From a virus, in IMG/VR virus record IMGVR_UViG_3300031823_000003, positions 22,325-86,324 of that record: 64,000 bases of DNA; one strand, 5' to 3'. The translations under genes were made by a program, and so were the position numbers. The number at the start of each line of letters is the position of its first letter. Positions within the stretch are counted from its first letter, which is position 1. Positions 1-64,000 of the stretch are shown piece by piece. The notes under the pieces were generated by a model. It did not search any database. It saw nothing but the letters and a program-made list of their open reading frames with translations, and had not been told where the DNA came from.

Positions 1-1824
1 GAGCAACTGTTTTTGCTCCGGAGTTTCGGCGGCACCCGGATCGCTGGACGCAGGCGTACCCGTGCTTGTCTTGGCAAACCGTTTCAGGTCGTTCGGCAGC
101 GGCTGACCGCTCATGTTCTGCTGCCAGTCGGCGGCGATACTCTCTCCGGCTTTGGTGGTCTCGCGCTGCACAATACCGAATAAATCTTTACGCTGATCTT
201 CCGGCAGCAGACCTTCGCTGGCAAGCGAATAATAACGCCGTAACTTATCCCATAGGCTACCCGTATGCTGTTCCAGTTGCAGTTCCTGTTGTGGCAAACG
301 CACGCTTCCGGGATTCATGGCGCGCACAGCGGCCACTACCATAGCCAAGTCTTGTCGGGGAGTGGCTTTGGCTGGATCGCTATCGACCTCTTTCATGTAA
401 TCTTCCTGCGCGTTGAGCAGGCCGAACAGTGGCTTCATTTTCTGATACGTAGTAGTCGTGGTCTGCTGTGTCTTGGCTTTGGGCTGAGATAGAGTGTGAC
501 CGATTACCCGGTCACCTGATACGCCTGCACCTGCTGCTGTCGGAGTTGATGCGGCTGTGTGTGAAGGCGCGGCAGCAGCAGTAGTAGTCGATGGCTTTGT
601 CGATCCGGCACTGGGTGTGTTACTAGGTGTACTGATCGTGCCACTCGGATGAACCGCTGGAGTCCCGGTCTTTTGCGGCGTCGTGGTCCGTTGCAGTTTG
701 ACCACGTGAATCTCGCCTGTCTCTTTATCCGTGTAGATGTAGTTTTGCTCACTGACTTTGCCCATTTGTCCGGACGCTACCCACGACTGGCGTAATTGCT
801 GTAACGACTCCGCGCTCAGTTCCTTTTCGGGGATACCCGCTTCCTTGGCGACCCGCTCAATGTACTCCTGTTCACTCCCCGGCTTGGCGATCTGCGATGC
901 AGGCGCACGGACCTCTCCGGCGTCAACCCAGTCCGACACTTTGCCGTCGGCGCTTTGATAGCGTTCGTATTTATGGTTATCAGGGCCGATACGGGTATCG
1001 AAAATTTTCTGCTTCTGGCTGTATCCGGACGCTGCTTCGCCGATACGATCGCGCAGTGATTGTACTTTTTGATCGTGCGCTGTCTTTTGTTCGGGTGTCA
1101 TCTGGGACGTATCCGCCATTTCCAGATTACGGAGATCGAGTTTGTCCTGAGTCAGTCCCTCAGCGAGTGCCTGGTCGCCGCGCATCAGTTTGAGTTGTTG
1201 CTGGTACGCGGGACTGGTATACATTGCAGCTTCGCCTGTGTAATCGGGACCAATCTTCTGCCGGATCATCACGGCGGCCTGCAACTTTTGTAATGGGTCG
1301 TTCGATGCCCACATGGCCAGCGGATTTTGCTGGTCACCGGATGCAGATGGACCCGCACCTGAGCCACTTGATTTGCTCTTGGACTTTTTGCCCTTGCCGT
1401 CCTGTTGCCCGAATAGATTCTGGTAGAACTGCTGTTGCACTTGCCATGCGGCGTCGGCTGCGGACTTGGCTTCCTGCACCTCTTTGGAATTGGGATCGGC
1501 ACCGGATTTCAGCATCCCCAGATAGTTGTTCCGCGCTGTCTGATAGTTGTAGTTGAGACCCTGTGCGAGACGTTGTTGCTTGTAGGCGCGGACCTGATTC
1601 GCGTAGTCTCTGCCCCGGAGAGCACCCTTGAGCAGGGAATCAACGACAGTGGCAACTTTGGTTATACCCGCGCCTCGCCCACCGATCAGCGATGGAGACT
1701 GAGGCTGGGCAGTATCCTGCTGCGGTACAGGCGGAGGAGCGGTGATCTCCGGAATCTGCGGCGGAGGGGGAGCCGTATAGGGTGTAGCGCTCGTAGGATC
1801 GTAAGCGGCTGGGTTTTGAGCCAT
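1..1824 (-). CDS. Large internal virion-like protein (3' end outside window)
   Basis: The frame is open for exactly 608 codons from an ATG at 1824 to the window edge, with no stop. The protein begins with a Pro-rich tail (residues 1-45). A helical, Gln/Lys-rich region follows, then a Lys/Ser-rich linker (about 155-170), a long charged helical region, a Thr/Ala/Ser-rich linker (about 390-440) and a helical C-terminal part containing NPGSVRLPQQEL. Helical, low-complexity proteins of this kind, last in a tail operon, are often internal or ejected virion proteins; that role is inferred. The start lies 14 nt after the stop of the upstream gene. No catalytic motif was seen in the visible part. Confidence 0.75.
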   Translation of the reverse strand, partial: MAQNPAAYDPTSATPYTAPPPPQIPEITAPPPVPQQDTAQPQSPSLIGGRGAGITKVATVVDSLLKGALRGRDYANQVRAYKQQRLAQGLNYNYQTARNNYLGMLKSGADPNSKEVQEAKSAADAAWQVQQQFYQNLFGQQDGKGKKSKSKSSGSGAGPSASGDQQNPLAMWASNDPLQKLQAAVMIRQKIGPDYTGEAAMYTSPAYQQQLKLMRGDQALAEGLTQDKLDLRNLEMADTSQMTPEQKTAHDQKVQSLRDRIGEAASGYSQKQKIFDTRIGPDNHKYERYQSADGKVSDWVDAGEVRAPASQIAKPGSEQEYIERVAKEAGIPEKELSAESLQQLRQSWVASGQMGKVSEQNYIYTDKETGEIHVVKLQRTTTPQKTGTPAVHPSGTISTPSNTPSAGSTKPSTTTAAAAPSHTAASTPTAAGAGVSGDRVIGHTLSQPKAKTQQTTTTTYQKMKPLFGLLNAQEDYMKEVDSDPAKATPRQDLAMVVAAVRAMNPGSVRLPQQELQLEQHTGSLWDKLRRYYSLASEGLLPEDQRKDLFGIVQRETTKAGESIAADWQQNMSGQPLPNDLKRFAKTSTGTPASSDPGAAETPEQKQLL

Positions 1825-1838
1825 ATTCTAATCCTGAT

Positions 1839-2462
1839 TTAGAACGCAGCTAGCGCATCCAGCAGGCTTGCCCCGCCCTGCTGGCTGCTTGCGATGGAAC
1901 CGATGGTGCCGCCTAGACTACCCAGCATACCGAACTGTTGGCCTTTCTCCTGTGCTTGCAGTTGCTGGCTCTGTATCTGTAACTGTCCCAAACTAGCTAA
2001 TCCAGAATTGGCGGTGCCTAGGCCGCTGATTCCTGTCCCCGCTGCACTGATGGACTCGCCGACGCCTTGACCAGCGAGTTGCCCCAGAGCGTTTGGAGCG
2101 GCCAGAGTGGCCCCGGATGCAGCAGAGGCTATCTGCGCGCCACGGTTAATATCGGTGGCCTCAAGTGCAAGATTTTTCTCGCCGCCTGCCGGACTGTTAG
2201 CGAGGATATTAGATTTAGCACCAGCGGTTGCCTGAGCGGTCTGTTGTGCGGCAGGCGCGATTGCCTGCATGATGGCAGCGGGATCGCCGCTAGCCAGAGC
2301 TTGGTATTTATCTTCGGCTATTTGTAGTCCAGGTTCGGTAAGCTGGTACAGTTGTTCGGCGTTCTTGGCCTGCCCCTGAGCAATGTTAACCAGAGCGGAT
2401 TGATTGCTCTCCATTTCCTGCTGGACCTGCGGCGTGAGTCCGGCTGGCTGTCCCTTGCCCAT
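1839..2462 (-). CDS. Virion-associated helical protein, Gln/Ala/Gly-rich
   Basis: This 207-residue protein has no signal peptide. It is rich in Ala, Gln and Gly, with helical segments (about 15-60 and 165-180), and ends in a glycine/serine-rich hydrophobic stretch. Its position between the acyltransferase-like gene and the large internal virion protein, together with its composition, fits a minor virion or ejection protein; I recognise no named family. The ATG at 2462 overlaps the 3' end of the upstream gene by 77 nt. An ATG at 2414 preceded closely by AGGA would remove most of that overlap and is an alternative start. Confidence 0.7.
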   Translation of the reverse strand: MGKGQPAGLTPQVQQEMESNQSALVNIAQGQAKNAEQLYQLTEPGLQIAEDKYQALASGDPAAIMQAIAPAAQQTAQATAGAKSNILANSPAGGEKNLALEATDINRGAQIASAASGATLAAPNALGQLAGQGVGESISAAGTGISGLGTANSGLASLGQLQIQSQQLQAQEKGQQFGMLGSLGGTIGSIASSQQGGASLLDALAAF

Positions 2463-3183
2463 TTGTGATCGAATCTCCAGCTAGTGCCAGCAGTTTACGC
2501 CGGCAGCATAGCTCAAAGTCTGCTCTGGTCAGCGCAGATACCGTACACTCTACCAGACCGCCATCGTGGGTGCGAAGCAGATCGGGGATATTGCCAACGT
2601 CCCTCGCGCCGTACTGCTGCATCCATTTCCCGGCTAAGATATTTGAGGTATAACGCTGGCCTAGGATCGTCCGCAATGAGTGTTGGGAGAACAGGTAGGC
2701 GAGACCGAGCATACCGAGGATAACGGATTCAGAGGTCCCCCACCAAGGCTTAAAGTAGCAAAAAGCTGCAAAGGCCGAGTTGGCAGATGGGGATAGGATA
2801 ATCTCCGTCGGCCAAGCGAATCCGGCGGGAGTAAACTCAGTGAGTGATGTGTGCTTGCATAATAGAATGACCTGACGGTTAGCCAGATAAGAGCAGATCG
2901 CATCCGCCGACAGATCAGCCATTCCGCAAAAAGTCTCCGGCAGAACTCCGTATGGAGATGATGGACGGGACAACAGGCATTGTGAATAGAGATAATGAAT
3001 ATAATTTGTGCCGAAAACTGGAACCCGCGTGCGGTCATAGGGAATGACTTGCAGATCGCCGAGTCGGTAGTTGTCCAGTTTGAGCGCGTCGATGATGGGA
3101 GAGTCACTCACTCGGCGCATCCTCATCGTGGCCGTCGGGAAGTTTATCCCAACCGTTTTCCATGCGGACAGCGTGGTAGTCAA
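2386..3183 (-). CDS. GNAT-like acyltransferase candidate, paired with an acyl carrier protein
   Basis: The 265-residue protein has the layout of a GNAT-fold N-acyltransferase. A central part could form the acyl-donor site (GLAYLFSQHSLRTILGQRY). It is followed by the typical helix and strand TSNILAGKWMQQYGARDVG (an Asn, then the helix before the 'fGar/fGF' strand) and a C-terminal pattern ALTRADFE, as in RimJ/L-type GNATs. Direct linkage to an ACP gene 36 nt upstream suggests acyl-ACP rather than acetyl-CoA as donor, as in the GNAT-fold enzymes HlyC and FeeM. That is inference; catalytic residues cannot be assigned by eye. The TTG start is supported by AAGGA 10 nt upstream; ATGs at 3126 and 3120 are alternatives without good ribosome binding sites. 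The last 25 or so residues look unstructured. Confidence 0.55.
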   Translation of the reverse strand: MTTTLSAWKTVGINFPTATMRMRRVSDSPIIDALKLDNYRLGDLQVIPYDRTRVPVFGTNYIHYLYSQCLLSRPSSPYGVLPETFCGMADLSADAICSYLANRQVILLCKHTSLTEFTPAGFAWPTEIILSPSANSAFAAFCYFKPWWGTSESVILGMLGLAYLFSQHSLRTILGQRYTSNILAGKWMQQYGARDVGNIPDLLRTHDGGLVECTVSALTRADFELCCRRKLLALAGDSITNGQGTASRTHAAGPAGNGEQSIRSG

Positions 3184-3219
3184 TGCTGCGGGTGTCCTTG
3201 CGTCTGATTCTGTGCTGGC

Positions 3220-3498
3220 TCATTGTGCGGCCGTCTCTGCTTCTGCTGCTATCGCTGACTTTTTATCAATCCACGCCTCGGCGTATCTCACGATCTGGTC
3301 CACGGTGACGAGCTTGAACAGGTCATCATCGGGAATTGGACCGATGGATAGTTTTTCATCCAGCGCAAGTGCCAGATGTACGAAATCAAGACTGTCCAGT
3401 CCGAGATCACCGATCAAAGTGGAATCGAGACTCGGCGATTTCCCTGATTCTTCGGCGACACAGTGCAGGACGATATTGACGACCTCATCGTGAGTCAC
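3220..3498 (-). CDS. acpP-like: Acyl carrier protein
   Basis: This 92-residue acidic protein contains the hallmark GLDSLD at residues 33-38. Ser36 is the expected phosphopantetheine attachment site at the start of helix II. The flanking LIGDLGLDSLDFVHLALALD matches acyl carrier proteins of fatty-acid or polyketide type, and the length fits a stand-alone carrier. A GTG start is preceded by GGAGAGG. It would need a host phosphopantetheinyl transferase, since none is seen here. It sits between a four-helix membrane protein (5 nt upstream) and a GNAT-like acyltransferase (36 nt downstream), which suggests it delivers acyl groups to that enzyme. An ACP in a phage structural operon is unusual. Confidence 0.88.
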   Translation of the reverse strand: MTHDEVVNIVLHCVAEESGKSPSLDSTLIGDLGLDSLDFVHLALALDEKLSIGPIPDDDLFKLVTVDQIVRYAEAWIDKKSAIAAEAETAAQ

Positions 3499-3503
3499 AG
3501 AGA

Positions 3504-3995
3504 TTACCTCTCCAGTAGAGTTTTGATCGTGTCGGCCAGTCCGAGTATGAATAGTGCTATCGACGAATACGCCAGCGCCAGTGTGGTCGCATATTTCGGA
3601 GCGGTGTAATTGGATGAACCAGTGTATTTGGCGTTCGGTGGCGGTGGGGCGTAGTCGAACGGCGGCGGCAAATTCTTTGGGTACTTGGCATGCAGGTACG
3701 CCTCATAGCAGACCGCCGTCCAGACATTGAACAGTAGAGCTTGAATCGCAGCCGCAATCAGCAGGGTAGCGGGTACAGGCTGACGATGATAAGCGCAGAG
3801 CAGAGCGAGTGCCAGAGCGACGCCGAATATGACGTAATAGAACCTGCGGAATAATGCGTAGGGCGCGAAGAACGATCCCCGGTCAGCGCCCCAGTCCATT
3901 TCGTAGACGCGGCCACGGAGACCGGCCCAGAATGAACTGCACAGACCGAGAGGGAGCAATATGACCAGAAGTATTATGAATAACGTGTCACTCAT
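3504..3995 (-). CDS. Membrane protein with four predicted transmembrane helices
   Basis: 163 residues. Hydrophobic segments lie at about 4-24, 52-68, 76-95 and 136-157, with a Pro-rich loop (PPPFDYAPPPP) before the last helix. The start has a good site (GTAGGAG upstream of ATG 3995). It lies only 5 nt upstream of the acyl carrier gene on the same transcript, so a joint role in an envelope-linked acylation process is plausible but unproven. I recognise no family. A holin or other lysis-related role is an alternative, but four helices and 163 residues do not favour a classical holin. Confidence 0.75.
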   Translation of the reverse strand: MSDTLFIILLVILLPLGLCSSFWAGLRGRVYEMDWGADRGSFFAPYALFRRFYYVIFGVALALALLCAYHRQPVPATLLIAAAIQALLFNVWTAVCYEAYLHAKYPKNLPPPFDYAPPPPNAKYTGSSNYTAPKYATTLALAYSSIALFILGLADTIKTLLER

Positions 3996-4005
3996 GCCTA
4001 TGCTC

Positions 4006-4284
4006 CTACGCTCTCCCTGCGCCCGGAATAAATTGTCCCGCTCCGGGTACTTGTATCTTCGGCGGGTCCAGTGCCTGGATCACACCTTCGATATTGATGC
4101 ATGCCGCCGCCAGTCCCTGCATAGCCGGATGATATACAGGCATATCGAATGACAGGAGCGCATTGCGGTAGGCGAGGCCGATGGCATCGCGGACCTTGCG
4201 CAGTTCGACAGCGAGAGCTTCGGCGCGGGGGCTGGGATCGATAGTGACGGTGACGGTGAGAGATTGTTGCTCGGTGACAGGCAT
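4006..4284 (-). CDS. Small conserved-looking phage protein
   Basis: 92 residues. A beta-type N-terminus (SLTVTVTI) is followed by a helix (about 18-48) and a second helical segment (about 52-72), ending in a Gly/Pro-rich tail. There are no Cys pairs or membrane segments. It lies between the ribbon-helix-helix gene and the membrane-protein/ACP cassette. Function not recognised. Confidence 0.65.
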   Translation of the reverse strand: MPVTEQQSLTVTVTIDPSPRAEALAVELRKVRDAIGLAYRNALLSFDMPVYHPAMQGLAAACINIEGVIQALDPPKIQVPGAGQFIPGAGRA

Positions 4285-4292
4285 GCTCGGAA

Positions 4293-4706
4293 TTAACCTT
4301 TCTTATAGGCGCGGTTAGCTAAAAATTCTTTCACTGCTGTCTCCAGTGCATCCCCGATCCCGGTGAATTTTTCCCGGCGCACTACTTTGTACAGTTGTTC
4401 CCTGAGACTGGATTCCAGCCGGAATGACACCGTGACTCTGGGAACCGATTCGGGCGTGTATTGGCGGTATTTGCGGGATGATTTACGAAGAGATCGAGAC
4501 GGCTTACGAAGAGACTGAGACGACTTCTGCTTACTCCGGGTACGGCGGGGAGAACTGGAAGACTCAGCATGAACAGTATCAGCGGAGCCAGCCACTCCAT
4601 CTGCGTCGCCGTCATGCCCCCTCGTATTGTCGTTCTCAGTCTTCCCGCTTGCGCTTTCAGCGCTATCATCACACACGCTCACTGAGGCCGCACCCGGTTC
4701 CGTCAT
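4293..4706 (-). CDS. Ribbon-helix-helix DNA-binding regulator with long disordered N-terminus
   Basis: 137 residues. The first 85 or so are acidic, then Ser/Arg/Lys-rich (repeated RKSSR/RKPSR elements) and probably disordered or DNA-contacting. The C-terminal part (about 88-133) has the CopG/Arc pattern: a strand PRVTVSFRL, helix SSLREQLYKVVRR, a turn, then helix IGDALETAVKEFLAN. Such proteins bind palindromes as dimers of dimers. Unlike its neighbours it has its own upstream spacer (4707-4761) with a TTGACA box and two GTATACG sites, so autoregulation is likely. The same site recurs in early promoters at 53.65 and 54.99 kb. Confidence 0.75.
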   Translation of the reverse strand: MTEPGAASVSVCDDSAESASGKTENDNTRGHDGDADGVAGSADTVHAESSSSPRRTRSKQKSSQSLRKPSRSLRKSSRKYRQYTPESVPRVTVSFRLESSLREQLYKVVRREKFTGIGDALETAVKEFLANRAYKKG

Positions 4707-4761
4707 TGCTGGTTAACGTATACGAACAGGTATACGATGTCAAGGCAAATTTGCGAATGGG
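4707..4761 (-). promoter_or_regulatory. Promoter with paired GTATACG operator sites
   Basis: Read on the minus strand, TTGACA (4743..4738) is followed after 17 nt by TACGTT (4720..4715), a consensus -35 with a weak -10. The palindrome CGTATACG (4717-4724) and a second GGTATACG-like site (4729-4736), centred 12 bp apart, cover the spacer and -10. This arrangement is typical of a repressor operator for the ribbon-helix-helix gene that starts at 4706. Confidence 0.55.
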
Positions 4762-5055
4762 TTACTCAATGGGTATGTCGATCTTCGTCCCCTGCCATGC
4801 CAGCAGCCGGGCATTGATGGATTTGCGGGTAGAGTGGCGGTTACGCAGAGCGGGGATGATTACGTTCTCCCGCCATTTGCCGATGTCGCCACCGAATCGC
4901 TGCTGGAGTTCGTCGAGGCTGATGCCGAATGTTTCGGCGACACCTTGGATTACGTGACCGTCATCGTCGGTCTCTTCGATCGACGCGGTGATGGTGTGAT
5001 GGCCATTGACGGCGTTGATGTCAGCGGAGTGCGTTACCAGTTGGAGCTTAGGCAT
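4762..5055 (-). CDS. Hypothetical protein of the tail operon
   Basis: 97 residues. A beta-rich N-terminal part (LQLVTHS, HTITASIEETDDDG) leads into a helical segment (ISLDELQQRFGGDIGKWREN) and a basic C-terminus. No known motif. It lies directly downstream of the fibre-like gene 5062..6090 and is the last gene before the internal promoter at 4707-4761. Confidence 0.6.
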   Translation of the reverse strand: MPKLQLVTHSADINAVNGHHTITASIEETDDDGHVIQGVAETFGISLDELQQRFGGDIGKWRENVIIPALRNRHSTRKSINARLLAWQGTKIDIPIE

Positions 5056-5061
5056 GAACAG

Positions 5062-6090
5062 TCACAGTCTCCCGAATAGACGAACACCGGCACCAATGTT
5101 AACGACAGGTGGAGTACTGCCCGCACCTGAATTTACGGTATCAACCCCATTATTATTTACCACAACTACAGCAATCAGCGTGCTTCCGTCGAGACTGGGA
5201 TTGGTTCCGCCAGCAAACGACAGCCGGCTGGTCCATAAATCAGAAGCAAAAGGTCCGGTGCGGAACAGCACACTTTGTCCTACTCGTCTGCTGTAGTAAT
5301 ACACTCCATTCAAGGATACAACTCCACCTGTAGCCGTGGCATTCGGCCCACTTTGATTAAACGTGAACGTCGGCGTCGATGTCGGCGCAACTAGTAATTG
5401 CTGCCCGTTGAACGATGGATCGGTAGCTCCGGAGATCACCACAGTCTCGCCGGGACCGAGAACATTGATACCGGTAGTTGATCCCGTGACCACGCCGCCC
5501 GCTCTGGTCATGGTGGCAATCCCGTAATTTGTCGGCAGGGTAAGCGAGTCATTGAACGTTGCGTAGGGTTCCTGGTGGCCGTCCACAAACTGATGAAATC
5601 CTGCGGTGATGGTGACAGGCACGAATCCACCGGACGGCGTGCCGGGGATCACAGCGGACGTATTGGACGTAGGAGCCACACCAATTACGGAATTGAGGAA
5701 TGTTGAGTATCGTTCCTGCTGTACCCGGTCATTGATACGGCGATAGGACTGGAGCACCTGTTTGCCAAGCGCTTGGAATTGCGGCGCGAGCGCAGCGGCT
5801 CCAAAATTGGAGTTGGCAAATGCCAATGGGACTACATCGCCGTCGGTCTCCGGCATACCTACGTTACGGACCGGCTTACCTCCGAAGTTTGCGCCGGCTT
5901 TGAAATAGGGAGGTTCGCCGCCGTGGCCGAGGATGTAGTTCAGGAGTTGAGCGTGGTTCTGGATGATGTTGTTGAGCAGAGCCGGGTCTTTAAGATCGTC
6001 GGCGGTGAGAGTGATCTGTTGCAGAGGCGCAGGAGGAGACGATGATGGAGCCGATGGGGCAGCAGGAGGAGTGGTGGGGATGGTTGCCAT
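5062..6090 (-). CDS. Tail fibre or baseplate-like protein
   Basis: 342 residues. A Pro/Ala/Ser-rich N-terminus is followed by a helical segment containing LNNIIQNHAQLLNYIL and the GGKPVRNVG element common in phage fibre proteins. The middle is beta-rich and ends in a glycine-rich beta region. About residues 200-262 hold a module (SGATDPSFNG... TFTFNQSGPNATATGG) that recurs in the proteins at 10761..11915 and 19688..22495. No signal peptide, unlike the large proteins further upstream. A virion appendage role is inferred from position and composition. Confidence 0.7.
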   Translation of the reverse strand: MATIPTTPPAAPSAPSSSPPAPLQQITLTADDLKDPALLNNIIQNHAQLLNYILGHGGEPPYFKAGANFGGKPVRNVGMPETDGDVVPLAFANSNFGAAALAPQFQALGKQVLQSYRRINDRVQQERYSTFLNSVIGVAPTSNTSAVIPGTPSGGFVPVTITAGFHQFVDGHQEPYATFNDSLTLPTNYGIATMTRAGGVVTGSTTGINVLGPGETVVISGATDPSFNGQQLLVAPTSTPTFTFNQSGPNATATGGVVSLNGVYYYSRRVGQSVLFRTGPFASDLWTSRLSFAGGTNPSLDGSTLIAVVVVNNNGVDTVNSGAGSTPPVVNIGAGVRLFGRL

Positions 6091-6501
6091 CTATTTCCTC
6101 GATTTCGGGCGCGGACGCGGCACCTGACAGATTGGTTCCGGTGCACAGTCCCGCACTCGCTTGTCATGCCCAGCCTGAATAAAATCATCTTCATCGTCAC
6201 TCAGCCGCATGACCATCTCCGGCCCGATCTCATGGGACTCGAAGTACTCGTTAAAGTGGACGTTGCAGGCATCCATAACCACGCCTTCTGGTGTAAATAT
6301 CCGGTAGACTACTTTCCACTTGCAGTACTTTTTGACAATGAAGTCCTGCGCGGCGGAATGAGTGCGGGTAGAGATTTTGTAGCATTGCAATGCGGGAATG
6401 GAGATGGGCACAGGTGCAGTCACGGGTTCAGCGCGGGGCAGAGATTTACCGTTCGATCGTTCGGCTACCGTAGCTGTGGCTGCACTCGCTCCCGCGCTCA
6501 T
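6091..6501 (-). CDS. Hypothetical protein between nozzle-like and fibre-like genes
   Basis: 136 residues. The first 35 are Ala/Ser/Thr-rich. A compact domain follows (about 45-110: FIVKKYCKWKVVYRIFTPEG, then NVHFNEYFESHEIGPEMVMRL), ending in a Pro/Arg-rich basic tail. Its stop abuts the start of the fibre-like gene (1 nt gap), so the two are co-translated. I do not recognise the family; a small tail or chaperone protein is plausible. Confidence 0.65.
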   Translation of the reverse strand: MSAGASAATATVAERSNGKSLPRAEPVTAPVPISIPALQCYKISTRTHSAAQDFIVKKYCKWKVVYRIFTPEGVVMDACNVHFNEYFESHEIGPEMVMRLSDDEDDFIQAGHDKRVRDCAPEPICQVPRPRPKSRK

Positions 6502-6503
6502 AG

Positions 6504-9500
6504 TTAACCCGACACCAGTTCGCTTCTCTGATAACCCTTCGATCCCGGCCCGATAACAGGTTTTTGTTCGACCACAATTGGTGCCCAGATTTGCAGGTCG
6601 TTGTCCGCCGGATTAGGACTGGTACTTGCCATAATAACCCTGAACAGTCTTAGCTTCATAGCTGGCAAACGTTCCCGTACCGGGACTTCGATGCGATTGG
6701 GATTGGCCGGGAGAGTCAATGTGTAGTATGGCACACTCGATCCATCGGCGAAAAAGCTGACTACTACCGGGAGAGATGCCGTGTAGTCGATGTAAATTTG
6801 TTTCACCAGCTTGGATTCATCGCTGCCCCACTTGACGAAGTATGAGTCATAAGTGGCGCGCTGTTCGGGTAGGACGGCAATTTCGATGTCAGCTTGGTAA
6901 ATGATCGGCGCGGCGGTTACCGATCCTGTGATTACAAGGCTGGTGCGATAGGCTTCCACTCCATCGCCTGAGTTGATATCGAACTGGTATTTGGTGCGGA
7001 TAGTGCCGGTGAGCGTGCCCAGAGTGATCGGGGGTACTGAGCCGTTGTTGTCGTCGAACTGTAATTGGACGGTCAGGGTTTGATTGTTTGGATTTGCGTC
7101 TATCGCTAGGTTCTGGATTTGTTTCTGATTGTTCGGAGCGCCGAAGTCCAGAAATGGAGTCTGGAGATTAAGTGCAATTGGTATCTTGACCAGTGCCCCG
7201 CCGACCCAGCCGCCGTCATCGTAATCCTTGGTAATATCCTCATAGACGATCGCCCAGCCGGATTGCGATCCCGCTGTGATTGGGATTGAATAGACGAGTT
7301 GATTGGTGTCTTCCTCAGCCAATATAGCGGTTGCCGCAACGTCGTCATTGCGCCAGCGTTTATAGGACTGGCTCCAGCGTAGCCTGTGCTGGTTGCCATC
7401 TATGCCCGTATACACAAATGTAACCGTATTGTTCTTGAACGCCGACACCACATTGCCCAGCAGCGACAGGTTGACCAGTGGCACCGGAGTCAGCGGATTG
7501 TTGCGGTACAGCCACTCGATAATCAGCGACCGATAATCCGCCAGACTTCCCGAAAACGCCCTTATACCGTCGAAACTCTGTTCGTACACTTCGTTCTCTG
7601 TAATCGACCAGTCGAAACTCGCGGGCGATCCATGCTTCGATCCAGTGCTCTGCATGTATGGCGGCGATCCGGGGAATACCTGATAGTGGGACGAAAATGT
7701 ACGTACAAATATTGTGCCCCGGAAATTGTACACCGCGCTGATGGGGTCACTGGGTCCACCGGGACTGGGAATATAGTTCTGTGGCGGGCAGTTCTCCGGG
7801 TATCCGCGCGGAGTGTAGTAAAGCAGATGGGGATTGTTCGGGTCGCCCGCCAGCCAAGTTTGACCATAACCGGACGCTGCTAGATTGCATGCCACAGCAG
7901 GCTTCGAGAATACCTGTACCTGTTCGCCGATCGCATGCGGCAGGAATATGTAACAGGTGAACGTCCCGGTCCCGCCTGCCACGACAAATGCCTGCTCCAA
8001 GTTTTGTGGGGTGCCGATGACGACGATCTGGCCGACGAGGAATGTAGCGGTTGCGTTAGTGACATTGACAGTGACCAGCGTAGGAAAGTTTGTGCCAGCG
8101 GGAGCAGGAGCAAGCGCGCCTGTCAGTGTAGTCGCAATTGGATTCTGTAACGTGGATGTGACAGGCACGTCATTTTGTAGATTGAGAATGTTGCCTTGGC
8201 TCAGCGCGCTGTCAGGAAGAATGTACTGATAGCTGAATGTTCCTGTGCCCGTGACATTGGGGAATTGATCCGCATAATACCAGTTATTGCCATAGAGTCC
8301 GCCGCGAGCGTAGACACGGACATGGGTGACACGCGGATTGGGCGAGTACTGGCCGCTTAGATTGATTGCCTGGCGCAGCGGGACCAGAGTGGACTCGCCC
8401 CCCGGATTCGACGGCGTAATCGAAAACATTGCCTCCCAGCACCCATTCGACTCCGTCATCGTAGTGGCGTCGTAATACGTGTACCGGAAATCGTATCCGA
8501 CCCCGCCGTAGCTTGATGCACCCGCGTTTGTTCCTACACCTGATGCAGTCGGATTACCCTGAATATACAGCCCGTTAAACGCGATCGTCGTGGACCCCTG
8601 CGTGTTGGTGACTACCTGCACCTGCCATCCTGTGATCGCCGACCAGTCATTACCCGGCGTGCCCGCGTTGCCGACCGGCAGAAAGTCCCCCAGTTGCATG
8701 TAGATCACCGACCACGAACCTTGACCAGATGACATCTGCGACGGCTGGATTTGCGGCAGAGTGGGATCGTTGCCGGGGAGATTAGTAGGCTGACCCAACT
8801 GTTGCACGTTGGTGATCCCGGTGGCGAGAGAGAATACCTCATTGACCATCGCGGTGGTCGGATCGTTGGTTTGCGGGAGAGAGATATTCCCTTGGTAACT
8901 GACCGGGACGATTGTTTTCGAGTAGTAGTTTGCCGTATACCCGCTGCCATTGACATCGAATTGCACGCTGATCTGCTGCACGGCGGCGGGATTGGATACT
9001 TTCATCACCAGCACGATAAGGTCAGCGGGATTGTATTTGCCGAAATTGAGCGCGACGGTTTTGCCGACGTTGGTCGTGGAGTTAGAGGCGAAGGTGAACT
9101 GGACCTGCTTGAACACGAATGAGTCTGTCGGCGAATAAGCGTTGTTGAGCGCGACGATATCATAAGTGTTGTTGGCGCGATTAGTATTGAATTTGAGACG
9201 GAGAGCGGCGTCGGCCAGAGTGCCGGAGAGAGCGAGCATACCGTCGGGAGCGGCGGAATAAGAGAGAGTGGCATCGGTGTACTGGTCGTAGTTGCCCGAT
9301 AATATGGGCGTGGCAGATGTACCCGCGACAGTGGCAGCGGTAGAGAGCACGCCGGATACGCCGTAGCCGGATGCGGACTGGAACGAGTCAATCAGGGATA
9401 TTTGCGGCGCGTACTGAATAGCGGTAATCGGGACTACCGGAGGAGCGATGCCGATAGAGGTAGGGGAGCCGGTACCATTATCTTTGAGCGGATTGAGCGA

Positions 9501-9923
9501 GTCATAATGGAAAGTGAAGGGGGTAGCCGACCCAAAACACGTATTCACTAGAACCGAATATCGATTGCCACTAAGCCCAGAGGCAATTGCAGTATAGGGG
9601 CCTTGCGTGTCATTTGCTCTACGCCAAAGCGTACCATTAGAGAGCGCAGCGTACCTATAAGTGCTGCCGTTTAATCCCCGCATACGAGCCAACACCATAG
9701 GAGCCGAAGGTAAAAAATAATTTGTTCCAGATGGAGTACCGTCTGGCGATCTGTTGATAATAGTGCTGCCAAATCTGCTGCTTAGACCATTTTCCTCTCT
9801 CTCTAGAACACTATTCATATTCAAATAACAATGAGGTGGTGTTTGATCTGTGACGTTACGAGCAATAAGGCCAGTGCTCTTAAAAATCCACGATTTTGAT
9901 TCGTATTTTGTATCGCTGGCCAT
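6504..9923 (-). CDS. Nozzle/tail-hub-like large structural protein
   Basis: About 1140 residues, the largest non-exported structural protein. The N-terminus (NMNSVLEREENGLSSRFG, then RYAALSNGTLWRR) resembles the start of T7 gp12 / P22 gp10-type nozzle proteins, where short phrases on 'source' and 'reading' strands form a beta-propeller-like body. The rest is beta-rich with many Gly, Asn and Thr. ATG 9923 is chosen; a GTG at 9956 is possible but has no better ribosome site. Assignment as a short-tail component is inferred from size, composition and absence of long-tail genes. Confidence 0.6.
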   Translation of the reverse strand: MASDTKYESKSWIFKSTGLIARNVTDQTPPHCYLNMNSVLEREENGLSSRFGSTIINRSPDGTPSGTNYFLPSAPMVLARMRGLNGSTYRYAALSNGTLWRRANDTQGPYTAIASGLSGNRYSVLVNTCFGSATPFTFHYDSLNPLKDNGTGSPTSIGIAPPVVPITAIQYAPQISLIDSFQSASGYGVSGVLSTAATVAGTSATPILSGNYDQYTDATLSYSAAPDGMLALSGTLADAALRLKFNTNRANNTYDIVALNNAYSPTDSFVFKQVQFTFASNSTTNVGKTVALNFGKYNPADLIVLVMKVSNPAAVQQISVQFDVNGSGYTANYYSKTIVPVSYQGNISLPQTNDPTTAMVNEVFSLATGITNVQQLGQPTNLPGNDPTLPQIQPSQMSSGQGSWSVIYMQLGDFLPVGNAGTPGNDWSAITGWQVQVVTNTQGSTTIAFNGLYIQGNPTASGVGTNAGASSYGGVGYDFRYTYYDATTMTESNGCWEAMFSITPSNPGGESTLVPLRQAINLSGQYSPNPRVTHVRVYARGGLYGNNWYYADQFPNVTGTGTFSYQYILPDSALSQGNILNLQNDVPVTSTLQNPIATTLTGALAPAPAGTNFPTLVTVNVTNATATFLVGQIVVIGTPQNLEQAFVVAGGTGTFTCYIFLPHAIGEQVQVFSKPAVACNLAASGYGQTWLAGDPNNPHLLYYTPRGYPENCPPQNYIPSPGGPSDPISAVYNFRGTIFVRTFSSHYQVFPGSPPYMQSTGSKHGSPASFDWSITENEVYEQSFDGIRAFSGSLADYRSLIIEWLYRNNPLTPVPLVNLSLLGNVVSAFKNNTVTFVYTGIDGNQHRLRWSQSYKRWRNDDVAATAILAEEDTNQLVYSIPITAGSQSGWAIVYEDITKDYDDGGWVGGALVKIPIALNLQTPFLDFGAPNNQKQIQNLAIDANPNNQTLTVQLQFDDNNGSVPPITLGTLTGTIRTKYQFDINSGDGVEAYRTSLVITGSVTAAPIIYQADIEIAVLPEQRATYDSYFVKWGSDESKLVKQIYIDYTASLPVVVSFFADGSSVPYYTLTLPANPNRIEVPVRERLPAMKLRLFRVIMASTSPNPADNDLQIWAPIVVEQKPVIGPGSKGYQRSELVSG

Positions 9924-9975
9924 GTTAAAATGATTCCAGTGCGGCCTGACCCGCACGTCCTATGGGAGTAGGAAC

Positions 9976-10719
9976 ATGCGCCTGAGTAAACAGGTTGTCA
10001 AGCCGCGATTCGATTCTAGCAACTATCGCACACACAAGGACAAGGATAATAATCGTTACAACGAATGCCCATCCTGTAAAGGCACAAAGCGAAAGGATGC
10101 CGAACTCTGCTGGAACTGCAAAATGTGGAGTCGGCGACCCCCAATAATCTATCGTACATTCGTAGTGAGTGGCGCGGCTTGTCGCCTTATTCCCCTTACT
10201 AGAGGTCAATACGCATTGGTATATAAAATTGACTATGAATGGCTGATGAAAAAGCCGTGGGTGGCCGCTTGGAATCCATCCACAGAAACATATTACGCAG
10301 TAACAGCTAACGATAATCCCGGCAAACCCGGCATAAGAATGAACGTACTCATTGCCGGAAAGGTTGGATATAGAGTCGTTCATCACCACAACCACGATAC
10401 GCTGGATAATCGTCGGAGCAACCTTAAACCGTGTACACACTCGCAGAATTCTATGAGTCGTAAAATTCACTCCAACAATACCAGTGGGTATAGAGGAGTG
10501 TCTTTTGATAAGTCTTCTGGCAAGTGGATGGTTCAAATTGGAACTGCCGGAAAAAGGAACCAAGGACGGTATAAGTCTGCCATAGAGGCTGCAAGACTGT
10601 ATGACAAACTTGCGATAAAACTTTATGGGGAATTCGCCATGCTTAATTTTCCTGTTAAGCACACAACCCTCGTAAGGATAAAAATACTAGCGCGTATGGA
10701 ACAACGAGTCCAAAACTGA
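9976..10719 (+). CDS. HNH homing endonuclease with AP2 DNA-binding domain
   Basis: 247 residues, transcribed against the surrounding tail operon. Residues 31-48 hold a zinc knuckle (C31, C34, C45, C48). The HNH core lies at about 120-155: H138-N139-H140, then D144-N145-R147 and N149-L150, as in phage HNH enzymes. Residues 168-215 form an AP2-type domain (SGYRGVSFDKSSGKW... EAARLYDKLAIKLYGEFA). A strong site GGGAGTAGGAAC precedes the ATG. Such genes nick or cut intron- or insert-less alleles to spread. No intron ends were seen, so this is probably a free-standing homing gene between two tail genes. Its codons are more AT-rich than its neighbours'. Confidence 0.93.
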   Translation: MRLSKQVVKPRFDSSNYRTHKDKDNNRYNECPSCKGTKRKDAELCWNCKMWSRRPPIIYRTFVVSGAACRLIPLTRGQYALVYKIDYEWLMKKPWVAAWNPSTETYYAVTANDNPGKPGIRMNVLIAGKVGYRVVHHHNHDTLDNRRSNLKPCTHSQNSMSRKIHSNNTSGYRGVSFDKSSGKWMVQIGTAGKRNQGRYKSAIEAARLYDKLAIKLYGEFAMLNFPVKHTTLVRIKILARMEQRVQN

Positions 10720-10760
10720 GGTAGTCGTCCACTGTTATATCACGGTATTATTTTCGTCCT

Positions 10761-11915
10761 CTATTTGCGCCCTGCACCCGCTATCTGTTGCTGGGATTGT
10801 CCGCCCATGCTGCCTGCCCATCCAGTCCAGCGCCGGGAGATAGCGACACCTCTGTCGTAGCGGGCCTTTGCATACGCCTGTAACTGTGGACTGCGTTGCT
10901 CGCCATCTTTGCTCCATGCGAATTCCAGCGCTTTGTATTTCACGTAGTGCAGCATTGGATCGGGTACCAAGAAACCATCTGTCATAGCCAGCACATCGGT
11001 ATCTCGAATAGAGCACAATATTTCTACAGGGAAATTAGACGACGGCTGGCCATTCAATCCAAAAGTATAAAGTCCAACACGGTCCTCGTAAAAGGACGAT
11101 AAGCGCGTGATGAACCGATCTCGCCAGAAAGGGTCCTGCATCGACAGTTCTTCCTGTGACACTTCGAGCAGCCTCAGCCACAGTCCCGCATATCCGCCGC
11201 CGCTGACACTTTCATTTGCTCCTGATTGCGAATATGTCCAGTGCGTAGAATCGACGATTGCGCCGACTGTGAATGCGCCATTGAACCCCGGATCAGGAGC
11301 TTGCAGTATGGCGAACTTTTCGCCGACAGTCATACCATGAGGGGATATGGACGCAGCGGTCACGGTGCCACCAGAGCGGGTGAGAGACGCGAGAGCGATA
11401 TTCTGATAGGACGATGCGATGCGAGCTATGCTGACACTATCGCAGACGAGAGGTTGCAACACCTGCCCAACCTGCACTGTCTGAGTGTTGAGCGCGTAGA
11501 TCATCGGAACGTCCGTCAAAAAGGTATTCTGGGCGCGGGCAATGTACGACAGTATCTCGGACTGTGTGTAAAACTGATCCCCTAATGCCGCTTGCGTAGG
11601 GAACGTGGCACCGATTAGTTGTACGCCGGATGCATGCGGTACCGAGAACGTGGCGGTGATCGTCGGCGGGACACTGGCGGCATTGAACGCTGTGACTGTG
11701 ACGATCTCTTGGGAGAGGCCGATGTCAATGACAAGCTGAGCGCCGACATAAACGGCAGGCACGGGATAGCCCAGAGTCGGGACTTGAATCGTTGCCGGGC
11801 CGGGAGCGGCAACAGCAGAAGAGGTAGTAGTGTAGAGCCACGGTTCCACCAGCGCGAACCCAATCTCCAGCATCATCGACCAGACGGTCCGGTAGCCCAA
11901 GCCGGGAAAGGCCAT
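10761..11915 (-). CDS. Neck/adaptor-like structural protein with inserted beta module
   Basis: 384 residues. A helical segment (YTQSEILSYIARAQNTFL) precedes conserved-looking structural blocks. A module at about 175-240 (LTRSGGTVTAA... APDPGFNGAF... YSQSGANESVSGG) matches those in the fibre-like proteins. The C-terminal helix set (LHYVKYKALEFAWSKDGE, then PQLQAYAKARYDRGV) resembles the ends of the proteins at 12847..13896 and 30356..31381, as in head-to-tail connector proteins of short-tailed phages. The role is inferred. Confidence 0.6.
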   Translation of the reverse strand: MAFPGLGYRTVWSMMLEIGFALVEPWLYTTTSSAVAAPGPATIQVPTLGYPVPAVYVGAQLVIDIGLSQEIVTVTAFNAASVPPTITATFSVPHASGVQLIGATFPTQAALGDQFYTQSEILSYIARAQNTFLTDVPMIYALNTQTVQVGQVLQPLVCDSVSIARIASSYQNIALASLTRSGGTVTAASISPHGMTVGEKFAILQAPDPGFNGAFTVGAIVDSTHWTYSQSGANESVSGGGYAGLWLRLLEVSQEELSMQDPFWRDRFITRLSSFYEDRVGLYTFGLNGQPSSNFPVEILCSIRDTDVLAMTDGFLVPDPMLHYVKYKALEFAWSKDGEQRSPQLQAYAKARYDRGVAISRRWTGWAGSMGGQSQQQIAGAGRK

Positions 11916-11927
11916 ACGCTGAGAGTA

Positions 11928-12317
11928 TTACACAGCGGCAGGCACAGGTGCTACAGTTTGCTTCGCCTGCTCCGTGTCGGCTTCATCATCGTCTTTCCAA
12001 TCAGCGGGCTGGTTGACTGCAAAGTATCCCGTCGAGCCACACGGGTTGCAGGCGGAATGATGCGGGACATCCCCGCCACCGAATGCCGCTGCCGATCCCT
12101 TATAGATGCCGTCGCCGCCACAGTTCGTGCAGATGGCAACGAATCCCCGGCCAAGGCAGACTGTGCATGCCCGCCCCAGTGTCATACGCTCGGCGCGCAC
12201 GGCATCGGCGACAGCGGATGGACGGTTGCCGAGAGCACATTGCGGGCAACGGGAAATTTTGCCGCGATATTTTCGGAGGTCCAAAGTATTGTCATTGATT
12301 TGAAGCACGGTGGTCAC
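11928..12317 (-). CDS. DnaJ-type zinc-finger protein
   Basis: 129 residues with four Cys pairs in the arrangement of a DnaJ cysteine-rich domain: CPQC (about 24-27), CTVCLGRG (51-58), CTNCGGDG (63-70) and CNPCGSTG (91-98). Two zinc sites are expected. No J-domain is present, so it is a stand-alone zinc-finger, perhaps a folding helper for a tail or secreted protein. The GTG start overlaps the stop of the upstream gene (GTGA), showing translational coupling. Confidence 0.8.
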   Translation of the reverse strand: MTTVLQINDNTLDLRKYRGKISRCPQCALGNRPSAVADAVRAERMTLGRACTVCLGRGFVAICTNCGGDGIYKGSAAAFGGGDVPHHSACNPCGSTGYFAVNQPADWKDDDEADTEQAKQTVAPVPAAV

Positions 12318-12466
12318 CTCATTTTATCGGACGGATATGCCCGGCTCCATCTCCCGGTCGGGCACTTCACCCACCATCCGTCAGCGCGTTCAACATAAAC
12401 ATGCTTATGCTGAAAACATTGACGGCACAGCGGGCATTGATACTCTTCGGTGTGTTCACAAGCCAT
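12314..12466 (-). CDS. Small zinc-binding protein
   Basis: 50 residues from ATG 12466 with Cys/His ligands: C3-E-H5, C11-P-L-C14, C17, H20, H22 and C35, typical of a zinc finger. The stop overlaps the GTG of the DnaJ-type zinc-finger gene by 4 nt. An in-frame upstream start (12520) would add a tail with no recognisable features. Function unknown. Confidence 0.6.
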   Translation of the reverse strand: MACEHTEEYQCPLCRQCFQHKHVYVERADGWWVKCPTGRWSRAYPSDKMR

Positions 12467-12846
12467 AAGTACCAATCGAATTGAAATCGAACCTGCGGGC
12501 CGTTCCAAGCTGGATGCCATTGCAAGTGGTTCCGTTTCCAGCGGATAGCACCAAGCATACCGAGCGAAGGCGAAGCTAAGGAATACCGGGGCCGAGACAG
12601 TGTGCGTGTCTTAACACGTAGTAACCCCCTCCGCTTCTTTCTCCCGATGATTCGACCCGACCGTCCCTGCTCCAGACGGCCAGCACCCTACGGCCCGCAT
12701 ATTCAGCAGAGTCACGATTATGCCACGCTCTTGTCGGCGGCTTTGTACCCGGTTTTCGCTAGGCTACGAGGTTCCTTGTCCCTCATGGGGATTTGACCCC
12801 AATTCGACAGTGTTTCTCGCCGGTTGTTGGTGAGACCGTCGCTCCT
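12467..12846 (-). other. Non-coding spacer in the tail operon, possibly structured RNA
   Basis: About 380 nt without a convincing gene. Read on the minus strand it can form a 7-bp hairpin (12659-12681, nine-base loop, one G-U pair), a small CGTGT/ACACG hairpin (12605-12618) and a GGGG/CCCC arm at about 12787-12800. Pieces look tRNA-arm-like (GGGTCGAATC, GGGGTCAAATCCCC) but I could not assemble a cloverleaf with a 7-bp acceptor stem. Purpose unknown. Confidence 0.35.
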
Positions 12847-13896
12847 CTACCGTTTGACGATTTGATTCGTCCCGGCCATTATACCGAAGTCACGACTAAA
12901 GACGAGATTATCTCGTCTATCCTGTATTTCGCTCATTCTTGCCGCGATCTGATAGAACTCCGCGAGCATCGGCAGAGCGTTATGTAGCTCGGAAGTCCCC
13001 TCTTTTAGCCTGAGTAGAACGCTGGCATACATCTCCAAAGCCTGAAAATAGTTATGCTCGAACGGGACAGTTTCCGCACCTGTATACGGAAATGGCGCAG
13101 CAACCGGATAGGCGACGGCGTTGACCGCTACTTGTTGCGTGGCATTGGCTGCCGGATGCACCACGAATATATTCAGTCCGATCGGTGCCCAGCGAACAGG
13201 GGTGCTCGCTGAGTCGCATTCCCAGTCAGACCCGGACGCAAACTGCTCATAGTCTAAACTGAATAGGCTGACCTTTCTCAGCGGCGACTGCGGCCCATAC
13301 ACATCGGTCAATGCGAGCATTCCTTTCGGCAGGTATTGCCAGACGCTATTCGGATTGAGATTGAATATCGACTGCACGATCATCGTGGGACGACCCACTA
13401 ACAACATAAGTTCATTGAGCGCTTCAACGATTGCTGTGAAAATTTCCAGTTGCAGATTCCAGAACACGGGCGGGTTGCTCTCTTCCAGCCGCTGAATAAC
13501 GTTCTGCGCGAGCACGCTGATCGGCACATTACAACTGGCATTCGCTGGAGTTGCCAGTCCCGACTGCATGATGCCGTTGGCAAACTGGATGAAATACACA
13601 ACTGCATTAGGCGCACTCACTAACAGTTGCGTCGGCAGTCCCGATACCGTTGGCGATACCGGGTCAACATGCAACACTCCCTGCATACCGCCAGATTGAG
13701 ATGGACTTGGCAGCACGACCAGATGCCAAGTGGTGCCTGTCACCGCATCGTTAATCAGCATCCCCGGCAGGGCGCTAAATCCCGCTGCCGGAGATAATCC
13801 TGTGGTCGTGACGATGCCATTGTTTGACACCCCGATCAGCCATGTAGTGCCATCAAGAGCTTGCAGATACGTCGGATTAGGGATAGGGATGCTCAT
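12847..13896 (-). CDS. Neck/adaptor-like structural protein
   Basis: 349 residues, no signal peptide. The N-terminal 110 or so residues are beta-rich. The central part (LAQNVIQRLEESNPPVFWNLQLEIFTAIVEALNELML in sequence, with helices at about 130-170) and the last helices (FQALEMYASVLLRLKEG, then FYQIAARMSEIQDRR) are arranged like those of the two other adaptor-like proteins in the window. Together they suggest paralogous head-to-tail or tail-ring components. I do not recognise a named family. Confidence 0.6.
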   Translation of the reverse strand: MSIPIPNPTYLQALDGTTWLIGVSNNGIVTTTGLSPAAGFSALPGMLINDAVTGTTWHLVVLPSPSQSGGMQGVLHVDPVSPTVSGLPTQLLVSAPNAVVYFIQFANGIMQSGLATPANASCNVPISVLAQNVIQRLEESNPPVFWNLQLEIFTAIVEALNELMLLVGRPTMIVQSIFNLNPNSVWQYLPKGMLALTDVYGPQSPLRKVSLFSLDYEQFASGSDWECDSASTPVRWAPIGLNIFVVHPAANATQQVAVNAVAYPVAAPFPYTGAETVPFEHNYFQALEMYASVLLRLKEGTSELHNALPMLAEFYQIAARMSEIQDRRDNLVFSRDFGIMAGTNQIVKR

Positions 13897-13908
13897 GCCA
13901 GCGTGATT

Positions 13909-16900
13909 CTAGTGATCCGTCCAAGTCTCAATCCATCCGAAATCCGCCTGCGCCGCCACGCTGGCGCTGCCGTTGTTGGTGATGAACTCTCCGGCGCGCA
14001 GAGTCGCTGTAGGCAGAGTCGTAGTGATCGGCGAGCTACATTTCGATACGCCGTCGATGTAGAAGTACCACTTGGAGTTCGCCGTGTCTTCGCGGATATC
14101 AAACACATGCGGCGTGCCCGCTACCACGGCAACGCCGCTATCAACTTGAGTCTGGGTTCCAGTCCCGCCAGCATTGGTGGTACATAGAAAATCAGTCGAA
14201 CTAACTGCGCTGGTAGACGAGTAGGTGAAAGCCGCGCAGTGAAACGTCGAGCAGGTATCCGTACCGCCTATATTCGCGGTAGTTGTGTTCGTGAATCCCA
14301 GCCACCAGCGTGTGGTTGCTAGAGTGCCTACCGCCGCATAGGCATTGAACCAGATGTTCACGGCTCCCGGTATGTAGACGGCTGACCCGTTGACGTTGGA
14401 TACGTTTCCGTTTGTAACAGTAGTCAGGCAGGCCAGCATCTGACTGGCTGTGGATGTCGGCACAATAGCGCTGGAAGTCGAGCAAGTGATAGCCAGCGCA
14501 TCATTGTTCAAGAGAACCGAAGAGGTTGCCGCGCCGCCCGCATATGTCGTCCAGCGATGGTAGCGCAGCGCCTGCGATCCCGGCATGTAATACATGCCGT
14601 TCAGCGTGCCGTTCTGGGAAATCACGCGGTTATTGGAGACTGTGGCTTCCACTGAGTTGCCAGCGACGCTGGCTGCCGGGAGCGCGTTCAATGGGCTGTT
14701 GGTCAGTGTGTCTGTGAAAGTGTTGACCCCGGAGCCGCCGACCAAGGCAGTGCCCCACTGGCCGGTGACTGAGGGCGCACCCGTCGCCGTGCTCCATGTC
14801 CATTTGAGATCGAACGTATGAGCGATTGTGGTGTTGATCGCTGTAGTACCAGAAACCGCTAGCGACCCGCCATTTAACGTAATGGTGGTTGTGTTCGTGG
14901 GCAGCAGTTGCACCGGGCAGCCAAACGCATATGTCCCGCTGACGCCCGCCGTGTAAGTGGTCAACTGGCACTGCACCGACCAGCTGCCATTGGTGACCGC
15001 AGTGCTGGGAACAGAGAACGCTCCCGTGGTGGCGATCTGTGCGCCATCGACGAACGCAGCAATGGTTACTGTGCCCGTATAAGAGGCTGGCAAAGTATAA
15101 ATGCCTCCGATGTCTATGTTGAGCGGGGAAGTGGCGACCAAGTTACCGGCGGGGATTGTCTGTGCGCCGCCCAGCATGGAAGTTGCAGTCGTACCTGTAT
15201 TGGTAGTCGCGATAGTGACATTGAACGCGGAAGAACCGATGCCGATTATCGCGCATCCCGAACAGGACGTGACCGTAAGAGCGCCCATCTTGACGTTGCC
15301 GCTGGTGTTACCCTGCGCACCGTTGCCGATGTCGAGAGTCCCGGCGGATTCGCGTGAGATGCCCACGTCATTGACTCCGCTGCCGTTCGTCCAACCCAGC
15401 ACTCCGCTGGTCGTGATATTGCTGTCAAACACTGTCCCCGGCCCCGACTGGTCGCCGGCGTAGGTGACATCGAAGTCCCATTGGGAAGCGGAGTCCAGGA
15501 AATAGATATTCCCGGTGATGTTGTTGTTGAATACTTCCGTGCAGTGATGGCCCCCGTTGATCCGGCCTGCGACATGCATGCGGCCCTGGTTATTGGCGAC
15601 TGTGTGGTAGAGGCCGATACAGTCCGCGACGGCTGGCCCGACGTTCCATGCCAGGTTGGGCGCTTCCAGATTGCGCACGTTCTGCACCGCCATGTACTCG
15701 GAACCGGGCTGCTGCGCGGCGTTGCCTTCGATATAGCTGTTGTCGATGTGGATGTTGTTAAGCGTGCTGCCGCGTCCGGCTGCGCCATTGAGATCAATAA
15801 AGCAGCCGTTGCCGCCGACGCATCCCCAGTGGGCGCTACCCGTGGTGGTAATCGGCCATCCGGCGACTGTGGTGACATAGAGCACGGTGGATGTGGGATC
15901 GACAGCCAAAGAACTGCAACCCAGATAGGATGGCCCACATATCGTGGCCGCGACGCCATTTACCCAGAATAATTCCCCGGTGTGAGCGGTATTGAAATTA
16001 AAAGTCGAACCGCCGTTGAGCGTAACCTGATTGCAGTTCGTGCCACAGTTGACGGTAGTGACCTTTTCCGTCATCGTTACGCCGCACATGGTCACACCGT
16101 CGAACACGCCCATACAGCCGTCGCCGCCATTCAGGTTGGTAAATACATATCCATCCCCGGAACCGCCCGCTCCTCCGAACACCGCGTAGTCGATGGAGTT
16201 GACCTTGCCGCCGGAATAGGACTTTGAGTTGTCAAGGCGCACGTTGTTGTTGTCTGCGACTGACCCGCTGGTGGCGTCTTCAAAGGTCCAATTGATTGTA
16301 TTGGCGATGCCTTGGATATTGACGTTACGGATGTCTGTATTGCCCTCGACGGCGTTGATGCACACGATTCCGCAGGTGATGACTGACGTGTTGGTGGGCG
16401 CGATCTGCAAGCCGCTCATGTTGAATGAGGTTTGCAGGCCGGTGGTGACGGAATTGGTGATGACGGCGGTGCCGGTGAAGCCGATGGTGGTGGTGATAAG
16501 AGTGCCCGAGCTTAGATTTCCTGGCGAGTAACCGACTAGATTTCCGTTTTGCCCGATGGAGAAACAGGCGCCAGCCGTAGTGTTACATTGAATATTAGCA
16601 CCATGCAGATACATCGTGACCGACTGCGTTGTAGAACCGATGACCACATTCGTGGCCGTAACAGGCGTAGAAGAGAGCGGAGCATCAATATGAACGTTGC
16701 AGGGCAGCGTGGGAGTAATATTGCATAGTGCCTGCATGGAATCAACCGTGAAGCCGGGGAAGAGAACAGAGTGAAACTCCGGAATCTGCGTTTTAAGCCC
16801 GCCCACCCCACCGCCGATCGGCTTCCCCTGCGTGAGGGTAGTATTCGTTTCAGGCACAGTGAGCGTCTCACCCGAGGCATTGAGTTGCCGCGTCCAGTTG

Positions 16901-19626
16901 GTGCCGTTCGGAATCGCGTTGAGATAGTCGCTGATCGAGGTGGCGGCGCGAGTATAGTAACCGCCTGCGGCATCTGCACCGATCGCCGTATCACTTGCAT
17001 CTCCTGACGCAACTGCCGCCGTAGCCGCTGACTTCGCGGGGTTGGAATCCACCAGCGTAATAATGTCGTTCGGCGGTGAGGCAAAGGGGCCAAAGTTAAT
17101 ATCACCCTTGGAGTTTAGTGTTTTCCCGGCAGGCTGAAACAGATCAGTCCACTGATTGGCATTGGTTTTACCGAGACATGTCATTCTTGCGGGAGAGCGA
17201 AAAGGCGCAGTTCCGCCTTGGCTGCAAGTCGGAGCCACGAAAGATATACCCGTAGGCCCCAGCGTAGAAACTGTGCCTAGGGCAGTTGATCCGAAATCCG
17301 CCTGGATCGGAGTGTTTGCGTCGTTAACCAGATTAGCTGGCCAGAACCAAAAAGCGGTCTGAAAGGTAGTCGTGGATGGCACCGTATAAGAACTGGCGGA
17401 AGCCTGCGTATCGGTAAAACTGCAAATCCCCGCCGTATTACATGACCCGCTGATGCCGGTAGCGATGGCAAAGTTTCCCGTTCCAAACGGCGGCACAGCA
17501 GACGACCCGACTGTCACTAACACATCCCAGGTCAATGTTCCGATGGAGGTATGGGCCAACCCTTCTTGTAGATCAATCGAAGGCCACTGGAGAGGAATAC
17601 TCACAGCGCCACTGGTAGGCTGTGCAAAGCCAATGAACAGCGGTGGATTAGCGCCGTATACCGAACCATGCGGTACCACAAAATAATTGCGTTGGGTTGT
17701 GGGACTACCGCCACTCGCAAATGTTGGAACCGCGCCGGCAATGGGGAACGTTCCTACTATCTTGGAGCCGAACTGACCACCAGCTAGCAGCATACCCATC
17801 TGCGCGTTGGTGATGCCATACAGAGGGTTCGTTATACCGCCCTGAGCCTCATAGATATTGCTCATCGTGCCCGATACGAACGAGCCGAAATAGCGGATCC
17901 CGAATACCGGGTTAGCCTGGCAAACTGTGTTATCGATTGATACACCGTTACCGGCATTGCCGGAGTCATAGCAGTTGATATTGGTCAACTCGGTGTTGTG
18001 AATGTACATGATCCCGGCGTTTCCGGAATCGGTCCGGGAATAAAAGAAAGCTCCTATAGGCCAGTTCGCTGTGGTTTTAATGACCGCTGTAGAGCGGTTA
18101 GTAGCTCCTGTAATCTGAAGCTGCTGATCGTTGTCGTCCACAACGCCATAGCTGAATGCGCCTGTCGCTGCCGAGGGAAACAACTGGATCAAGTGGAGAT
18201 TGTCGATGATGACGTGGTCGGAAGCGTCTTCGATCGCGGCGTTTTCTATCCCGGTGAAGCCGAATGTGGTATCGCCCGCTGAGAATGTACTGCTGCCCAG
18301 CGAAACTGTATAACTGGTCGAGCTCGGCGTGGTGAGCACCGTGGCAATGAATTTAGAATCTGTCGTCTGGGAGTGGACTTCCACCGCAGCCTGATCGCCG
18401 ACTACAAAGGGGTGAGTGGTTGCCGTAGTGATTGTGATTGTGCCGCTGCTTGCCGATGCACTGGAAATCTGAGCGCCGTCTATGTTCAGTGTCGATCCCA
18501 TCGAGAGATTAAAGAGCTTGTGGTAGCCGATCCCAGTAGGAGGGCTGCCGACGTAGATGCACCGGTCACGGGTGGAGCAGGCAATGAATGCGCCTGCGCC
18601 GTCCAGCACGCCGCCGCGTCCACGCATGTATACAGTGGCATACACGCTGTAGGTTGTGCTGCTCATTAATTTGACGTAAGGCGAGGCTGAATTGCTGGCA
18701 TCGTGCGGAGTGTCCGAGGTCCATGCGTCGTTCCACGCTTCCTGGATACCGGAAGATGCGGAGCCGACCGTGTACCCGGCAGAGTGCGCGTTGACAGTGA
18801 CGCCTGTGATGGTTCCGCTGCCTACCCCAGCGGTACAAGTGCCGCCTGTGACTACAATCTGTTCCGGGGTGCCGGTGCCCGCGATCCGCACCGGGTAGAC
18901 GTAGTTATTGGCGGCGGAATTGGTATCGATGCCAAGCGGACAGGGGGCTAAATGGATCGTAACCGCTCCCGGAACAGTGAGATTGTCCGAAGGCGATTGC
19001 GACCAGTTCCATGACGGCGTGACGTTACGGACGAAATTCTGGTTGTTCATGGTGAACGGGGTGCTCTGACAGGGCGACCCCGAACAGGGCTGTATGATGT
19101 TTTGCGCGGCAACGGGGATTTTATTGACATCGCCGGTGCCGGCGGTCGCGCACACCCATGCGGAGCCATTCCATTGAAGGACTTGGGAGGCAGAGCAGGT
19201 GGTAATGAGACTGATGGGGACCGTGCCGCTGGTTCCGCCGCCAGTCAGACCTGTGCCGGCGGTGACGCCTGTGATAGTGCCGCCGCCGCTGGACCCGCCG
19301 CCTGTATTGCACACCCATGCGCCGTTGAGATATACGGCGATGACTTGAGAGGAGCCGACGGTGCAGGGATTGGAACTAAGAGAGCAATTGGAGCACAGGA
19401 CGGTGGTGCCGGGCTGGGGAAATGGAGTGGAAGTGATCTGGTCGAAGGTGAGCGGTCCGGTGTAAAGGCCGAGGGTGAAATCGTTGGGAGCGGTCCACAC
19501 ATTGGGCAGGTCTGTTGCACCGTAAGAATGCTGAACCTGAGTTTGCGCCGCAATCCCGATGAATAAAAATATTGTTGCCAGCCCCAAACGGACGAACCTG
19601 CCCATGCCCGTACTCATGCGTTTCAC
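13909..19626 (-). CDS. Giant exported adhesin/fibre-like protein with signal peptide
   Basis: 1905 residues. The N-terminus is a Sec signal peptide (basic MKRMSTGMGRFVR, hydrophobic LGLATIFLFIGIAA, then Gln). The body is rich in Thr, Ser, Gly, Asn and Val, fitting a beta-helix or beta-solenoid fibre: pectate-lyase-like turns of the type NNVRLDNSKSY and NTDIRNVNIQGI in the middle, and a jelly-roll-like C-terminal part (about 1780-1905: TPHVFDIREDTANSKWYFYIDG). It may be a carbohydrate-binding or depolymerase-type appendage. A signal peptide is unexpected for a virion protein, since virions assemble in the cytoplasm; the product may instead be exported to the host surface. Confidence 0.75.
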   Translation of the reverse strand: MKRMSTGMGRFVRLGLATIFLFIGIAAQTQVQHSYGATDLPNVWTAPNDFTLGLYTGPLTFDQITSTPFPQPGTTVLCSNCSLSSNPCTVGSSQVIAVYLNGAWVCNTGGGSSGGGTITGVTAGTGLTGGGTSGTVPISLITTCSASQVLQWNGSAWVCATAGTGDVNKIPVAAQNIIQPCSGSPCQSTPFTMNNQNFVRNVTPSWNWSQSPSDNLTVPGAVTIHLAPCPLGIDTNSAANNYVYPVRIAGTGTPEQIVVTGGTCTAGVGSGTITGVTVNAHSAGYTVGSASSGIQEAWNDAWTSDTPHDASNSASPYVKLMSSTTYSVYATVYMRGRGGVLDGAGAFIACSTRDRCIYVGSPPTGIGYHKLFNLSMGSTLNIDGAQISSASASSGTITITTATTHPFVVGDQAAVEVHSQTTDSKFIATVLTTPSSTSYTVSLGSSTFSAGDTTFGFTGIENAAIEDASDHVIIDNLHLIQLFPSAATGAFSYGVVDDNDQQLQITGATNRSTAVIKTTANWPIGAFFYSRTDSGNAGIMYIHNTELTNINCYDSGNAGNGVSIDNTVCQANPVFGIRYFGSFVSGTMSNIYEAQGGITNPLYGITNAQMGMLLAGGQFGSKIVGTFPIAGAVPTFASGGSPTTQRNYFVVPHGSVYGANPPLFIGFAQPTSGAVSIPLQWPSIDLQEGLAHTSIGTLTWDVLVTVGSSAVPPFGTGNFAIATGISGSCNTAGICSFTDTQASASSYTVPSTTTFQTAFWFWPANLVNDANTPIQADFGSTALGTVSTLGPTGISFVAPTCSQGGTAPFRSPARMTCLGKTNANQWTDLFQPAGKTLNSKGDINFGPFASPPNDIITLVDSNPAKSAATAAVASGDASDTAIGADAAGGYYTRAATSISDYLNAIPNGTNWTRQLNASGETLTVPETNTTLTQGKPIGGGVGGLKTQIPEFHSVLFPGFTVDSMQALCNITPTLPCNVHIDAPLSSTPVTATNVVIGSTTQSVTMYLHGANIQCNTTAGACFSIGQNGNLVGYSPGNLSSGTLITTTIGFTGTAVITNSVTTGLQTSFNMSGLQIAPTNTSVITCGIVCINAVEGNTDIRNVNIQGIANTINWTFEDATSGSVADNNNVRLDNSKSYSGGKVNSIDYAVFGGAGGSGDGYVFTNLNGGDGCMGVFDGVTMCGVTMTEKVTTVNCGTNCNQVTLNGGSTFNFNTAHTGELFWVNGVAATICGPSYLGCSSLAVDPTSTVLYVTTVAGWPITTTGSAHWGCVGGNGCFIDLNGAAGRGSTLNNIHIDNSYIEGNAAQQPGSEYMAVQNVRNLEAPNLAWNVGPAVADCIGLYHTVANNQGRMHVAGRINGGHHCTEVFNNNITGNIYFLDSASQWDFDVTYAGDQSGPGTVFDSNITTSGVLGWTNGSGVNDVGISRESAGTLDIGNGAQGNTSGNVKMGALTVTSCSGCAIIGIGSSAFNVTIATTNTGTTATSMLGGAQTIPAGNLVATSPLNIDIGGIYTLPASYTGTVTIAAFVDGAQIATTGAFSVPSTAVTNGSWSVQCQLTTYTAGVSGTYAFGCPVQLLPTNTTTITLNGGSLAVSGTTAINTTIAHTFDLKWTWSTATGAPSVTGQWGTALVGGSGVNTFTDTLTNSPLNALPAASVAGNSVEATVSNNRVISQNGTLNGMYYMPGSQALRYHRWTTYAGGAATSSVLLNNDALAITCSTSSAIVPTSTASQMLACLTTVTNGNVSNVNGSAVYIPGAVNIWFNAYAAVGTLATTRWWLGFTNTTTANIGGTDTCSTFHCAAFTYSSTSAVSSTDFLCTTNAGGTGTQTQVDSGVAVVAGTPHVFDIREDTANSKWYFYIDGVSKCSSPITTTLPTATLRAGEFITNNGSASVAAQADFGWIETWTDH

Positions 19627-19687
19627 CTCGAACGGTGTCTATTACGAAATTGTACCCGACGAGTCCAGAACTATCAGTGCCGGGAGT

Positions 19688-22495
19688 TCAGTGCTGTGTC
19701 TGTGTGGTTTGCAGGAACGCGGCGTTCAGTGTGGACAGATTGACGCCATAGTCGGTGCCATCGGACGCCGAGTTGTGATAGACACTGGTGGGAACCAGAC
19801 CATAATTACCGATGCTGGCGTCATTTGGGTCAAATGCCGCGCCGTTCATCATCCCTATCATGCCGATACACGCTGAGGTTGCGGTCGATCCGGGGCATAC
19901 CGTGGCAGCGGGAAATGTCAGGGTGCACGTTGCGGAGCCGCAATTGTTCCCGGCGTTGACGCCGCCGACCTCCATATATTTTGCCGAACATCGACCGGGA
20001 AACGGGTTGTAGGTCACAGTCGAGTTCGTGGTATCGACTTCATTTTCTGAACATCCTATTGCTGATGCTCCGGATGCACAGCCCTCGACGTTGCCATCGC
20101 CTTGTGCAACCCAGCCAGTCCAGCCTGTGCCGGGAGTAGCTGGGCACGACGGCGCGGAACTGAGGTCGAACGCAAATAGGTTGTTCTGCCAAGTTGCGTT
20201 TTGCAGGAATTGATTCGCCGGACATGTGCCCATCTGCTCGACAGTGCCGAATCCGGATGCAGACTCGGTTGCACCAGTTTGCAGCCAAGTGATGTTGCCG
20301 CCGGATTGACCCGCGTAATAGAACGTCCCGTTGAGATCAGATGGCGTCATGCCACTGACTTCGACAATGATCTCGGTAGTGCCAGCGGCGACAGGCCACC
20401 CGGTAAGACTGGGAATAGTTGCGGTGACGATGCCACCAGAGCGCGATAATACTGTCGGTGTTTGAGCGTGCGTCGGGCCGGGGCAGTTAGTACCCGTGTC
20501 GCTCCAGATCGTGGTCGCGGTGCCAAAGAACATGCGGCCATTATTCTTGGCTGCGTCCGTAGTCTGCATGACGAGTGTATTGTGGGTGAATTGTAGGTAA
20601 GCGGGGACGCCTTCCATATTTTGCACAACGCAGCCTGTCGCACTGGATGAGCTGGCGGACGGTTGAGAATAGACGACGGTCAGTCCATACGGGTTAGTGC
20701 CGGAGAGAGCGATAGCGCCACGGGACGTAGAGAGAGTGAAATTGTTACCTGTTCCTGTTGGCGAATTCCAAGTTGAGTCCGAGCATCCGGTCACGAGCAC
20801 CGGATCACCGGGGAATATCTGGGTTTCTTGTAGACCCGCACCGCCGTTACCGCATACAAGTGAGACTGTCCCACTGGTCTGTGTACCGTTGCAAATGAAT
20901 GCCTGCCCGAACCCAGTGACCTGCATCCCGGACGGAAATGCCACTATGCCGGATGCGTCGTACACGCTGGAGTTGCCGAGATCGTAAAGGAGATTGTTCG
21001 TGATATTGATGCGGCGTGATGCCCCGGCAGTGCCGCCGCCGTTGCCGATGGTGTAGTTGGAGCGGCCAATCATGGATAGTCCCGTGAGCGCGTGGCGGCA
21101 GAGATTGTTGCGGTAGGTAATGTCGGTGATGGTGGCGGTGTAGTTATCGCATGGACTGGTGTTCGAGCAATTCCGGGGATTGGCGGTAAAGCACTGCCCT
21201 TGCTGCGCGCCGGAAGTGTCCGAGTATTCGACGATATTAGTGTCGTACAGCACACGCTGTGCGGTCTTGAGTTCAGTGCGGTTCTTGAGATCGAGAGAGG
21301 TAGCGCCTGTGTATGCCGTGCCGACCCATGACGGAGGCTGCGTGAAGCGATTGTGCCAGAGATCGAGATCGTAAGCGTAATAGTTGGAGTCCTGGCTGGA
21401 TACGCCGCCGACAAAGAACCCGCTGGATGCCCCGGAGATCCATGAATTACCAAGGAAAAATGGTCCGGGAGTCTCGGCGATGGCGACGGCATGGCCTTCG
21501 TTGGCCGCGCGAATGTCGTAGTCGATATAGGTGTCGGTGATCCCGCAGCGGCGGCAGTTGGCCATATGCATGAAGGTTGAGATTTGGTTAGTGCCGGGGC
21601 CGCCACTGTTCGATGAGGTGACGCATGAGCCTGTGCCTGTAGCTGTGGTACACCAGTCCTTGGCATCGCCGTGGCCGTAGATGCCGACGAACCAGATGTC
21701 CGAGGCGGTCTGGGATACGAGAGTGTGCGGCGTGCCGTAGGCGTCTACATCGGTGTTGATGACATTGCCCGCGAGGGTGACGGTGGTCTTGGGCCGGAAC
21801 TCAAAGTACATAAAGGCGTAATGTGACGGTCCGATATTGGTGGTTGCGTCCCATGTGCCGGATTGGATCAGTAGTCCCTGATTACCGGGAGTCCAGTTGC
21901 CCTCGAATGTAGGCATGGAGCCAATGTCGTTGGAGCAGCCATTATTACCGGATGACCACCATGTAGAGATGTCGCCTGATGGCGGCTGACGAGTGGCAGT
22001 GGCGTCGGTGATCCCGTGCGAGCAGACGGTCTGGCCGAGAGTGAGCGGAGTGTCGGACTCGAATACGATAAATTTAGCGGGGGCTGATCCACTGACTATC
22101 TTAGTTACCAGTGTCAGATTGACAAACGGTCCTTCTCCCTGAGAGCACGTGTATCCCGGCGTCTGCATGGAGATTAGCGTTCCGTGCGTCACTTGGATCA
22201 GCCACCACTGGTCGGCGGCGGCCACCCAGTCACAGATATCTTGTTGCAGGTTGGCAAATGTTGTGGCCGTGCGCGTGACATCGAATACGCCGCCGGGAGG
22301 AAATATTTCGGCAGGTTCGCCGAGCGATGTGAGCGGGATGAATTGTGGGAGGGCGGCAGTGGTCAAGTTGGCATTGCTGAGCCGGATGTTATTGCTGATC
22401 CGGGTGCCGGGAGTAACGCGCTCTTGAGCGCTCAGCGATACGTGCAGCAAGACGACAACCAGAGCCATCGCTACCGACTTGGCCACCATCTTCAT
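19688..22495 (-). CDS. Exported right-handed beta-helix-like protein
   Basis: 935 residues with a signal peptide (MKMVAKSVAMALVVVLLHVS, cleavage near SLSA-QE). The middle (about 230-560) has parallel-beta-helix character: CGITDTYIDYDIRAA, LDLWHNRF, VLYDTNIVEYSDTSG, ITDITYRNNLCRHAL, NITNNLLYDLG. This is seen in polysaccharide lyases and tailspike-like enzymes. About 700-765 it carries the same kind of module (LSRSGGIVTA... LNGTFYYAG... WLQTGATESASGFG) as two tail proteins. The ATG overlaps the stop of the phosphoesterase gene by 4 nt. A polysaccharide-binding or degrading role is likely but no catalytic residues were assigned. Confidence 0.72.
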   Translation of the reverse strand: MKMVAKSVAMALVVVLLHVSLSAQERVTPGTRISNNIRLSNANLTTAALPQFIPLTSLGEPAEIFPPGGVFDVTRTATTFANLQQDICDWVAAADQWWLIQVTHGTLISMQTPGYTCSQGEGPFVNLTLVTKIVSGSAPAKFIVFESDTPLTLGQTVCSHGITDATATRQPPSGDISTWWSSGNNGCSNDIGSMPTFEGNWTPGNQGLLIQSGTWDATTNIGPSHYAFMYFEFRPKTTVTLAGNVINTDVDAYGTPHTLVSQTASDIWFVGIYGHGDAKDWCTTATGTGSCVTSSNSGGPGTNQISTFMHMANCRRCGITDTYIDYDIRAANEGHAVAIAETPGPFFLGNSWISGASSGFFVGGVSSQDSNYYAYDLDLWHNRFTQPPSWVGTAYTGATSLDLKNRTELKTAQRVLYDTNIVEYSDTSGAQQGQCFTANPRNCSNTSPCDNYTATITDITYRNNLCRHALTGLSMIGRSNYTIGNGGGTAGASRRINITNNLLYDLGNSSVYDASGIVAFPSGMQVTGFGQAFICNGTQTSGTVSLVCGNGGAGLQETQIFPGDPVLVTGCSDSTWNSPTGTGNNFTLSTSRGAIALSGTNPYGLTVVYSQPSASSSSATGCVVQNMEGVPAYLQFTHNTLVMQTTDAAKNNGRMFFGTATTIWSDTGTNCPGPTHAQTPTVLSRSGGIVTATIPSLTGWPVAAGTTEIIVEVSGMTPSDLNGTFYYAGQSGGNITWLQTGATESASGFGTVEQMGTCPANQFLQNATWQNNLFAFDLSSAPSCPATPGTGWTGWVAQGDGNVEGCASGASAIGCSENEVDTTNSTVTYNPFPGRCSAKYMEVGGVNAGNNCGSATCTLTFPAATVCPGSTATSACIGMIGMMNGAAFDPNDASIGNYGLVPTSVYHNSASDGTDYGVNLSTLNAAFLQTTQTQH

Positions 22496-24399
22496 CGCAT
22501 ACTCGTTCCCGGCGTGACCCGTGTCCCCGGTGTAAATCTAGTTGCCCCGACTACCGTTCCCGGCGGTGGAATCGGAGCCTGACTCGTATTCAGCATCCCG
22601 TCTGTGTTTGACGCCAGCGTTCCTGTACCCGCGCATAAATCCGAGGCGTTCAGGTCACGGTTGTTGAGACGGCCCAGATTGAATACCTTCTCAATGCACT
22701 TCATGATTGAAGTGAATTCGTAGGGATTGCCGGATGTGGGACCGTGAACGACAGTGTTCTTGGCGAACGGGCCGATCGAGAGGATCGGGGAACGCATGCC
22801 AAGACTGAGTGCATCCTGAGAGACAGGTGCAACGTGATCCGGCTGCCCGCCGAAATCGTCCCATACGATGAATATTTGGCTGTGGTAATAGAGATATTTG
22901 TTGGCGAACACTGCGGCGAGCTTGGACTGCACCCACCCCTGTCCCGCTTGTAGATCGGCGAGCGGAGTAGCAAATCCGGTGCTCGCGTGCTCCGTGTTAG
23001 CTTCGACATTCGCGGTCAGGAATGCAATCTGTGGGAATGTGCTGCTGGCAGTGTTATCGACACATTGATTGCCTTGGCTCAGAGTGACACAATCCGAATC
23101 CAGACTACATGCCGCATGCGGAGTGTTTACACATTGCCCCGTGAGCGCGGCGGCATCGGTATTGAACACAGCGTCGGAAACGTTATAGACAGTCGAATAA
23201 TTGGACCGGAAGAATAATTGTGGCACAAACGTGGACGCCGCGAGCGAGGCATAGTTGCCGTACCATTTCCACGGATGCGGTAGTCCGGCGGTCTCGGCGA
23301 GTTCCGCGATGGTGGTCACGTTAGGACACGCTGCGCCGGGAGTGTTGCCGATAGAGGCTGAAAGTTTACATGTGCCCGAACTGCATGCGGTTGCTGAGAT
23401 ACCGTCATTCGTGCATGACCCGCTGACTACCGTGCTTCCGTCGGTGTAGGACGTGCAATTCGCTGATCCCGCACCGTTGATGTATTTACCAGATTGGCAG
23501 AAACATTTGCAGGCGGTTGTGGCACTGGCTGAACATGATCCCGCTGAGTACCCGGTGCCCGCCGCGAGGCCGTCTCCGGATGGGCCGCAATTTGGGTCGC
23601 CGGACGCGCACACGTTATAGAACTTTGTGCCGTTGTAGATTTCGCCTGGCCCTGTGTATGGAGAACTGGGAGGGGTGCCGGTGCCGCCATTGCCGCATCC
23701 CCATCCGATACTGGGATTGTCGCTGGCCTCGTTGCTGGTCGCGGCGATAATCATCAGGTGATTCGGGTAGGTTGGTCCGGTGAGAGACGAGAAAAACTGA
23801 TCGTTGATACCGTAAGTATTGGCCAGTGACCAGTAGTAGTTGAGGGCGCTGGAGTCGGCGTAATAGTACGAACTGCTGAGACAAGGACCATTCGCGCCCG
23901 AGCTACAATTTGTACCGCCACTTTGAGTGCAGGCTGCGCCGCCAACTGCACAGGTGCCGCCGGCGTTCCAGCCGTTCATCGCCCCGGCGTGGATTGCAGT
24001 CAGAGAGTTAGCGCGGGAGTGGAGCCATGCCGAGTCCGGGAGATTGCCCTGCTGTCCTTGAGGGTTGGTGACAGTCACGAGTTGCTTGTCAATATAGTTC
24101 GTGGTGGACTGAACGCCGATCGTGACATTGCTGCATGTGCCGCCGCCTGTGCATGGAGTGTTGTTGCCGACCGTGCACGAGATTCCTTGCAGAGCATGGT
24201 TGAGGACGCACTGACCGCTGACTCCGGGGAAGGAGCCGAAGTAGTTATCGAAGGTGCGGTTCTCTTGGATGATATACACTACATGATTGACGCAGGGAGG
24301 GCTGAGAGAGGCATTGTAAGGACAGGACTGCCCAGCGCATACTTCTGCTGAAATCATCAATATAGGAATCAGGGAGCGCCAAACAGTCCCGCATCTCAT
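22492..24399 (-). CDS. Secreted phosphoesterase, phospholipase C / acid phosphatase family
   Basis: 635 residues with a signal peptide (hydrophobic SLIPILMISAEV, cleavage near CAG-QS). It carries the signature of the phosphoesterase family (PF04185): VVYIIQENRTFDNYFGSFPG at about 40-59 with E46-N47 and D51, GPTYPNH at 208-214 (candidate nucleophile Thr210), an E-H pair at 470-471, and IVWDDFGGQPDHVAPV with D514-D515 and D521-H522. Family members cleave phosphate esters, including phospholipids, outside the cytoplasm. Two Cys-rich insertions (about 285-345 and 423-447) break the domain, the second being EGF-like in spacing. All key motifs are present, so it is probably active. It is translationally coupled to the gene at 19688..22495. 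Confidence 0.92.
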   Translation of the reverse strand: MRCGTVWRSLIPILMISAEVCAGQSCPYNASLSPPCVNHVVYIIQENRTFDNYFGSFPGVSGQCVLNHALQGISCTVGNNTPCTGGGTCSNVTIGVQSTTNYIDKQLVTVTNPQGQQGNLPDSAWLHSRANSLTAIHAGAMNGWNAGGTCAVGGAACTQSGGTNCSSGANGPCLSSSYYYADSSALNYYWSLANTYGINDQFFSSLTGPTYPNHLMIIAATSNEASDNPSIGWGCGNGGTGTPPSSPYTGPGEIYNGTKFYNVCASGDPNCGPSGDGLAAGTGYSAGSCSASATTACKCFCQSGKYINGAGSANCTSYTDGSTVVSGSCTNDGISATACSSGTCKLSASIGNTPGAACPNVTTIAELAETAGLPHPWKWYGNYASLAASTFVPQLFFRSNYSTVYNVSDAVFNTDAAALTGQCVNTPHAACSLDSDCVTLSQGNQCVDNTASSTFPQIAFLTANVEANTEHASTGFATPLADLQAGQGWVQSKLAAVFANKYLYYHSQIFIVWDDFGGQPDHVAPVSQDALSLGMRSPILSIGPFAKNTVVHGPTSGNPYEFTSIMKCIEKVFNLGRLNNRDLNASDLCAGTGTLASNTDGMLNTSQAPIPPPGTVVGATRFTPGTRVTPGTSMR

Positions 24400-24402
24400 T
24401 TG

Positions 24403-24669
24403 CTAGATACTGTCCTTGTCACACGGGATTAGATCGACATATACGAACTCCCCCGGTTTCAGCTTATTAAATGCGGCTGGATTACTAACCGTCATCGTCA
24501 AGCTGGCAGATGGCGTCCATTTGGACCATTGTGCGTTGGCCGAACCCTCTTTGTTGCTGTAAACGGCGCTCAACGCAAGCTCCTGCTGATATGGCTCTCC
24601 TTCGTTGCCGTGAACGGTATTGACACTGTTGACCAAGCACTTCAACCGGAGCACAGCTCCCTCACTCAT
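24403..24669 (-). CDS. Small beta-rich phage protein
   Basis: 88 residues, mostly alternating strand-like segments (LRLKCLVNSVN, ELALSAVYS, SASLTMTVSN, GEFVYVDLIPC). It resembles small single-domain beta-sandwich proteins found in tail operons. The start overlaps the lipoprotein gene by 8 nt and the stop is 3 nt before the phosphoesterase gene. Function unknown. Confidence 0.65.
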   Translation of the reverse strand: MSEGAVLRLKCLVNSVNTVHGNEGEPYQQELALSAVYSNKEGSANAQWSKWTPSASLTMTVSNPAAFNKLKPGEFVYVDLIPCDKDSI

Positions 24670-25045
24670 CTACTTTCTCCTTTCGTACACTCTTCCAAAA
24701 TTTCCACCACGGACGCCTCTGCACCCTGCTATCATCGCCCGCTTCTTTGTCCGAATCCGGGTAATCATACGTATTCGGCTGCCCCACGAAGAACACATCC
24801 AATATTCGCCCTGTCTGCTCATCTAATCGAGCACATGCCTCAATCGGATCGCACTGCATCTTGCCCGGAATGACTTTGCCATCTGTATCATGGATCGCGT
24901 GACAGAAATTCGCTCGTCCCGGCACGGTTCCGGTAGCACAGTGACGCGCCGCGAGCACAGGCCGATGCGGGCGCACACATCCGCCGGATGTGAGCACGAT
25001 CGCCATCAACGGGAACAGTAATTTTACTAGTCTCACCGATTTCAT
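24662..25045 (-). CDS. Probable lipoprotein
   Basis: 127 residues starting at ATG 25045, which overlaps the upstream stop (ATGA). The N-terminus has a basic MKSVRLVK, a hydrophobic LLFPLMAIVL and then TSGGC, a plausible though imperfect lipobox with the modified Cys at about residue 23. The mature part is short and polar, containing four further Cys and a basic Trp-rich C-terminus (RRPWWKFWKSVRKEK). Anchoring in an outer or inner membrane is expected. This could be a spanin-like or surface protein; the coiled coil of a spanin is not evident. Confidence 0.6.
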   Translation of the reverse strand: MKSVRLVKLLFPLMAIVLTSGGCVRPHRPVLAARHCATGTVPGRANFCHAIHDTDGKVIPGKMQCDPIEACARLDEQTGRILDVFFVGQPNTYDYPDSDKEAGDDSRVQRRPWWKFWKSVRKEKVDE

Positions 25046-25761
25046 TGCACCGTAGGTATCGCCGTGCCTGCCGTTGCCGCAGAGGTCTCTTTGATCGCAA
25101 TCGCACCCAGTGCAGCATGCCCCGAACTGGCCATCGTCCACGTAGGAGCCGTTCCCGATGTGGTATTCAGGCTCCACGCAAAACACATACGGTTCGCACC
25201 GCAGGTCTCGATAGTATATGGAGCATTGATCGAGATACTGGTCTGCCCGGTGCTGGACTGGGCGGTCTGAAGGATTACGTCGTTTGATCCGGACAGGGTT
25301 AATGTCACCCCGGCAGGAGTAGTTGTGTTCGTGGACTGATCGCGGTTGCCGACTACATCCAATACAAACGGCGTGGCAGTGGATGATAGTTCCAGTACTT
25401 CGCAGCGCCATGTGCCTGTCGTAGTGGATGTACGAGTCACCGTGATTGTAGTAACGCCGGAAGTGGAACTGAGATTGTACGCGCAGCTTGTACTGGACGT
25501 AGTACTGTCTGCACCTTCGCAGCCTCCCGGGACCGTGTATGTTCCAGCGCCAGACACGCTGGTGATAAAGTCCGCGTTGCTGATCGACATGCCGATCAGG
25601 ATCAGGTGCCCGGTTCCGGTCGAGGCGACTGTGACGTTACAGGTAGCGGACGATACATTGCAGGCGCTGGAGAACACGTGCTGCACGAGGGTGAATGTCG
25701 CCCATGCAGGAGATGACAATGACAGCAGAATGGAAGCGATTCCGGGTAATAGGCGTTTCAT
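25042..25761 (-). CDS. Exported beta-sandwich protein
   Basis: 239 residues with a clear signal peptide (MKRLLPGIASILLSLSSPAWA, cleavage near AWA-TF). The mature protein is rich in Thr, Ser, Val and Ala with about ten predicted strands (VTVASTGTGHLILIGMSIS, GVTTITVTRTS, GVTLTLSGSNDVILQ, GHAALGAIAIKE). The pattern is typical of adhesive or lectin-like jelly rolls. Four or five Cys could form disulphides outside the cytoplasm. The binding target is unknown. Confidence 0.7.
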   Translation of the reverse strand: MKRLLPGIASILLSLSSPAWATFTLVQHVFSSACNVSSATCNVTVASTGTGHLILIGMSISNADFITSVSGAGTYTVPGGCEGADSTTSSTSCAYNLSSTSGVTTITVTRTSTTTGTWRCEVLELSSTATPFVLDVVGNRDQSTNTTTPAGVTLTLSGSNDVILQTAQSSTGQTSISINAPYTIETCGANRMCFAWSLNTTSGTAPTWTMASSGHAALGAIAIKETSAATAGTAIPTVQ

Positions 25762-25764
25762 CGG

Positions 25765-28700
25765 TTAATTGGCCTGCACCACGATTAGTCTGGGGAACGT
25801 CACCGTGGCTGACACAAATGCCGCTTGCGTAGCGGTATCCGTGGCGCGGCCTACCTGCACGATCATCAGCGCTCCGGCTACGCATCCCGTCATATCGGTG
25901 GAGTTCATCTGCACGTTCGAGTTGGACCAGAACTGGTTGGCTGTGGTATTCAGTGTAATCGTTGACAGGGAGTGCGAGGCATTGAACGTCACATCGTCGG
26001 TTGTGGTGCCGTCACCCTTGGCGCACGATACCTGGATCGCGGGGATAATCGTATGCCCGCTGGTTGTATCTGTGGACGCGACCTGAAACCGGATAAACGG
26101 GTTGGACGCGGAGTCCCAGTCCTCGGGGATAACCACGGAGAACTGAGCGAAAGTAGAGGACGTGTCCGTGATCGCAACGAATCCACTCTTGTTGTTGGTG
26201 CCCACCCGGCAGGTGACGGTCCCGCCTGATCCGATCGACCATCCCGCGCCTGCCGTAGTGTTATTGCAGTTGGCAGCGGGGATTGTTTTGACATCGGGAA
26301 AATCTATGTAAGCGTTCGCGCCAGCGGTCGCCGTAGACACGACTACCTTGTTCGCAGTGGTGGTGGTCGAGGCGAATACATCCAGAGTGCCAGTAGACGC
26401 AGGCAGAGACGCCGTGACGGAGCCGAGCGCGCCAGTGACGGGTTGTAGTGTGACTGTCCCGCTGGTGGCGTTTCCGAATGCAATTGATCCGGCGGTGCCG
26501 CTTGCGCCGAGAGTAGGAGTGGAAGTCCATGATGTGGCTGTCGTGCTGGTAGTATTGGGGATTTGCCCGGTCGCCGCGCTGGTCGCGTTAGTGCCGCCGC
26601 CAGCGATAGGTATTGTAGGCAGATCGGCGGTCCCGATAGTCTGGTATCCGGGTGCCGCCGTGGAGCCTGTATTATTCCCCCACCACTTGTGCGCTCCGGC
26701 GTTCCCCAGAGCGAGGGTTACCGCACTGGTAGAGGCGCTATTTGTAATCAGCGTACCATCCCCGGAGACTGAAACAACCGGGCCACCGCCTTGCGGCATA
26801 ATGGCACCCAAGAGTTGCTTGTAGGAATTCGACGCACCTGTCGCAGACTGCTGCACGAAGAAATCAATAAACAGAGCATTGGTACAAGTTTGATTGGGGG
26901 AACTCACTGCTGTATTGGAATCGGTATATACGCTATCGGCTGCGGCCAGCGATGCGCCGTTCTCAATCGTCAGACCCGGTGCACCTTTGACGATCAGATT
27001 GCAACTTGCTCCGGTTCCAACCGTCGTCGCAATGATTTCATAGTTCCAAGATGCGTTCGTGATCGCTACCGTGTTCAGTGCGCTGGATTGAATTGCGGCG
27101 AGCGGGGTCACCGTACCAGAGCCGCATCCCGATACAGAACATAATTTCGCGGTAATGGTCACCTGCGGCGTACTCGCCGTGGTTGTGCTAAGAACTCCGG
27201 AACCGTGAATAGCAAAGGGCTGCCCCGCACTGTTCAGGTAACTGGCCGCAAGAGACAATTCCATCAGTTGCACATCGGTAGCCGCAGTAGGATTCGATTG
27301 AGTGACAGAGGTTGTATTTGTAACAGCGGCTAAGGCGGAAGTGCCTGCTCCGCCTGATCCACAGGCTGCTCCCGCGTCTATCGTGTTGCCGTTAGCGTCG
27401 AATTTTACGCAATCGTTGGTGGTGGTGGTACCTGTAGATAATTGCAGTTTAGAGCCATTGCCTTGTTCGGATGTGACCCCTGAGATAGCGATAAGTCCGG
27501 CACCACTCACGGTTACTGGGGATGTTGCGGTCATTGCCCCGCCGCCGGAGCTGGTTACGCAGGTCGCGCAGGCAATAACTCCCGCCGCTGAAATCGTCGC
27601 AGGAGATGTTGCGGTGAGCGCTCCTCCGTTGGTGGTAGTCGCGCAGGTAGAGCACGCGATAGTCCCGGTGCCAGTGATTGTGCCGCCTGTGATCGGGGGG
27701 GTGGTGGCAATGCTGGTAACCGATCCAATACTAAAAAATGACCCGCCATTCTGCGAGGCTTGGATCGTGTTTGTACCGGAGTTAGGCCAGAGGATGTCAA
27801 TGCCAGCAGTCGGAGTAGGCGAGGTCGATCCCGCTGTCCAGCAGAGAGCGGTTACAGTGGAAGGGCAGGCAGCACCCAGTGATCCAGCGGAGCCGATTTG
27901 CACTGTGCTGCCAAAAGTTCCGGTGGTACCTACACTCAGGCTGGTACCGACGCTATCGCTACCGCCGTTTATGATATTGCCCGTCTGATCCACGGTAAAC
28001 ACATCAACGTTGGTGTTGGCAGAGTTTGATTTCCCCTCAAACAGAAACCCGGTATTGCTCACGGTCGGAATGTACGCGAATACGACGCTGTCCGTGTTGG
28101 TGACTTGGGTGGCATTCAGTTCCCCAAATGGAGTCGCGGCAGTGCCCAATCCGGATGCGCCGGCGGAGGCGACGAGTAATGGAGTATTGACGGCGACAGA
28201 CGCTAAATTGGAGAGCGCGGTGTTCGCCCCGCTGCTGGCTGGAGTGGCACAGGCCCACGCTGATCCGTTCCATGCGAGCACCTGATTGGTAGAGCAACTG
28301 GTCAACAGTCCAAGAGTGGTTGTACCTGTCAGACCGCCACCGGAGGTTGCGCCTATCACTGCCGCTGCACATGCGCCATCGCCGCGCAGGTACGTGCTTA
28401 CTGAGCAGGTGCCGCTGAATAACGCGATTACGTCAGCACTGGCCGCAATGGATGGCACGCCCGAAGTGGTGGTGTTTTTGAGTATGCCCGTGCTCAGCCC
28501 GGAGAGCAGAGTGCCATTTATCCCTTTGACTGTAAGCACAGCGGAACTGCTCAATGTACCGTCACCGCTCACGGCCAGGCTTTTAATTGAAGTAGTGGAT
28601 GCCCAGATCGCAATCTGTCCCGGTGTAATCGTTCCCGATGTTGATACGTTCGCGGTGCTGGTGCCACACGTGGGACAGGAGATCACGCTGCCCGTCACTA

Positions 28701-28839
28701 CAATCGGAGAGGTACCCGTGTAGGTTGTGCCACCGCCTGCACCGCCTCCGCCTCCGGATTGCTGTGCGGATACGTACGCACTGCCGAACAGACCCAAGGA
28801 AAGCACGGCGACGGCGACAGCGGAGATGATTTTTTTCAT
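25765..28839 (-). CDS. Giant exported fibre-like protein with internal repeats
   Basis: 1024 residues. Signal peptide MKKIISAVAVAVLSLGLFGS with a VSA-QQ cleavage site, followed by a Gly-rich linker. The body contains repeats of the type SPATISAAGVIACATC and SPVTVSGAGLIAISG (about 365-450) and GNTTSGTVTL-type turns, as in tail fibre shafts. The C-terminal about 150 residues (from AYIDFPDVKTIPAANC) form a compact beta domain, possibly the receptor-binding tip. It was clearly shaped by phage-fibre modules yet carries an export signal. Confidence 0.72.
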   Translation of the reverse strand: MKKIISAVAVAVLSLGLFGSAYVSAQQSGGGGGAGGGTTYTGTSPIVVTGSVISCPTCGTSTANVSTSGTITPGQIAIWASTTSIKSLAVSGDGTLSSSAVLTVKGINGTLLSGLSTGILKNTTTSGVPSIAASADVIALFSGTCSVSTYLRGDGACAAAVIGATSGGGLTGTTTLGLLTSCSTNQVLAWNGSAWACATPASSGANTALSNLASVAVNTPLLVASAGASGLGTAATPFGELNATQVTNTDSVVFAYIPTVSNTGFLFEGKSNSANTNVDVFTVDQTGNIINGGSDSVGTSLSVGTTGTFGSTVQIGSAGSLGAACPSTVTALCWTAGSTSPTPTAGIDILWPNSGTNTIQASQNGGSFFSIGSVTSIATTPPITGGTITGTGTIACSTCATTTNGGALTATSPATISAAGVIACATCVTSSGGGAMTATSPVTVSGAGLIAISGVTSEQGNGSKLQLSTGTTTTNDCVKFDANGNTIDAGAACGSGGAGTSALAAVTNTTSVTQSNPTAATDVQLMELSLAASYLNSAGQPFAIHGSGVLSTTTASTPQVTITAKLCSVSGCGSGTVTPLAAIQSSALNTVAITNASWNYEIIATTVGTGASCNLIVKGAPGLTIENGASLAAADSVYTDSNTAVSSPNQTCTNALFIDFFVQQSATGASNSYKQLLGAIMPQGGGPVVSVSGDGTLITNSASTSAVTLALGNAGAHKWWGNNTGSTAAPGYQTIGTADLPTIPIAGGGTNATSAATGQIPNTTSTTATSWTSTPTLGASGTAGSIAFGNATSGTVTLQPVTGALGSVTASLPASTGTLDVFASTTTTANKVVVSTATAGANAYIDFPDVKTIPAANCNNTTAGAGWSIGSGGTVTCRVGTNNKSGFVAITDTSSTFAQFSVVIPEDWDSASNPFIRFQVASTDTTSGHTIIPAIQVSCAKGDGTTTDDVTFNASHSLSTITLNTTANQFWSNSNVQMNSTDMTGCVAGALMIVQVGRATDTATQAAFVSATVTFPRLIVVQAN

Positions 28840-28850
28840 AAACTGATCGA

Positions 28851-29501
28851 CTAATCGACTACAACACTCACATTCCAGATATCCGTGCCAGTGCCAAATA
28901 TAAATATCTCGCTGATATCGAACGGATTTCCCGGCGAGAACATCGCCGACGAATAATATGCTGGTTGCACTCCCGTTGCGGTATTAGCCAGCTTGAATAT
29001 CCGGTAGGCAGTGGCGGTCATGCGATAGTCGCAGCCGATGTACAGGAATGTTCCGGTACCGCCGTCCTCGAAGGTAACGAGGAAGTTATTGGCTAACTGC
29101 TTGGGGAACAGATATGCCCCGGTTCCGAGCGCGCCGACCGGATAGCCGCCGGCAGCACGAGTAACAGGATTAGGACCACCTTGTGCCGACATATCAGTCT
29201 GTTTGCCAAGCGTGACCGTGTTGCCGCTGACTGACTTGATGAGCACGGTTTCGCCGCTGCCGGATACGTAGGGAGCAGCGGCCCCGGATGGCACTTGCAG
29301 CCATGCGGGTTCGCCGGGGATGAAAATGTTAGCGGCGTCATTTCCCGCTGTTGATGCCGTGCCGAGTGTAAGCACTACCGGCGAACCAGCGGGAGCGGAG
29401 GCAAACGATCCTGTGGCGGCGGTTACCCACGATCCCAGCATGGGCTGCGGAGTGTTGGTAGTGGCCAGTTTGAATGTGCTGCCGATCTTGCGGTATGCCA
29501 T
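28851..29501 (-). CDS. Head decoration/fibre-like structural protein
   Basis: 216 residues without a signal peptide. Beta-rich with a PGEPAWLQVPSG element, a GNTVTLGKQTD turn and a C-terminal NPFDISEIFIFGTGTD segment. Its position, between exported proteins and the neck gene, and its similarity in style to the decoration-like proteins 31501..31902 and 32381..33019 suggest a capsid or tail accessory protein. Confidence 0.55.
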   Translation of the reverse strand: MAYRKIGSTFKLATTNTPQPMLGSWVTAATGSFASAPAGSPVVLTLGTASTAGNDAANIFIPGEPAWLQVPSGAAAPYVSGSGETVLIKSVSGNTVTLGKQTDMSAQGGPNPVTRAAGGYPVGALGTGAYLFPKQLANNFLVTFEDGGTGTFLYIGCDYRMTATAYRIFKLANTATGVQPAYYSSAMFSPGNPFDISEIFIFGTGTDIWNVSVVVD

Positions 29502-29509
29502 AGAAGTGG

Positions 29510-29872
29510 TTACCGGGCCTTTCGACGTTTGCGGGTGGACTTGGGCACGGATGGAGACGCGACTGCCATTCCGTAGTTCAGGTAGTCGGGCTTGGGATCA
29601 GGATGGGTGCGCTCCGATGTGACAGTACAGGTTTTCAGGCGGGTAATGTGCTTCTGCGCATTCTCTAATATCCCGCAGGACACTTCCCGATATTGGCCTG
29701 TGCGCCAGTCCCATTCCCGGTGTGATCGCAGGCTGGCTGGATCGGTGAATGTGTCCAGTGGGATCGCGTTGGTGCGGACAGGAGGGTAGTGCGCTCCGGC
29801 TGATGCTGGTTGATTGCGCTGCGGTACCATGTGAGCGTCGAAGTCGTCGAACCGGGATGGGACTTTAGCCAT
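29510..29872 (-). CDS. Hypothetical basic protein
   Basis: 120 residues, overall basic, with a central WDWRTGQYREVSCG and a C-terminus ending in KSTRKRRKAR. No recognised domain. It lies 14 nt downstream of the Cys-containing protein 29887..30333, and both are between the neck gene and the decoration-like gene. Confidence 0.6.
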   Translation of the reverse strand: MAKVPSRFDDFDAHMVPQRNQPASAGAHYPPVRTNAIPLDTFTDPASLRSHREWDWRTGQYREVSCGILENAQKHITRLKTCTVTSERTHPDPKPDYLNYGMAVASPSVPKSTRKRRKAR

Positions 29873-29886
29873 AGCGCAATCTCTCC

Positions 29887-30333
29887 TTATGTCGCGTTCG
29901 GTCTGTCGATCAGCGTGTCACGCTTCGGGTCGGCGGCGATCCCGGTACTGACTCCCGATGGATTGACGTAGGCAGCGGGGTCGCGGTTCCACACACGGGC
30001 CTTGCCGTGAGTAATGTCACCCGCAAACTTTTCGTGCTGCGGCGGCTTGTTAGCTGTGCCGCCATCGTCATCGAATACCGCCAATGCGTACCCGTAACGC
30101 TTCTCAGAGGCGCGCAATTCAGCCAGCGAATGCACCACTGGTTTATGCCCGCGCTCATCCCGGATATGCTCTATTACCATGCCGCCCTCGAATACATTGC
30201 GCGCGGCGACCAGCGCACGCCGGGATGCGGGATCGTGAGGCTTACAATATTCCGTAAAAGTACCGTCGCGTAGATAACTCACTCCCCGTGGATGCACGTT
30301 GCGACCGGGCGGACACTTGCAGCACGTAATCAT
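29887..30333 (-). CDS. Cys-rich N-terminal protein
   Basis: 148 residues. The N-terminal CCKCPPGRN and the later CKPH give a possible metal-binding site (C4, C5, C7, C29, H32). The rest is mixed alpha/beta with a disordered Pro/Asn-rich C-terminus. Function not recognised. Confidence 0.6.
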   Translation of the reverse strand: MITCCKCPPGRNVHPRGVSYLRDGTFTEYCKPHDPASRRALVAARNVFEGGMVIEHIRDERGHKPVVHSLAELRASEKRYGYALAVFDDDGGTANKPPQHEKFAGDITHGKARVWNRDPAAYVNPSGVSTGIAADPKRDTLIDRPNAT

Positions 30334-30355
30334 GTTAAGATTTTACTATGCGTGT

Positions 30356-31381
30356 CTACCAGTCGGCGGATTGAGCCGTCATGGCACGCAACGTGTCTCC
30401 TCCACCGTAGCTGCCGTCCGGACCGATCAGCGGCATCTGCATCTCCTGAGCCATAACTATATCGCTGCGCCATAAATTTTCATCTTCCTGTGCGGCAGTA
30501 CTGATGCGCGACTCGAACTCTTTCATCTTCTGCTGAGCCAAGGTGACCGCAGTTGCTTCCGAATAATTAGGATTATCCTTCGGGCGATACATTAGCGCCT
30601 GCGATATTGCATATGAGATCAGCGCGTCTACCCGCGTGAATGGTGGAAAGTTATCAGTGTCATTGACCAGCACCGGGGGAGTTATGTACCCAGTCCACGG
30701 ATATGCTGTCTGGACATTCGACGCTGGCCACATCTCAAATTGATAATTCCCACTTGGGTCCGGTGGCATCGTGGCAACCAGTCGCGGGAACATGACGATC
30801 AGCCGCGATGGGTCATAGTTGTCGATGAACGCCTGCGAATAATTGGTGGCGAGGCGATAATAGAGTTGCAGATTGCGTACCGAGAAGAAAAATTTCAGGT
30901 TGGGGATACTGAAATACATCGAGGTCAGATAGTATCCCGTCGATGTAACCGTCGGGTTCCCCCACGGTAAATCCAGAGTGAGCACCTGATGCGCCTGGTC
31001 GAGCGCAATCACATTGTAGATCGGGGCATAGTATCCGACGCGGAGAGACTGTTGTGTGATCGGTAGTCCGCTCAGACTCGGAGTCCAGCCTGTGCCCGTG
31101 CCTTGGACGCTGGTACTGCCGTATGTGAGGGTGATCGATCCGGTTGAGTAGAACCCGGAAGTGAGGATTTGCCCGCGTGTGAGCTGTGAATACCAGAGGC
31201 GGCGACCAACGACTTCGCGGAGAGCGTCGTTCAGCCACGACTGCACCATTGCCACGCTGGCGGATGGATTCCACGAGAGAACTTGGCCGATTGCCTGACC
31301 GTAGTTGTACTGCTGAACATAGGGCGCAACGCCGTTAGGAGTGATCTGGCCGGGAATCTGCGGGGGCGGTGTTATCGGCAT
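30356..31381 (-). CDS. Neck/head-completion-like structural protein
   Basis: 341 residues. An N-terminal helix (VAMVQSWLNDALREVVGRRLWY) is followed by a beta insertion of the type GSTSVQGTGTGWTPSLSG with YAPIYNVIALDQAHQVLTLD. The body contains FPRLVATMPPDPSG, then helices (FTRVDALISYAISQALMYRP; AVTLAQQKMKEFESRI). This order is typical of the connector/adaptor proteins that follow the capsid genes in podoviruses and siphoviruses. It is the first gene after the terminator at 31423-31450. Confidence 0.7.
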   Translation of the reverse strand: MPITPPPQIPGQITPNGVAPYVQQYNYGQAIGQVLSWNPSASVAMVQSWLNDALREVVGRRLWYSQLTRGQILTSGFYSTGSITLTYGSTSVQGTGTGWTPSLSGLPITQQSLRVGYYAPIYNVIALDQAHQVLTLDLPWGNPTVTSTGYYLTSMYFSIPNLKFFFSVRNLQLYYRLATNYSQAFIDNYDPSRLIVMFPRLVATMPPDPSGNYQFEMWPASNVQTAYPWTGYITPPVLVNDTDNFPPFTRVDALISYAISQALMYRPKDNPNYSEATAVTLAQQKMKEFESRISTAAQEDENLWRSDIVMAQEMQMPLIGPDGSYGGGDTLRAMTAQSADW

Positions 31382-31422
31382 ATCGGCAACTCGGTGTCAC
31401 CCAATTGTATCCCCAGAGCACA

Positions 31423-31450
31423 AAGGCCAAACCGATTAAAGTTTGGCCTT
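31423..31450 (-). terminator. Rho-independent-type terminator hairpin
   Basis: A perfect 10-bp stem (AAGGCCAAAC / GTTTGGCCTT) with an 8-nt loop, followed on the minus strand by a short T-rich stretch (TTTG). It sits between the decoration-like genes and the neck gene, so it may reduce readthrough between the head and tail parts of the late operon. The short T tract could make it only partly effective. Confidence 0.65.
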
Positions 31451-31500
31451 CATAGCGGCAGCCAGCGGAGGAAAATCCACTGTGCACCGATCGCCGGGGA

Positions 31501-31902
31501 TTATTGTCCGCGCACAGTCAGCAACCAGATCGCGCCCGCAAAGTTAAATCCAGCGGCGGCTTCGGTGAGTGGTGCAATACCCGCAGCAGCCGGGGAATTG
31601 AATACCTGAAATTTCAACTGTGAGTACCCCTCGAATCCTGCTCCGGTTGATACCGCGCCCATCTGGGCGAGTGCCAGTGTCACTTGGGGAACGTAGCCAG
31701 CGGCAGTAGAATTCTGTCCGCTTATCCACGCGCACATGATGCCGTTGGTGGAGAGGGAGCGCAGCGCGAGGGCACTGATGACGTATCCGCCTGTGACGTA
31801 GTCGCTGGTGCCGGGGACGATGAGAAAGGTATCTTCCCAGAGGCCGGGACCGAGAACAAGACGGGAACCTTGGACCGCTGGAATCGGATTAGGCAATGCC
31901 AT
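31501..31902 (-). CDS. Head decoration-like protein
   Basis: 133 residues, beta-rich and Gly/Ala-rich (GGYVISALALRSLSTNG, VTLALAQMG, FNFAGAIWLLTVRGQ), no signal peptide. Gene position a few genes after the major capsid protein suggests a capsid decoration or cement protein. I do not recognise the family. Confidence 0.6.
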   Translation of the reverse strand: MALPNPIPAVQGSRLVLGPGLWEDTFLIVPGTSDYVTGGYVISALALRSLSTNGIMCAWISGQNSTAAGYVPQVTLALAQMGAVSTGAGFEGYSQLKFQVFNSPAAAGIAPLTEAAAGFNFAGAIWLLTVRGQ

Positions 31903-31915
31903 TTAAGTGTCCTCG

Positions 31916-32344
31916 CTAATTTCCGATGATCGTCAGAAACATACTGTACGGGTTATTATGAGTTCCGCCGAAGTATGTCGTATCCAAAGTCACCGCATTA
32001 CTAGCCGTAACGTGAATCGTAGCAGGAGCCAGGCCGTTACCCGAACCACAACTAGCGGCACCCCCAGACTTGGAATTAGCCCCGGTATCGTCTGTCCAGT
32101 TAAGTTGATAGCTTACCGTCGTTCCGCCAGAACACGGGGTGTTTAATATTTCGGTGTAGATGAAAATTGTGTAATCTCCATCCACAGAAGGAGTAAACAG
32201 CGTATCCCCAGTGACAGATGACGTTGAACTGACTAGGGAAAATTTGGAGTAGCTGAACTGAGTGGTAGCAGCGGCATGTAATCCCAGATAACTTAATCCG
32301 AGAAGCGCAATCACCAACAGACCAGCAAAGTACCTATTATTCAT
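31916..32344 (-). CDS. Small exported beta protein
   Basis: 142 residues with a signal peptide (MNNRYFAGLLVIALLGLSYL, cleavage near LHAAA). The mature part is about 115 residues of beta structure (DGDYTIFIYTEILN, TVSYQLNWTDDTG, SMFLTIIG) with two or three Cys. It lies between two capsid-decoration-like genes, so export of this product contrasts with its cytoplasmic neighbours. Function unknown. Confidence 0.65.
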   Translation of the reverse strand: MNNRYFAGLLVIALLGLSYLGLHAAATTQFSYSKFSLVSSTSSVTGDTLFTPSVDGDYTIFIYTEILNTPCSGGTTVSYQLNWTDDTGANSKSGGAASCGSGNGLAPATIHVTASNAVTLDTTYFGGTHNNPYSMFLTIIGN

Positions 32345-32380
32345 AAAAATATTCTATCTCTCACCGCCCAAAGTGGATCA

Positions 32381-33019
32381 TCAGAACGGCGACACATACG
32401 CCATCACATCGCATAGACCGCCCGACACTGCCGACATTGCCCAACCCAAAACCTTGTTGGTCGGGGCTGTACCGGAAGCGATATGGTTGACAGCAAAGTT
32501 CGTTGCAAGCCCAATGATGGCATCGCCAGCCGCAGTACCAGCCGCCGCCACGCATCCGGGGATGAATCCGAGTAGTCCGATGAACACATAGCTGCCGTTG
32601 CCGCCGCCGTTAAGTACGGTGTTGGTAAACCCGGCTCCAGCACCAGTCGCACCCGTTGATGTATTCGGCAGCAGCCAGCCAGCGACCATATTGACACCAC
32701 CGACAGACTCAGTGGATACACCGGAGACCACGGTCAGTGTTTCATCCGTGTAATAGACTGGAGCGGGTCCGCCGACGGTCGCGGGGTTTCCGGTGGACAA
32801 GTATTTTACGTATTTCACCCACAGGAATGAGCCGTATCCAGCCGCCGACGGCAACCCAATTGATCCCTGCGACGGAGAAGGCATGCAGTACAGTGATCCC
32901 AGAGGGTTCTGCGCGCCGTTGTTCAGCAGACCGGAGTTGAACGGATCACAGGTTGCATACAGACCGTTGCCGATCTTCAAATTGGAACTGATTACCGGAT
33001 ATTCGTTTGTCAGAGCCAT
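32381..33019 (-). CDS. Capsid-associated protein, decoration-like
   Basis: 212 residues, rich in Gly, Ala, Ser and Val, with strands such as SFLWVKYVKYLS, YTDETLTVVSG and NKVLGWAMSAVSGG. No signal peptide. It is separated from the major capsid gene only by the homing-endonuclease gene, so originally it probably followed the capsid gene directly. A decoration or minor head protein role is inferred. Confidence 0.6.
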   Translation of the reverse strand: MALTNEYPVISSNLKIGNGLYATCDPFNSGLLNNGAQNPLGSLYCMPSPSQGSIGLPSAAGYGSFLWVKYVKYLSTGNPATVGGPAPVYYTDETLTVVSGVSTESVGGVNMVAGWLLPNTSTGATGAGAGFTNTVLNGGGNGSYVFIGLLGFIPGCVAAAGTAAGDAIIGLATNFAVNHIASGTAPTNKVLGWAMSAVSGGLCDVMAYVSPF

Positions 33020-33060
33020 TGTCTGTTCTCCGTTGCTACGAAATCGAAATCGCTAAAATC

Positions 33061-33765
33061 CTACGCGGCGATTGGTCCCGCCAATGTTGCTACAAAATCT
33101 TCGTTGCGCTCGTAAATCTTAGGAAGGCTGGGCTGTGCTGCCTCTTTGTCCGCCTCGGGGTTTACAACTAAGTCCCACCTGTCTTCATAGGACCTAATCA
33201 AGCTGAGTTTGCAATTGCGCTCACGAAAGCCCTTACCGCGCTTCCATATCGTCGTCTCGCAGCAACCCAACTCTTTTGCTATTTCCGTCTTAAGCATGCC
33301 CTTGCCCAACATTTCGTTTATCTTTAGCAAGGTCGGAGCGCTGTCACACTCGCGCATGACAATGGACATATCCCCATATGCATCGATCAGTGTAGCTGGC
33401 AGTATCCAGAAGCGTCTCTGATCCAGCCCCACAAAGATTACAAAGTCGCACTCGTTGGCGAATGTCCTACGCTTCTGTATACGCCTGTAACCGATGCCGT
33501 ATACATTTTGAGCACACGAGAACACATATGATCTGCTTCTCCCCTTATTCGGTGCTGATAAGTGGGCAGACTTAACTTGAAGGCGTAGCCCATTCAACAG
33601 CATTAAATCCACACCATGATCATCAACGACTGGTCTGTACGGATTGATCCCTTGGCGAAGCAACTCCTCCATGACTAAGAGAACTCCTCGCTCTCCCGTC
33701 TTAATTACTGATCTAACGGTTTGTACTTTCCCTCTATATCTCATAAATGGTTGAAAATTAACCAC
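33061..33765 (-). CDS. PD-(D/E)XK homing endonuclease of the group I intron type
   Basis: 234 residues. A catalytic core at about 23-68 has an N-terminal helix with E25/E33-E34, then D53 in HGVDLML and Q63-V-K65 in LRLQVKSAHLS. This matches the PDDEXK_5 family (I-Ssp6803I-like), whose members usually use D-x(9-12)-QxK. A helix-turn-helix follows (about 146-178: LLKINEMLGKGMLKTEIAKELG). Its base composition is more AT-rich than its neighbours' and it lies directly downstream of the major capsid gene. No intron ends were found, so it is probably a free-standing invader of a conserved spot. Confidence 0.82.
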   Translation of the reverse strand: MVNFQPFMRYRGKVQTVRSVIKTGERGVLLVMEELLRQGINPYRPVVDDHGVDLMLLNGLRLQVKSAHLSAPNKGRSRSYVFSCAQNVYGIGYRRIQKRRTFANECDFVIFVGLDQRRFWILPATLIDAYGDMSIVMRECDSAPTLLKINEMLGKGMLKTEIAKELGCCETTIWKRGKGFRERNCKLSLIRSYEDRWDLVVNPEADKEAAQPSLPKIYERNEDFVATLAGPIAA

Positions 33766-33770
33766 TTAAG

Positions 33771-34745
33771 TCACTGAACGTTTTGGAGCACGAATCCCAG
33801 CCTGGGAGCGGTTACCACGACGTTCCCGCCGAACACTGTCTGTGCCGCCATATCCAGCGAGTTCGGGAGCTCTTTCCAGCCTGTAAACCCGAAGTTGAAC
33901 GCCGGGTCCTCGGATACATAACTGTCAATGAAGTCGGTGTTCATCCCGAAGATCGTATTCGCCGGGCAGTACTGATCGACTACTACTGACATTCCGTTGA
34001 ATTTGAAACTGCGGAATCCTGCGGACTGGAGATCGGGGTCAACTTCATACGTCCGCTGCATGGGCAGCATTTTCGCCCAGAACGAGTTGTATATCGACTG
34101 GGTAGTGGCGATGAAATTGGGTTGATCAGGGCCGAACGTTGCTTGGCCATATGCCACTTGGAGCTGCTGTAGTGAGAACGGCCAGTTGACGCCGCCATTG
34201 TTGAAAAAGTATCCGTTGATGCCCGCAGATGCGCCTGTCCCGACCGATGACCGTGTGATCGAGCCATACGTCGGATAATTGGTGCCATCGTCGTAGCCCG
34301 CGAGGATGCCGTCGAGCGCGATCAGGGGAGTGACGGTGCCTTGGCCGTCGGCGAAAAATTGTGTGATGAGGGTCTGCGCCAGCGCCTGCTCGGCGTTGAC
34401 CACTTTCGGTTCCAGAAAGTTCATCACCGCTGGCCAGCCGCGATTGATAGCGAGATCGGTGCGGCGCACGGTGACGTTGGCATACGAGAACTTGGGATTG
34501 AACAGCATGGCAGTCTGCGTCTGCACGTAGGAGATGTCGAATACGCCGCCGGGAGCAAAGGGTCCGGCCTTCAGAGGGGCGTACTGGAAGGGGACCTGGA
34601 TTTGCAGGCCGCCCGGATAAGGTTTGGCCATCGTGCCGCCCTTCCATACCTTGACGAATGTAGGCGACACTTTGAAATAACTGTCTAAAAATTCGCTTGA
34701 AATGTAGTTGGTCGTGACCGCCTGAAGGTCATTGAAGTTTGCCAT
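33771..34745 (-). CDS. Major capsid protein, HK97-like fold likely
   Basis: 324 residues. The N-terminus reads MANFNDLQAVTTNYISSEFLDSYF. It has an N-terminal arm, then WKGGTMAKPYPGGLQIQVPFQYAP, a helix-rich region (FLEPKVVNAEQALAQTLITQFFADG, the long spine helix type) and a C-terminal beta region ending FGGNVVVTAPRLGFVLQNVQ. Length and position (immediately after the scaffold-like gene) fit a major capsid protein. The protease and decoration genes usual for some HK97 phages are not obvious. Confidence 0.88.
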   Translation of the reverse strand: MANFNDLQAVTTNYISSEFLDSYFKVSPTFVKVWKGGTMAKPYPGGLQIQVPFQYAPLKAGPFAPGGVFDISYVQTQTAMLFNPKFSYANVTVRRTDLAINRGWPAVMNFLEPKVVNAEQALAQTLITQFFADGQGTVTPLIALDGILAGYDDGTNYPTYGSITRSSVGTGASAGINGYFFNNGGVNWPFSLQQLQVAYGQATFGPDQPNFIATTQSIYNSFWAKMLPMQRTYEVDPDLQSAGFRSFKFNGMSVVVDQYCPANTIFGMNTDFIDSYVSEDPAFNFGFTGWKELPNSLDMAAQTVFGGNVVVTAPRLGFVLQNVQ

Positions 34746-34799
34746 TGACTATCTCCTGTGCTGCGACAGAAATCTTTTGTCGATCTGCCTGAATCTATG

Positions 34800-35588
34800 T
34801 TATTGAACCGTCTGCCGGCTGCGTTCCAGTGCTTCCATCTCCCTCGCCACGCGCATCGCGTTGGACTCGCCGTTGTCTCCGGCAGCGGTCGCCCGCGCTT
34901 TAGCGATTACCTGCTGCGCCGGACTGAGCGATGTGGTTTGGGTCTGCCCCGGTACTGTTCCCGCTGACCGTGCCTGCTTGAGCGCCTCGGCGACGGCGGC
35001 ATCGATACGCGCCTTCTCGGCGGCGGCCTGAGCAGTGACACGTTTATCTTTGACGAACACATCGTGCGCTGCGGACATCGACGGGAATTTAACTCCCGCT
35101 GTGTTGCTGTCGGCGACGAACTTCTCGAATGCATTACGGTCCAGTGGTTCGTTGAACTCGGCGCGATGGGACTCGCGGACGGATGCGTAGTCGTCGGCAG
35201 ACTTGATCGCAAGGGTGAGGAGTTCGGCGCGGTATTCGGGAAGTTTGTCCGTCGTGACAACGTTCTTCAGCTTGGTTTCGATATCGGTCTTGATACCTTC
35301 GAGCTTGGCGAGCACCGCTGCCATACCGTCAGCATTGGACGGAACAGGAGGAGTAACGATAGGAGCGGCGGCTGCTGCTGCGCTGGGAAGCGCCGGAGTA
35401 TGCGGCACAGACGCAGGAGGCGTTGTAGTTTCCAGTTCGCCGCCAAAATTGGCCCACACGTCGATCAGTTCCGCGCCCTTGAGATCGCGCGCGATCAGCT
35501 CCGGCTTCGATGCGAACGCGGCCTTCACCTTGGCCTGCGTATCGGGATCAAGCAGTGCCAGTAGGTCTTCGCTAAGAGTCTTTGCCAT
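34800..35588 (-). CDS. Capsid scaffold-like protein
   Basis: 262 residues from ATG 35588, which lies 9 nt after GGAGG; an ATG 9 nt upstream abuts that site and is less likely. The protein is helical and charged with an Ala/Pro-rich hinge at about 60-90, two coiled-coil segments (MAAVLAKLEGIKTDIETKLK; TAQAAAEKARIDAAVAEALK) and a C-terminal helix. This composition, and the position directly upstream of the major capsid gene, is that of scaffolding proteins. Confidence 0.78.
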   Translation of the reverse strand: MAKTLSEDLLALLDPDTQAKVKAAFASKPELIARDLKGAELIDVWANFGGELETTTPPASVPHTPALPSAAAAAAPIVTPPVPSNADGMAAVLAKLEGIKTDIETKLKNVVTTDKLPEYRAELLTLAIKSADDYASVRESHRAEFNEPLDRNAFEKFVADSNTAGVKFPSMSAAHDVFVKDKRVTAQAAAEKARIDAAVAEALKQARSAGTVPGQTQTTSLSPAQQVIAKARATAAGDNGESNAMRVAREMEALERSRQTVQ

Positions 35589-35630
35589 ACTCATCATCCT
35601 CCGTCAATTCGACCGTCAATCGCTTAATCG

Positions 35631-36038
35631 TTACGCCGGGACTGCCTGTCCCGATGCTGCACCGCCGCCTGCACCCGCTCCACCGCCCGGAGGTGCGCCC
35701 GCACCCGGTCCTGCTTCGGGAGTCGGCCCTCCGCCTGCATCCGCACTGGGCGCTGGCTTGCCGTCGCCACCCGCCTGCCCCGACTGAATCTCTTTGGTAA
35801 TTGTTGCCAGTTGCTGGATTTTTTCCTTGCGCTTGGGGTCTTTAGTCAGCTTCTCCCACTTGTCATAGACTTCGAGGAGAGTAGCGATGATCTTGGTTTC
35901 TTCGCCAGTGGTATCACCACCTGCACCCGCTCCACCCGGAGCGCCTGCTGACGCACCTTTGCCTCCACCCTGCATGGCCATATCCGCCGCCACCGAGTAG
36001 AAGCTGGGAGCCTTCGAGGATTTAGAGTCAGCCGCCAT
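35631..36038 (-). CDS. Gly/Ala/Pro-rich small virion-operon protein
   Basis: 135 residues. A short N-terminal region, a Gly-rich stretch, a central coiled-coil helix (IIATLLEVYDKWEKLTKDPKRKEKIQQLATITKEIQSG in sequence, about 50-87), then a C-terminal Gly/Ala/Pro-rich tail. It lies immediately upstream of the scaffold-like gene. Possibly a head assembly accessory protein; no family recognised. Confidence 0.65.
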   Translation of the reverse strand: MAADSKSSKAPSFYSVAADMAMQGGGKGASAGAPGGAGAGGDTTGEETKIIATLLEVYDKWEKLTKDPKRKEKIQQLATITKEIQSGQAGGDGKPAPSADAGGGPTPEAGPGAGAPPGGGAGAGGGAASGQAVPA

Positions 36039-36044
36039 TGACGA

Positions 36045-36293
36045 TCAGTTTTTCCCCGACCGTGGACCTGCCGTGCGCCCATCCCATCCTTGCGGATACC
36101 CGGACTTCTGATCGACGCTGACAGGACTCGCTGGCCATACGCCGCTATCCTTTTTGCGGTGCCCGAACATGTGCATGGTGCCGCCGCCGATCGCTACCTC
36201 GCCGGGTGCGCCGCCGAAGGACTCTTCGCGCGATCCCATAGGCGGGTGTTTGGCGACTTCCTTGTTTTTGCCGGACGATTTACGCTCTGCCAT
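36045..36293 (-). CDS. Small basic/Gly-rich protein
   Basis: 82 residues, mostly unstructured, with Lys/Gly/Ser-rich N- and C-termini (AERKSSGKNKEVAK and GRTAGPRSGKN). The gene is 6 nt upstream of the Gly/Ala/Pro-rich gene and in the same cistron order. Function unknown. Confidence 0.55.
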   Translation of the reverse strand: MAERKSSGKNKEVAKHPPMGSREESFGGAPGEVAIGGGTMHMFGHRKKDSGVWPASPVSVDQKSGYPQGWDGRTAGPRSGKN

Positions 36294-36436
36294 GACGACT
36301 GCCTCCGTGATGCCTGCCGATACACTGATATATCGTGTAGCGATGTAACTGTGATTGCGGGACAGAACACAATTTATACTGCAACTGCGCTCCGTCCCGC
36401 GTATGGATTAGGTTTCGGAGTTAATTGTGTCGGTGA

Positions 36437-36496
36437 TTACCGCTTGCCCCGGCGTCCGCCGTGGCGCTTTTTGCCGCGCTTTCCTCTACGAGCCAT
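36437..36496 (-). CDS. Micro-gene for a 19-residue highly basic peptide
   Basis: The peptide MARRGKRGKKRHGGRRGKR contains 10 Arg/Lys and one His in 19 residues. It has an excellent ribosome site, AAGGAG, 7 nt before the ATG at 36496. The in-frame extension upstream to an ATG at about 36565 would give 42 residues, but the strong site supports the inner start. A nucleic-acid- or capsid-binding peptide like the basic arms of DNA condensation proteins is possible. It lies between the DUF6527-like and capsid accessory genes. Confidence 0.5.
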   Translation of the reverse strand: MARRGKRGKKRHGGRRGKR

Positions 36497-36649
36497 GAGC
36501 GTTCTCCTTTCGATGGATTCAGAACGGGTCGCATTGCATTGGCCCGTGGAGAGGATCGCAGGCATAACGTACCGACTCTCCTAGAGGAAAATTGACACAC
36601 ACAGGAAAGTTACTGCAACAACCTTGCGGAGAATAGTTTTAGAGCAGAG

Positions 36650-36907
36650 CTAGTCCCAGTCGGGTATTTCTACAGTCTGGACCGCGAGAGAGTGATAGCA
36701 GTCAGACAGGAATTGTATCTTTCCGTCGGTGATGTGCGAGTGGCAATGCGATTTTGGATCGTGCCTGTTACAGTCAAGAGACGGCGTAAACGTTGGCTTT
36801 TCCATTGATCCGTTCCACGACCAGCGCGGGACGGCGACTGCGTGGCCACACTCGCAGCCGGGACAATGGAATACATAGTTGGTGTTGCCGCGACCGTCCG
36901 GTCCCAT
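36650..36907 (-). CDS. DUF6527-like protein with Cys/His ligands
   Basis: 85 residues. Pattern FHCPGCECGH..., then WSWNGSMEKPTFTPSL, CHSHITDGKIQFLSDCYHSL. This matches the phage-associated small family DUF6527, with likely metal ligands C15, C18, C20, H22 and a second group near 55-70. Function of the family is unknown. It is a common neighbour of portal and terminase genes. Confidence 0.75.
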   Translation of the reverse strand: MGPDGRGNTNYVFHCPGCECGHAVAVPRWSWNGSMEKPTFTPSLDCNRHDPKSHCHSHITDGKIQFLSDCYHSLAVQTVEIPDWD

Positions 36908-36945
36908 GTTGTGGAGCTTGACGCCCGTATGCCGTCCCTTATCTA

Positions 36946-37209
36946 TTATCTATGGCGATCAATCAATTGCTGTTCCAGTTCCGGACCCATAAGACTATGA
37001 AGACGATCAATATGATTGTCGTGTAGGGCAATAATCGGAGCGCTATCGGGGTCAACGTCGCGTAATAATTTGCCATCATCGTCCCTAGCCCACACGCTGG
37101 TTATCGTATTGATGAAAACCACCAAGTCGCCGTCTATTTTATTGTGAAGCCACACTTCACCTTCAGGTACGTTTTTACTAAAGCTAAAAATTATACCCAT
37201 ATCATTCAC
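36946..37209 (-). CDS. Hypothetical small protein
   Basis: 87 residues with alternating strand segments (IIFSFSKNVPEGEVWLHN, DLVVFINTITSVWARDD) followed by a helix (DRLHSLMGPELEQQLIDRH). Located immediately downstream of the portal gene. No known motif. Confidence 0.6.
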   Translation of the reverse strand: MNDMGIIFSFSKNVPEGEVWLHNKIDGDLVVFINTITSVWARDDDGKLLRDVDPDSAPIIALHDNHIDRLHSLMGPELEQQLIDRHR

Positions 37210-37227
37210 TCTCCTATTCGCTACCGC

Positions 37228-39105
37228 CTATTTTTTATGCTGTCCTTTGCCTGTGGCGGCGGCATTCAAAGCCCCTAGAGCCAGTTTTATTTTTGCCTCT
37301 TCGATCAACTCTTCCCGATTACGTTTGAAATCAAAGTTGGGATCTAACCTTCTCATCAACTCTTGACTGCTAATATCTCCCTGTTTCCGCAGAGCCATTG
37401 CAATCGGAATCTTATTCTCGCGCTGAATCGCCAGCGTCGAATCGGGACGGATCACGAATGAGTACCTGCGCACAAATTCCTCTGGCTTCATGCCGGAGTC
37501 TCTGTTCCATGCCTGCCCATACAATGGCCGATAGTCGCTCATGCTGATGCCGCGTGCGCCGAGTATTGCTACTCTGTGAGCAACTGAGTAAAACTGCAAC
37601 ATGTCGGCCACGCCCATAGAGCCGACTTCTTCGACAAAACTAGTAAGCGCGCGCGACTGAATCCTAATCGGAAGAGACCGCGATGACAGGATCATCTCCA
37701 GCGCGTCGCCACCGGGGACCTGTTTCTTGTTCAATGCCTGTCCGATCGCGCTGGCACCGGATGACATGTCCAGTTCCTTACTGATGAGATCGATGGACTG
37801 CATCGCCGGAGCGAATGGAAATTCAGCGCGTTTGGCGAACTCGGGTGCTTTCGGCGCATTGTTGTTGTAGGCGATCTTTCCGCCAGCCGCTCCCGGATCG
37901 AGAGACTCCCAATCTCCTTTGGGAAATGCTCCCTTGGGTCCGATCAGGGTAGGCTCATTGATCGAATACAGACTATCCAGTGAGCCTCCCAATATTTTGT
38001 TGATGACTTGGTTCATCTGCACCCAGCTACGAACACTGCTGTCTCCCGACATCTTCCAAGGCAGGCGATACGGACGGTAGACGGGAAATGGTTTGCGGGC
38101 GTGCCAGTACGGATTGCACTGATCTTCTAACAGTGCTCCACCGGCGGTGCACATGACTCGGCCACGCGGATATAGTCGTTCGCCGGGTTCCACGCGATAA
38201 GCCCAGTTGACCAGCGGTTCCCCGCTGCTGTCGGACGGGCCGACGGTAACTGTATATGACCTGTCGTTGGTACTATCATCATTGAGCCAATATTCTTTTA
38301 GCAGCGCAATAGGATATGGATTATCGCTGCCCGCTGATGAGCGCACGCCTAACTTTTTTCGGAGAGTTTGACTCATCCCCGCCCACGATGCTGCGCTGAT
38401 ACTAGATGGGCGGTTGAAATTACCGCTGAGCGCGGAACCAAAGTCAGCGTCACATTCGACCCGCTCAGCGGTCTTGCCAAATCTACGGATCAAATGGTCT
38501 TTGGTAACCGCGTGATAATAAATTATGCACTCAGCGTCCTGAGGGTCGCCGCCGCATCCGAGTGTCGCCCACTGCCACGGTGCGATAGGAACGAGTTGTA
38601 CATCACCCATGCCGCCGTTCAGGGATGAGTTCCATTGCAACTTGGCAGGCCCGGTATGCAGGAGTCCATACAGTACGCAGTCGTAGGTACGATCCTCGAA
38701 GTAGTTTTTTTCAGCCCAATGCACACACAGAGCATTGAGGATATCCTCGAACTCGGAATGCTGGCCTTCGTGGTCGAAGGATTTGATCTGGAAATCCAGA
38801 GCGAGATCAGTAAGCAAGGAGACGGATTCGTAGAAGTGGCGGCGGGCTTTATTCAGGACGGGCTTGTTCCTGGCAAACCGGGACTTTTCCGCCCACTGGC
38901 GGCCATCGAAGATGAACTCGACGAGACGGAGCGTATCCCTGATTTCCTTTTCGTAATCCGGGTCTTGGGTGGCGGTCTCAAAAAGTTTATCGGTGAACTC
39001 GATGACCTGGCGCTCTAGAAGTAGTGCCTGACCGGGAGAGAGACGCGGCGCGGGAGGAGTCTCGGTGATGACCGGAGTGGTAGGCGCGATAGTCGTGGCA
39101 GCCAC
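37228..39105 (-). CDS. Portal protein
   Basis: 625 residues. Typical portal layout: Pro/Thr-rich N-terminus, helical domain (LRLVEFIFDGRQWAEKSRFARNKPVLNKARRHF at about 55-90), a beta stem with DCVLYGLLHTGPAKLQWN, the conserved clip/wing arrangement, then the C-terminal helices (VEEVGSMGVADMLQFYSVAHRVAILG). It forms the dodecameric DNA channel at one capsid vertex. Position between the terminase and scaffold genes, length and similarity to podovirus-like portals support the call. Confidence 0.88.
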   Translation of the reverse strand: MAATTIAPTTPVITETPPAPRLSPGQALLLERQVIEFTDKLFETATQDPDYEKEIRDTLRLVEFIFDGRQWAEKSRFARNKPVLNKARRHFYESVSLLTDLALDFQIKSFDHEGQHSEFEDILNALCVHWAEKNYFEDRTYDCVLYGLLHTGPAKLQWNSSLNGGMGDVQLVPIAPWQWATLGCGGDPQDAECIIYYHAVTKDHLIRRFGKTAERVECDADFGSALSGNFNRPSSISAASWAGMSQTLRKKLGVRSSAGSDNPYPIALLKEYWLNDDSTNDRSYTVTVGPSDSSGEPLVNWAYRVEPGERLYPRGRVMCTAGGALLEDQCNPYWHARKPFPVYRPYRLPWKMSGDSSVRSWVQMNQVINKILGGSLDSLYSINEPTLIGPKGAFPKGDWESLDPGAAGGKIAYNNNAPKAPEFAKRAEFPFAPAMQSIDLISKELDMSSGASAIGQALNKKQVPGGDALEMILSSRSLPIRIQSRALTSFVEEVGSMGVADMLQFYSVAHRVAILGARGISMSDYRPLYGQAWNRDSGMKPEEFVRRYSFVIRPDSTLAIQRENKIPIAMALRKQGDISSQELMRRLDPNFDFKRNREELIEEAKIKLALGALNAAATGKGQHKK

Positions 39106-39146
39106 GATAGAATATTAACAGACAACACAAACAGTTCCGCTATTCG

Positions 39147-39656
39147 CTATTGCTGACCAACTCCAGCGGCGCGGAACACGGATTCATATTTCTCGATCTG
39201 TGCGCGGAGCTGCCTGTTCTCGGCCTCGGTATTATCTATGGCTTCGAGAGCGGCGACAATCTGAGCACCGTTGTTCAGACCGCGTTTCTTTAATTTATCA
39301 ACGTCAGGGCCGCTCATAATGAGCACGCTGCCATCGGCAAGTGAAGACAGCAGTACGTCCGTTGTGGCAATGAGCCTGCCCCGGTACTTGGTTTCTAGTA
39401 TTTGTTTTACGCGCGGGTGCAGCCATACGGTCATTTTTACGGATGTGACCGGAGGCTGCTCGTTCAGCGGCATGGGGATCATTCTTGCGCCCCGCGCCAC
39501 GGCTTCGGCGACTGACGAATACTGATGCGAAAATGGACATTTACAGATATGCATATCGCGGATGAGCGGCACATTGGGAGTACCGTTGGCATCACACATC
39601 GGGCAGTAAAGCTGGGCTTGGGACTGGTCAATAGGTGGGATTAGGTTAGTCGCCAT
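39147..39656 (-). CDS. Zinc-finger and coiled-coil protein
   Basis: 169 residues. An N-terminal zinc-binding pattern (C18-P-M-C21 and C38-K-C40-x4-H) is followed by a beta/alpha middle region and a C-terminal coiled coil (AALEAIDNTEAENRQLRAQIEKYESVF in sequence). It overlaps the upstream gene by 11 nt. Function unknown; it may be a packaging or head-associated factor. Confidence 0.65.
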   Translation of the reverse strand: MATNLIPPIDQSQAQLYCPMCDANGTPNVPLIRDMHICKCPFSHQYSSVAEAVARGARMIPMPLNEQPPVTSVKMTVWLHPRVKQILETKYRGRLIATTDVLLSSLADGSVLIMSGPDVDKLKKRGLNNGAQIVAALEAIDNTEAENRQLRAQIEKYESVFRAAGVGQQ

Positions 39657-40044
39657 GATGCGCGGATACCTCCTGTGTCGATCTCAGCATTGCGTATGCG
39701 AACTCGCCGCGATTCAGCTTGAAATTAAGATAACATTTATTGGCTGTGACACTCTCTACGAACGGGATGAATATGTCCACACCATCATCGGTTGTGACTT
39801 CACTCAGGCTGCCCAATATCAAAGCGGCTATTTGTGCCGGTGAACGTTTCAGTAATTTAGCCAGCTTCATTGCAATCGTGGACGACAGGTCAGCGTCAAC
39901 ACCAGCGGACTTACCAATGAATACCAGCGGCACACCCTCGTCGTCCGGCAGATCAGCCAAGTGTTCAGGGAACTTGTGATACATCGCCGCCATCACCGCA
40001 TAACGGATGCCGGATATAGCGATAGTCAGCGGATCGGTAATCAT
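39646..40044 (-). CDS. Hypothetical protein of the packaging block
   Basis: 132 residues, alpha/beta. It contains a helical N-terminus (IAISGIRYAVMAAMYHKF) and a helix LSSTIAMKLAKLLKRSPAQIAALILG, then beta strands. Start overlaps the stop of the upstream gene by 1 nt. No known motif. Confidence 0.65.
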   Translation of the reverse strand: MITDPLTIAISGIRYAVMAAMYHKFPEHLADLPDDEGVPLVFIGKSAGVDADLSSTIAMKLAKLLKRSPAQIAALILGSLSEVTTDDGVDIFIPFVESVTANKCYLNFKLNRGEFAYAMLRSTQEVSAHHGD

Positions 40045-40379
40045 TATTTCCCCTTACCCTTCCGCTTCTGCATCAGATCGTTCCACTCGTTTATCTCATC
40101 GGCGGACCAGTCGGGCGCTAAGTTTGACCACATGAAAACGCAATCACACCAGATGAACGAGGCATAACCCAAAGCAGCAATCTCTGGAATAAATTCCATT
40201 GTTCTATCATGTGTTTGAAGTGATGCCCAGACACGCTCGTAATCAGGACGAGATAAGGTAATCACCTTGTGCGATTGACCATTAACGGTGACTATAGATG
40301 GTACGCCATCGTTTGGAGGATATACCTTGTAGATAGCTTCATGCAGGAAGCTGACCGTGTCTACGGCTCTCACAGTCAT
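40044..40379 (-). CDS. Hypothetical protein directly downstream of the large terminase
   Basis: 111 residues with strands (VTVNGQSHKVITLSRPDYERV) and a Trp-rich region (WCDCVFMWSNLAPDWSADEINEWNDLM), ending in a basic KRKGKGK tail. The ATG overlaps the terminase stop (ATGA), so the two are coupled. Possible packaging accessory; family not recognised. Confidence 0.65.
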   Translation of the reverse strand: MTVRAVDTVSFLHEAIYKVYPPNDGVPSIVTVNGQSHKVITLSRPDYERVWASLQTHDRTMEFIPEIAALGYASFIWCDCVFMWSNLAPDWSADEINEWNDLMQKRKGKGK

Positions 40380-42610
40380 TCATCCTCCGCGCTATCACCA
40401 CCCGTGCTCACGAACTCTCCCATCTCTCCCGGTGTCCGCCCGCCGTTCTTCCGGTACATCTCTTGGTATGCGTGCACCAGATCAGGGTGCATCTGCTTGG
40501 GTTCGACACCATGATCGGCGTACAATTCGTGCTCAGGACCGGAGCCTTTGTCCCAGATAGGCGACCAGACTGTGTTGGCTCGTGTGACCGGTATCCCGCG
40601 CACCGTCCACGGCAGTTTCATTTTATGCTTGAGTTCAAGATCGGCGATAACCTTTTTTCCCGCGTCCTCGGTGGCGCATTGATCCACTAGCACCCCGTGT
40701 ATGTTATATATGCCCCAAACTGTAGGCGTACTGGGCATGAGAGTGGCGCGGTCGCCACGGGCGGCCAAGTGTTCTTCCGCCCAGTTAGCGCCGCCTTTAC
40801 CAGCCTGATGAGAAGCGGCAATAGCGATACAGGCACTCATTACCATGTCGTCGTTGTTGCTGATACCCTCGGCGCGTCCTTCCCCCTCGTATCGACCGAA
40901 GTCCCGCATTTCTGATATTGTGTGTTTATCCCGAATGACGATCGTGTTGTCGAGTAACGCTTCGGACATCCGGTTAATCATGTCTTCGCGGGTGCGGTAT
41001 GTAGTCATCCAGTGCAGATGTAGAGTTGATTGTCCACTAACCTTATCGAGATGCTTCCATCTATACAAGTTTGGAAAATCCAGCGGCCCCTTGAGTTCAT
41101 CGCCGGTGGTCACTCCCGCCTGCTGGTACTCGACTGCGACTTCCGCTGTGTGATACCAGTACCCAAGCGCGGCTATCACGCGGGCGAAATGGGACGGGTT
41201 GATCTTGCCGTGCCAGTTGGCGACTTGAACCCAAGATTCTTTGCCGAATCCCAAACGGAACACATCACAAGATGAGAAATCCTTAGCGGTACCTGATGCG
41301 GCATCTACGGCTATGTAATATTCGGTAGACGTGTCGAGATCGTCGGGAAATTCCCATATCCATAGGCGGTTGATGTTATCCGGTTTTTCGAGCAGTTCCT
41401 CCGGCAGCGGCGGGTGCAGATGCAATATCGGCATCGCCTCCGGACCTGCGTACTCCAGTTCGCCGATCTGGATAGGGTCTTTACAATTGGATTTTTCCTG
41501 TTCGGCCAGACACATGCGTGGGAACGCGCACAGGCCGGAAGATATAAACGCCTCGCCGGGAGTGGATGGGTATGACTCTTGGTATTTGTACAGCCCTTCC
41601 ATTGAGCGGGCATTGTTGATATAGGCTTTAATCTTACGGCGCTGCCAGTTGAAGAATCCAAGAGGAATGGAAAATTTTTCGGTGGACTTGACCTTTTCCC
41701 GGAATGTTCTCTCCTCAGCAGTGAGCGTAAATCCCGATCCCTTGCGTATCGGCAGGAAATACTTTCGCACTTTATATACCGGGATGAACACTGGCGTCCA
41801 TTCTTCATCATCACCCTTTTCGGCGGCGATCCACTTGGCATAGAAAATTCCCTGTCGCCCATATGCAGTGGACTCCATGATGGCCTGCATGTCGCGGGCA
41901 TTCATGGATGGCTCGATATCGGCGGTCCACATGTCGTCATCGGGCCAACGTGACGCTTCTGAAAAATGTGCTCTGGAAATCGTCTGGCCGATCGCAACGC
42001 CTGCTTGTTCCTGGCTGTTGGCAATGACCAAAGTGCTGTTCAGTCCGGGGTCGGCCATGCGCTTAGCAACATCGCTGCGCTGGAACACGAAGCGGTCCTC
42101 TTGGACCTTTGATTCCATCTCCGGGCGCATCCACCACGGCAGATCGTTGTAGGCGTTCCAGATTCGGCGGTAAAGTTCGGCGGTGGTCTTGCGGGACTGC
42201 GCCATCATCAAGGTGTAGGCGCGTTCACTGAATATAGTTGCTTGAAATATGACCGCGCCGGAGAATGCAGTGCCGCCCATCTGCCGGGGCTTGAGGATAA
42301 TTAGGCGATAGCAGCCATCCTCAGACCATTTGCGTTCGATGACTCCTAAGATTTCCTCCTGATGTTGCCAGAGCGGGTACATAGACTGAGCATTGCCGTG
42401 CTCGTCCCGGATGATGAAGTAGTTTTCGAGAAAATATCTGCGGTCGAAGGTGGCGTGCTCGATCTCGTGGTCAATGAAATCCGAGTAGGATTTGTCGTCG
42501 GAGACCAGTTCCCATGCGCGGTCGAAATCGGATAGGGCGTCAGTAACGAAGAGTTCATCGAGGGCTTCGATAGCGTCATTGAGCGTGTTATCGCGGCGAG
42601 GAATGTACAT
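40376..42610 (-). CDS. terL: Terminase large subunit
   Basis: 744 residues. The ATPase domain has a Walker A variant, KPRQMGGT, at 107-114 and downstream motifs (ATIFSERAYTLMMAQSR; RAHFSEASRW as a Walker B region). The C-terminal RNase H-like nuclease domain shows a catalytic-type YYIAVDAASGTAKDFS strand and the later DDMVMS motif. It packages DNA and cleaves the concatemer. The C-terminal about 90 residues extend beyond the usual nuclease domain. The small-subunit candidate is about 2 kb upstream. Confidence 0.93.
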   Translation of the reverse strand: MYIPRRDNTLNDAIEALDELFVTDALSDFDRAWELVSDDKSYSDFIDHEIEHATFDRRYFLENYFIIRDEHGNAQSMYPLWQHQEEILGVIERKWSEDGCYRLIILKPRQMGGTAFSGAVIFQATIFSERAYTLMMAQSRKTTAELYRRIWNAYNDLPWWMRPEMESKVQEDRFVFQRSDVAKRMADPGLNSTLVIANSQEQAGVAIGQTISRAHFSEASRWPDDDMWTADIEPSMNARDMQAIMESTAYGRQGIFYAKWIAAEKGDDEEWTPVFIPVYKVRKYFLPIRKGSGFTLTAEERTFREKVKSTEKFSIPLGFFNWQRRKIKAYINNARSMEGLYKYQESYPSTPGEAFISSGLCAFPRMCLAEQEKSNCKDPIQIGELEYAGPEAMPILHLHPPLPEELLEKPDNINRLWIWEFPDDLDTSTEYYIAVDAASGTAKDFSSCDVFRLGFGKESWVQVANWHGKINPSHFARVIAALGYWYHTAEVAVEYQQAGVTTGDELKGPLDFPNLYRWKHLDKVSGQSTLHLHWMTTYRTREDMINRMSEALLDNTIVIRDKHTISEMRDFGRYEGEGRAEGISNNDDMVMSACIAIAASHQAGKGGANWAEEHLAARGDRATLMPSTPTVWGIYNIHGVLVDQCATEDAGKKVIADLELKHKMKLPWTVRGIPVTRANTVWSPIWDKGSGPEHELYADHGVEPKQMHPDLVHAYQEMYRKNGGRTPGEMGEFVSTGGDSAEDE

Positions 42611-42624
42611 GACAAGTCAACTAG

Positions 42625-43134
42625 TCATAATTGCAACACCTGCGACCCCGTATGCACGTTGCATAGTGGCACCTCTACAAAATCGGGAGAGTGCCGCACG
42701 AACACAAAATGCCTAACAGCATATCGAGCACTCTCAGTCGGCGTGCGATGGGTCACCAGCATTGCGTAGAAAAAATCGGTATTGTGGCTCGGGCTGTTTA
42801 CGCACTTGCGGTAGGTATCACAATCCCCTTGTGATAATGTGCGTAGACCATTGACGTGATGCGTGTGCCAGTTACCAAGGTGCTCAATAGATGGGTATTT
42901 CCTCTCTACCGCTCGAAACACGCTCTCCTGATACTCGCCGTCTTGAAATAAGCTAACGCGAGTCCGCTTGGCATTCGGGCCAGCGGCAATCAGCGCCTTA
43001 ACGTCGATATGCGGATCGGTGCCGTGCCAAGTATAAAACCCGAGCAGCCGACCGCCTATCTCTTCGGCGGAGTAACGGTCGCACTCGTCGAATATACCGT
43101 GCAGGATCGGCTGCGGGATGGAGATAGTCAGCAC
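42625..43134 (-). CDS. JAMM/MPN (Prok-JAB-like) metalloprotease domain protein
   Basis: 169 residues. A JAMM-type zinc site is visible: Glu25 in the EEIGGRLLGFYT strand, then H90-T-H92 and S101-x2-D104 (WHTHHVNGLRTLSQGD). One residue more than the canonical spacing lies between the second His and the Ser. These proteins cleave isopeptide or other peptide bonds, and in phages they appear in tail assembly or defence-related contexts. Here there is no NlpC/P60 partner and no ubiquitin-like gene, so its substrate is unknown. Confidence 0.8.
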   Translation of the reverse strand: MLTISIPQPILHGIFDECDRYSAEEIGGRLLGFYTWHGTDPHIDVKALIAAGPNAKRTRVSLFQDGEYQESVFRAVERKYPSIEHLGNWHTHHVNGLRTLSQGDCDTYRKCVNSPSHNTDFFYAMLVTHRTPTESARYAVRHFVFVRHSPDFVEVPLCNVHTGSQVLQL

Positions 43135-43140
43135 AGTTGT

Positions 43141-43575
43141 TCAGACGGTCTTTCCGTTGTTAATCCCATTCAGAGCAGCGTACTCGGACGCCCTGCGCAG
43201 AAGCATACTCATCTGATTTCTTAAATCGCTCTGCAATTCCTCGTTAACGTATTCTTCATCGGTATGCAGCCAGAACAGCATAGGCTTTCCACGTTCCTGC
43301 GTGACAGGCTGCACCTCTATCCACACATGGCCGGGATCGAGAGATAAGCATCGGAAATAACCCTCGCTGGATTTACCGACGGCATCGGCGATCTCGTTTA
43401 CTCTCTGCTGCTGTTCTTCCGTCATGGACTTTATAGCCTTAGAGATGACAAACCACGCCACAGGACAGGTGGATTTATCGAGACAGTCGTGGGCTGCGAT
43501 CAGCGGGGAGTCGTGGATAGCGAATAGTAATAAGTCCATGAAATTGACTTTGGTAGTGACGTACTCTTTATGCAT
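43141..43575 (-). CDS. Hypothetical alpha/beta protein
   Basis: 144 residues from ATG 43575 with AAGGAG 7 nt upstream. Mixed helix and strand (helix DEEYVNEELQSDLRNQMSMLLRRASEYAAL at the C-terminus). Lies directly upstream of the JAMM gene. I recognise no family. Confidence 0.65.
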   Translation of the reverse strand: MHKEYVTTKVNFMDLLLFAIHDSPLIAAHDCLDKSTCPVAWFVISKAIKSMTEEQQQRVNEIADAVGKSSEGYFRCLSLDPGHVWIEVQPVTQERGKPMLFWLHTDEEYVNEELQSDLRNQMSMLLRRASEYAALNGINNGKTV

Positions 43576-43577
43576 GG

Positions 43578-44402
43578 TTACTCCTTGGATAGCGCTTCCG
43601 GTGAGTACGCCCATCCGCCATAGCGGACGCGGTTCCGCATCACACTTTCGCTCATAGCCATTGCCGCTTTGAATGCGGTGTCATACGGGCCAGTCAGCGA
43701 AGATGTGGAGTACTCCCCGCAATCCCATGCATTTTCGCCCTTGCCGGGAAACGGAATCGGTGTATCCGGGGTGATCGTCGATCGCGTCATTCGCCGCCAC
43801 ATCCACGGCCAGCGCGGACGCCGCCATGTGCTCTCGAATATTTCTACGGTCGAAGCGTACCCGCCTTCCGGCATGGGAACGATGACGCGCTCGGTAGATA
43901 ATCTAGTTTCCGAGTAAACGGATCGCCCGAATACCGCGTCCACAGGGCAGATCGAAATATGCCACCACTTGGGATCGGCGCTGCGCGATTCCATTGGGTC
44001 GTTCCAGAGATTGACCCACAGGCAGTCATCGTGCCACGTGATGCCGATCTGGCGGCCATTGGTAGACCAGTATGATCCCTTGCTGACATTGCCAACGCCG
44101 TCGCGGATTTCGTACTCACGCGGCGCGGAGTCACGGGAAGTAATGCGCTCCATCAGTCGGCGCAGCGGACGGTATTTCATACCCCAATAAAATGCGGCGA
44201 ACCCGATACCGATGTGACCGCCAATCGCATCTTCGTCATAGTCGGCGAGAGATAGTTCAGCGCCGATAGTGGACCGCTTGAATAGTGTCCACTCGAAGTG
44301 CCATCCGACCTCAGCAAATTCCAGCCAGCAGCGGCCATGCCGGAGCATGGACCCGGTACGGTTGTGGGAGCGTTCGTTCAAGTTCTGGGAATGAAATCGC
44401 AT
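43578..44402 (-). CDS. Conserved-looking phage protein upstream of terminase block
   Basis: 274 residues, Trp- and Arg-rich. N-terminal segment MLRHGRCWLEFAEVGWHFEWTLFKRS is followed by a GGHIGIGFAAFYWGMKYRPLRRLM stretch, a strand-rich middle (KWWHISICPVDAVFG) and a Pro/Gly-rich C-terminus. Similar hypothetical proteins are common in environmental phages next to packaging genes. Function unknown. Confidence 0.65.
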   Translation of the reverse strand: MRFHSQNLNERSHNRTGSMLRHGRCWLEFAEVGWHFEWTLFKRSTIGAELSLADYDEDAIGGHIGIGFAAFYWGMKYRPLRRLMERITSRDSAPREYEIRDGVGNVSKGSYWSTNGRQIGITWHDDCLWVNLWNDPMESRSADPKWWHISICPVDAVFGRSVYSETRLSTERVIVPMPEGGYASTVEIFESTWRRPRWPWMWRRMTRSTITPDTPIPFPGKGENAWDCGEYSTSSLTGPYDTAFKAAMAMSESVMRNRVRYGGWAYSPEALSKE

Positions 44403-44658
44403 TGCCTATTCCTCCTTTTAACCGCCGAGAGATTATTACTTCAAGCGTATCGCACCAGTCCGTCATATTCAGAGCGCACTGATATACGACGTCACTGTCC
44501 GAATACGATGAGGCCCGTTCACGGATGACATCCAAGTATTGCTTATGGCCTTCCCCCTTAGAGGTGGATGTCAGCCTGTCCATCAGACCGCTTATTCTGG
44601 CAATCAAAGAGATAACTTTTATGCGAATATCATTACGTTCATTCATCGTCTGAGTCAT
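44311..44658 (-). CDS. Hypothetical helical protein
   Basis: 115 residues from ATG 44658, with GGAGGAAACCG just upstream. Two helices dominate (NDIRIKVISLIARISGLMDRLTST; HKQYLDVIRERASSY) and the C-terminus overlaps the next gene by 92 nt. The first part reads as genuine; the end is Pro-rich and may not be conserved. Function unknown. Confidence 0.55.
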   Translation of the reverse strand: MTQTMNERNDIRIKVISLIARISGLMDRLTSTSKGEGHKQYLDVIRERASSYSDSDVVYQCALNMTDWCDTLEVIISRRLKGGIGNAISFPELERTLPQPYRVHAPAWPLLAGIC

Positions 44659-45616
44659 CGGTTTCCTCCGCAATATCGGGATCGTCCAACTCAACATCAT
44701 CAATCTCCCCCTCTAATACTTCCTCACTCTCTTCTCCCACCTCTACCTCTTCTGCATCCGCCACTGCTACTGCGCCCCGGCGCTCCGCCGCTGCCCGCCG
44801 CCGGGCTTCAAAACTCCTGCCCCCGCCGATGACATTATTCTGGGTGTTCGAGTTATTGATCGCCGTGTTGATCTGCACACCGGCGGAAGTAGGCCGGATA
44901 CTCTTAAGCAGCGACGGCAGGGTCTTGATGGCTTCGAGACGCATCCCGTGATCGGGTTCGGTGAGCGGCATGCCTTGGGCATCGGTCACTACTCCGCCGC
45001 TGGTAATCAGAGTGCGTTCCGCGCGCATCGCGTCATGGAGCACAGTCCGCAACTGTCCCCGGCGGACGGACATTAACACTTCTTCGTTGATCGCCAGATC
45101 GACGGCTTCATGGGAGAGCGAGGCATTATGCATCTGCACGCGGACGATGGCGTCGTTCACTTGGTCGATCGACAGGTGGAGTTTGGCGGCGATCTCATCC
45201 GGTGACTTTTGGAGTACCAGTAGCCGCCATGCTACGCGGTCCAGGTTGGACGGCCTGCTATGGCGTCCGGTCCGGGTTATCAAAGAATGCGCCGGAGGCG
45301 GCGATTGAGCCTGTGGCTGTGCTGGTGACATCTCGGGATTCGTCGGCGATGACGGAGGAGTCGTCAATGGCGGTGCGGGAACGAGATACCCAATGCCCGT
45401 CTCCGGGATCGGATACTGCATATCCGTCGGGGGTGACTTCTGTAACAGAGGTGTATCCCCTGACTCCTTCGGCAAGCCACTGCTGTGTGAAGGTTCCGAC
45501 CGCAGTGGCAGCTCGTTCGATTCTCTGGGCTGCGATCCGTTCTTCCTTGACGAGCTGGACGAGCTGCGCGACCGCTTCCCCGATTTGGCGTCCGTTGATG
45601 CTTTTGATCTGGGCAT
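44639..45616 (-). CDS. Terminase small subunit candidate
   Basis: Up to 325 residues. A helix-turn-helix (about 130-160: LVLQKSPDEIAAKLHLSIDQVNDAIVRVQ) is followed by a helical dimerisation region (VDLAINEEVLMSVRRGQLRTVLHDAMR) and an acidic C-terminus. This is the layout of small terminase subunits, which recognise the pac/cos site. The first 95 or so residues are Ser/Arg/Pro-rich and overlap the previous gene by 359 nt in another frame. The true start may therefore be ATG 45334 or 45421, giving about 231 or 260 residues. Confidence 0.55.
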   Translation of the reverse strand: MPRSKASTDAKSGKRSRSSSSSSRKNGSQPRESNELPLRSEPSHSSGLPKESGDTPLLQKSPPTDMQYPIPETGIGYLVPAPPLTTPPSSPTNPEMSPAQPQAQSPPPAHSLITRTGRHSRPSNLDRVAWRLLVLQKSPDEIAAKLHLSIDQVNDAIVRVQMHNASLSHEAVDLAINEEVLMSVRRGQLRTVLHDAMRAERTLITSGGVVTDAQGMPLTEPDHGMRLEAIKTLPSLLKSIRPTSAGVQINTAINNSNTQNNVIGGGRSFEARRRAAAERRGAVAVADAEEVEVGEESEEVLEGEIDDVELDDPDIAEETDDSDDE

Positions 45617-45827
45617 CGAATTGTGTCCTGTGCAGGTCCAGCATAGTACGGAATTCAGCGAGAGCGTTAGCCCATTGATCGCGGTGCTCGGCGAGAGTGG
45701 TAGAGGTGGACTGGACTATCCGGCGAAAGGAGAGACCGACGTAGACCAGCCACGCTGATGTACCGATGAGCAGGGCGATGAACAGTCCGGCGATCAGGGA
45801 GAGAGCGACGATGCCGACGACGCTCAA
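45258..45827 (-). CDS. Membrane-anchored coiled-coil protein
   Basis: 189 residues. An N-terminal transmembrane helix (VGIVALSLIAGLFIALLIGTSAWLVYVGL in sequence) is followed by a coiled coil (about 35-110: LAEHRDQWANALAEFRTMLDLHRTQFDAQIK...). The TTG start overlaps the upstream stop by 4 nt. The C-terminal part overlaps the terminase small-subunit frame. A holin, spanin or other envelope function is possible, but one helix plus coiled coil does not identify it. Confidence 0.6.
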   Translation of the reverse strand: MSVVGIVALSLIAGLFIALLIGTSAWLVYVGLSFRRIVQSTSTTLAEHRDQWANALAEFRTMLDLHRTQFDAQIKSINGRQIGEAVAQLVQLVKEERIAAQRIERAATAVGTFTQQWLAEGVRGYTSVTEVTPDGYAVSDPGDGHWVSRSRTAIDDSSVIADESRDVTSTATGSIAASGAFFDNPDRTP

Positions 45828-46027
45828 TTATCACACTCGTGAATCAGTATCCTAATCCCGTGCTCGCCGGTCTCCCATCGCGGCCCGCACCAGCAGGACG
45901 AGTTTTCGATATGCTCTCGACCGAAATCAGGTAGTACATGAACCACATCATCAATGTGTTCGTCATCCACTACCAGCCAGCGGCTATACCGGATTACTGG
46001 CGCTAATTCGGGAGATGTTCCGATCAC
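45824..46027 (-). CDS. Small protein with a Cys/Trp-rich patch
   Basis: 67 residues, acidic (VVDDEHIDDVVHVLPDFG) with a CWCGPRW element and further Cys. Its stop overlaps the TTG of the downstream coiled-coil gene, so it is translationally coupled and probably real. No function recognised. Confidence 0.55.
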   Translation of the reverse strand: MIGTSPELAPVIRYSRWLVVDDEHIDDVVHVLPDFGREHIENSSCWCGPRWETGEHGIRILIHECDN

Positions 46028-46184
46028 TGTCTCAGCCCTCTATTCGATCATCCGTGTCGATGGCTAGTCGGCGAGATGGCACGCTGCGGGTGCGACCCGT
46101 CTGATGCTGCTGTAAATCACCGCGCTGTTGTGTCCACTTGCGGATGACCGGATGCAGGACTGAGTGCAATTGCCCTGCACGGTG

Positions 46185-46529
46185 CTACTTCGCTCCAAAG
46201 AATCCGTGTAGCGAAGGCAACGCCGAACTGTAAAGCTGTTCCAAATCGTTGATGAGCTGGTGGATTTTTCCCTGTGCGGCAGGTTCGAGACTATCGTATT
46301 CCGCCCGCGCCTGCTGCCACAACGGGGCGATCGCGTTCTGCACGGCAGATTCGGTGGCGGCAACGTCGGACTGAACATCGGCGGCCACCGCAGCGGCAGC
46401 CTCACCGATGGTTACAGGTGCAGTGGACGCGACAGGTGACGTTGGCTGAGCCGAAGCCGTACCCACTGCTCCCGCTGCTAATGGCACGGTTGGCACACTC
46501 GGTACATTAGGTGTTACTGGCGTTGACAT
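46185..46529 (-). CDS. Ala/Pro/Val-rich protein with helical C-terminus
   Basis: 114 residues from ATG 46529, preceded by GAGGAGG. The N-terminal 60 residues are Pro/Val/Ala/Thr-rich, followed by amphipathic helices (VAATESAVQNAIAPLWQQARAEYD; GKIHQLINDLEQLYSSALPS). It could be a structural or membrane-associated protein. Upstream bases 46028-46184 hold no convincing gene. Confidence 0.6.
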   Translation of the reverse strand: MSTPVTPNVPSVPTVPLAAGAVGTASAQPTSPVASTAPVTIGEAAAAVAADVQSDVAATESAVQNAIAPLWQQARAEYDSLEPAAQGKIHQLINDLEQLYSSALPSLHGFFGAK

Positions 46530-46641
46530 ATCTGTGATTCCTCCTCGGTGACGTTTTACATTTGTGCACTTGAGGGCGGCCATCTACCGCACCGCCCTCA
46601 CACTACCGGACTACCGGACTACCATACCGCTAACAGTTGCA

Positions 46642-47262
46642 TTAGCTCGCTGGACTGAACTGCATGGTCAGCGCCGTAGCCGCTCCCGGCACCACGGTGA
46701 TCGTGTCCTGGGCGTTCAGGTTATTCGCGGTATCCTGCGAGGTTGCCTGAAACGACCCGGTGTGGCCGGCGGTGCCGATGGATTTGTACTGGCATCCGCC
46801 GGGTGGGATAGTCACGGGATTGCCCGCGCCATCCGTACCGCTGATCGGCGAGGTTGTATTGTTCGCTGTGATTGTGAACGCCGTGGGATCAGAAGCTCCG
46901 TAAGTCATCTTGGTGGGATCGACTGTAACGGGATTGCCTGCGGCATCGGTTTCGGCGGGGGTGACAATCGTGGACGACCCCGCCCCTGAGTCTGTGAGCT
47001 GAATAGGCATACCTTGTAAATCCTTTCCGTCAAACAGCATGATGAGTCTGACCGGTTTGGGGTTGAGGTCGGTATCGATACGGGATAGTACCGATACAAG
47101 GGAATTCAGGGAGAGGGCGAGAGCAGAGATCGCCTGTGCGCTGGCTGCCAGCGCCTGCGTATTAGCGGTGACCGCTGTGGTCTGGGACTCAATCGCGGCG
47201 GTCTGGCGTTCGATGGCCGCTATGAGCCGATTGAGAGTGTTGGCGTTCACGACGATAAACAT
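46642..47262 (-). CDS. Coiled-coil plus Ig-like domain protein
   Basis: 206 residues. An N-terminal coiled coil (about 5-60) is made of short Ala/Gln/Thr-rich repeats (RQTAAIESQTTAVTANTQALAASAQ in sequence). It is followed by a beta domain from about 90 (TYGASDPTAFTITANN... GSFQATSQDTANNLNAQDTITVVPG) that resembles bacterial Ig-like folds on phage surface proteins. It lies next to the HerA ATPase and not in the head operon. Possibly a virion surface protein or host-binding adhesin. Confidence 0.6.
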   Translation of the reverse strand: MFIVVNANTLNRLIAAIERQTAAIESQTTAVTANTQALAASAQAISALALSLNSLVSVLSRIDTDLNPKPVRLIMLFDGKDLQGMPIQLTDSGAGSSTIVTPAETDAAGNPVTVDPTKMTYGASDPTAFTITANNTTSPISGTDGAGNPVTIPPGGCQYKSIGTAGHTGSFQATSQDTANNLNAQDTITVVPGAATALTMQFSPAS

Positions 47263-47330
47263 TGGATCAGATGACCTCTGACAGTACTAACACGGTAGTG
47301 GTTGTGATAGCGAGGGAAATATACATACAG

Positions 47331-49214
47331 TCATAGGAATAATGTTTCCCGGTTGGCCGCGATCCCGTCTCTGGACACTAACGCTAACTGTGCCCGCTTG
47401 AGATCGCTGAGATACGCCGAGGCGGTGCCGGACTTCTCCAGCTTGGATTCCTCGAACAGTTGTTCACGGGTAACCAGTTCGCCGCCGTGAGCGATCAGAC
47501 GGTCGAGCATGCGGCGCGCTCCCTCGCGCAGTTTCGGTCCCCAGATCGCTAGCACATCCTCGGTAGACTGGGGAGCATCGGGAATATGGCCGCCGAAGTA
47601 GTCGATCCCGGTCTGGGTAGCGAACAGGTCGCCGCCGCGCTTCTCGATGTATCCGCCACGAAACAAGTCCGATTTGTACGCAGAGTACGTGCCAGACTTC
47701 TTGAGTCCGGCGTGCGACCGTAACCGCCCATCAGGCATACCTCCCGGATGGAACTGACACAGCGCGGATAACATACGCTCGGCACCGTCGCGGAGCTTAG
47801 GATGATCGCCGTTATTGCTAATGGTAGTTCGCTGCGCTGACGCTGACGCTGACGGTCGTTCTGACCGTTGCGGCGACACAATACGCACCGTTACCGGATC
47901 GTTGCGTGTGATGTTGACGTTCAGTTCGACATCTTCGCCAGCCATTAGCTGCTCTAATTTTGCCAGCACTGTTTCAGCATTGCGCTTGAGCTTGTCGAAC
48001 TCCTGGCTACGGCTCGTAATAGCGGACTCAGCGATAGACGCGATCTGCACGGATGCCCTGTCCAGTATGGACTTGACCTCATCGGCGGACACAGATGCAT
48101 TGTCGAACCCGAATGCTTTGACGTTGGTGATGATTTTTATAGCTAGTCCTAGAGCGGCGTGCAGGCGCTTGATGAGCGCGCGGTCGGCGGCAGAGGATTT
48201 CTCGACTACTCTTTCTTTCCCTTTACCGGACGCCACCGCTTTGATCTCTTTTTGCAACCGTGATATCTCTGCTCTCAGTGTCCGGGGATCGTCTTCTTTG
48301 GCTTTCTGGATCGTCTCGGACAGTCTCTCTTTCAACTTATCTAAATCCACTTCGGCCAGCTTATGCGCTATCTTAGGGCGTTCCCCGGCTTTAGGGGTAG
48401 CTGAACTATCGAATGTTTCCCGTTCCCGGATATGGACTCGTTTGAATATATCCAGCCATTCCGGGGACCAGACCCAAGTGTCACCCTTGCCGAGTGATGC
48501 CAAGGCCCCGAAGAACTCGTCGGCTTTGCCCTTGATATCGTGGCCCTCGACCCACGCCTCCTTGACGGATTTCCGGTCCAGTTTATGCAGAAGACGATGG
48601 CAGATCAGAGTCTCGATCTGGCTTAGTGTGTCCTTGTTGATGACCTGCGGACGCTGACTGATGAGAACGACACCGAGTCCGCAATTTCGATCGCGGCGAA
48701 CCAGACGGTCATATGCCCCAAACATCCGCTCGTGCCCCTTGGGGATGCGCTGCGGCACTACTTCGTCGGCTTCGTCCAAGTACAAACAGAGAGGTGTCCT
48801 GTTCTCCGGCTTACCCTTGAGATGATGCAGGCGCTCGCCGAACTCCATGGCGAATCGCCGCTGATCGTTCATGGACAGGTGCCGGAGGGAGAACACGACA
48901 CTCGCGCCCGTCTCTACAACGAAGTCCGCCATGATGGTACCGTGTGTTCCCTCTAGTGGCAGGTCACCGTTGGGTCCACCGAACATATACACCTTGAATC
49001 CTGCGGACTTGCCGTCGCGCGAGGACCGGATGCCGTACCACGCATTCGTTGGATCTATGGCTACGCATTGCTGGCCGTGCTTGAGCATCTCCTCCATCAT
49101 CACGACAGCAGTATTGGTTTTGCCTGAGCCGCGTATACCGAGAATGGCAAAGGTCTGGGTGACGGCATCCAGAGGAAGTGACAGATTGCCAGCGATGCGC
49201 AGTTGTCTACTCAT
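47331..49214 (-). CDS. HerA-like hexameric ATPase/DNA translocase
   Basis: 627 residues. The N-terminal domain has Walker A GIRGSGKT at 26-33 and Walker B CLYLDEAD at 143-150 (D148, E149). Arg-rich elements (RLVRRDRNCGLGVVLISQRPQ) that fit HerA/FtsK-type motors follow. From about 290 a coiled coil precedes two tandem winged-helix-like repeats (about 490-550 and 565-627), both with an L-K-K-S-G-T-x-S-A-Y-x-S-D-L pattern. Motors of this class move DNA or process ends with nucleases; no NurA-like partner is seen. The downstream end is 69 nt before the coiled-coil/Ig gene. Confidence 0.83.
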   Translation of the reverse strand: MSRQLRIAGNLSLPLDAVTQTFAILGIRGSGKTNTAVVMMEEMLKHGQQCVAIDPTNAWYGIRSSRDGKSAGFKVYMFGGPNGDLPLEGTHGTIMADFVVETGASVVFSLRHLSMNDQRRFAMEFGERLHHLKGKPENRTPLCLYLDEADEVVPQRIPKGHERMFGAYDRLVRRDRNCGLGVVLISQRPQVINKDTLSQIETLICHRLLHKLDRKSVKEAWVEGHDIKGKADEFFGALASLGKGDTWVWSPEWLDIFKRVHIRERETFDSSATPKAGERPKIAHKLAEVDLDKLKERLSETIQKAKEDDPRTLRAEISRLQKEIKAVASGKGKERVVEKSSAADRALIKRLHAALGLAIKIITNVKAFGFDNASVSADEVKSILDRASVQIASIAESAITSRSQEFDKLKRNAETVLAKLEQLMAGEDVELNVNITRNDPVTVRIVSPQRSERPSASASAQRTTISNNGDHPKLRDGAERMLSALCQFHPGGMPDGRLRSHAGLKKSGTYSAYKSDLFRGGYIEKRGGDLFATQTGIDYFGGHIPDAPQSTEDVLAIWGPKLREGARRMLDRLIAHGGELVTREQLFEESKLEKSGTASAYLSDLKRAQLALVSRDGIAANRETLFL

Positions 49215-49333
49215 TGAATCATCTTGTTCAGCAATGCCCGCTGTACTCTCACGGCGTCACATCGTCGCAGACATAAGGCAATCACCTGGTCCTTGTCATC
49301 ATCCGGTTCGGGTCCGCGTTGTATGATCACCAT
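49211..49333 (-). CDS. Short protein coupled to the HerA-like ATPase
   Basis: 40 residues, helical and charged (PEPDDDKDQVIALCLRRC), start ATG 49333. The TGA overlaps the ATG of the HerA-like gene (ATGA), which suggests real translation. No strong ribosome site was seen. Function unknown. Confidence 0.4.
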   Translation of the reverse strand: MVIIQRGPEPDDDKDQVIALCLRRCDAVRVQRALLNKMIQ

Positions 49334-49410
49334 ATAGAAAGCCTAAAAGTGTGTCCTGAGGATATCCCGGCGAATGAAGATCGCGTGTTTGCGCAGACGT
49401 AGTGACATAT

Positions 49411-49584
49411 TCAACTCCGACGTTCACAGTGTTCGCACCGATCACTGACCGCCGCCACTGTCCGTCGATGCCTGCCGACATGCAGGAGCTTATGCATCTG
49501 GCCGCCGCAATCCGAGCATCGTCCCGCAGAGATTTGGACGTGATGCCGACCGGAGAGCAGGCGGATTCGAGTACGGGGCGTCAT
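49411..49584 (-). CDS. Small zinc-ribbon-like protein
   Basis: 57 residues from ATG 49584, basic. Two Cys pairs (CSDCGG and CEHC) and several His make a zinc ribbon likely. It has no clear ribosome site. It begins a run of small zinc-binding proteins at 49.4-50.7 kb. Function unknown. Confidence 0.45.
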   Translation of the reverse strand: MTPRTRIRLLSGRHHVQISAGRCSDCGGQMHKLLHVGRHRRTVAAVSDRCEHCERRS

Positions 49585-49586
49585 AA

Positions 49587-49775
49587 CTAAATTTTTCGTC
49601 TCCGGTGATAAACCGGTATCTGAACTAGCGTATAGTAGACAATCCTTACACGTCTCCAGATAACGGCTAACCAGTACACCGGAACCAATAACCATACACC
49701 GCGCGCATTATACGGGTTAGTCACGTACAGCCTGAATCCGGTAGGAGGATGATCCCATATGGAGTGTGATTTCAT
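49587..49775 (-). CDS. Small basic protein with one membrane segment
   Basis: 62 residues from ATG 49775. A hydrophobic stretch (GVWLLVPVYWLAVIW) lies between basic flanks (RVRIVYYTLVQIPVYHRRRK). A membrane-associated role is likely; function unknown. Confidence 0.5.
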   Translation of the reverse strand: MKSHSIWDHPPTGFRLYVTNPYNARGVWLLVPVYWLAVIWRRVRIVYYTLVQIPVYHRRRKI

Positions 49776-50119
49776 ACTTCTGTAAACCGTTCCCATTTCC
49801 ACTTGCCCCATTTAACCTGTACTCCGCTCTGCCGCCTGACCGCACAATTGGCGCACGGCGATAACTTCTGCATCGTCCAGCTAAATGGGTAATCGGCGGC
49901 GCACGTGTCGCAGACTATCCGCATCGCGTTGCCTCCGTTGGGATGCACGATAAACCTGAGCGTATATGCCGACTTGTAGACGAACTCAATAGCGAGTGGC
50001 GTATCCACGGGAACGCGGTGCATCAATCTTAGAGACACCCAGCCGCCACCGATACAGAGACTCAGCATTCCAGTGTTTGATTGCCGCGACAGGTAGAGAT
50101 AACGCCAGTGTATAGTCAT
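49772..50119 (-). CDS. Zinc-finger protein
   Basis: 115 residues. The C-terminal part carries CDTC and CANC pairs (about 70-90), a simple zinc ribbon, and ends in a basic Trp-rich tail (KWGKWKWERF). The N-terminal half is beta-rich. The ATG overlaps the upstream stop by 4 nt. Function unknown; possibly nucleic-acid binding. Confidence 0.6.
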   Translation of the reverse strand: MTIHWRYLYLSRQSNTGMLSLCIGGGWVSLRLMHRVPVDTPLAIEFVYKSAYTLRFIVHPNGGNAMRIVCDTCAADYPFSWTMQKLSPCANCAVRRQSGVQVKWGKWKWERFTEV

Positions 50120-50340
50120 CGACGCGCTTTACTTGCTTTATACAATCTTACCGCTTCTCTTAATTCATCCACAGTCAGACCGAAACTAGTTACGGTTTTT
50201 GCTCTAGATTCGCAATCACCGCAAATATACACACCAGTGTCATCATCAACCACTTCCGGCATGTGATCGCCTTCATCCGGCTCATCCGGCTCCCAGTGGC
50301 ACAGCAGGCATCGCTCACGTAATTTCAGTTCCTGTCTCAA
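50116..50340 (-). CDS. Small zinc-binding protein
   Basis: 74 residues. CLLCHWEP (C11, C14) and ICGDC (C40, C43) form a likely zinc site; a C-terminal helix (VDELREAVRLYKASKA) follows. It overlaps the next gene by 4 nt. Function unknown. Confidence 0.6.
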   Translation of the reverse strand: MRQELKLRERCLLCHWEPDEPDEGDHMPEVVDDDTGVYICGDCESRAKTVTSFGLTVDELREAVRLYKASKARR

Positions 50341-50343
50341 TGC

Positions 50344-50742
50344 TCAGTCTCTGATACCCAATGCCGCTTTTAGCTTATCCGCCAAGCTCCATACTCCGCC
50401 GCGCGATCGCTTGTCCGGCTCGTACTCTTTACGCCACGCCTCGACTACTTCCGCATCCACCGCCGCCTCGACGAACCGTCTGTCGGGTATGCCTGTTTTC
50501 CGGTGCTCCCTGAACCTGGTCAACGCGATATTCCAGTCCACGCTCGGCCTGAGGTTAAACCCGAATCCGCATAACGAGCACCAGTATTCCTTGCCGCTGA
50601 TCTGCTTGCCGAATGGATCGACAGACCGCGTTGACCGCTCGATACGCTGAGTTCCGCAGCTTGGACAGAACCTGATGCGGCGCTCGAATCCCATTTTGTC
50701 GTGAGAGATGCGGTCGGATAACAGTTCGATAAGATAAGGCAT
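50344..50742 (-). CDS. Zinc-ribbon protein
   Basis: 132 residues. A four-Cys zinc ribbon (FCPSCG at about 25-30 and WCSLCGFG at about 54-61) is followed by a helical, basic C-terminal half. Position in the regulatory-side block suggests DNA or RNA binding. Confidence 0.65.
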   Translation of the reverse strand: MPYLIELLSDRISHDKMGFERRIRFCPSCGTQRIERSTRSVDPFGKQISGKEYWCSLCGFGFNLRPSVDWNIALTRFREHRKTGIPDRRFVEAAVDAEVVEAWRKEYEPDKRSRGGVWSLADKLKAALGIRD

Positions 50743-50761
50743 GGACAGAAGTGTATCGCCA

Positions 50762-51457
50762 TCAATTTACTTTCTTGTCGTCCTCATCTATCACTTTCTC
50801 CCACGGCACCAGCTTGGCCTCGCCCGAATCCACCTGCCGCTTGACCTCCAGCAAATCGCCTGCGAACTCATCCCGCTGTTCGGGAGATCCGTGGAAACTG
50901 ATTTCGTAGAACAGTTCTGTGATGATCTCCAGAAAAGTAAAGCACGTTTCACCCTCGGCGACAGTCGTTACCTTGCTTTCCGTAAACGCCGTTCGCCAGT
51001 CAAGTATGGTGACATTCGGTGCCAGTCTGACCGGGAGATGCGCGATCTCGTTGACTGGCGAAAAATCCAGCGCATAGTGAGTATCGGATTCATCGCGTCC
51101 ATGCACATCGATACTGTCATTGATGCCCAATATGGTGCCCATACGGTCGGCATCGATCTCTATAGTCCGGGTCAATTCGACATACTTTAGTTCGCTGGGT
51201 TTGATGCACGGTCGCCGGGACTCTTTTACGAACGCATCCACGTCGCACCACGAGTACTCGCCAACCAGTTCTGACAGCTTACTATTCCTGACTACAAACT
51301 CAATGATGTCACCCAGAGTCACGCCGTCCTCAATGTGGCACACCGATCTTAATTCGTGAAACAGACTCCGTATCGGCTTATCGACATAAGCACGCTCGGT
51401 ACTATCCCATTCAGTCGCACGGAATCCAGATTTGCCAATCCATAGGCCGCCGCTCAT
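50762..51457 (-). CDS. Hypothetical protein
   Basis: 231 residues, alpha/beta, acidic. Contains SVCHIEDGVTLGDIIEFVVRN and a C-terminal helical segment (FLEIITELFYEISFHG; QRDEFAGDLLEVKRQVD). No motif recognised. Coupled to the next gene (51454..51645) by a 4-nt overlap. Confidence 0.65.
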   Translation of the reverse strand: MSGGLWIGKSGFRATEWDSTERAYVDKPIRSLFHELRSVCHIEDGVTLGDIIEFVVRNSKLSELVGEYSWCDVDAFVKESRRPCIKPSELKYVELTRTIEIDADRMGTILGINDSIDVHGRDESDTHYALDFSPVNEIAHLPVRLAPNVTILDWRTAFTESKVTTVAEGETCFTFLEIITELFYEISFHGSPEQRDEFAGDLLEVKRQVDSGEAKLVPWEKVIDEDDKKVN

Positions 51458-51645
51458 TGATCGCTCGGTTCCTTCCCATGCTCATCAATTGCTCTCTGCT
51501 GTGACCGGGAGAACTCACACGCCACGCATCTCACACCTATATAATGCCGCCTACCGTCGAAGGCATCCTGATCGGCGGCATGATACTTCTGGAAATGGTG
51601 ATACTCGGCGTGCAGCCAGTCCCAGGCGTCGATCAGGATATGCAT
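51454..51645 (-). CDS. Small His/Cys-containing protein
   Basis: 63 residues, His-rich (HAEYHHFQKYH) with a CVAC pair. Probable metal binding. It overlaps the downstream start by 4 nt. Function unknown. Confidence 0.55.
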   Translation of the reverse strand: MHILIDAWDWLHAEYHHFQKYHAADQDAFDGRRHYIGVRCVACEFSRSQQRAIDEHGKEPSDQ

Positions 51646-51648
51646 GCT

Positions 51649-51816
51649 TTAAAGCATCCAGCGATCGTGCTCTCCGCTGGCAAATCCCGGCTCATCCCAA
51701 TGAGATATCAGATCGGAGTAATAGCGCTTGACCGATTCCACCGCCGCTTCGACCTTTGCCTGGTTAGACCGCCGCCATTCGGCAGACATCTCGGATTCGG
51801 ATTTAAGTTTTCCCAC
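51649..51816 (-). CDS. Small helical protein, GTG start
   Basis: 55 residues, read from GTG 51816. The sequence is protein-like (a helix KVEAAVESVKRYYSDLISHW). AAGGG lies upstream. An in-frame ATG at 51789 is an alternative. Function unknown. Confidence 0.5.
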   Translation of the reverse strand: MGKLKSESEMSAEWRRSNQAKVEAAVESVKRYYSDLISHWDEPGFASGEHDRWML

Positions 51817-51843
51817 TATCGACAGGTCCCTTCGTCACAGCAT

Positions 51844-52062
51844 TTATAGGGATTTCACCGCTTGCAATAACTTTTGCGCCCGCTCGGTCATCACCAGCGC
51901 CCATGTCCACTCGCCCTTATCGCACCATGCCGCCGCATTGACCAGCGACTCTTTGGCCAGCTTTAGCATATGCCGCCGGAACTTGCGCTCAGGATAGCGG
52001 GCGGCGGACCGGCCTGACTTGCGTAATCCGCTAGATGGTCCAGTGCGCGCCCGGTCTTTCAT
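51844..52062 (-). CDS. Small basic helical protein
   Basis: 72 residues from ATG 52062, which overlaps the stop of the upstream gene (ATGA). The N-terminus is basic (KDRARTGPSSGLRKSGRSAARYPERKFRR in sequence) and the C-terminal part is a helix with a Trp-rich face (AAAWCDKGEWTWALVMTERAQ). Possibly DNA binding; no family recognised. Confidence 0.55.
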   Translation of the reverse strand: MKDRARTGPSSGLRKSGRSAARYPERKFRRHMLKLAKESLVNAAAWCDKGEWTWALVMTERAQKLLQAVKSL

Positions 52063-52211
52063 TTCAACCCCCAATAGTTAATCCACCTGTCGAGTAGCCC
52101 AATGAGCATAGGCAGTCCGAATAGCACGCTTAGTCCAATGAGCGAACAGGTGGCGATTACGGTGCTTAGAGGGGGTGTGCGCGACCGATGGCGGCGATGA
52201 TACATGCTCAT
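52059..52211 (-). CDS. Small membrane protein (50 residues)
   Basis: The basic N-terminus (MYHRRHRSRTPP) is followed by a hydrophobic segment (LSTVIATCSLIGLSVLFGLPMLIGLL in sequence) that could span the membrane once or twice. It is coupled at both ends: ATGA overlaps with the genes on either side. A holin-like or envelope role is possible. Confidence 0.55.
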   Translation of the reverse strand: MSMYHRRHRSRTPPLSTVIATCSLIGLSVLFGLPMLIGLLDRWINYWGLK

Positions 52212-52462
52212 TTATCCTTCGAGCTATCCAGCTTTAGCAAAAACACATGCGATACGTCTCGCCAGTAAGCCTGCATCATCGCCGTAGCTTTGCGGTCTCG
52301 GCTATCATCCGGAGGAAACCTGACCCAGTTCGTGCACACCAGCCAGCGGCTTCCATCCTGAAATGATCCCACTGCGCCGAGAGACATACCTCCTCCGACT
52401 CGCGGCTTCCAGTACACGCGATAGACGCCATGTGGGAGACGCTTGGTTTCGGCTCGTGTCAC
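52208..52462 (-). CDS. Hypothetical protein
   Basis: 84 residues, beta-rich with basic patches (RLPHGVYRVYWKPRVGGG; RWLVCTNWVRFPPDD) and a C-terminal helix. No domain recognised. Coupled to the downstream membrane protein by ATGA overlap. Confidence 0.6.
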   Translation of the reverse strand: MTRAETKRLPHGVYRVYWKPRVGGGMSLGAVGSFQDGSRWLVCTNWVRFPPDDSRDRKATAMMQAYWRDVSHVFLLKLDSSKDK

Positions 52463-52464
52463 GC

Positions 52465-52719
52465 TTACTCGACCGCCTCCGTCAATCCCCGATACACCAG
52501 CCCCAGCACCGCCGGATGGTACGCGATCCCATTAGGCCGCACGGTCGGCGCACTCACCTTAATCTCCACTTCCAGATCATCCGCCGTGACATCGCGCATA
52601 ATCGGGACATTGTCCTCGCGCAGCTTGCGGTTTACACCCTTGGCGGCGATAGCCATGAAGTCATGCAACAGTTGCTTGTACTCGATGTCCTCGACCATCC
52701 GCTCACAGTGCCGACACAT
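52465..52719 (-). CDS. Small protein with an N-terminal Cys pair
   Basis: 84 residues starting with MCRHCERM, a lone CxxC pair that may bind metal. A helix (EYKQLLHDFMAIAAKGVNRKL) and a mixed C-terminus follow. Sits directly downstream of the helix-turn-helix gene. Function unknown. Confidence 0.6.
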   Translation of the reverse strand: MCRHCERMVEDIEYKQLLHDFMAIAAKGVNRKLREDNVPIMRDVTADDLEVEIKVSAPTVRPNGIAYHPAVLGLVYRGLTEAVE

Positions 52720-53094
52720 CTATTTTCCTCCCGCCTTATCGATCTTCCGATACAGCACGCACCGTTCAAATCCAAGATATTCCAGCGCCGCCCCCTGCGG
52801 ATCGCGCCCATTTTTACCAGCGCTGCGTATCATCCGCGACAAATGCTGGAATGTTACCGACTCGCCGGTCACCTGTTTGATCCGCTTGGCCAGCGCATCC
52901 AGGCCGCCGCATGATTCCCGCGCCCGGTCCAGCACGATTGAGACCTCGGCGACGGTAAAATATTTCGGTGTATCGGCGGGTACAACGGCGGATATGGATA
53001 TAGTTGCCGCCGCCGAATCGTCCGGCCACCGCCCCGGACCTTTTCGGGTCCGCATTCCAGACCGCGACTTTCCAGCCACAGCGGATCGATTCAC
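52720..53094 (-). CDS. Helix-turn-helix regulator-like protein
   Basis: 124 residues. A basic N-terminus is followed by a helical domain (about 65-110: LDALAKRIKQVTGESVTFQHLSRMI, then DPQGAALEYLGFERCVLYRKI). This resembles small phage helix-turn-helix proteins whose last strand has the LGLERVVRYR pattern. It is the first sizeable gene of the minus-strand unit beside the control region, so a switch role (Cro/CI-like) is plausible but unproven. The GTG overlaps the stop of a short upstream reading frame. Confidence 0.55.
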   Translation of the reverse strand: MNRSAVAGKSRSGMRTRKGPGRWPDDSAAATISISAVVPADTPKYFTVAEVSIVLDRARESCGGLDALAKRIKQVTGESVTFQHLSRMIRSAGKNGRDPQGAALEYLGFERCVLYRKIDKAGGK

Positions 53095-53156
53095 GAGCCG
53101 GCAGACTCCTTTTCCCCAGCTAACTCCAACTCTAATTTAAGGACTTTTACCTGCAA
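53091..53156 (-). CDS. Possible 21-residue leader peptide
   Basis: TTG start at 53156 with AAGGA 8 nt upstream; 21 helical residues (MQVKVLKLELELAGEKESAG). The stop overlaps the GTG of the regulator gene by 4 nt. Short, so uncertain, but the pattern of a coupled leader is good. Confidence 0.35.
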   Translation of the reverse strand: MQVKVLKLELELAGEKESAGS

Positions 53157-53970
53157 TTCGATTTTCCTTATCCTAGCTTACTGACGGCGAATCTTATTTT
53201 TCCAGTCAGTTATATTTCTCCGCGTCACCAGCCCATGATCGGTAAATTTAGCCCATACGATATTTCCCATTGGACTTAAACCTAATGACTTCCTCGCCGT
53301 TTTAGGTGAACCTATGCTGGGGTAAATTTACGCTCAGGCGGTAAACGTGTCAAGGCCAAAATTGGAGAAAATTTAGGGGACAGTTATGTCAAAATTGGTG
53401 AGGATCATAATTGGCGAAAATCGGGGAGGAGTGTATGTCGATCCAGCACTTGCCCGTCGGTGGACCGGAGCACACCCCGGCTACCCCTTTGCCTGCCCTG
53501 TATGCCGGCATAGACGTTAGTCGATGCACATATCGATGTACATGACGATGCCCGTTAGCGTCTGTCACTTGGCAATCGGCGGACTGTGGACCGTGCGGAC
53601 TGATATACGATTGTGTTCAACTAATTGAACATGGGCGTTGACAGACGTATACGACTTTGGTAGAGTGCGCGATAGATCAGCACTCACATGTATCGGTCGA
53701 ACAATTAAATCTTCCTGCTGGGGGAACAATAGATGGCTATATCCAAAGGTACCGCATGCCTAACTTAAGCGGGATGAGTTAACTACTTGGCACAACGTTA
53801 TCTCCTATCCGCAAGTTACCGTTACAGCCCACACCAGAGTATGGGTCATATCTGTACCTAATCCGTATGTAACAAGACGTGGCACATTCTATTTGGTACA
53901 AACCAGACGAAACGATCAGTCATCCGTGGTAGCTGTGGACTCGTCTAATTTAAGGAAAGGATGAATAACA
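53157..53970. promoter_or_regulatory. Divergent control region
   Basis: About 810 nt between the two transcription directions with no clear large gene. It holds two GGTAAATTTA repeats (53241 and 53321, 80 bp apart), a TAGGT/ACCTA palindrome (53303-53314) and three AATTGGNGA direct repeats (53358, 53391, 53407). It also contains the palindrome and promoter at 53615-53666. Two short plus-strand frames with ribosome sites (44 codons from 53386; 36 codons from 53435, site GGGGAGGAG) are possible leaders. Confidence 0.6.
53615..53666 (+). promoter_or_regulatory. Sigma70-like promoter with two operator palindromes
   Basis: TTGACA (53638-53643), 17-nt spacer, TAGAGT (53661-53666). The perfect palindrome GTTCAA-CTAA-TTGAAC (53615-53630) lies just upstream of -35, and CGTATACG (53646-53653) sits between -35 and -10. 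It points toward the early genes from 53971; repression by the ribbon-helix-helix protein at 4293 is inferred from the shared CGTATACG. Confidence 0.65.
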
Positions 53971-54336
53971 ATGAAAGATACGATGCCATCCAGCAACAAA
54001 CAATTCCAGCATGACGCGCAGTACTGGGTCGAAGTCCGCCACCAAGACCACTGCGCGTACTGCAAGGACTCTATCCGCATGGACTGCGCGAGTGCACCGA
54101 AGGACGCGCCAACGCGCCGTACCCGCGTAGCACAGTTCATCTACTTCATGGAAGCAATCGACTACGCACAGGCATTGCAGAAGGCCGGCGTACAGTCTTG
54201 GCTACGCATGCCACGATTCACAGCGGATGGAGTCGAGTCCGATTATAGCCATTACAGTTTGGAGCCACGGCTACAGACTCCGATTGTGCTGGATGACAAA
54301 CCTGGCATACCGATATCTGCTCTAGAGCCAAGATAG
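53971..54336 (+). CDS. First early protein, Cys-containing
   Basis: 121 residues from ATG 53971 with AAGGAAAGG upstream. CAYCKDSIRMDC suggests a zinc site (C28, C31, C38 region). The rest is mixed alpha/beta with no known domain. It is the first sizeable gene downstream of the main early promoter. Function unknown. Confidence 0.6.
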   Translation: MKDTMPSSNKQFQHDAQYWVEVRHQDHCAYCKDSIRMDCASAPKDAPTRRTRVAQFIYFMEAIDYAQALQKAGVQSWLRMPRFTADGVESDYSHYSLEPRLQTPIVLDDKPGIPISALEPR

Positions 54337-54377
54337 TAGCAGTAATTGACTCTCGTTATGCGTCCGGTAACAAGCGC

Positions 54378-54402
54378 ACTAATGTACATACATTAGTATA
54401 CT
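54378..54402 (+). promoter_or_regulatory. Operator palindrome next to a -10-like box
   Basis: ACTAATGTA / TACATTAGT form a perfect 9-bp inverted repeat with 2-nt spacer (54378-54397). TATACT, a good -10 box, follows at 54397-54402; the -35 is poor. Located in the 115-nt gap before the gene at 54452, it probably controls that gene. Confidence 0.5.
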
Positions 54403-54451
54403 TACTTGGCGCATAGCTAAACTCAATTACTCTTCCGGGGGATCAACCTAT

Positions 54452-54778
54452 ATGCCAGACATTCAGAACAGAGCACAGTACCTTGACTATCAGTCCCGCG
54501 TAGCGTCCTTTATAGCTACCGAAGGACTAACTCACTTATCGACAGGCTGCATACCTTACGGTCAGCCTGACGGCCAGCAAGAAGACAACCAGGACGGCGA
54601 GCCATGGTTCTCATGTCGTCCCTGCGACATGTGCGGATGCACCTTGGGCGGACACCGCGAGTACCTGTTCGGTAAAGATGTGAGCCAAGAGATATGCCAA
54701 TTCACGATCTGCGAGGACTGTGTCTACTACGTGAATTACGGACGTTTGGACGATCAAACAATGGCTCGGATCGAGTAG
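54452..54778 (+). CDS. Hypothetical zinc-binding protein
   Basis: 108 residues. Possible zinc ligands in the C-terminal half: CRPCDMCGC (C53, C56, C59, C61 region) and CEDC (about 89-92). The N-terminus contains a helical segment. Function unknown; the same kind of small Cys-rich protein is frequent in this phage. Confidence 0.6.
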   Translation: MPDIQNRAQYLDYQSRVASFIATEGLTHLSTGCIPYGQPDGQQEDNQDGEPWFSCRPCDMCGCTLGGHREYLFGKDVSQEICQFTICEDCVYYVNYGRLDDQTMARIE

Positions 54779-54961
54779 TGTGGTCAATTAGCCACAAATG
54801 TGTGTCTATTACGCACTATATAGATAGACCAAAAAGACACAATAGTGTGGTAAGTACGCATCAACATGTGCGTATGTCTATGATTAATTATGTAGTTACT
54901 GGTGTGGTGAAATGGCTGGCTGCGCCAATGGCTGGTTTAGTGAATATTAGTGAAATACCAC

Positions 54962-55000
54962 TTGACAACGGACACAGAGAGTGGCAAAGTCGTATACGAC
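54962..55000 (+). promoter_or_regulatory. GTCGTATACGAC operator with TTGACA box
   Basis: A perfect 12-bp palindrome (54989-55000) lies 21 nt downstream of TTGACA (54962-54967). A 17-nt spacing gives a weak -10 (CAAAGT). It precedes the gene at 55039 and matches the motif at 53646 and 4717. The promoter is weak by eye; the operator is clearer. Confidence 0.5.
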
Positions 55001-55038
55001 TTACGGAGCATAGGGCATCGACAGGAGAATCAATCAAT

Positions 55039-55254
55039 ATGACGCACGGAATGCAGATCGGTGACACGCGGGAAATCTGGGGACCGAACAGAGAACGCGC
55101 CGTAGTCAAGTACCACTCGCGCGGCACATTCAATCTGTTAGCCGATGGGATTACAGAGCGGTCGCGCTGGGGTACAGCGGCAGAGATCGAGCGTGATGCC
55201 GATTACTTTATCGCGTATGGCAGATTGCCTGAGCCGGATATGCCGAGATGGTAA
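55039..55254 (+). CDS. Hypothetical early protein
   Basis: 71 residues from ATG 55039 with AGGAGAATC upstream; the upstream frame is open but has no better start. Contains DTREIWGPNRERAVVKYHSRG and ends in a basic/acidic mix. No motif. Confidence 0.55.
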   Translation: MTHGMQIGDTREIWGPNRERAVVKYHSRGTFNLLADGITERSRWGTAAEIERDADYFIAYGRLPEPDMPRW

Positions 55255-55269
55255 GGTCAGGTGTGACTT

Positions 55270-55488
55270 ATGGGAATCCCCGTTGACATCACGGTCAAGG
55301 AACTACGCAGCATAGGCAGACTGTTGCGCGACGAACGGGAAGTCCTGTGCATGGACGAGGAGAGTTATATCAAGGCGTTATTGGTAGCGGTACACAGGCT
55401 GAGCAAGGGGCAGATAGTGCGGGCGAAAGTGGTACGCGCGGGAATGAAGGATTTGACCAAAATTACGGCAAGCGAAGGGAGCAAATGA
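55270..55488 (+). CDS. Hypothetical helical early protein
   Basis: 72 residues, charged helices (VKELRSIGRLLRDEREVLCM; YIKALLVAVHRLSKGQIVRAK). AGGTG upstream. No motif. Confidence 0.55.
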   Translation: MGIPVDITVKELRSIGRLLRDEREVLCMDEESYIKALLVAVHRLSKGQIVRAKVVRAGMKDLTKITASEGSK

Positions 55489-55489
55489 G

Positions 55490-55855
55490 ATGGCGAAAGA
55501 AACAGAACGCTACATGACGGTGCTCGGCGGATACAAACTCGACATGCATAATCACGGTCACTTACTGCGCGAGACTCTACCGCCTTTGCCGGATGAAGAA
55601 CGCGCCAAAATAACGGACAACCTGGCGCGGGAAGTTCATAAGCCGCATGTCATTTACGGTCTGGATACAATCGGCGTCAACGGCTCGTATGAAGCAACGG
55701 GCGAAGTGCATTTCTACTGCTCGTTGGATCATGCCGAACGGCACGCTATTGCCGAAGGCTACCGTACATCGGCGAACTACAGTAAGCCGGAACGCTCCGA
55801 TGAGCGAGATAGCGGTACACGGTGCGAATGGTGCGGAGAACCGTTGCCGGATTGA
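55490..55855 (+). CDS. Hypothetical early protein with C-terminal CxxC
   Basis: 121 residues, with His-rich regions (DMHNHGHLL) and CEWCGEP near the end, so a metal-binding C-terminus is likely. It starts 1 nt after the previous stop. The next 108 nt (55856-55963) hold no gene. Confidence 0.6.
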   Translation: MAKETERYMTVLGGYKLDMHNHGHLLRETLPPLPDEERAKITDNLAREVHKPHVIYGLDTIGVNGSYEATGEVHFYCSLDHAERHAIAEGYRTSANYSKPERSDERDSGTRCEWCGEPLPD

Positions 55856-55963
55856 GCAGATGGGCAGTGGGCAGTGTAGCGGAGTAACTCCTGAGCGATG
55901 CGCCGGTACGGCGGTCAGCGTATGGGCGCATCACTGAGCGGTTAGCGGTATCGGAGGGACGCT

Positions 55964-56215
55964 ATGAGCAAAATCGGCGAAGTGCGAGAAGTCATCGACG
56001 GAAGGCACGTCATGGGAACAACCGACGGATTACGCGACTATCACGCGGCGCGGGAAGCCGTCATGTCATCGTGCCGCAAGAAAGATCCATACGCCAAGCT
56101 GGCGGCTATTAAGACGGCACTAAAAAACTACAACGTGAGAGTGACTCTTAGCCCGGTTATGGACGTGATGATTACATCCGGTTTGGATGGGTCGGGACAG
56201 TACACGGTTATCTAG
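55964..56215 (+). CDS. Hypothetical helical early protein
   Basis: 83 residues, GGAGGG upstream. Helical (LRDYHAAREAVMSSCRK; KLAAIKTALKNYNVRV). Function unknown. Confidence 0.6.
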   Translation: MSKIGEVREVIDGRHVMGTTDGLRDYHAAREAVMSSCRKKDPYAKLAAIKTALKNYNVRVTLSPVMDVMITSGLDGSGQYTVI

Positions 56216-56257
56216 GAATCAAGTCGAGTCAAAATTAAACGGGAGGACAGTTACGCT

Positions 56258-56491
56258 ATGAAATTCACTAGCTATGACGTGAAAGTTACAGGCATCGCTT
56301 GGGCAGGATACAAAGCGAGCACGGAGTATCACTTTGACTATCAGCCGACAAGAGCGGAAGTAATTGCCGGAGCGGGAGACTTTCAGAAAGTGACCCGCAT
56401 ACAGGTGACGGAGCGGACACTGACGCTGAATACGCGCGCGGGACTGGCGAAGGAATCGCCGAAGCCGAAGGAGTCACTGTGCAGTCACTAG
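56258..56491 (+). CDS. Hypothetical beta-rich early protein
   Basis: 77 residues, GGGAGGA upstream. Strands (YDVKVTGIAWAGYKAS; RIQVTERTLTLNTRAG) dominate. Overlaps the next gene by 13 nt. Confidence 0.6.
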   Translation: MKFTSYDVKVTGIAWAGYKASTEYHFDYQPTRAEVIAGAGDFQKVTRIQVTERTLTLNTRAGLAKESPKPKESLCSH

Positions 56492-56892
56492 CGCACAGGC
56501 AGCACATTGCCGGAAGAGTCAGTCATGCCGATTGTTCGGAGTGCCGCGCGGATTGTGAGCGGCGATTCGTGGACCGTGTACAGGGCGGGCAGTGGCGGTA
56601 TGCACATGTCGGCGAGTACCTAGCGTATATTCGTCCGCGATTGACCGCATTGCAAACAGGCGAGTACGCGGACGATCCGGACGCCAGAGCGTGGCAGAGG
56701 AAATTTGTCAAGGCGCTGCATACACGGATATCTCTCAAAGTGGCGGACACAGGTGGACGATGCAACGGCAGAAAGTTTTCCCACGGATACCTGGAACGAT
56801 TGAAGATGACAAGATTTCCTGGAAGCCGGGCGGACGCAGGGTATCTGAGACGGTTTGCGGATCGTGGGGCGAGCTGTCTGGATTATCGGTAG
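56479..56892 (+). CDS. Hypothetical early protein, Cys/Arg-rich
   Basis: 137 residues from GTG 56479. Cys pattern CSECRADC near the N-terminus (about 19-26), helices (YLAYIRPRLTALQ; AWQRKFVKALHTRIS). Basic overall; possible nucleic acid binding. Function unknown. Confidence 0.6.
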   Translation: MQSLAHRQHIAGRVSHADCSECRADCERRFVDRVQGGQWRYAHVGEYLAYIRPRLTALQTGEYADDPDARAWQRKFVKALHTRISLKVADTGGRCNGRKFSHGYLERLKMTRFPGSRADAGYLRRFADRGASCLDYR

Positions 56893-56909
56893 ATCAATCG
56901 GGAGGAGTT

Positions 56910-57155
56910 ATGAAAACGGGAATGACAGGTGCGGTAGTGGCTGTAGTGGTGCTGGCATTGGCGCTGACGGTTATGGCATCACACGGATCGTCGCGTACAC
57001 AGTCTGTGTCTACAGTTGACCGGGTGGATCGGGCGGTAATCGTGCCGTCCGATTGCCCGCTGTGCTCGGCGGCGAAAGAGCCGATAGTGATTGAGCTGAT
57101 AGACGGCTCGGCGGAATTGCCGATAGAGTGTCCGGCGGAAAGGAAATGCATATGA
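56910..57155 (+). CDS. Small protein with N-terminal membrane segment
   Basis: 81 residues from ATG 56910 with GGGAGGAG just upstream. One hydrophobic segment (AVVAVVVLALALTVMA) is followed by a polar domain with CPLC and a later Cys, suggesting an exported or membrane-bound role. The stop overlaps the next ATG (ATGA). Confidence 0.6.
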   Translation: MKTGMTGAVVAVVVLALALTVMASHGSSRTQSVSTVDRVDRAVIVPSDCPLCSAAKEPIVIELIDGSAELPIECPAERKCI

Positions 57156-57646
57156 GCCACTGCAAGGGACTTGCGGAAACGAAAGTAACCGTGGACGGCG
57201 TGATATTCGCTTTCAGGCATCGCCGCTACGGAAAACAGATATTCACTTGGCTGTTTTACAAAGACGCCGACGATAAATGGCAGGAGTATCGGTATGATCC
57301 ATGGATGTCCAGTAAAGTGCCTAATGCCGACTTGAAGCGGATTGCAGCCGAGCTAAAAAGCAAAGTTGACCCATACCTAGAATTGCGGGAAGTATGCGAA
57401 ATGTTCGATGTGGGTGTGATGCAGGACTATTGGCCCGGAACAGATGATCATCCCGAAGCGGGTCACCCGATGTTTTCTCTCGGACAAAATACCGAAGTTA
57501 CAGCGGGGATACGCGGGTTCCGTCTGACTCCTTGGTTTGATTCGCCCCTTCAATTGGCCGAGTTCTGCCACAGGAATTACTGCAAGTTCTGTGAACTCAA
57601 GTCCGCTGATACTGAGTCGGTACCCGATGCCACAGGATGGATGTGA
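57152..57646 (+). CDS. Hypothetical early protein
   Basis: 164 residues from ATG 57152 (ATGA overlap, AGGA upstream). Contains TVDGVIFAFRHRRYGKQIFTW strands, a helix and a C-terminal CHRNYCKFCELK with likely metal ligands. Function unknown. Confidence 0.6.
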   Translation: MSHCKGLAETKVTVDGVIFAFRHRRYGKQIFTWLFYKDADDKWQEYRYDPWMSSKVPNADLKRIAAELKSKVDPYLELREVCEMFDVGVMQDYWPGTDDHPEAGHPMFSLGQNTEVTAGIRGFRLTPWFDSPLQLAEFCHRNYCKFCELKSADTESVPDATGWM

Positions 57647-57649
57647 TTT

Positions 57650-57925
57650 ATGAAACATGAGCAAGAGCAACAGAAAGTCGAGCACTGGCAAGCGCACACA
57701 GGCGACGATTACACGGTGGTTATGGCCGACGGCGAATGCACTGATAACGCAAGCATCAGGGTGTACGGTCCCCACGCTAAAGAGTTGGGAGAGCAGATTG
57801 CCAAAAGATTGAATGTCTCAGGCGATTTACTGGCCAAAGCATGGGGAAGGTACGAGCGCTTGTTTGGTGTAGTGCCTCATGGGACGCGCAAACAGATGGC
57901 GGCGCTGTTGGAGTTGATTCCATAG
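57650..57925 (+). CDS. Hypothetical early protein
   Basis: 91 residues, mixed alpha/beta (DDYTVVMADGECTDNASIRVYG, then ELGEQIAKRLNVSGDLLAKAWG). Starts 3 nt after the previous stop. No known motif. Confidence 0.6.
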   Translation: MKHEQEQQKVEHWQAHTGDDYTVVMADGECTDNASIRVYGPHAKELGEQIAKRLNVSGDLLAKAWGRYERLFGVVPHGTRKQMAALLELIP

Positions 57926-57958
57926 CAGGAGTGACGGACACGGATGGAGGGACTGGCA

Positions 57959-58204
57959 ATGGGAGATAACGATTATCGCATCGGCATGCAGATGGATGAC
58001 GACGACTGCGAGCGATTATACGAGCAGCCACAAGCACAGGATGAGGCACAGGCTGAACGACAGATGCATCCATGGACGATCGGGCGGATTGGACGTATCG
58101 GTCAGGTTATCGCCGCCATCGTGCTGCTGGCGGGCGTGATGGGAGTGGCGTGGTTGTACTGGACGATGGTAATAGCGGCGAGCGGCGGCAATGGGACTCG
58201 CTGA
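57959..58204 (+). CDS. Small protein with one transmembrane helix
   Basis: 81 residues from ATG 57959 (GGAGGGACTGGCA upstream). Polar N-terminus, then a membrane segment (VIAAIVLLAGVMGVAWLYW) and a short tail. Envelope-associated; function unknown. Confidence 0.6.
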   Translation: MGDNDYRIGMQMDDDDCERLYEQPQAQDEAQAERQMHPWTIGRIGRIGQVIAAIVLLAGVMGVAWLYWTMVIAASGGNGTR

Positions 58205-58463
58205 CAGCCATCCGTGTAGGGAACGGTGCCCGTTTGCAGGCTGTAGCTGTCCCTGTTTTGGGCATAGCGGACACACGTCCGGCGCAATCTGCGGCAGAAA
58301 GACAGTACCGGACCTGCATAGCTGTAAAAACAATCACGTGTGGGGGACACAGGCAGACCAGCGGGAAGTGTTGCGGGCGAACGAGCGGGAAGCGCGCAGA
58401 GAGGTCAGGGAGCATATCAAGGGCTGCGTGAAATGTACGGCGGAGGTAATGAGGCTGGGATAG
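58191..58463 (+). CDS. Cys-rich small protein
   Basis: 90 residues. Seven or more Cys in two clusters (CRERCPFAGCSCPCFG and later CKNNH, CVKC), so zinc binding is expected. A charged helix (QREVLRANEREARREVREHIK) separates them. Overlaps the upstream gene by 14 nt. Confidence 0.55.
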   Translation: MGLADSHPCRERCPFAGCSCPCFGHSGHTSGAICGRKTVPDLHSCKNNHVWGTQADQREVLRANEREARREVREHIKGCVKCTAEVMRLG

Positions 58464-58555
58464 GGGGGACGGGGAGATAGGGGGCTGAAATCGCCCAGGA
58501 TTGAGCGCAGTAGGCATTCTAAAGGGTCTGGAGATCAAGGGAGGATACCGGGGCC

Positions 58556-58732
58556 GTGACAATCAAAGAGTTTTACTTTACGGAAATCAGTTTTGAGGGG
58601 AAGCCCATACCAGTCGTGTGCGTGACCTTCGAGCACAAAGATGGCAAGTGTCAAGTGTATTACTGGACCGCTGATGGATTAAGAAAGCGGATCGGCGATG
58701 TAACCCTGATCCGGGCGCTGGCCGGGGACTGA
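58556..58732 (+). CDS. Hypothetical 58-residue protein, GTG start
   Basis: GTG at 58556 preceded by GGGAGG. Beta-type sequence (KEFYFTEISFEGKPIPVVCV; KCQVYYWTADG). Clear coding bias by eye. Function unknown. Confidence 0.6.
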   Translation: MTIKEFYFTEISFEGKPIPVVCVTFEHKDGKCQVYYWTADGLRKRIGDVTLIRALAGD

Positions 58733-58736
58733 CAAC

Positions 58737-59042
58737 ATGGGCATCGATATGAATATCAATCTGAGATTCGACCGCCTGATCGGGGTCACGGATATCCCAC
58801 CGATGACTATTGAGCTGAGAGTGGGGCCGCCACAGATAACCGGGACGATTGGCGGCAGGGAAATTGTCACGGCTGGCACCTGGCTGATGCGATGTGAGGA
58901 GACCGGCGGGCAGTGGGTGGACGCGCCGGTGCGCGGGAGCCTGAGCGTGGACGAGGTGCGGAAAGAGTTAGCCGTGGAGTGGCCATTGCATCGAGTGGAG
59001 TGGCCGGAGCAGGGCGGGAAATACTACTGGAGCGATTGCTGA
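58737..59042 (+). CDS. Hypothetical early protein
   Basis: 101 residues, beta-rich (NINLRFDRLIGVTDIPPMTIELRVG) with C-terminal WPEQGGKYYWSDC. Starts 4 nt after the previous gene. No motif. Confidence 0.6.
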   Translation: MGIDMNINLRFDRLIGVTDIPPMTIELRVGPPQITGTIGGREIVTAGTWLMRCEETGGQWVDAPVRGSLSVDEVRKELAVEWPLHRVEWPEQGGKYYWSDC

Positions 59043-59328
59043 CTTCCTCCGTGGATACATTCACCGCCATTTTTATATCTGGATTGGTTGCAATTATGGC
59101 AAAGCAAACACCAAGTGTTAGGAAATCTGCGGCTGATGACTTTTATGTAAAGTGTCCGCCCCGTCAGTCCAGTCTTTCTTCTCTGCTCCTCCCCTCCGCC
59201 TTTCGTCCAGCTGATTGTGAGGAACTTGACTTCGGATTCCGAGCAGCACGAGCATCGGCGACACTACACAGGACGAACAACCGAAAGATGAACTGGACCA
59301 AGGCTGGGATTTCGAGCCGGAAGACGAA

Positions 59329-59520
59329 TTGGACGAACGGGACGGCGAATTGGACGATGAGAGTAGTGAGCCGGATGCAGGGCAATCGGATACAGACCGC
59401 AATCCGAAACCCGAGCCTGAGTCTGTTAAGCGTCCGGCTGAACGTCCTGCTAAGCGATCCAGACAGGCGGCGCGGCGGCCAGCGAATACGAAAGGAGGGA
59501 AAAAGGCCAAAAAGCACTAG
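59329..59520 (+). CDS. Acidic-then-basic low-complexity protein
   Basis: 63 residues from a TTG at 59329; the frame is open back to 59230 without an ATG. Acidic (ELDDESSEPDAG) then strongly basic (RPAERPAKRSRQAARRPANT) toward a KKAKKH end, like a histone-tail-style nucleic-acid binder. The start is uncertain, and nothing convincing is seen at 59043-59229. Confidence 0.4.
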   Translation: MDERDGELDDESSEPDAGQSDTDRNPKPEPESVKRPAERPAKRSRQAARRPANTKGGKKAKKH

Positions 59521-59542
59521 AATCACAGATGTCTAATTGGGA

Positions 59543-59577
59543 GGGGGCAGATTTTCGGGAATCTGTCCCCTATTTTT
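59543..59577 (+). terminator. Rho-independent terminator
   Basis: An 11-bp stem (GGGGGCAGATT / AATCTGTCCCC, one G-U pair), 6-nt loop TTCGGG, then TATTTTT. It closes the early operon. Confidence 0.8.
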
Positions 59578-59580
59578 GTG

Positions 59581-59607
59581 CCTGCTTGAACTGAGCAGGA
59601 GATTTTT
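59581..59607 (+). terminator. Second, tandem terminator-like hairpin
   Basis: CCTGCT / AGCAGG stem with a 7-nt loop, followed after two bases by TTTTT. It lies 3 nt beyond the first terminator's T tract. Confidence 0.55.
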
Positions 59608-59861
59608 CGCGTGAGAGGGGGTACAATGGATGGACATTGGCACCTAAGTTTAATGTACACATATACTTATATTAATGTCCAAGCGTTTCAATGTTTAAGC
59701 AATGTCTTGGACAAGTTAAATCTAGTTTTTGGCTTGGACAGACATTTTAAGTGACTGATTATTATATTAGTTACGCTCAATGTCCATGATGTCTATGCTA
59801 TGATTCTATCTTTAAACCCTTGTTGCGTATTATACCTGCTGGATGATACTATAGATGTCCT
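59608..59861. repeat. AT-rich spacer with ATGTCC repeats
   Basis: AT-rich stretch of about 250 nt. AATGTCC occurs at 59632 (inverted, GGACATT), 59674 and 59779, with ATGTC/TTGGACA variants at 59701, 59732 and 59788 and a GATGTCC at 59854. TGTCCAAGC (59676) and GCTTGGACA (59732) form an inverted pair. It may be an operator cluster or an origin-like iteron region. Confidence 0.5.
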
Positions 59862-60365
59862 ATGCCTAAACCAGCGTATTACTACCAAAAGAGATGCGTA
59901 CAGAAACAACGCCGCCTAGTCATGGCTTTGCTGGGCAAGCGGTGTAAGCGGTGCGGGTTCGACGATGAACACGCTCTACAGTTAGATCATGTGGCAGGCG
60001 GAGGAGGGAGAGAGCTGCGAACATTAGGAAGTTACGGGCTTTACAAAAAAGTGCTGTCTTGCAGAGGAGAAGGTTATCAGATTTTGTGCGCGAACTGTAA
60101 TTGGATCAAGCGACACGAAAATAGCGAAAAACGAAATGGTTCATTCGTGCGAATGGCCTCCAGCGAAGGCGGGCTGCTAATGCTGACGCCTCAGCAATCC
60201 GAAGAGAAACGGAGAACTCTGCTGGCTCGGATTGAAAGGCTAAAAGTGTGGATAGAGAAGTGTAAGGATAAATGTCTGGTAACACAAACGAGTAAAGCGA
60301 TAGCAGAGATGTCCAAACTGGAGGGAGAGTTTATTAACCTATTTGGCAGACTACCGACTGTGTAG
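59862..60365 (+). CDS. HNH endonuclease
   Basis: 167 residues. HNH layout: C28-x2-C31, D42-H43 (LQLDHVAGGGGRELR), and C76-x2-C79 with N80 and H85, a zinc-stabilised ββα-metal site. A C-terminal helical region follows. It is a probable homing or nicking enzyme. It sits after the repeat-rich spacer without a good ribosome site. Confidence 0.85.
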   Translation: MPKPAYYYQKRCVQKQRRLVMALLGKRCKRCGFDDEHALQLDHVAGGGGRELRTLGSYGLYKKVLSCRGEGYQILCANCNWIKRHENSEKRNGSFVRMASSEGGLLMLTPQQSEEKRRTLLARIERLKVWIEKCKDKCLVTQTSKAIAEMSKLEGEFINLFGRLPTV

Positions 60366-60387
60366 CGGTCATTGATTTTGGACCAAT

Positions 60388-61407
60388 CTATTGGACTGTC
60401 GGAGTGACGTACCAGCCGTGGCCGCCATCCAGCAATCTACCCTGTCGCATCAGTACCGTGATGTAGTTCATCATGGAGGATCGGGCGACCACGCCTAGTT
60501 CGCGCCCCATTTCCAGCAGATCAGCGGTAGAGATGCGCTGGCCGGGGCCGCGCACTTCGATCAGGATGGCAATTTCGTCCAGACGTTCGGGCGAGTCCGC
60601 GCTGCCATCTTCGGATATCTCGCAGAGCTTGCCTTCGCCGCTGAATCGGTAAGAGAGCGTGAATGCGGCGGCGCGTTTGGGCATGACGGTGACAGTCCGG
60701 CGGTCGCTGCGGGGATTGTTTGGAGCTTTAGGTTCAATAGCGATAAAGGTGTCGGATAGTTCAGTCCAGGCGGTTGCCCCCAGCAAGCGGTCGATAGAGC
60801 GTATGGCGGATCGGTTGTCTTTGGGCTTGGCGCATCGGCTGGTGGCGATTACGGTAATCTGCTTCTGCTTCATGTCGCGTATCATGCCGGAGAGAAAATC
60901 GCCGATGACCACGTTGTCCATGCCGGAGCTGCCGGCGATGTAGAGAATGCCGTCGAGGAAGATGACTTCCACGTCAGGCTCGACGGAACAGGCCAGATCG
61001 TATACGTTGTCAAAGTTCTTTTTACAGGCGTTGTCGATCAGGGAAACCATCGGGATTCGGATAGAACTGCTGATGCCAGCGCATCGCGCGGCTTCTTGGC
61101 AGGAGTTCATGGAGTGATTGCAGGACACGTAGCAGAACGGCGCGGGATGCGATGGGTACCCGAATACATTGAGGTGCTGGCTCCATTGTTCCATGATATG
61201 GAACAACAGCATGGTCTTGCCAGCGTGAGATGGACCGCCGATGAGATGGAGTTCGTGGCGGGCGAACAGGGTATCGACGATGAAACGGGATCGGCGGACG
61301 AGAGGCCGAGTCTGGGATGGAGAGTTGGGCGATTCGAGCGATCCGGGCAATTCTGGCTGAATGGGTTTGGTCGCAGCCGCAGGGGGCTTGCGCTTGGCTT
61401 TAGGCAC
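60388..61407 (-). CDS. RepA-like / AAA_25 ATPase
   Basis: 339 residues on the minus strand. Walker A GGPSHAGKT at 57-65 and Walker B VIFLDG at 148-153 (D152), with an SNH-type sensor region, as in RecA-fold RepA-like helicases (AAA_25). A C-terminal winged-helix-like part (about 275-335: AILIEVRGPGQRISTADLLEMG) follows. In phages such proteins unwind DNA at replication start. GTG start with GGAG upstream. No DNA polymerase is in the window. Confidence 0.8.
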   Translation of the reverse strand: MPKAKRKPPAAATKPIQPELPGSLESPNSPSQTRPLVRRSRFIVDTLFARHELHLIGGPSHAGKTMLLFHIMEQWSQHLNVFGYPSHPAPFCYVSCNHSMNSCQEAARCAGISSSIRIPMVSLIDNACKKNFDNVYDLACSVEPDVEVIFLDGILYIAGSSGMDNVVIGDFLSGMIRDMKQKQITVIATSRCAKPKDNRSAIRSIDRLLGATAWTELSDTFIAIEPKAPNNPRSDRRTVTVMPKRAAAFTLSYRFSGEGKLCEISEDGSADSPERLDEIAILIEVRGPGQRISTADLLEMGRELGVVARSSMMNYITVLMRQGRLLDGGHGWYVTPTVQ

Positions 61408-61461
61408 GAAAGAGGCTCCGCGTACAACTGACGATGATGGTAATTGGGTGGGACCGAATAA

Positions 61462-61489
61462 ATTCTATACCTGATTGACAGGAATGCAA
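61462..61489 (-). promoter_or_regulatory. Promoter for the RepA-like ATPase gene
   Basis: On the minus strand: TTGCAT (61489..61484), 16-nt spacer, TAGAAT (61467..61462), 55 nt before the GTG at 61407. Both boxes are close to consensus. Confidence 0.45.
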
Positions 61490-61522
61490 GAACTATGGGC
61501 GGGATTGGGCAAAATTATTTTC

Positions 61523-61551
61523 TTGACAAGGTGTCATCATGGTGTCAATAT
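61523..61551 (+). promoter_or_regulatory. Promoter overlapping the RHH gene start, with direct repeats
   Basis: TTGACA (61523-61528), 17-nt spacer, CAATAT (61546-61551). Two GGTGTCA direct repeats 11 bp apart (61530 and 61541) fill the spacer, a likely operator for the protein encoded downstream. The -10 runs into the start codon at 61550, which suggests a leaderless message or a slightly later start. Confidence 0.5.
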
Positions 61552-61753
61552 GAGGCGCGTGACGGACAGTAAAACTCCCGAAGTGAAAAAGAAGCGGCGC
61601 AAGGTGGGCCTGCGCCTGCGCTTCCGGACACGCAGGGACTTGGACGAGGTGCGCAGGGCGGCCAGTATCCGGGGCCAGTCGATGAACGCTTATATCGTGT
61701 CGCATATTGTGGCACAGGCCCGGACGCATCTGTCGTACAGGGACGAACTGTAA
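61550..61753 (+). CDS. Ribbon-helix-helix (Arc/CopG-like) regulator
   Basis: 67 residues from ATG 61550. A basic N-terminus is followed by the RHH pattern: strand KVGLRLRFRT, helix RRDLDEVRRAASIRG, turn, helix QSMNAYIVSHIVAQARTH. Likely a repressor of its own promoter. It overlaps the next gene by 1 nt (TAATG). Confidence 0.75.
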   Translation: MRRVTDSKTPEVKKKRRKVGLRLRFRTRRDLDEVRRAASIRGQSMNAYIVSHIVAQARTHLSYRDEL

Positions 61754-61931
61754 TGGACGCTGAAGAGGAAGCCAAGTTCATCCGGTTCCGCGAAGTGGCC
61801 TACCCGGGCAAGACAAAGCGCCGGAGAAAAATACGATATTCGAGCGCCGATGTTTGCGGGATATTGCAACGTTCTGCGAATCGGAGACGCGGAAGTATAG
61901 GTCGCTGCCTAAGATGGCGATTGAAGGGTAG
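61753..61931 (+). CDS. Basic protein with a probable frameshift at an A5 run
   Basis: Starts with MDAEEEAKFIRFREVAYPGK and continues into KTKRRRK. At 61827-61831 (AAAAA) a -1 shift gives the better reading NTIFERRCLRDIATFCESET... ending at TAG 61929-61931. In the unshifted frame the next 35 residues are Arg-rich and less protein-like, and the frame runs into the gene at 61939. This may be an assembly indel or a programmed shift. Function unknown. Confidence 0.45.
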
Positions 61932-61938
61932 ACACAAA

Positions 61939-62151
61939 ATGACATCAGTGCGTGGCGTCAGACAACTGCGGAACAAGCTCAGCATCCGGGCGCGTAACAA
62001 GTACGATGAAATCCTGAGATCGTACAGCAGTGAAATGATCCAGCGGGATTTCCGGCAGTTTGTGATTCAGCATATCGCCGCTATTGCTCCTGAGCTGCTG
62101 ATTGAAGCAGTGGTGCGGGCGGAGGCGGAGATCGAAAGGCAGGACGGATAA
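61939..62151 (+). CDS. Hypothetical helical protein
   Basis: 70 residues from ATG 61939, helical (RARNKYDEILRSYSSEMIQRD; PELLIEAVVRAEAEIER). If no frameshift is real upstream, this is the C-terminal part of a 132-residue protein starting at 61753. Overlaps the next start (TAATG). Confidence 0.55.
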   Translation: MTSVRGVRQLRNKLSIRARNKYDEILRSYSSEMIQRDFRQFVIQHIAAIAPELLIEAVVRAEAEIERQDG

Positions 62152-62453
62152 TGGGCGCAATGGTCACTATTATTGTCGCAGTAACCCAATCCGACATCGA
62201 CAACGGTATCCGCTCGGACTGCTGGAAGTGCCCGATTGCACTGGCACTATGGCGTGTAACAGGATGGAAATGGATCGTCGGCGGATACTCTGCCTCTTAT
62301 CCCGAAAGCAGAGGAGCATACCCTATAGGACATCATGATGCCATGTGTGAATTACCGGAATCGGTGTGGCCTGTCCTGCCGTTCGAGTTCAAGATGCAGG
62401 TGCCGGAATGGGTAATGAGTGGCGGCAAGGTGAAAGTTGAAGTGCTGGCGTAA
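62151..62453 (+). CDS. Hypothetical protein
   Basis: 100 residues with beta-type N-terminus (VTIIVAVTQSDIDNGIR), a CWKC pair and a Trp-rich region (WRVTGWKWIVGGY). No known motif. Confidence 0.6.
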   Translation: MGAMVTIIVAVTQSDIDNGIRSDCWKCPIALALWRVTGWKWIVGGYSASYPESRGAYPIGHHDAMCELPESVWPVLPFEFKMQVPEWVMSGGKVKVEVLA

Positions 62454-62481
62454 GCACAGATTACAGATTGGGGTAGCGTCC

Positions 62482-62655
62482 ATGCGTGAACTGTTCAACA
62501 AAGTATCCGATGCGGGAGTGGTCGCGCTGGCCGTCGTGGTGTTCGCCGGGATCGTCGCCAGGTTCGCGGTGTATGCGTATTGCGATGTCCGGGATGTGTG
62601 GCGGAGACGGGCGCACAGCGGCGAGAACGGGGACTTGGATAGGGATAAGGAGTAG
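62482..62655 (+). CDS. Small membrane protein
   Basis: 57 residues from ATG 62482; one transmembrane segment (AGVVALAVVVFAGIVARFAVYAY in sequence) and a basic, polar tail. It lies 5 nt upstream of the ParB-like gene. Confidence 0.6.
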   Translation: MRELFNKVSDAGVVALAVVVFAGIVARFAVYAYCDVRDVWRRRAHSGENGDLDRDKE

Positions 62656-62660
62656 TCGAT

Positions 62661-63461
62661 ATGGCGGTTCAATTCGGCAAAGAGATCAATCGCACATCGG
62701 AATATCGGGCACTCCCCGAGCATATTGTCATTCGGCCCGCGCTCAACGGCCGGCATGACCTCCCGGATATTGAGTGGCTGATACAGGACATCCTCGCCAA
62801 TGGTCAGCATACTCCGGTGGTCGTTCGCAAGGACGGCGATCGGCCTGTATTATGCGCGGGATTCAGCAGGTACAGGGCAGTGTCGGAGATTAACCGGCGC
62901 AAACTGGTCACGACACCGATGCAGCTCAGGTGTACGTACACTCAGGCGAACGAGCAAGAGGGATTTCTGCTGGCGATTTCCGAGAACCATATGCGGAATG
63001 CGCTGACGGACTTGGACTATGCTCACAACATCAAGATGCTGATGAAAAAGTGGGCGATGACCGAGGAGCAGGTAGCGAACGTTTATTTCCCCGGAGCGGC
63101 AGATGGGAAGTTGAAAGAAGCGGTAAAGTTTGTGCGGCAACGTGCGGCGCTGATTAACCTGTCACCGGAAGCAGAGAAAGCGATGGCGGATGGCAGGCTG
63201 AAAGGGAGCGCGGCGCGGGCGATTGCTAAATTATCGCAGGCACAGCAGACGGAGTTGATTAAGAAGCAGCCGGAAGGGGCGGTGAAGATCAAAGCGTCAG
63301 GTGGTGGTCATAACAACGGCGCTGCCAACCGCAATCATCAGAATAGTCTCCGGCGGTCGATCCAGTCGGCGATTAACACGGGCAAGGTGAGCGTGAATGG
63401 CAGGCAGTACGAGTTGGACGAGGATGTAGTGGCGTGGCTGTCGATGCTGATAGACGGGTAG
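62661..63461 (+). CDS. ParB-like DNA-binding protein
   Basis: 266 residues. ParB/Srx-type N-terminal fold: LPEHIVIRPALNG..., the GFSRYRAVSEIN motif with the G-x-x-R-Y-R type core, and ENHMRNALTDLDYAHNI as the following conserved box. A KorB-like helical region (about 150-215) precedes a basic C-terminal part. Phage ParB-like proteins act in partition, packaging or transcription. No ParA partner is present. Confidence 0.85.
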   Translation: MAVQFGKEINRTSEYRALPEHIVIRPALNGRHDLPDIEWLIQDILANGQHTPVVVRKDGDRPVLCAGFSRYRAVSEINRRKLVTTPMQLRCTYTQANEQEGFLLAISENHMRNALTDLDYAHNIKMLMKKWAMTEEQVANVYFPGAADGKLKEAVKFVRQRAALINLSPEAEKAMADGRLKGSAARAIAKLSQAQQTELIKKQPEGAVKIKASGGGHNNGAANRNHQNSLRRSIQSAINTGKVSVNGRQYELDEDVVAWLSMLIDG

Positions 63462-63525
63462 TGGGAATGTCTTGCTAGAGCATTCAGACATATCGATGCT
63501 GAATGTTCAGTGGAGGATATTCCAA

Positions 63526-63825
63526 GTGGCGAAAAAACAAAACGGTAAATATGTAATCGTTCGCACTTACTCTGCTGGTGTATTTGCGGGAACTATCGAA
63601 TCACGCAGTGGCCAAGAAGTTGTCCTGACGAATGCACGCCGACTGTGGTATTGGGCTGGTGCGGCATCGCTGTCTCAATTGGCGGTTGATGGTACGAGCA
63701 GGCCCGGTGATTGTAAGTTTCCGGTAGCAGTACCGCGAGTGGAACTCTTGCAGGCAATTGAAATTTTGGATGTAACAGAGAAGGCCAAAACTAGTATCGA
63801 AGGAGTGAAAGTATGGCAACAATAG
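63526..63825 (+). CDS. DUF6948-like phage protein
   Basis: 99 residues from GTG 63526 (GGAGG 10 nt upstream). Pattern KYVIVRTYSAGVFAGTIESR, VVLTNARRLWYWAGAASLSQ and a cysteine before the C-terminal part, matching DUF6948 as I recall it. Function of the family is unknown. It overlaps the Gly-X repeat gene by 13 nt. Confidence 0.75.
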   Translation: MAKKQNGKYVIVRTYSAGVFAGTIESRSGQEVVLTNARRLWYWAGAASLSQLAVDGTSRPGDCKFPVAVPRVELLQAIEILDVTEKAKTSIEGVKVWQQ

Positions 63826-64000
63826 GTTACGGTTACGGTTCCGGTTCCGGTTACGGTTACGGTTCCGGTGACGGTTACGGTGACGGTTCCGGTTACGGTT
63901 CCGGTTCCGGTTACGGTTACGGTTCCGGTGACGGTTACGGTGACGGTTCCGGTTACGGTTCCGGTGACGGTTCCGGTTACGGTTACGGTTACGGTGACGG
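63813..64000 (+). CDS. Gly-X repeat protein (3' end outside window)
   Basis: ATG 63813 follows AGGAG. After MATI the frame is only Gly alternating with Tyr, Ser or Asp, encoded by GGTTAC, GGTTCC and GGTGAC hexamers, continuing to the window edge (62 codons seen). Such glycine-rich stretches precede a further domain in some phage proteins. The repeat is likely to be length-variable and may be collapsed in assemblies. Coupled to the DUF6948-like gene. Confidence 0.7.
   Translation, partial: MATIGYGYGSGSGYGYGSGDGYGDGSGYGSGSGYGYGSGDGYGDGSGYGSGDGSGYGYGYGD

Follow-up and report, generated by a model that had tools for sequence, protein, structure and literature searches.

An acyl carrier protein gene beside a GNAT-fold gene in the ejection module of a short-tailed soil phage

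Organization of the locus and its acyl carrier protein

The DNA analysed here, referred to as the window, is a stretch of 64,000 nucleotides that forms part of an IMG/VR virus contig of 86,324 bases. According to the ORF map, the virion genes lie on the minus strand and run leftward, in the order 744-aa terminase-like protein, portal and adaptor proteins, capsid protein, tail-fibre region, 1150-aa protein and, finally, the cassette described below. The portal and adaptor proteins are SU10-like and the major capsid protein is of the podovirus type; the source phage is a short-tailed soil phage. The cassette encodes an acyl carrier protein (ACP), a GNAT-fold protein and a membrane protein, and adjoins genes for two further virion-region proteins (Table 1). 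Pfam searches gave no match for the 623-aa and 1150-aa proteins, and the ORF maps of relatives show a comparable large ORF at the place of the latter. The membrane protein has no family match in Pfam or PHROG. For the GNAT-fold gene, the GTG start at 3111 (241 aa) appears more likely than the TTG at 3183 (265 aa), because homology begins at the former and because the putative 39-aa ORF at 3104–3223 overlaps the ACP stop and the GNAT start.

Table 1. Features of the cassette and of its surroundings (positions in the window)
Feature	Position	Strand	Basis
Virion-region protein, 623 aa, starts at 1824 and extends beyond the window start; T7 gp15 / P22 gp20 position	1..1824	-	ORF map
Gly/Ala/Gln-rich virion-region protein, 207 aa	1839..2462	-	adjoins GNAT in 22/22 viral contigs
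GNAT-fold acyltransferase-like protein, 241 aa, GTG start at 3111	2386..3111	-	AlphaFold, Foldseek, phrog_4470
Putative 39-aa ORF, overlaps ACP and GNAT genes (ATGA at ACP stop)	3104..3223	-	sequence reading
Acyl carrier protein (ACP), 92 aa, GTG start; Ser36 codon 3391-3393	3220..3498	-	PF00550, phrog_5934
Membrane protein, 163 aa, 4 hydrophobic segments	3504..3995	-	hydropathy; kin in 13/22 viral contigs, window included
Small protein, 92 aa, kept upstream of the cassette in relatives	4006..4284	-	ORF maps
Large tail-region protein, 1150 aa, T7 gp12 position	6504..9956	-	ORF map

Several other genes of the window carry recognizable features. A 132-aa ORF near the terminase gene (39646–40044, minus strand) encodes an arginyl-tRNA synthetase N-terminal domain (PF03485, 2.6e-7) without the synthetase core, and a HerA-like ATPase (DUF87, 2.4e-7) is encoded at 47331–49214 (minus strand). 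Signal-peptide-like starts, unusual for tail-fibre genes, are present in the large virion-region proteins encoded at 13909–19626, 19688–22495, 22492–24399, 25765–28839 and 31916–32344; the third of these, on the minus strand in the tail region, matches the phosphoesterase/phospholipase C family (PF04185, 2.6e-33).

The ACP matches PF00550 (E 3.8e-9; 37.1 bits, with the cut-off at 20.8), the acyl carrier protein family phrog_5934 (7.5e-7) and ACPs from the PDB (best E 7e-8). Its attachment serine, Ser36, lies in the DSL-type motif GLDSLD and is invariant among eight aligned phage ACPs, so that the clear ACP which an earlier note on this DNA had recognized by the same motif is confirmed. The GTG start codon is preceded by a Shine-Dalgarno-like GGAGAGG. 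Single-sequence searches with the ACP or with the GNAT-fold protein against viral contigs, phages and the PDB returned next to nothing, and a tblastn search of phages with the ACP of one relative, G029, returned no match. The relatives of the GNAT-fold protein were reached via the capsid protein and via the protein encoded downstream of the GNAT gene.

ACPs are known auxiliary genes of phages (PMC8224337, PMC11705849, PMC5463345), and an Acidobacteriota-linked viral contig carrying one has been reported (PMC11924767). Those of Erythrobacter phage R6L, Alteromonas phage R22Y and roseobacter prophages belong to the same protein family as the window ACP, and in three roseobacter prophages the gene is grouped with fabG and fabF (PMC8224337). 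For none of these ACPs is a pairing with a GNAT of the virion module described. When the phage ACPs of MW202777 and R6L were inspected for GNAT neighbours, the gene after the ACP in R6L was found to encode a RusA resolvase, in contrast to the GNAT-paired ACP of the window.

The GNAT-fold protein and its position in the virion module

As a single sequence, the window GNAT-fold protein matched no family in Pfam or PHROG and none of the GNATs in the PDB. With 15 relatives, AlphaFold predicted a structure with a pLDDT of 89.3 and a pTM of 0.82, in which strands and helices follow the canonical GNAT order; with only five sequences, the pLDDT was 40. Foldseek comparison with the PDB ranked PA3270-type and RimJ N-acetyltransferases first (E 2e-9 to 3e-8), RimJ being a protein N-terminal acetyltransferase, and its viral neighbours include a DUF2824 protein (P22 gp14 family) and a T7-like 'internal virion protein A'. 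The GNAT-fold features that had been read earlier in the gene beside the ACP are thus recovered in the predicted structure, and the lack of such a fold, which had been named in advance as an outcome that would tell against that reading, did not occur.

Five residues, R153, N157, G168, S192 and R196, are conserved in 21–22 of the 22 aligned rows of the family; they include the Asn that precedes helix 4 (N157, 21 of 22) and a glycine kept throughout (G168, 22 of 22). In GNATs, the Q/RxxGxG/A loop binds the pyrophosphate of CoA. This canonical loop is absent from all 15 members used for the prediction, which carry a Trp loop in its stead (Tyr in one), and across the 22 rows the replacement loop has Trp, with Tyr in two. 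Loss of the canonical CoA loop could even signify lost catalysis. We considered the Trp loop as a mark of ACP use and rejected it: a similar Trp is found in phrog_4470 GNATs that have no annotated neighbouring ACP, and the loop is therefore not an ACP adaptation.

A match to phrog_4470, 'acyl-CoA N-acyltransferase', was obtained at E ≤ 1 for seven of the 15 members, with 1.5e-4 as the lowest value (the window protein is not among the seven), and hhalign comparison of the family with six phrog_4470-type GNATs gave P 1e-5. The phrog_4470 GNATs of Bcep22-like and related podophages (BcepIL02 gp65, LASTA gp05, BUCT555) share with the window family the gene slot, a similar Trp loop and a weak sequence similarity. 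In BcepIL02, LASTA, Rhizobium TM27A, MW202489, BUCT555 and ppBjS10J-1, the GNAT gene is flanked by the tail genes on one side and by the gene for the next virion protein on the other, and in phages of this type its stop often overlaps or touches the next start, likewise in the window. They differ from the window family in size, being about 95–160 aa long whereas the latter is longer by roughly 60–100 residues, mostly N-terminal, and in that no ACP gene is annotated beside them.

The position of the window GNAT gene also corresponds to those of T7 gene 13, which sits between genes 12 and 14, and of P22 gene 14, just before gene 7; unlike the window, the gene lists of T7 and P22 contain no ACP in this region. 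Profiles give no link here, as neither PF11090 (T7 gp13) nor PF11039 (DUF2824, P22 gp14) matches any of the 15 members and hhalign of the family against T7 gp13 or P22 gp14 was not significant. A possible correspondence to T7 gp13 of a GNAT in this place is already in print for the cobavirus protein pc40 (PMC6775973). The GNAT gene appears to belong to the core of the ejection module, at the place of T7 gene 13 and P22 gene 14. This point was absent from the earlier note, whose placing of the cassette among virion genes is borne out by the ORF map and by synteny in relatives.

Co-inheritance of the cassette genes

The distribution of the cassette genes was followed in 22 viral contigs that carry the protein encoded downstream of the GNAT gene, the window included; two of them, G021 and G022, are apparently identical here. 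A GNAT gene is present in all 22, each time preceding the gene for this small virion-region protein, and an ACP gene in 12, each of which has the GNAT. The ACP gene lies directly upstream of the GNAT gene in seven (window, G003, G009, G013, G020, G029 and G030) and elsewhere in five (G010, G017, G019, G031 and G032), with a DnaB-like helicase gene beside it in G017 and G019 (L073, L072). The seven adjacent cases form one clade (support 95/96); in three of them the end of the ACP gene runs 4, 8 or 17 nt into the GNAT gene, and adjacency is kept across GNATs just about 37–58% identical to that of the window. Since relatives keep this arrangement, the tightness of the cassette is not due to chance.

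The ACP might nevertheless be an auxiliary metabolic gene that aids host lipid synthesis during infection, its adjacency to the GNAT gene being a frozen accident of one insertion. Such a role would agree with the phage ACPs cited above, with the derivation of all adjacent cases from one clade and with the helicase gene as neighbour in two relatives. We regard it as distinctly unlikely, given that adjacency persists over the range of GNAT divergence just mentioned, that the two genes overlap in three relatives, that an AcpS-family gene was sought in the contig and none found, and that no ACP occurs without a GNAT among the 22 contigs, a set collected via neighbouring virion genes in which ACPs of unrelated phages therefore could not appear.

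In the other 10 contigs, no ACP was detected. Some of these are fragments that have ACP-bearing close relatives; four measure 93–101 kb, and a five-row clade with contigs of up to 101 kb seems to be without ACP. The GNAT therefore does not need a phage ACP. This bears on a second alternative, in which the GNAT-fold protein has no catalytic role and serves the ejection proteins as assembly factor or chaperone, the way T7 gp13 is commonly portrayed, with the ACP as a binding partner or stabiliser at most. PF11090 indeed goes by the name of 'probable scaffold protein' (DUF2824, the P22 gp14 family, is named as of unknown function), and the missing CoA pyrophosphate loop would fit a protein of this kind, as would the contigs with GNAT and no detectable ACP. 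Against it, the near-invariance of R153, N157, G168, S192 and R196 seems to exceed what a bare scaffold would need, and a dedicated upstream ACP with an invariant Ser36 is maintained throughout a clade; we consider an assembly factor rather unlikely, though a rival to be taken seriously.

The membrane protein gene is found in 10 of the 12 ACP-bearing phages, being absent from G013 and G020, and also in three contigs without ACP; the resulting association with the ACP (10/12 against 3/9 distinct ACP-negative rows, Fisher p 0.03) is confounded by ancestry. The earlier note had described a tight three-gene cassette and proposed co-occurrence in other phages as a check on it. The ACP–GNAT part holds, as relatives keep the arrangement and the ACP never occurs without the GNAT (12 of 12), whereas the membrane gene is more loosely associated: its absence from two ACP-bearing contigs means that 'three-gene cassette' overstates its role, and the GNAT itself is found without detectable ACP in 10 of 22.

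Some further variation was seen among the relatives. The ACP motif of G019 is GSLE instead of DSL. Small, seemingly unrelated genes lie between the ACP and GNAT genes in L032 (4626–5194, minus strand) and L033 (6590–6957, plus strand), making the ACP–GNAT gap a possible insertion hot spot. The contig L070, labelled Verrucomicrobia, has the GNAT, the membrane protein and the downstream protein; the phage group may extend to Verrucomicrobia, or the bin may include a stray phage contig.

A candidate acyl acceptor and a possible acyl transfer

The gene downstream of the GNAT gene (1839–2462), whose start overlaps the GNAT end by 77 nt, occupies the T7 gp14 / P22 gp7 position. Its product is similar to Tunturi gp35 (P 2e-4) and has no profile similarity to T7 gp14 or P22 gp7. 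Within its family, Gly2 is near-invariant (M-G start) and a Lys follows within a few residues, the remaining N-terminus being variable; a GGEKNLA motif is invariant in 15 members. Because it always adjoins the GNAT and combines the near-invariant Gly2 and nearby Lys with the invariant GGEKNLA, this protein is the likely first candidate for an acyl acceptor. On insertion into a lipid bilayer, T7 gp14, the protein of that position, produces a channel (PMC8954989), which makes the attachment of a lipid to a protein of this sort plausible.

We tentatively propose, as a reading that is quite possible though short of probable, that the cassette represents a modified form of the podovirus ejection module, in which the GNAT-fold protein uses acyl-ACP to acylate the first ejection-type protein, the product of the next gene downstream. 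The GNAT-fold protein would be the counterpart of T7 gp13, P22 gp14 and the phrog_4470 'acyl-CoA N-acyltransferases', whose gene immediately precedes that of the first ejection (internal virion) protein, and in one phage clade this gene would have gained an ACP of its own. Host AcpS would place phosphopantetheine on the phage ACP, host fatty-acid synthesis would load it with an acyl chain, and the GNAT would pass this chain on to a virion protein, for which the 1839–2462 product is the first candidate. The lipid might then aid the entry of the acylated protein into the host envelope during DNA delivery, and phages without ACP could draw on host ACP or CoA. The analysis shows the ACP with its attachment serine, the GNAT fold, the synteny and the co-inheritance; catalysis, acyl-ACP as the donor, the target and the effect are inferred. 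In its general form, namely that podovirus ejection proteins are fatty-acylated and that the gp13/gp14-type GNAT-fold protein is the acyltransferase, with acyl-ACP as donor and a dedicated ACP in some phages, the proposal is unlikely.

Phage ACPs, GNATs adjoining internal virion proteins and the GNAT/gp13 equivalence are already known; the conserved ACP–GNAT pairing in the ejection module appears to be new, not being described in the literature and collections searched. An ACP kept coupled to the likely counterpart of T7 gp13 and P22 gp14 hints at acyl transfer for these poorly understood genes. If this is true, T7 gp13 and P22 gp14 would gain a biochemical function, phage-encoded lipidation would join virion assembly, and some phage ACPs filed as metabolic helper genes would become parts of that assembly. 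The acyl-transfer hypothesis is open to direct test in T7 and P22.

FeeM and LuxI are GNAT-fold enzymes that use acyl-ACP. The ACP–GNAT pair might, as they do, make a small N-acyl signal from acyl-ACP, such as an N-acyl amino acid or a compound of the acyl-homoserine-lactone type, and the donor partner is present. Such a product is very improbable, as the GNAT gene lies in the virion module and is retained by all relatives, with or without ACP; moreover, none of the acyltransferase or autoinducer-synthase families, FeeM and LuxI included, gave a Pfam match at E ≤ 10 in the 15 members, and the best 50 PDB folds are mostly RimJ/PA3270/SpeG-like acetyltransferases, none being described as FeeM or LuxI. 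Membership of the FeeM or LuxI families receives no support from any profile tested. The toxin acyltransferase HlyC has a catalytic His (His23), a GNAT-like fold and acyl-ACP as donor (PMC8339906). The lack of a PF02794 match at E ≤ 10 in the 15 members and of a conserved His among the near-invariant columns of the 22 speaks against HlyC/RtxC membership of the window protein. The window pair shares with HlyC/RtxC and FeeM the GNAT-like fold and the acyl-ACP theme, and differs in family, in the conserved His and in gene context. The likeness to HlyC and FeeM drawn in the earlier note thus holds as an analogy, the nearest folds being of the RimJ/PA3270 type; its reading of an acyltransferase working with an ACP is supported as regards the ACP, the GNAT fold, the placement and the co-occurrence, and membership in either family is not supported.
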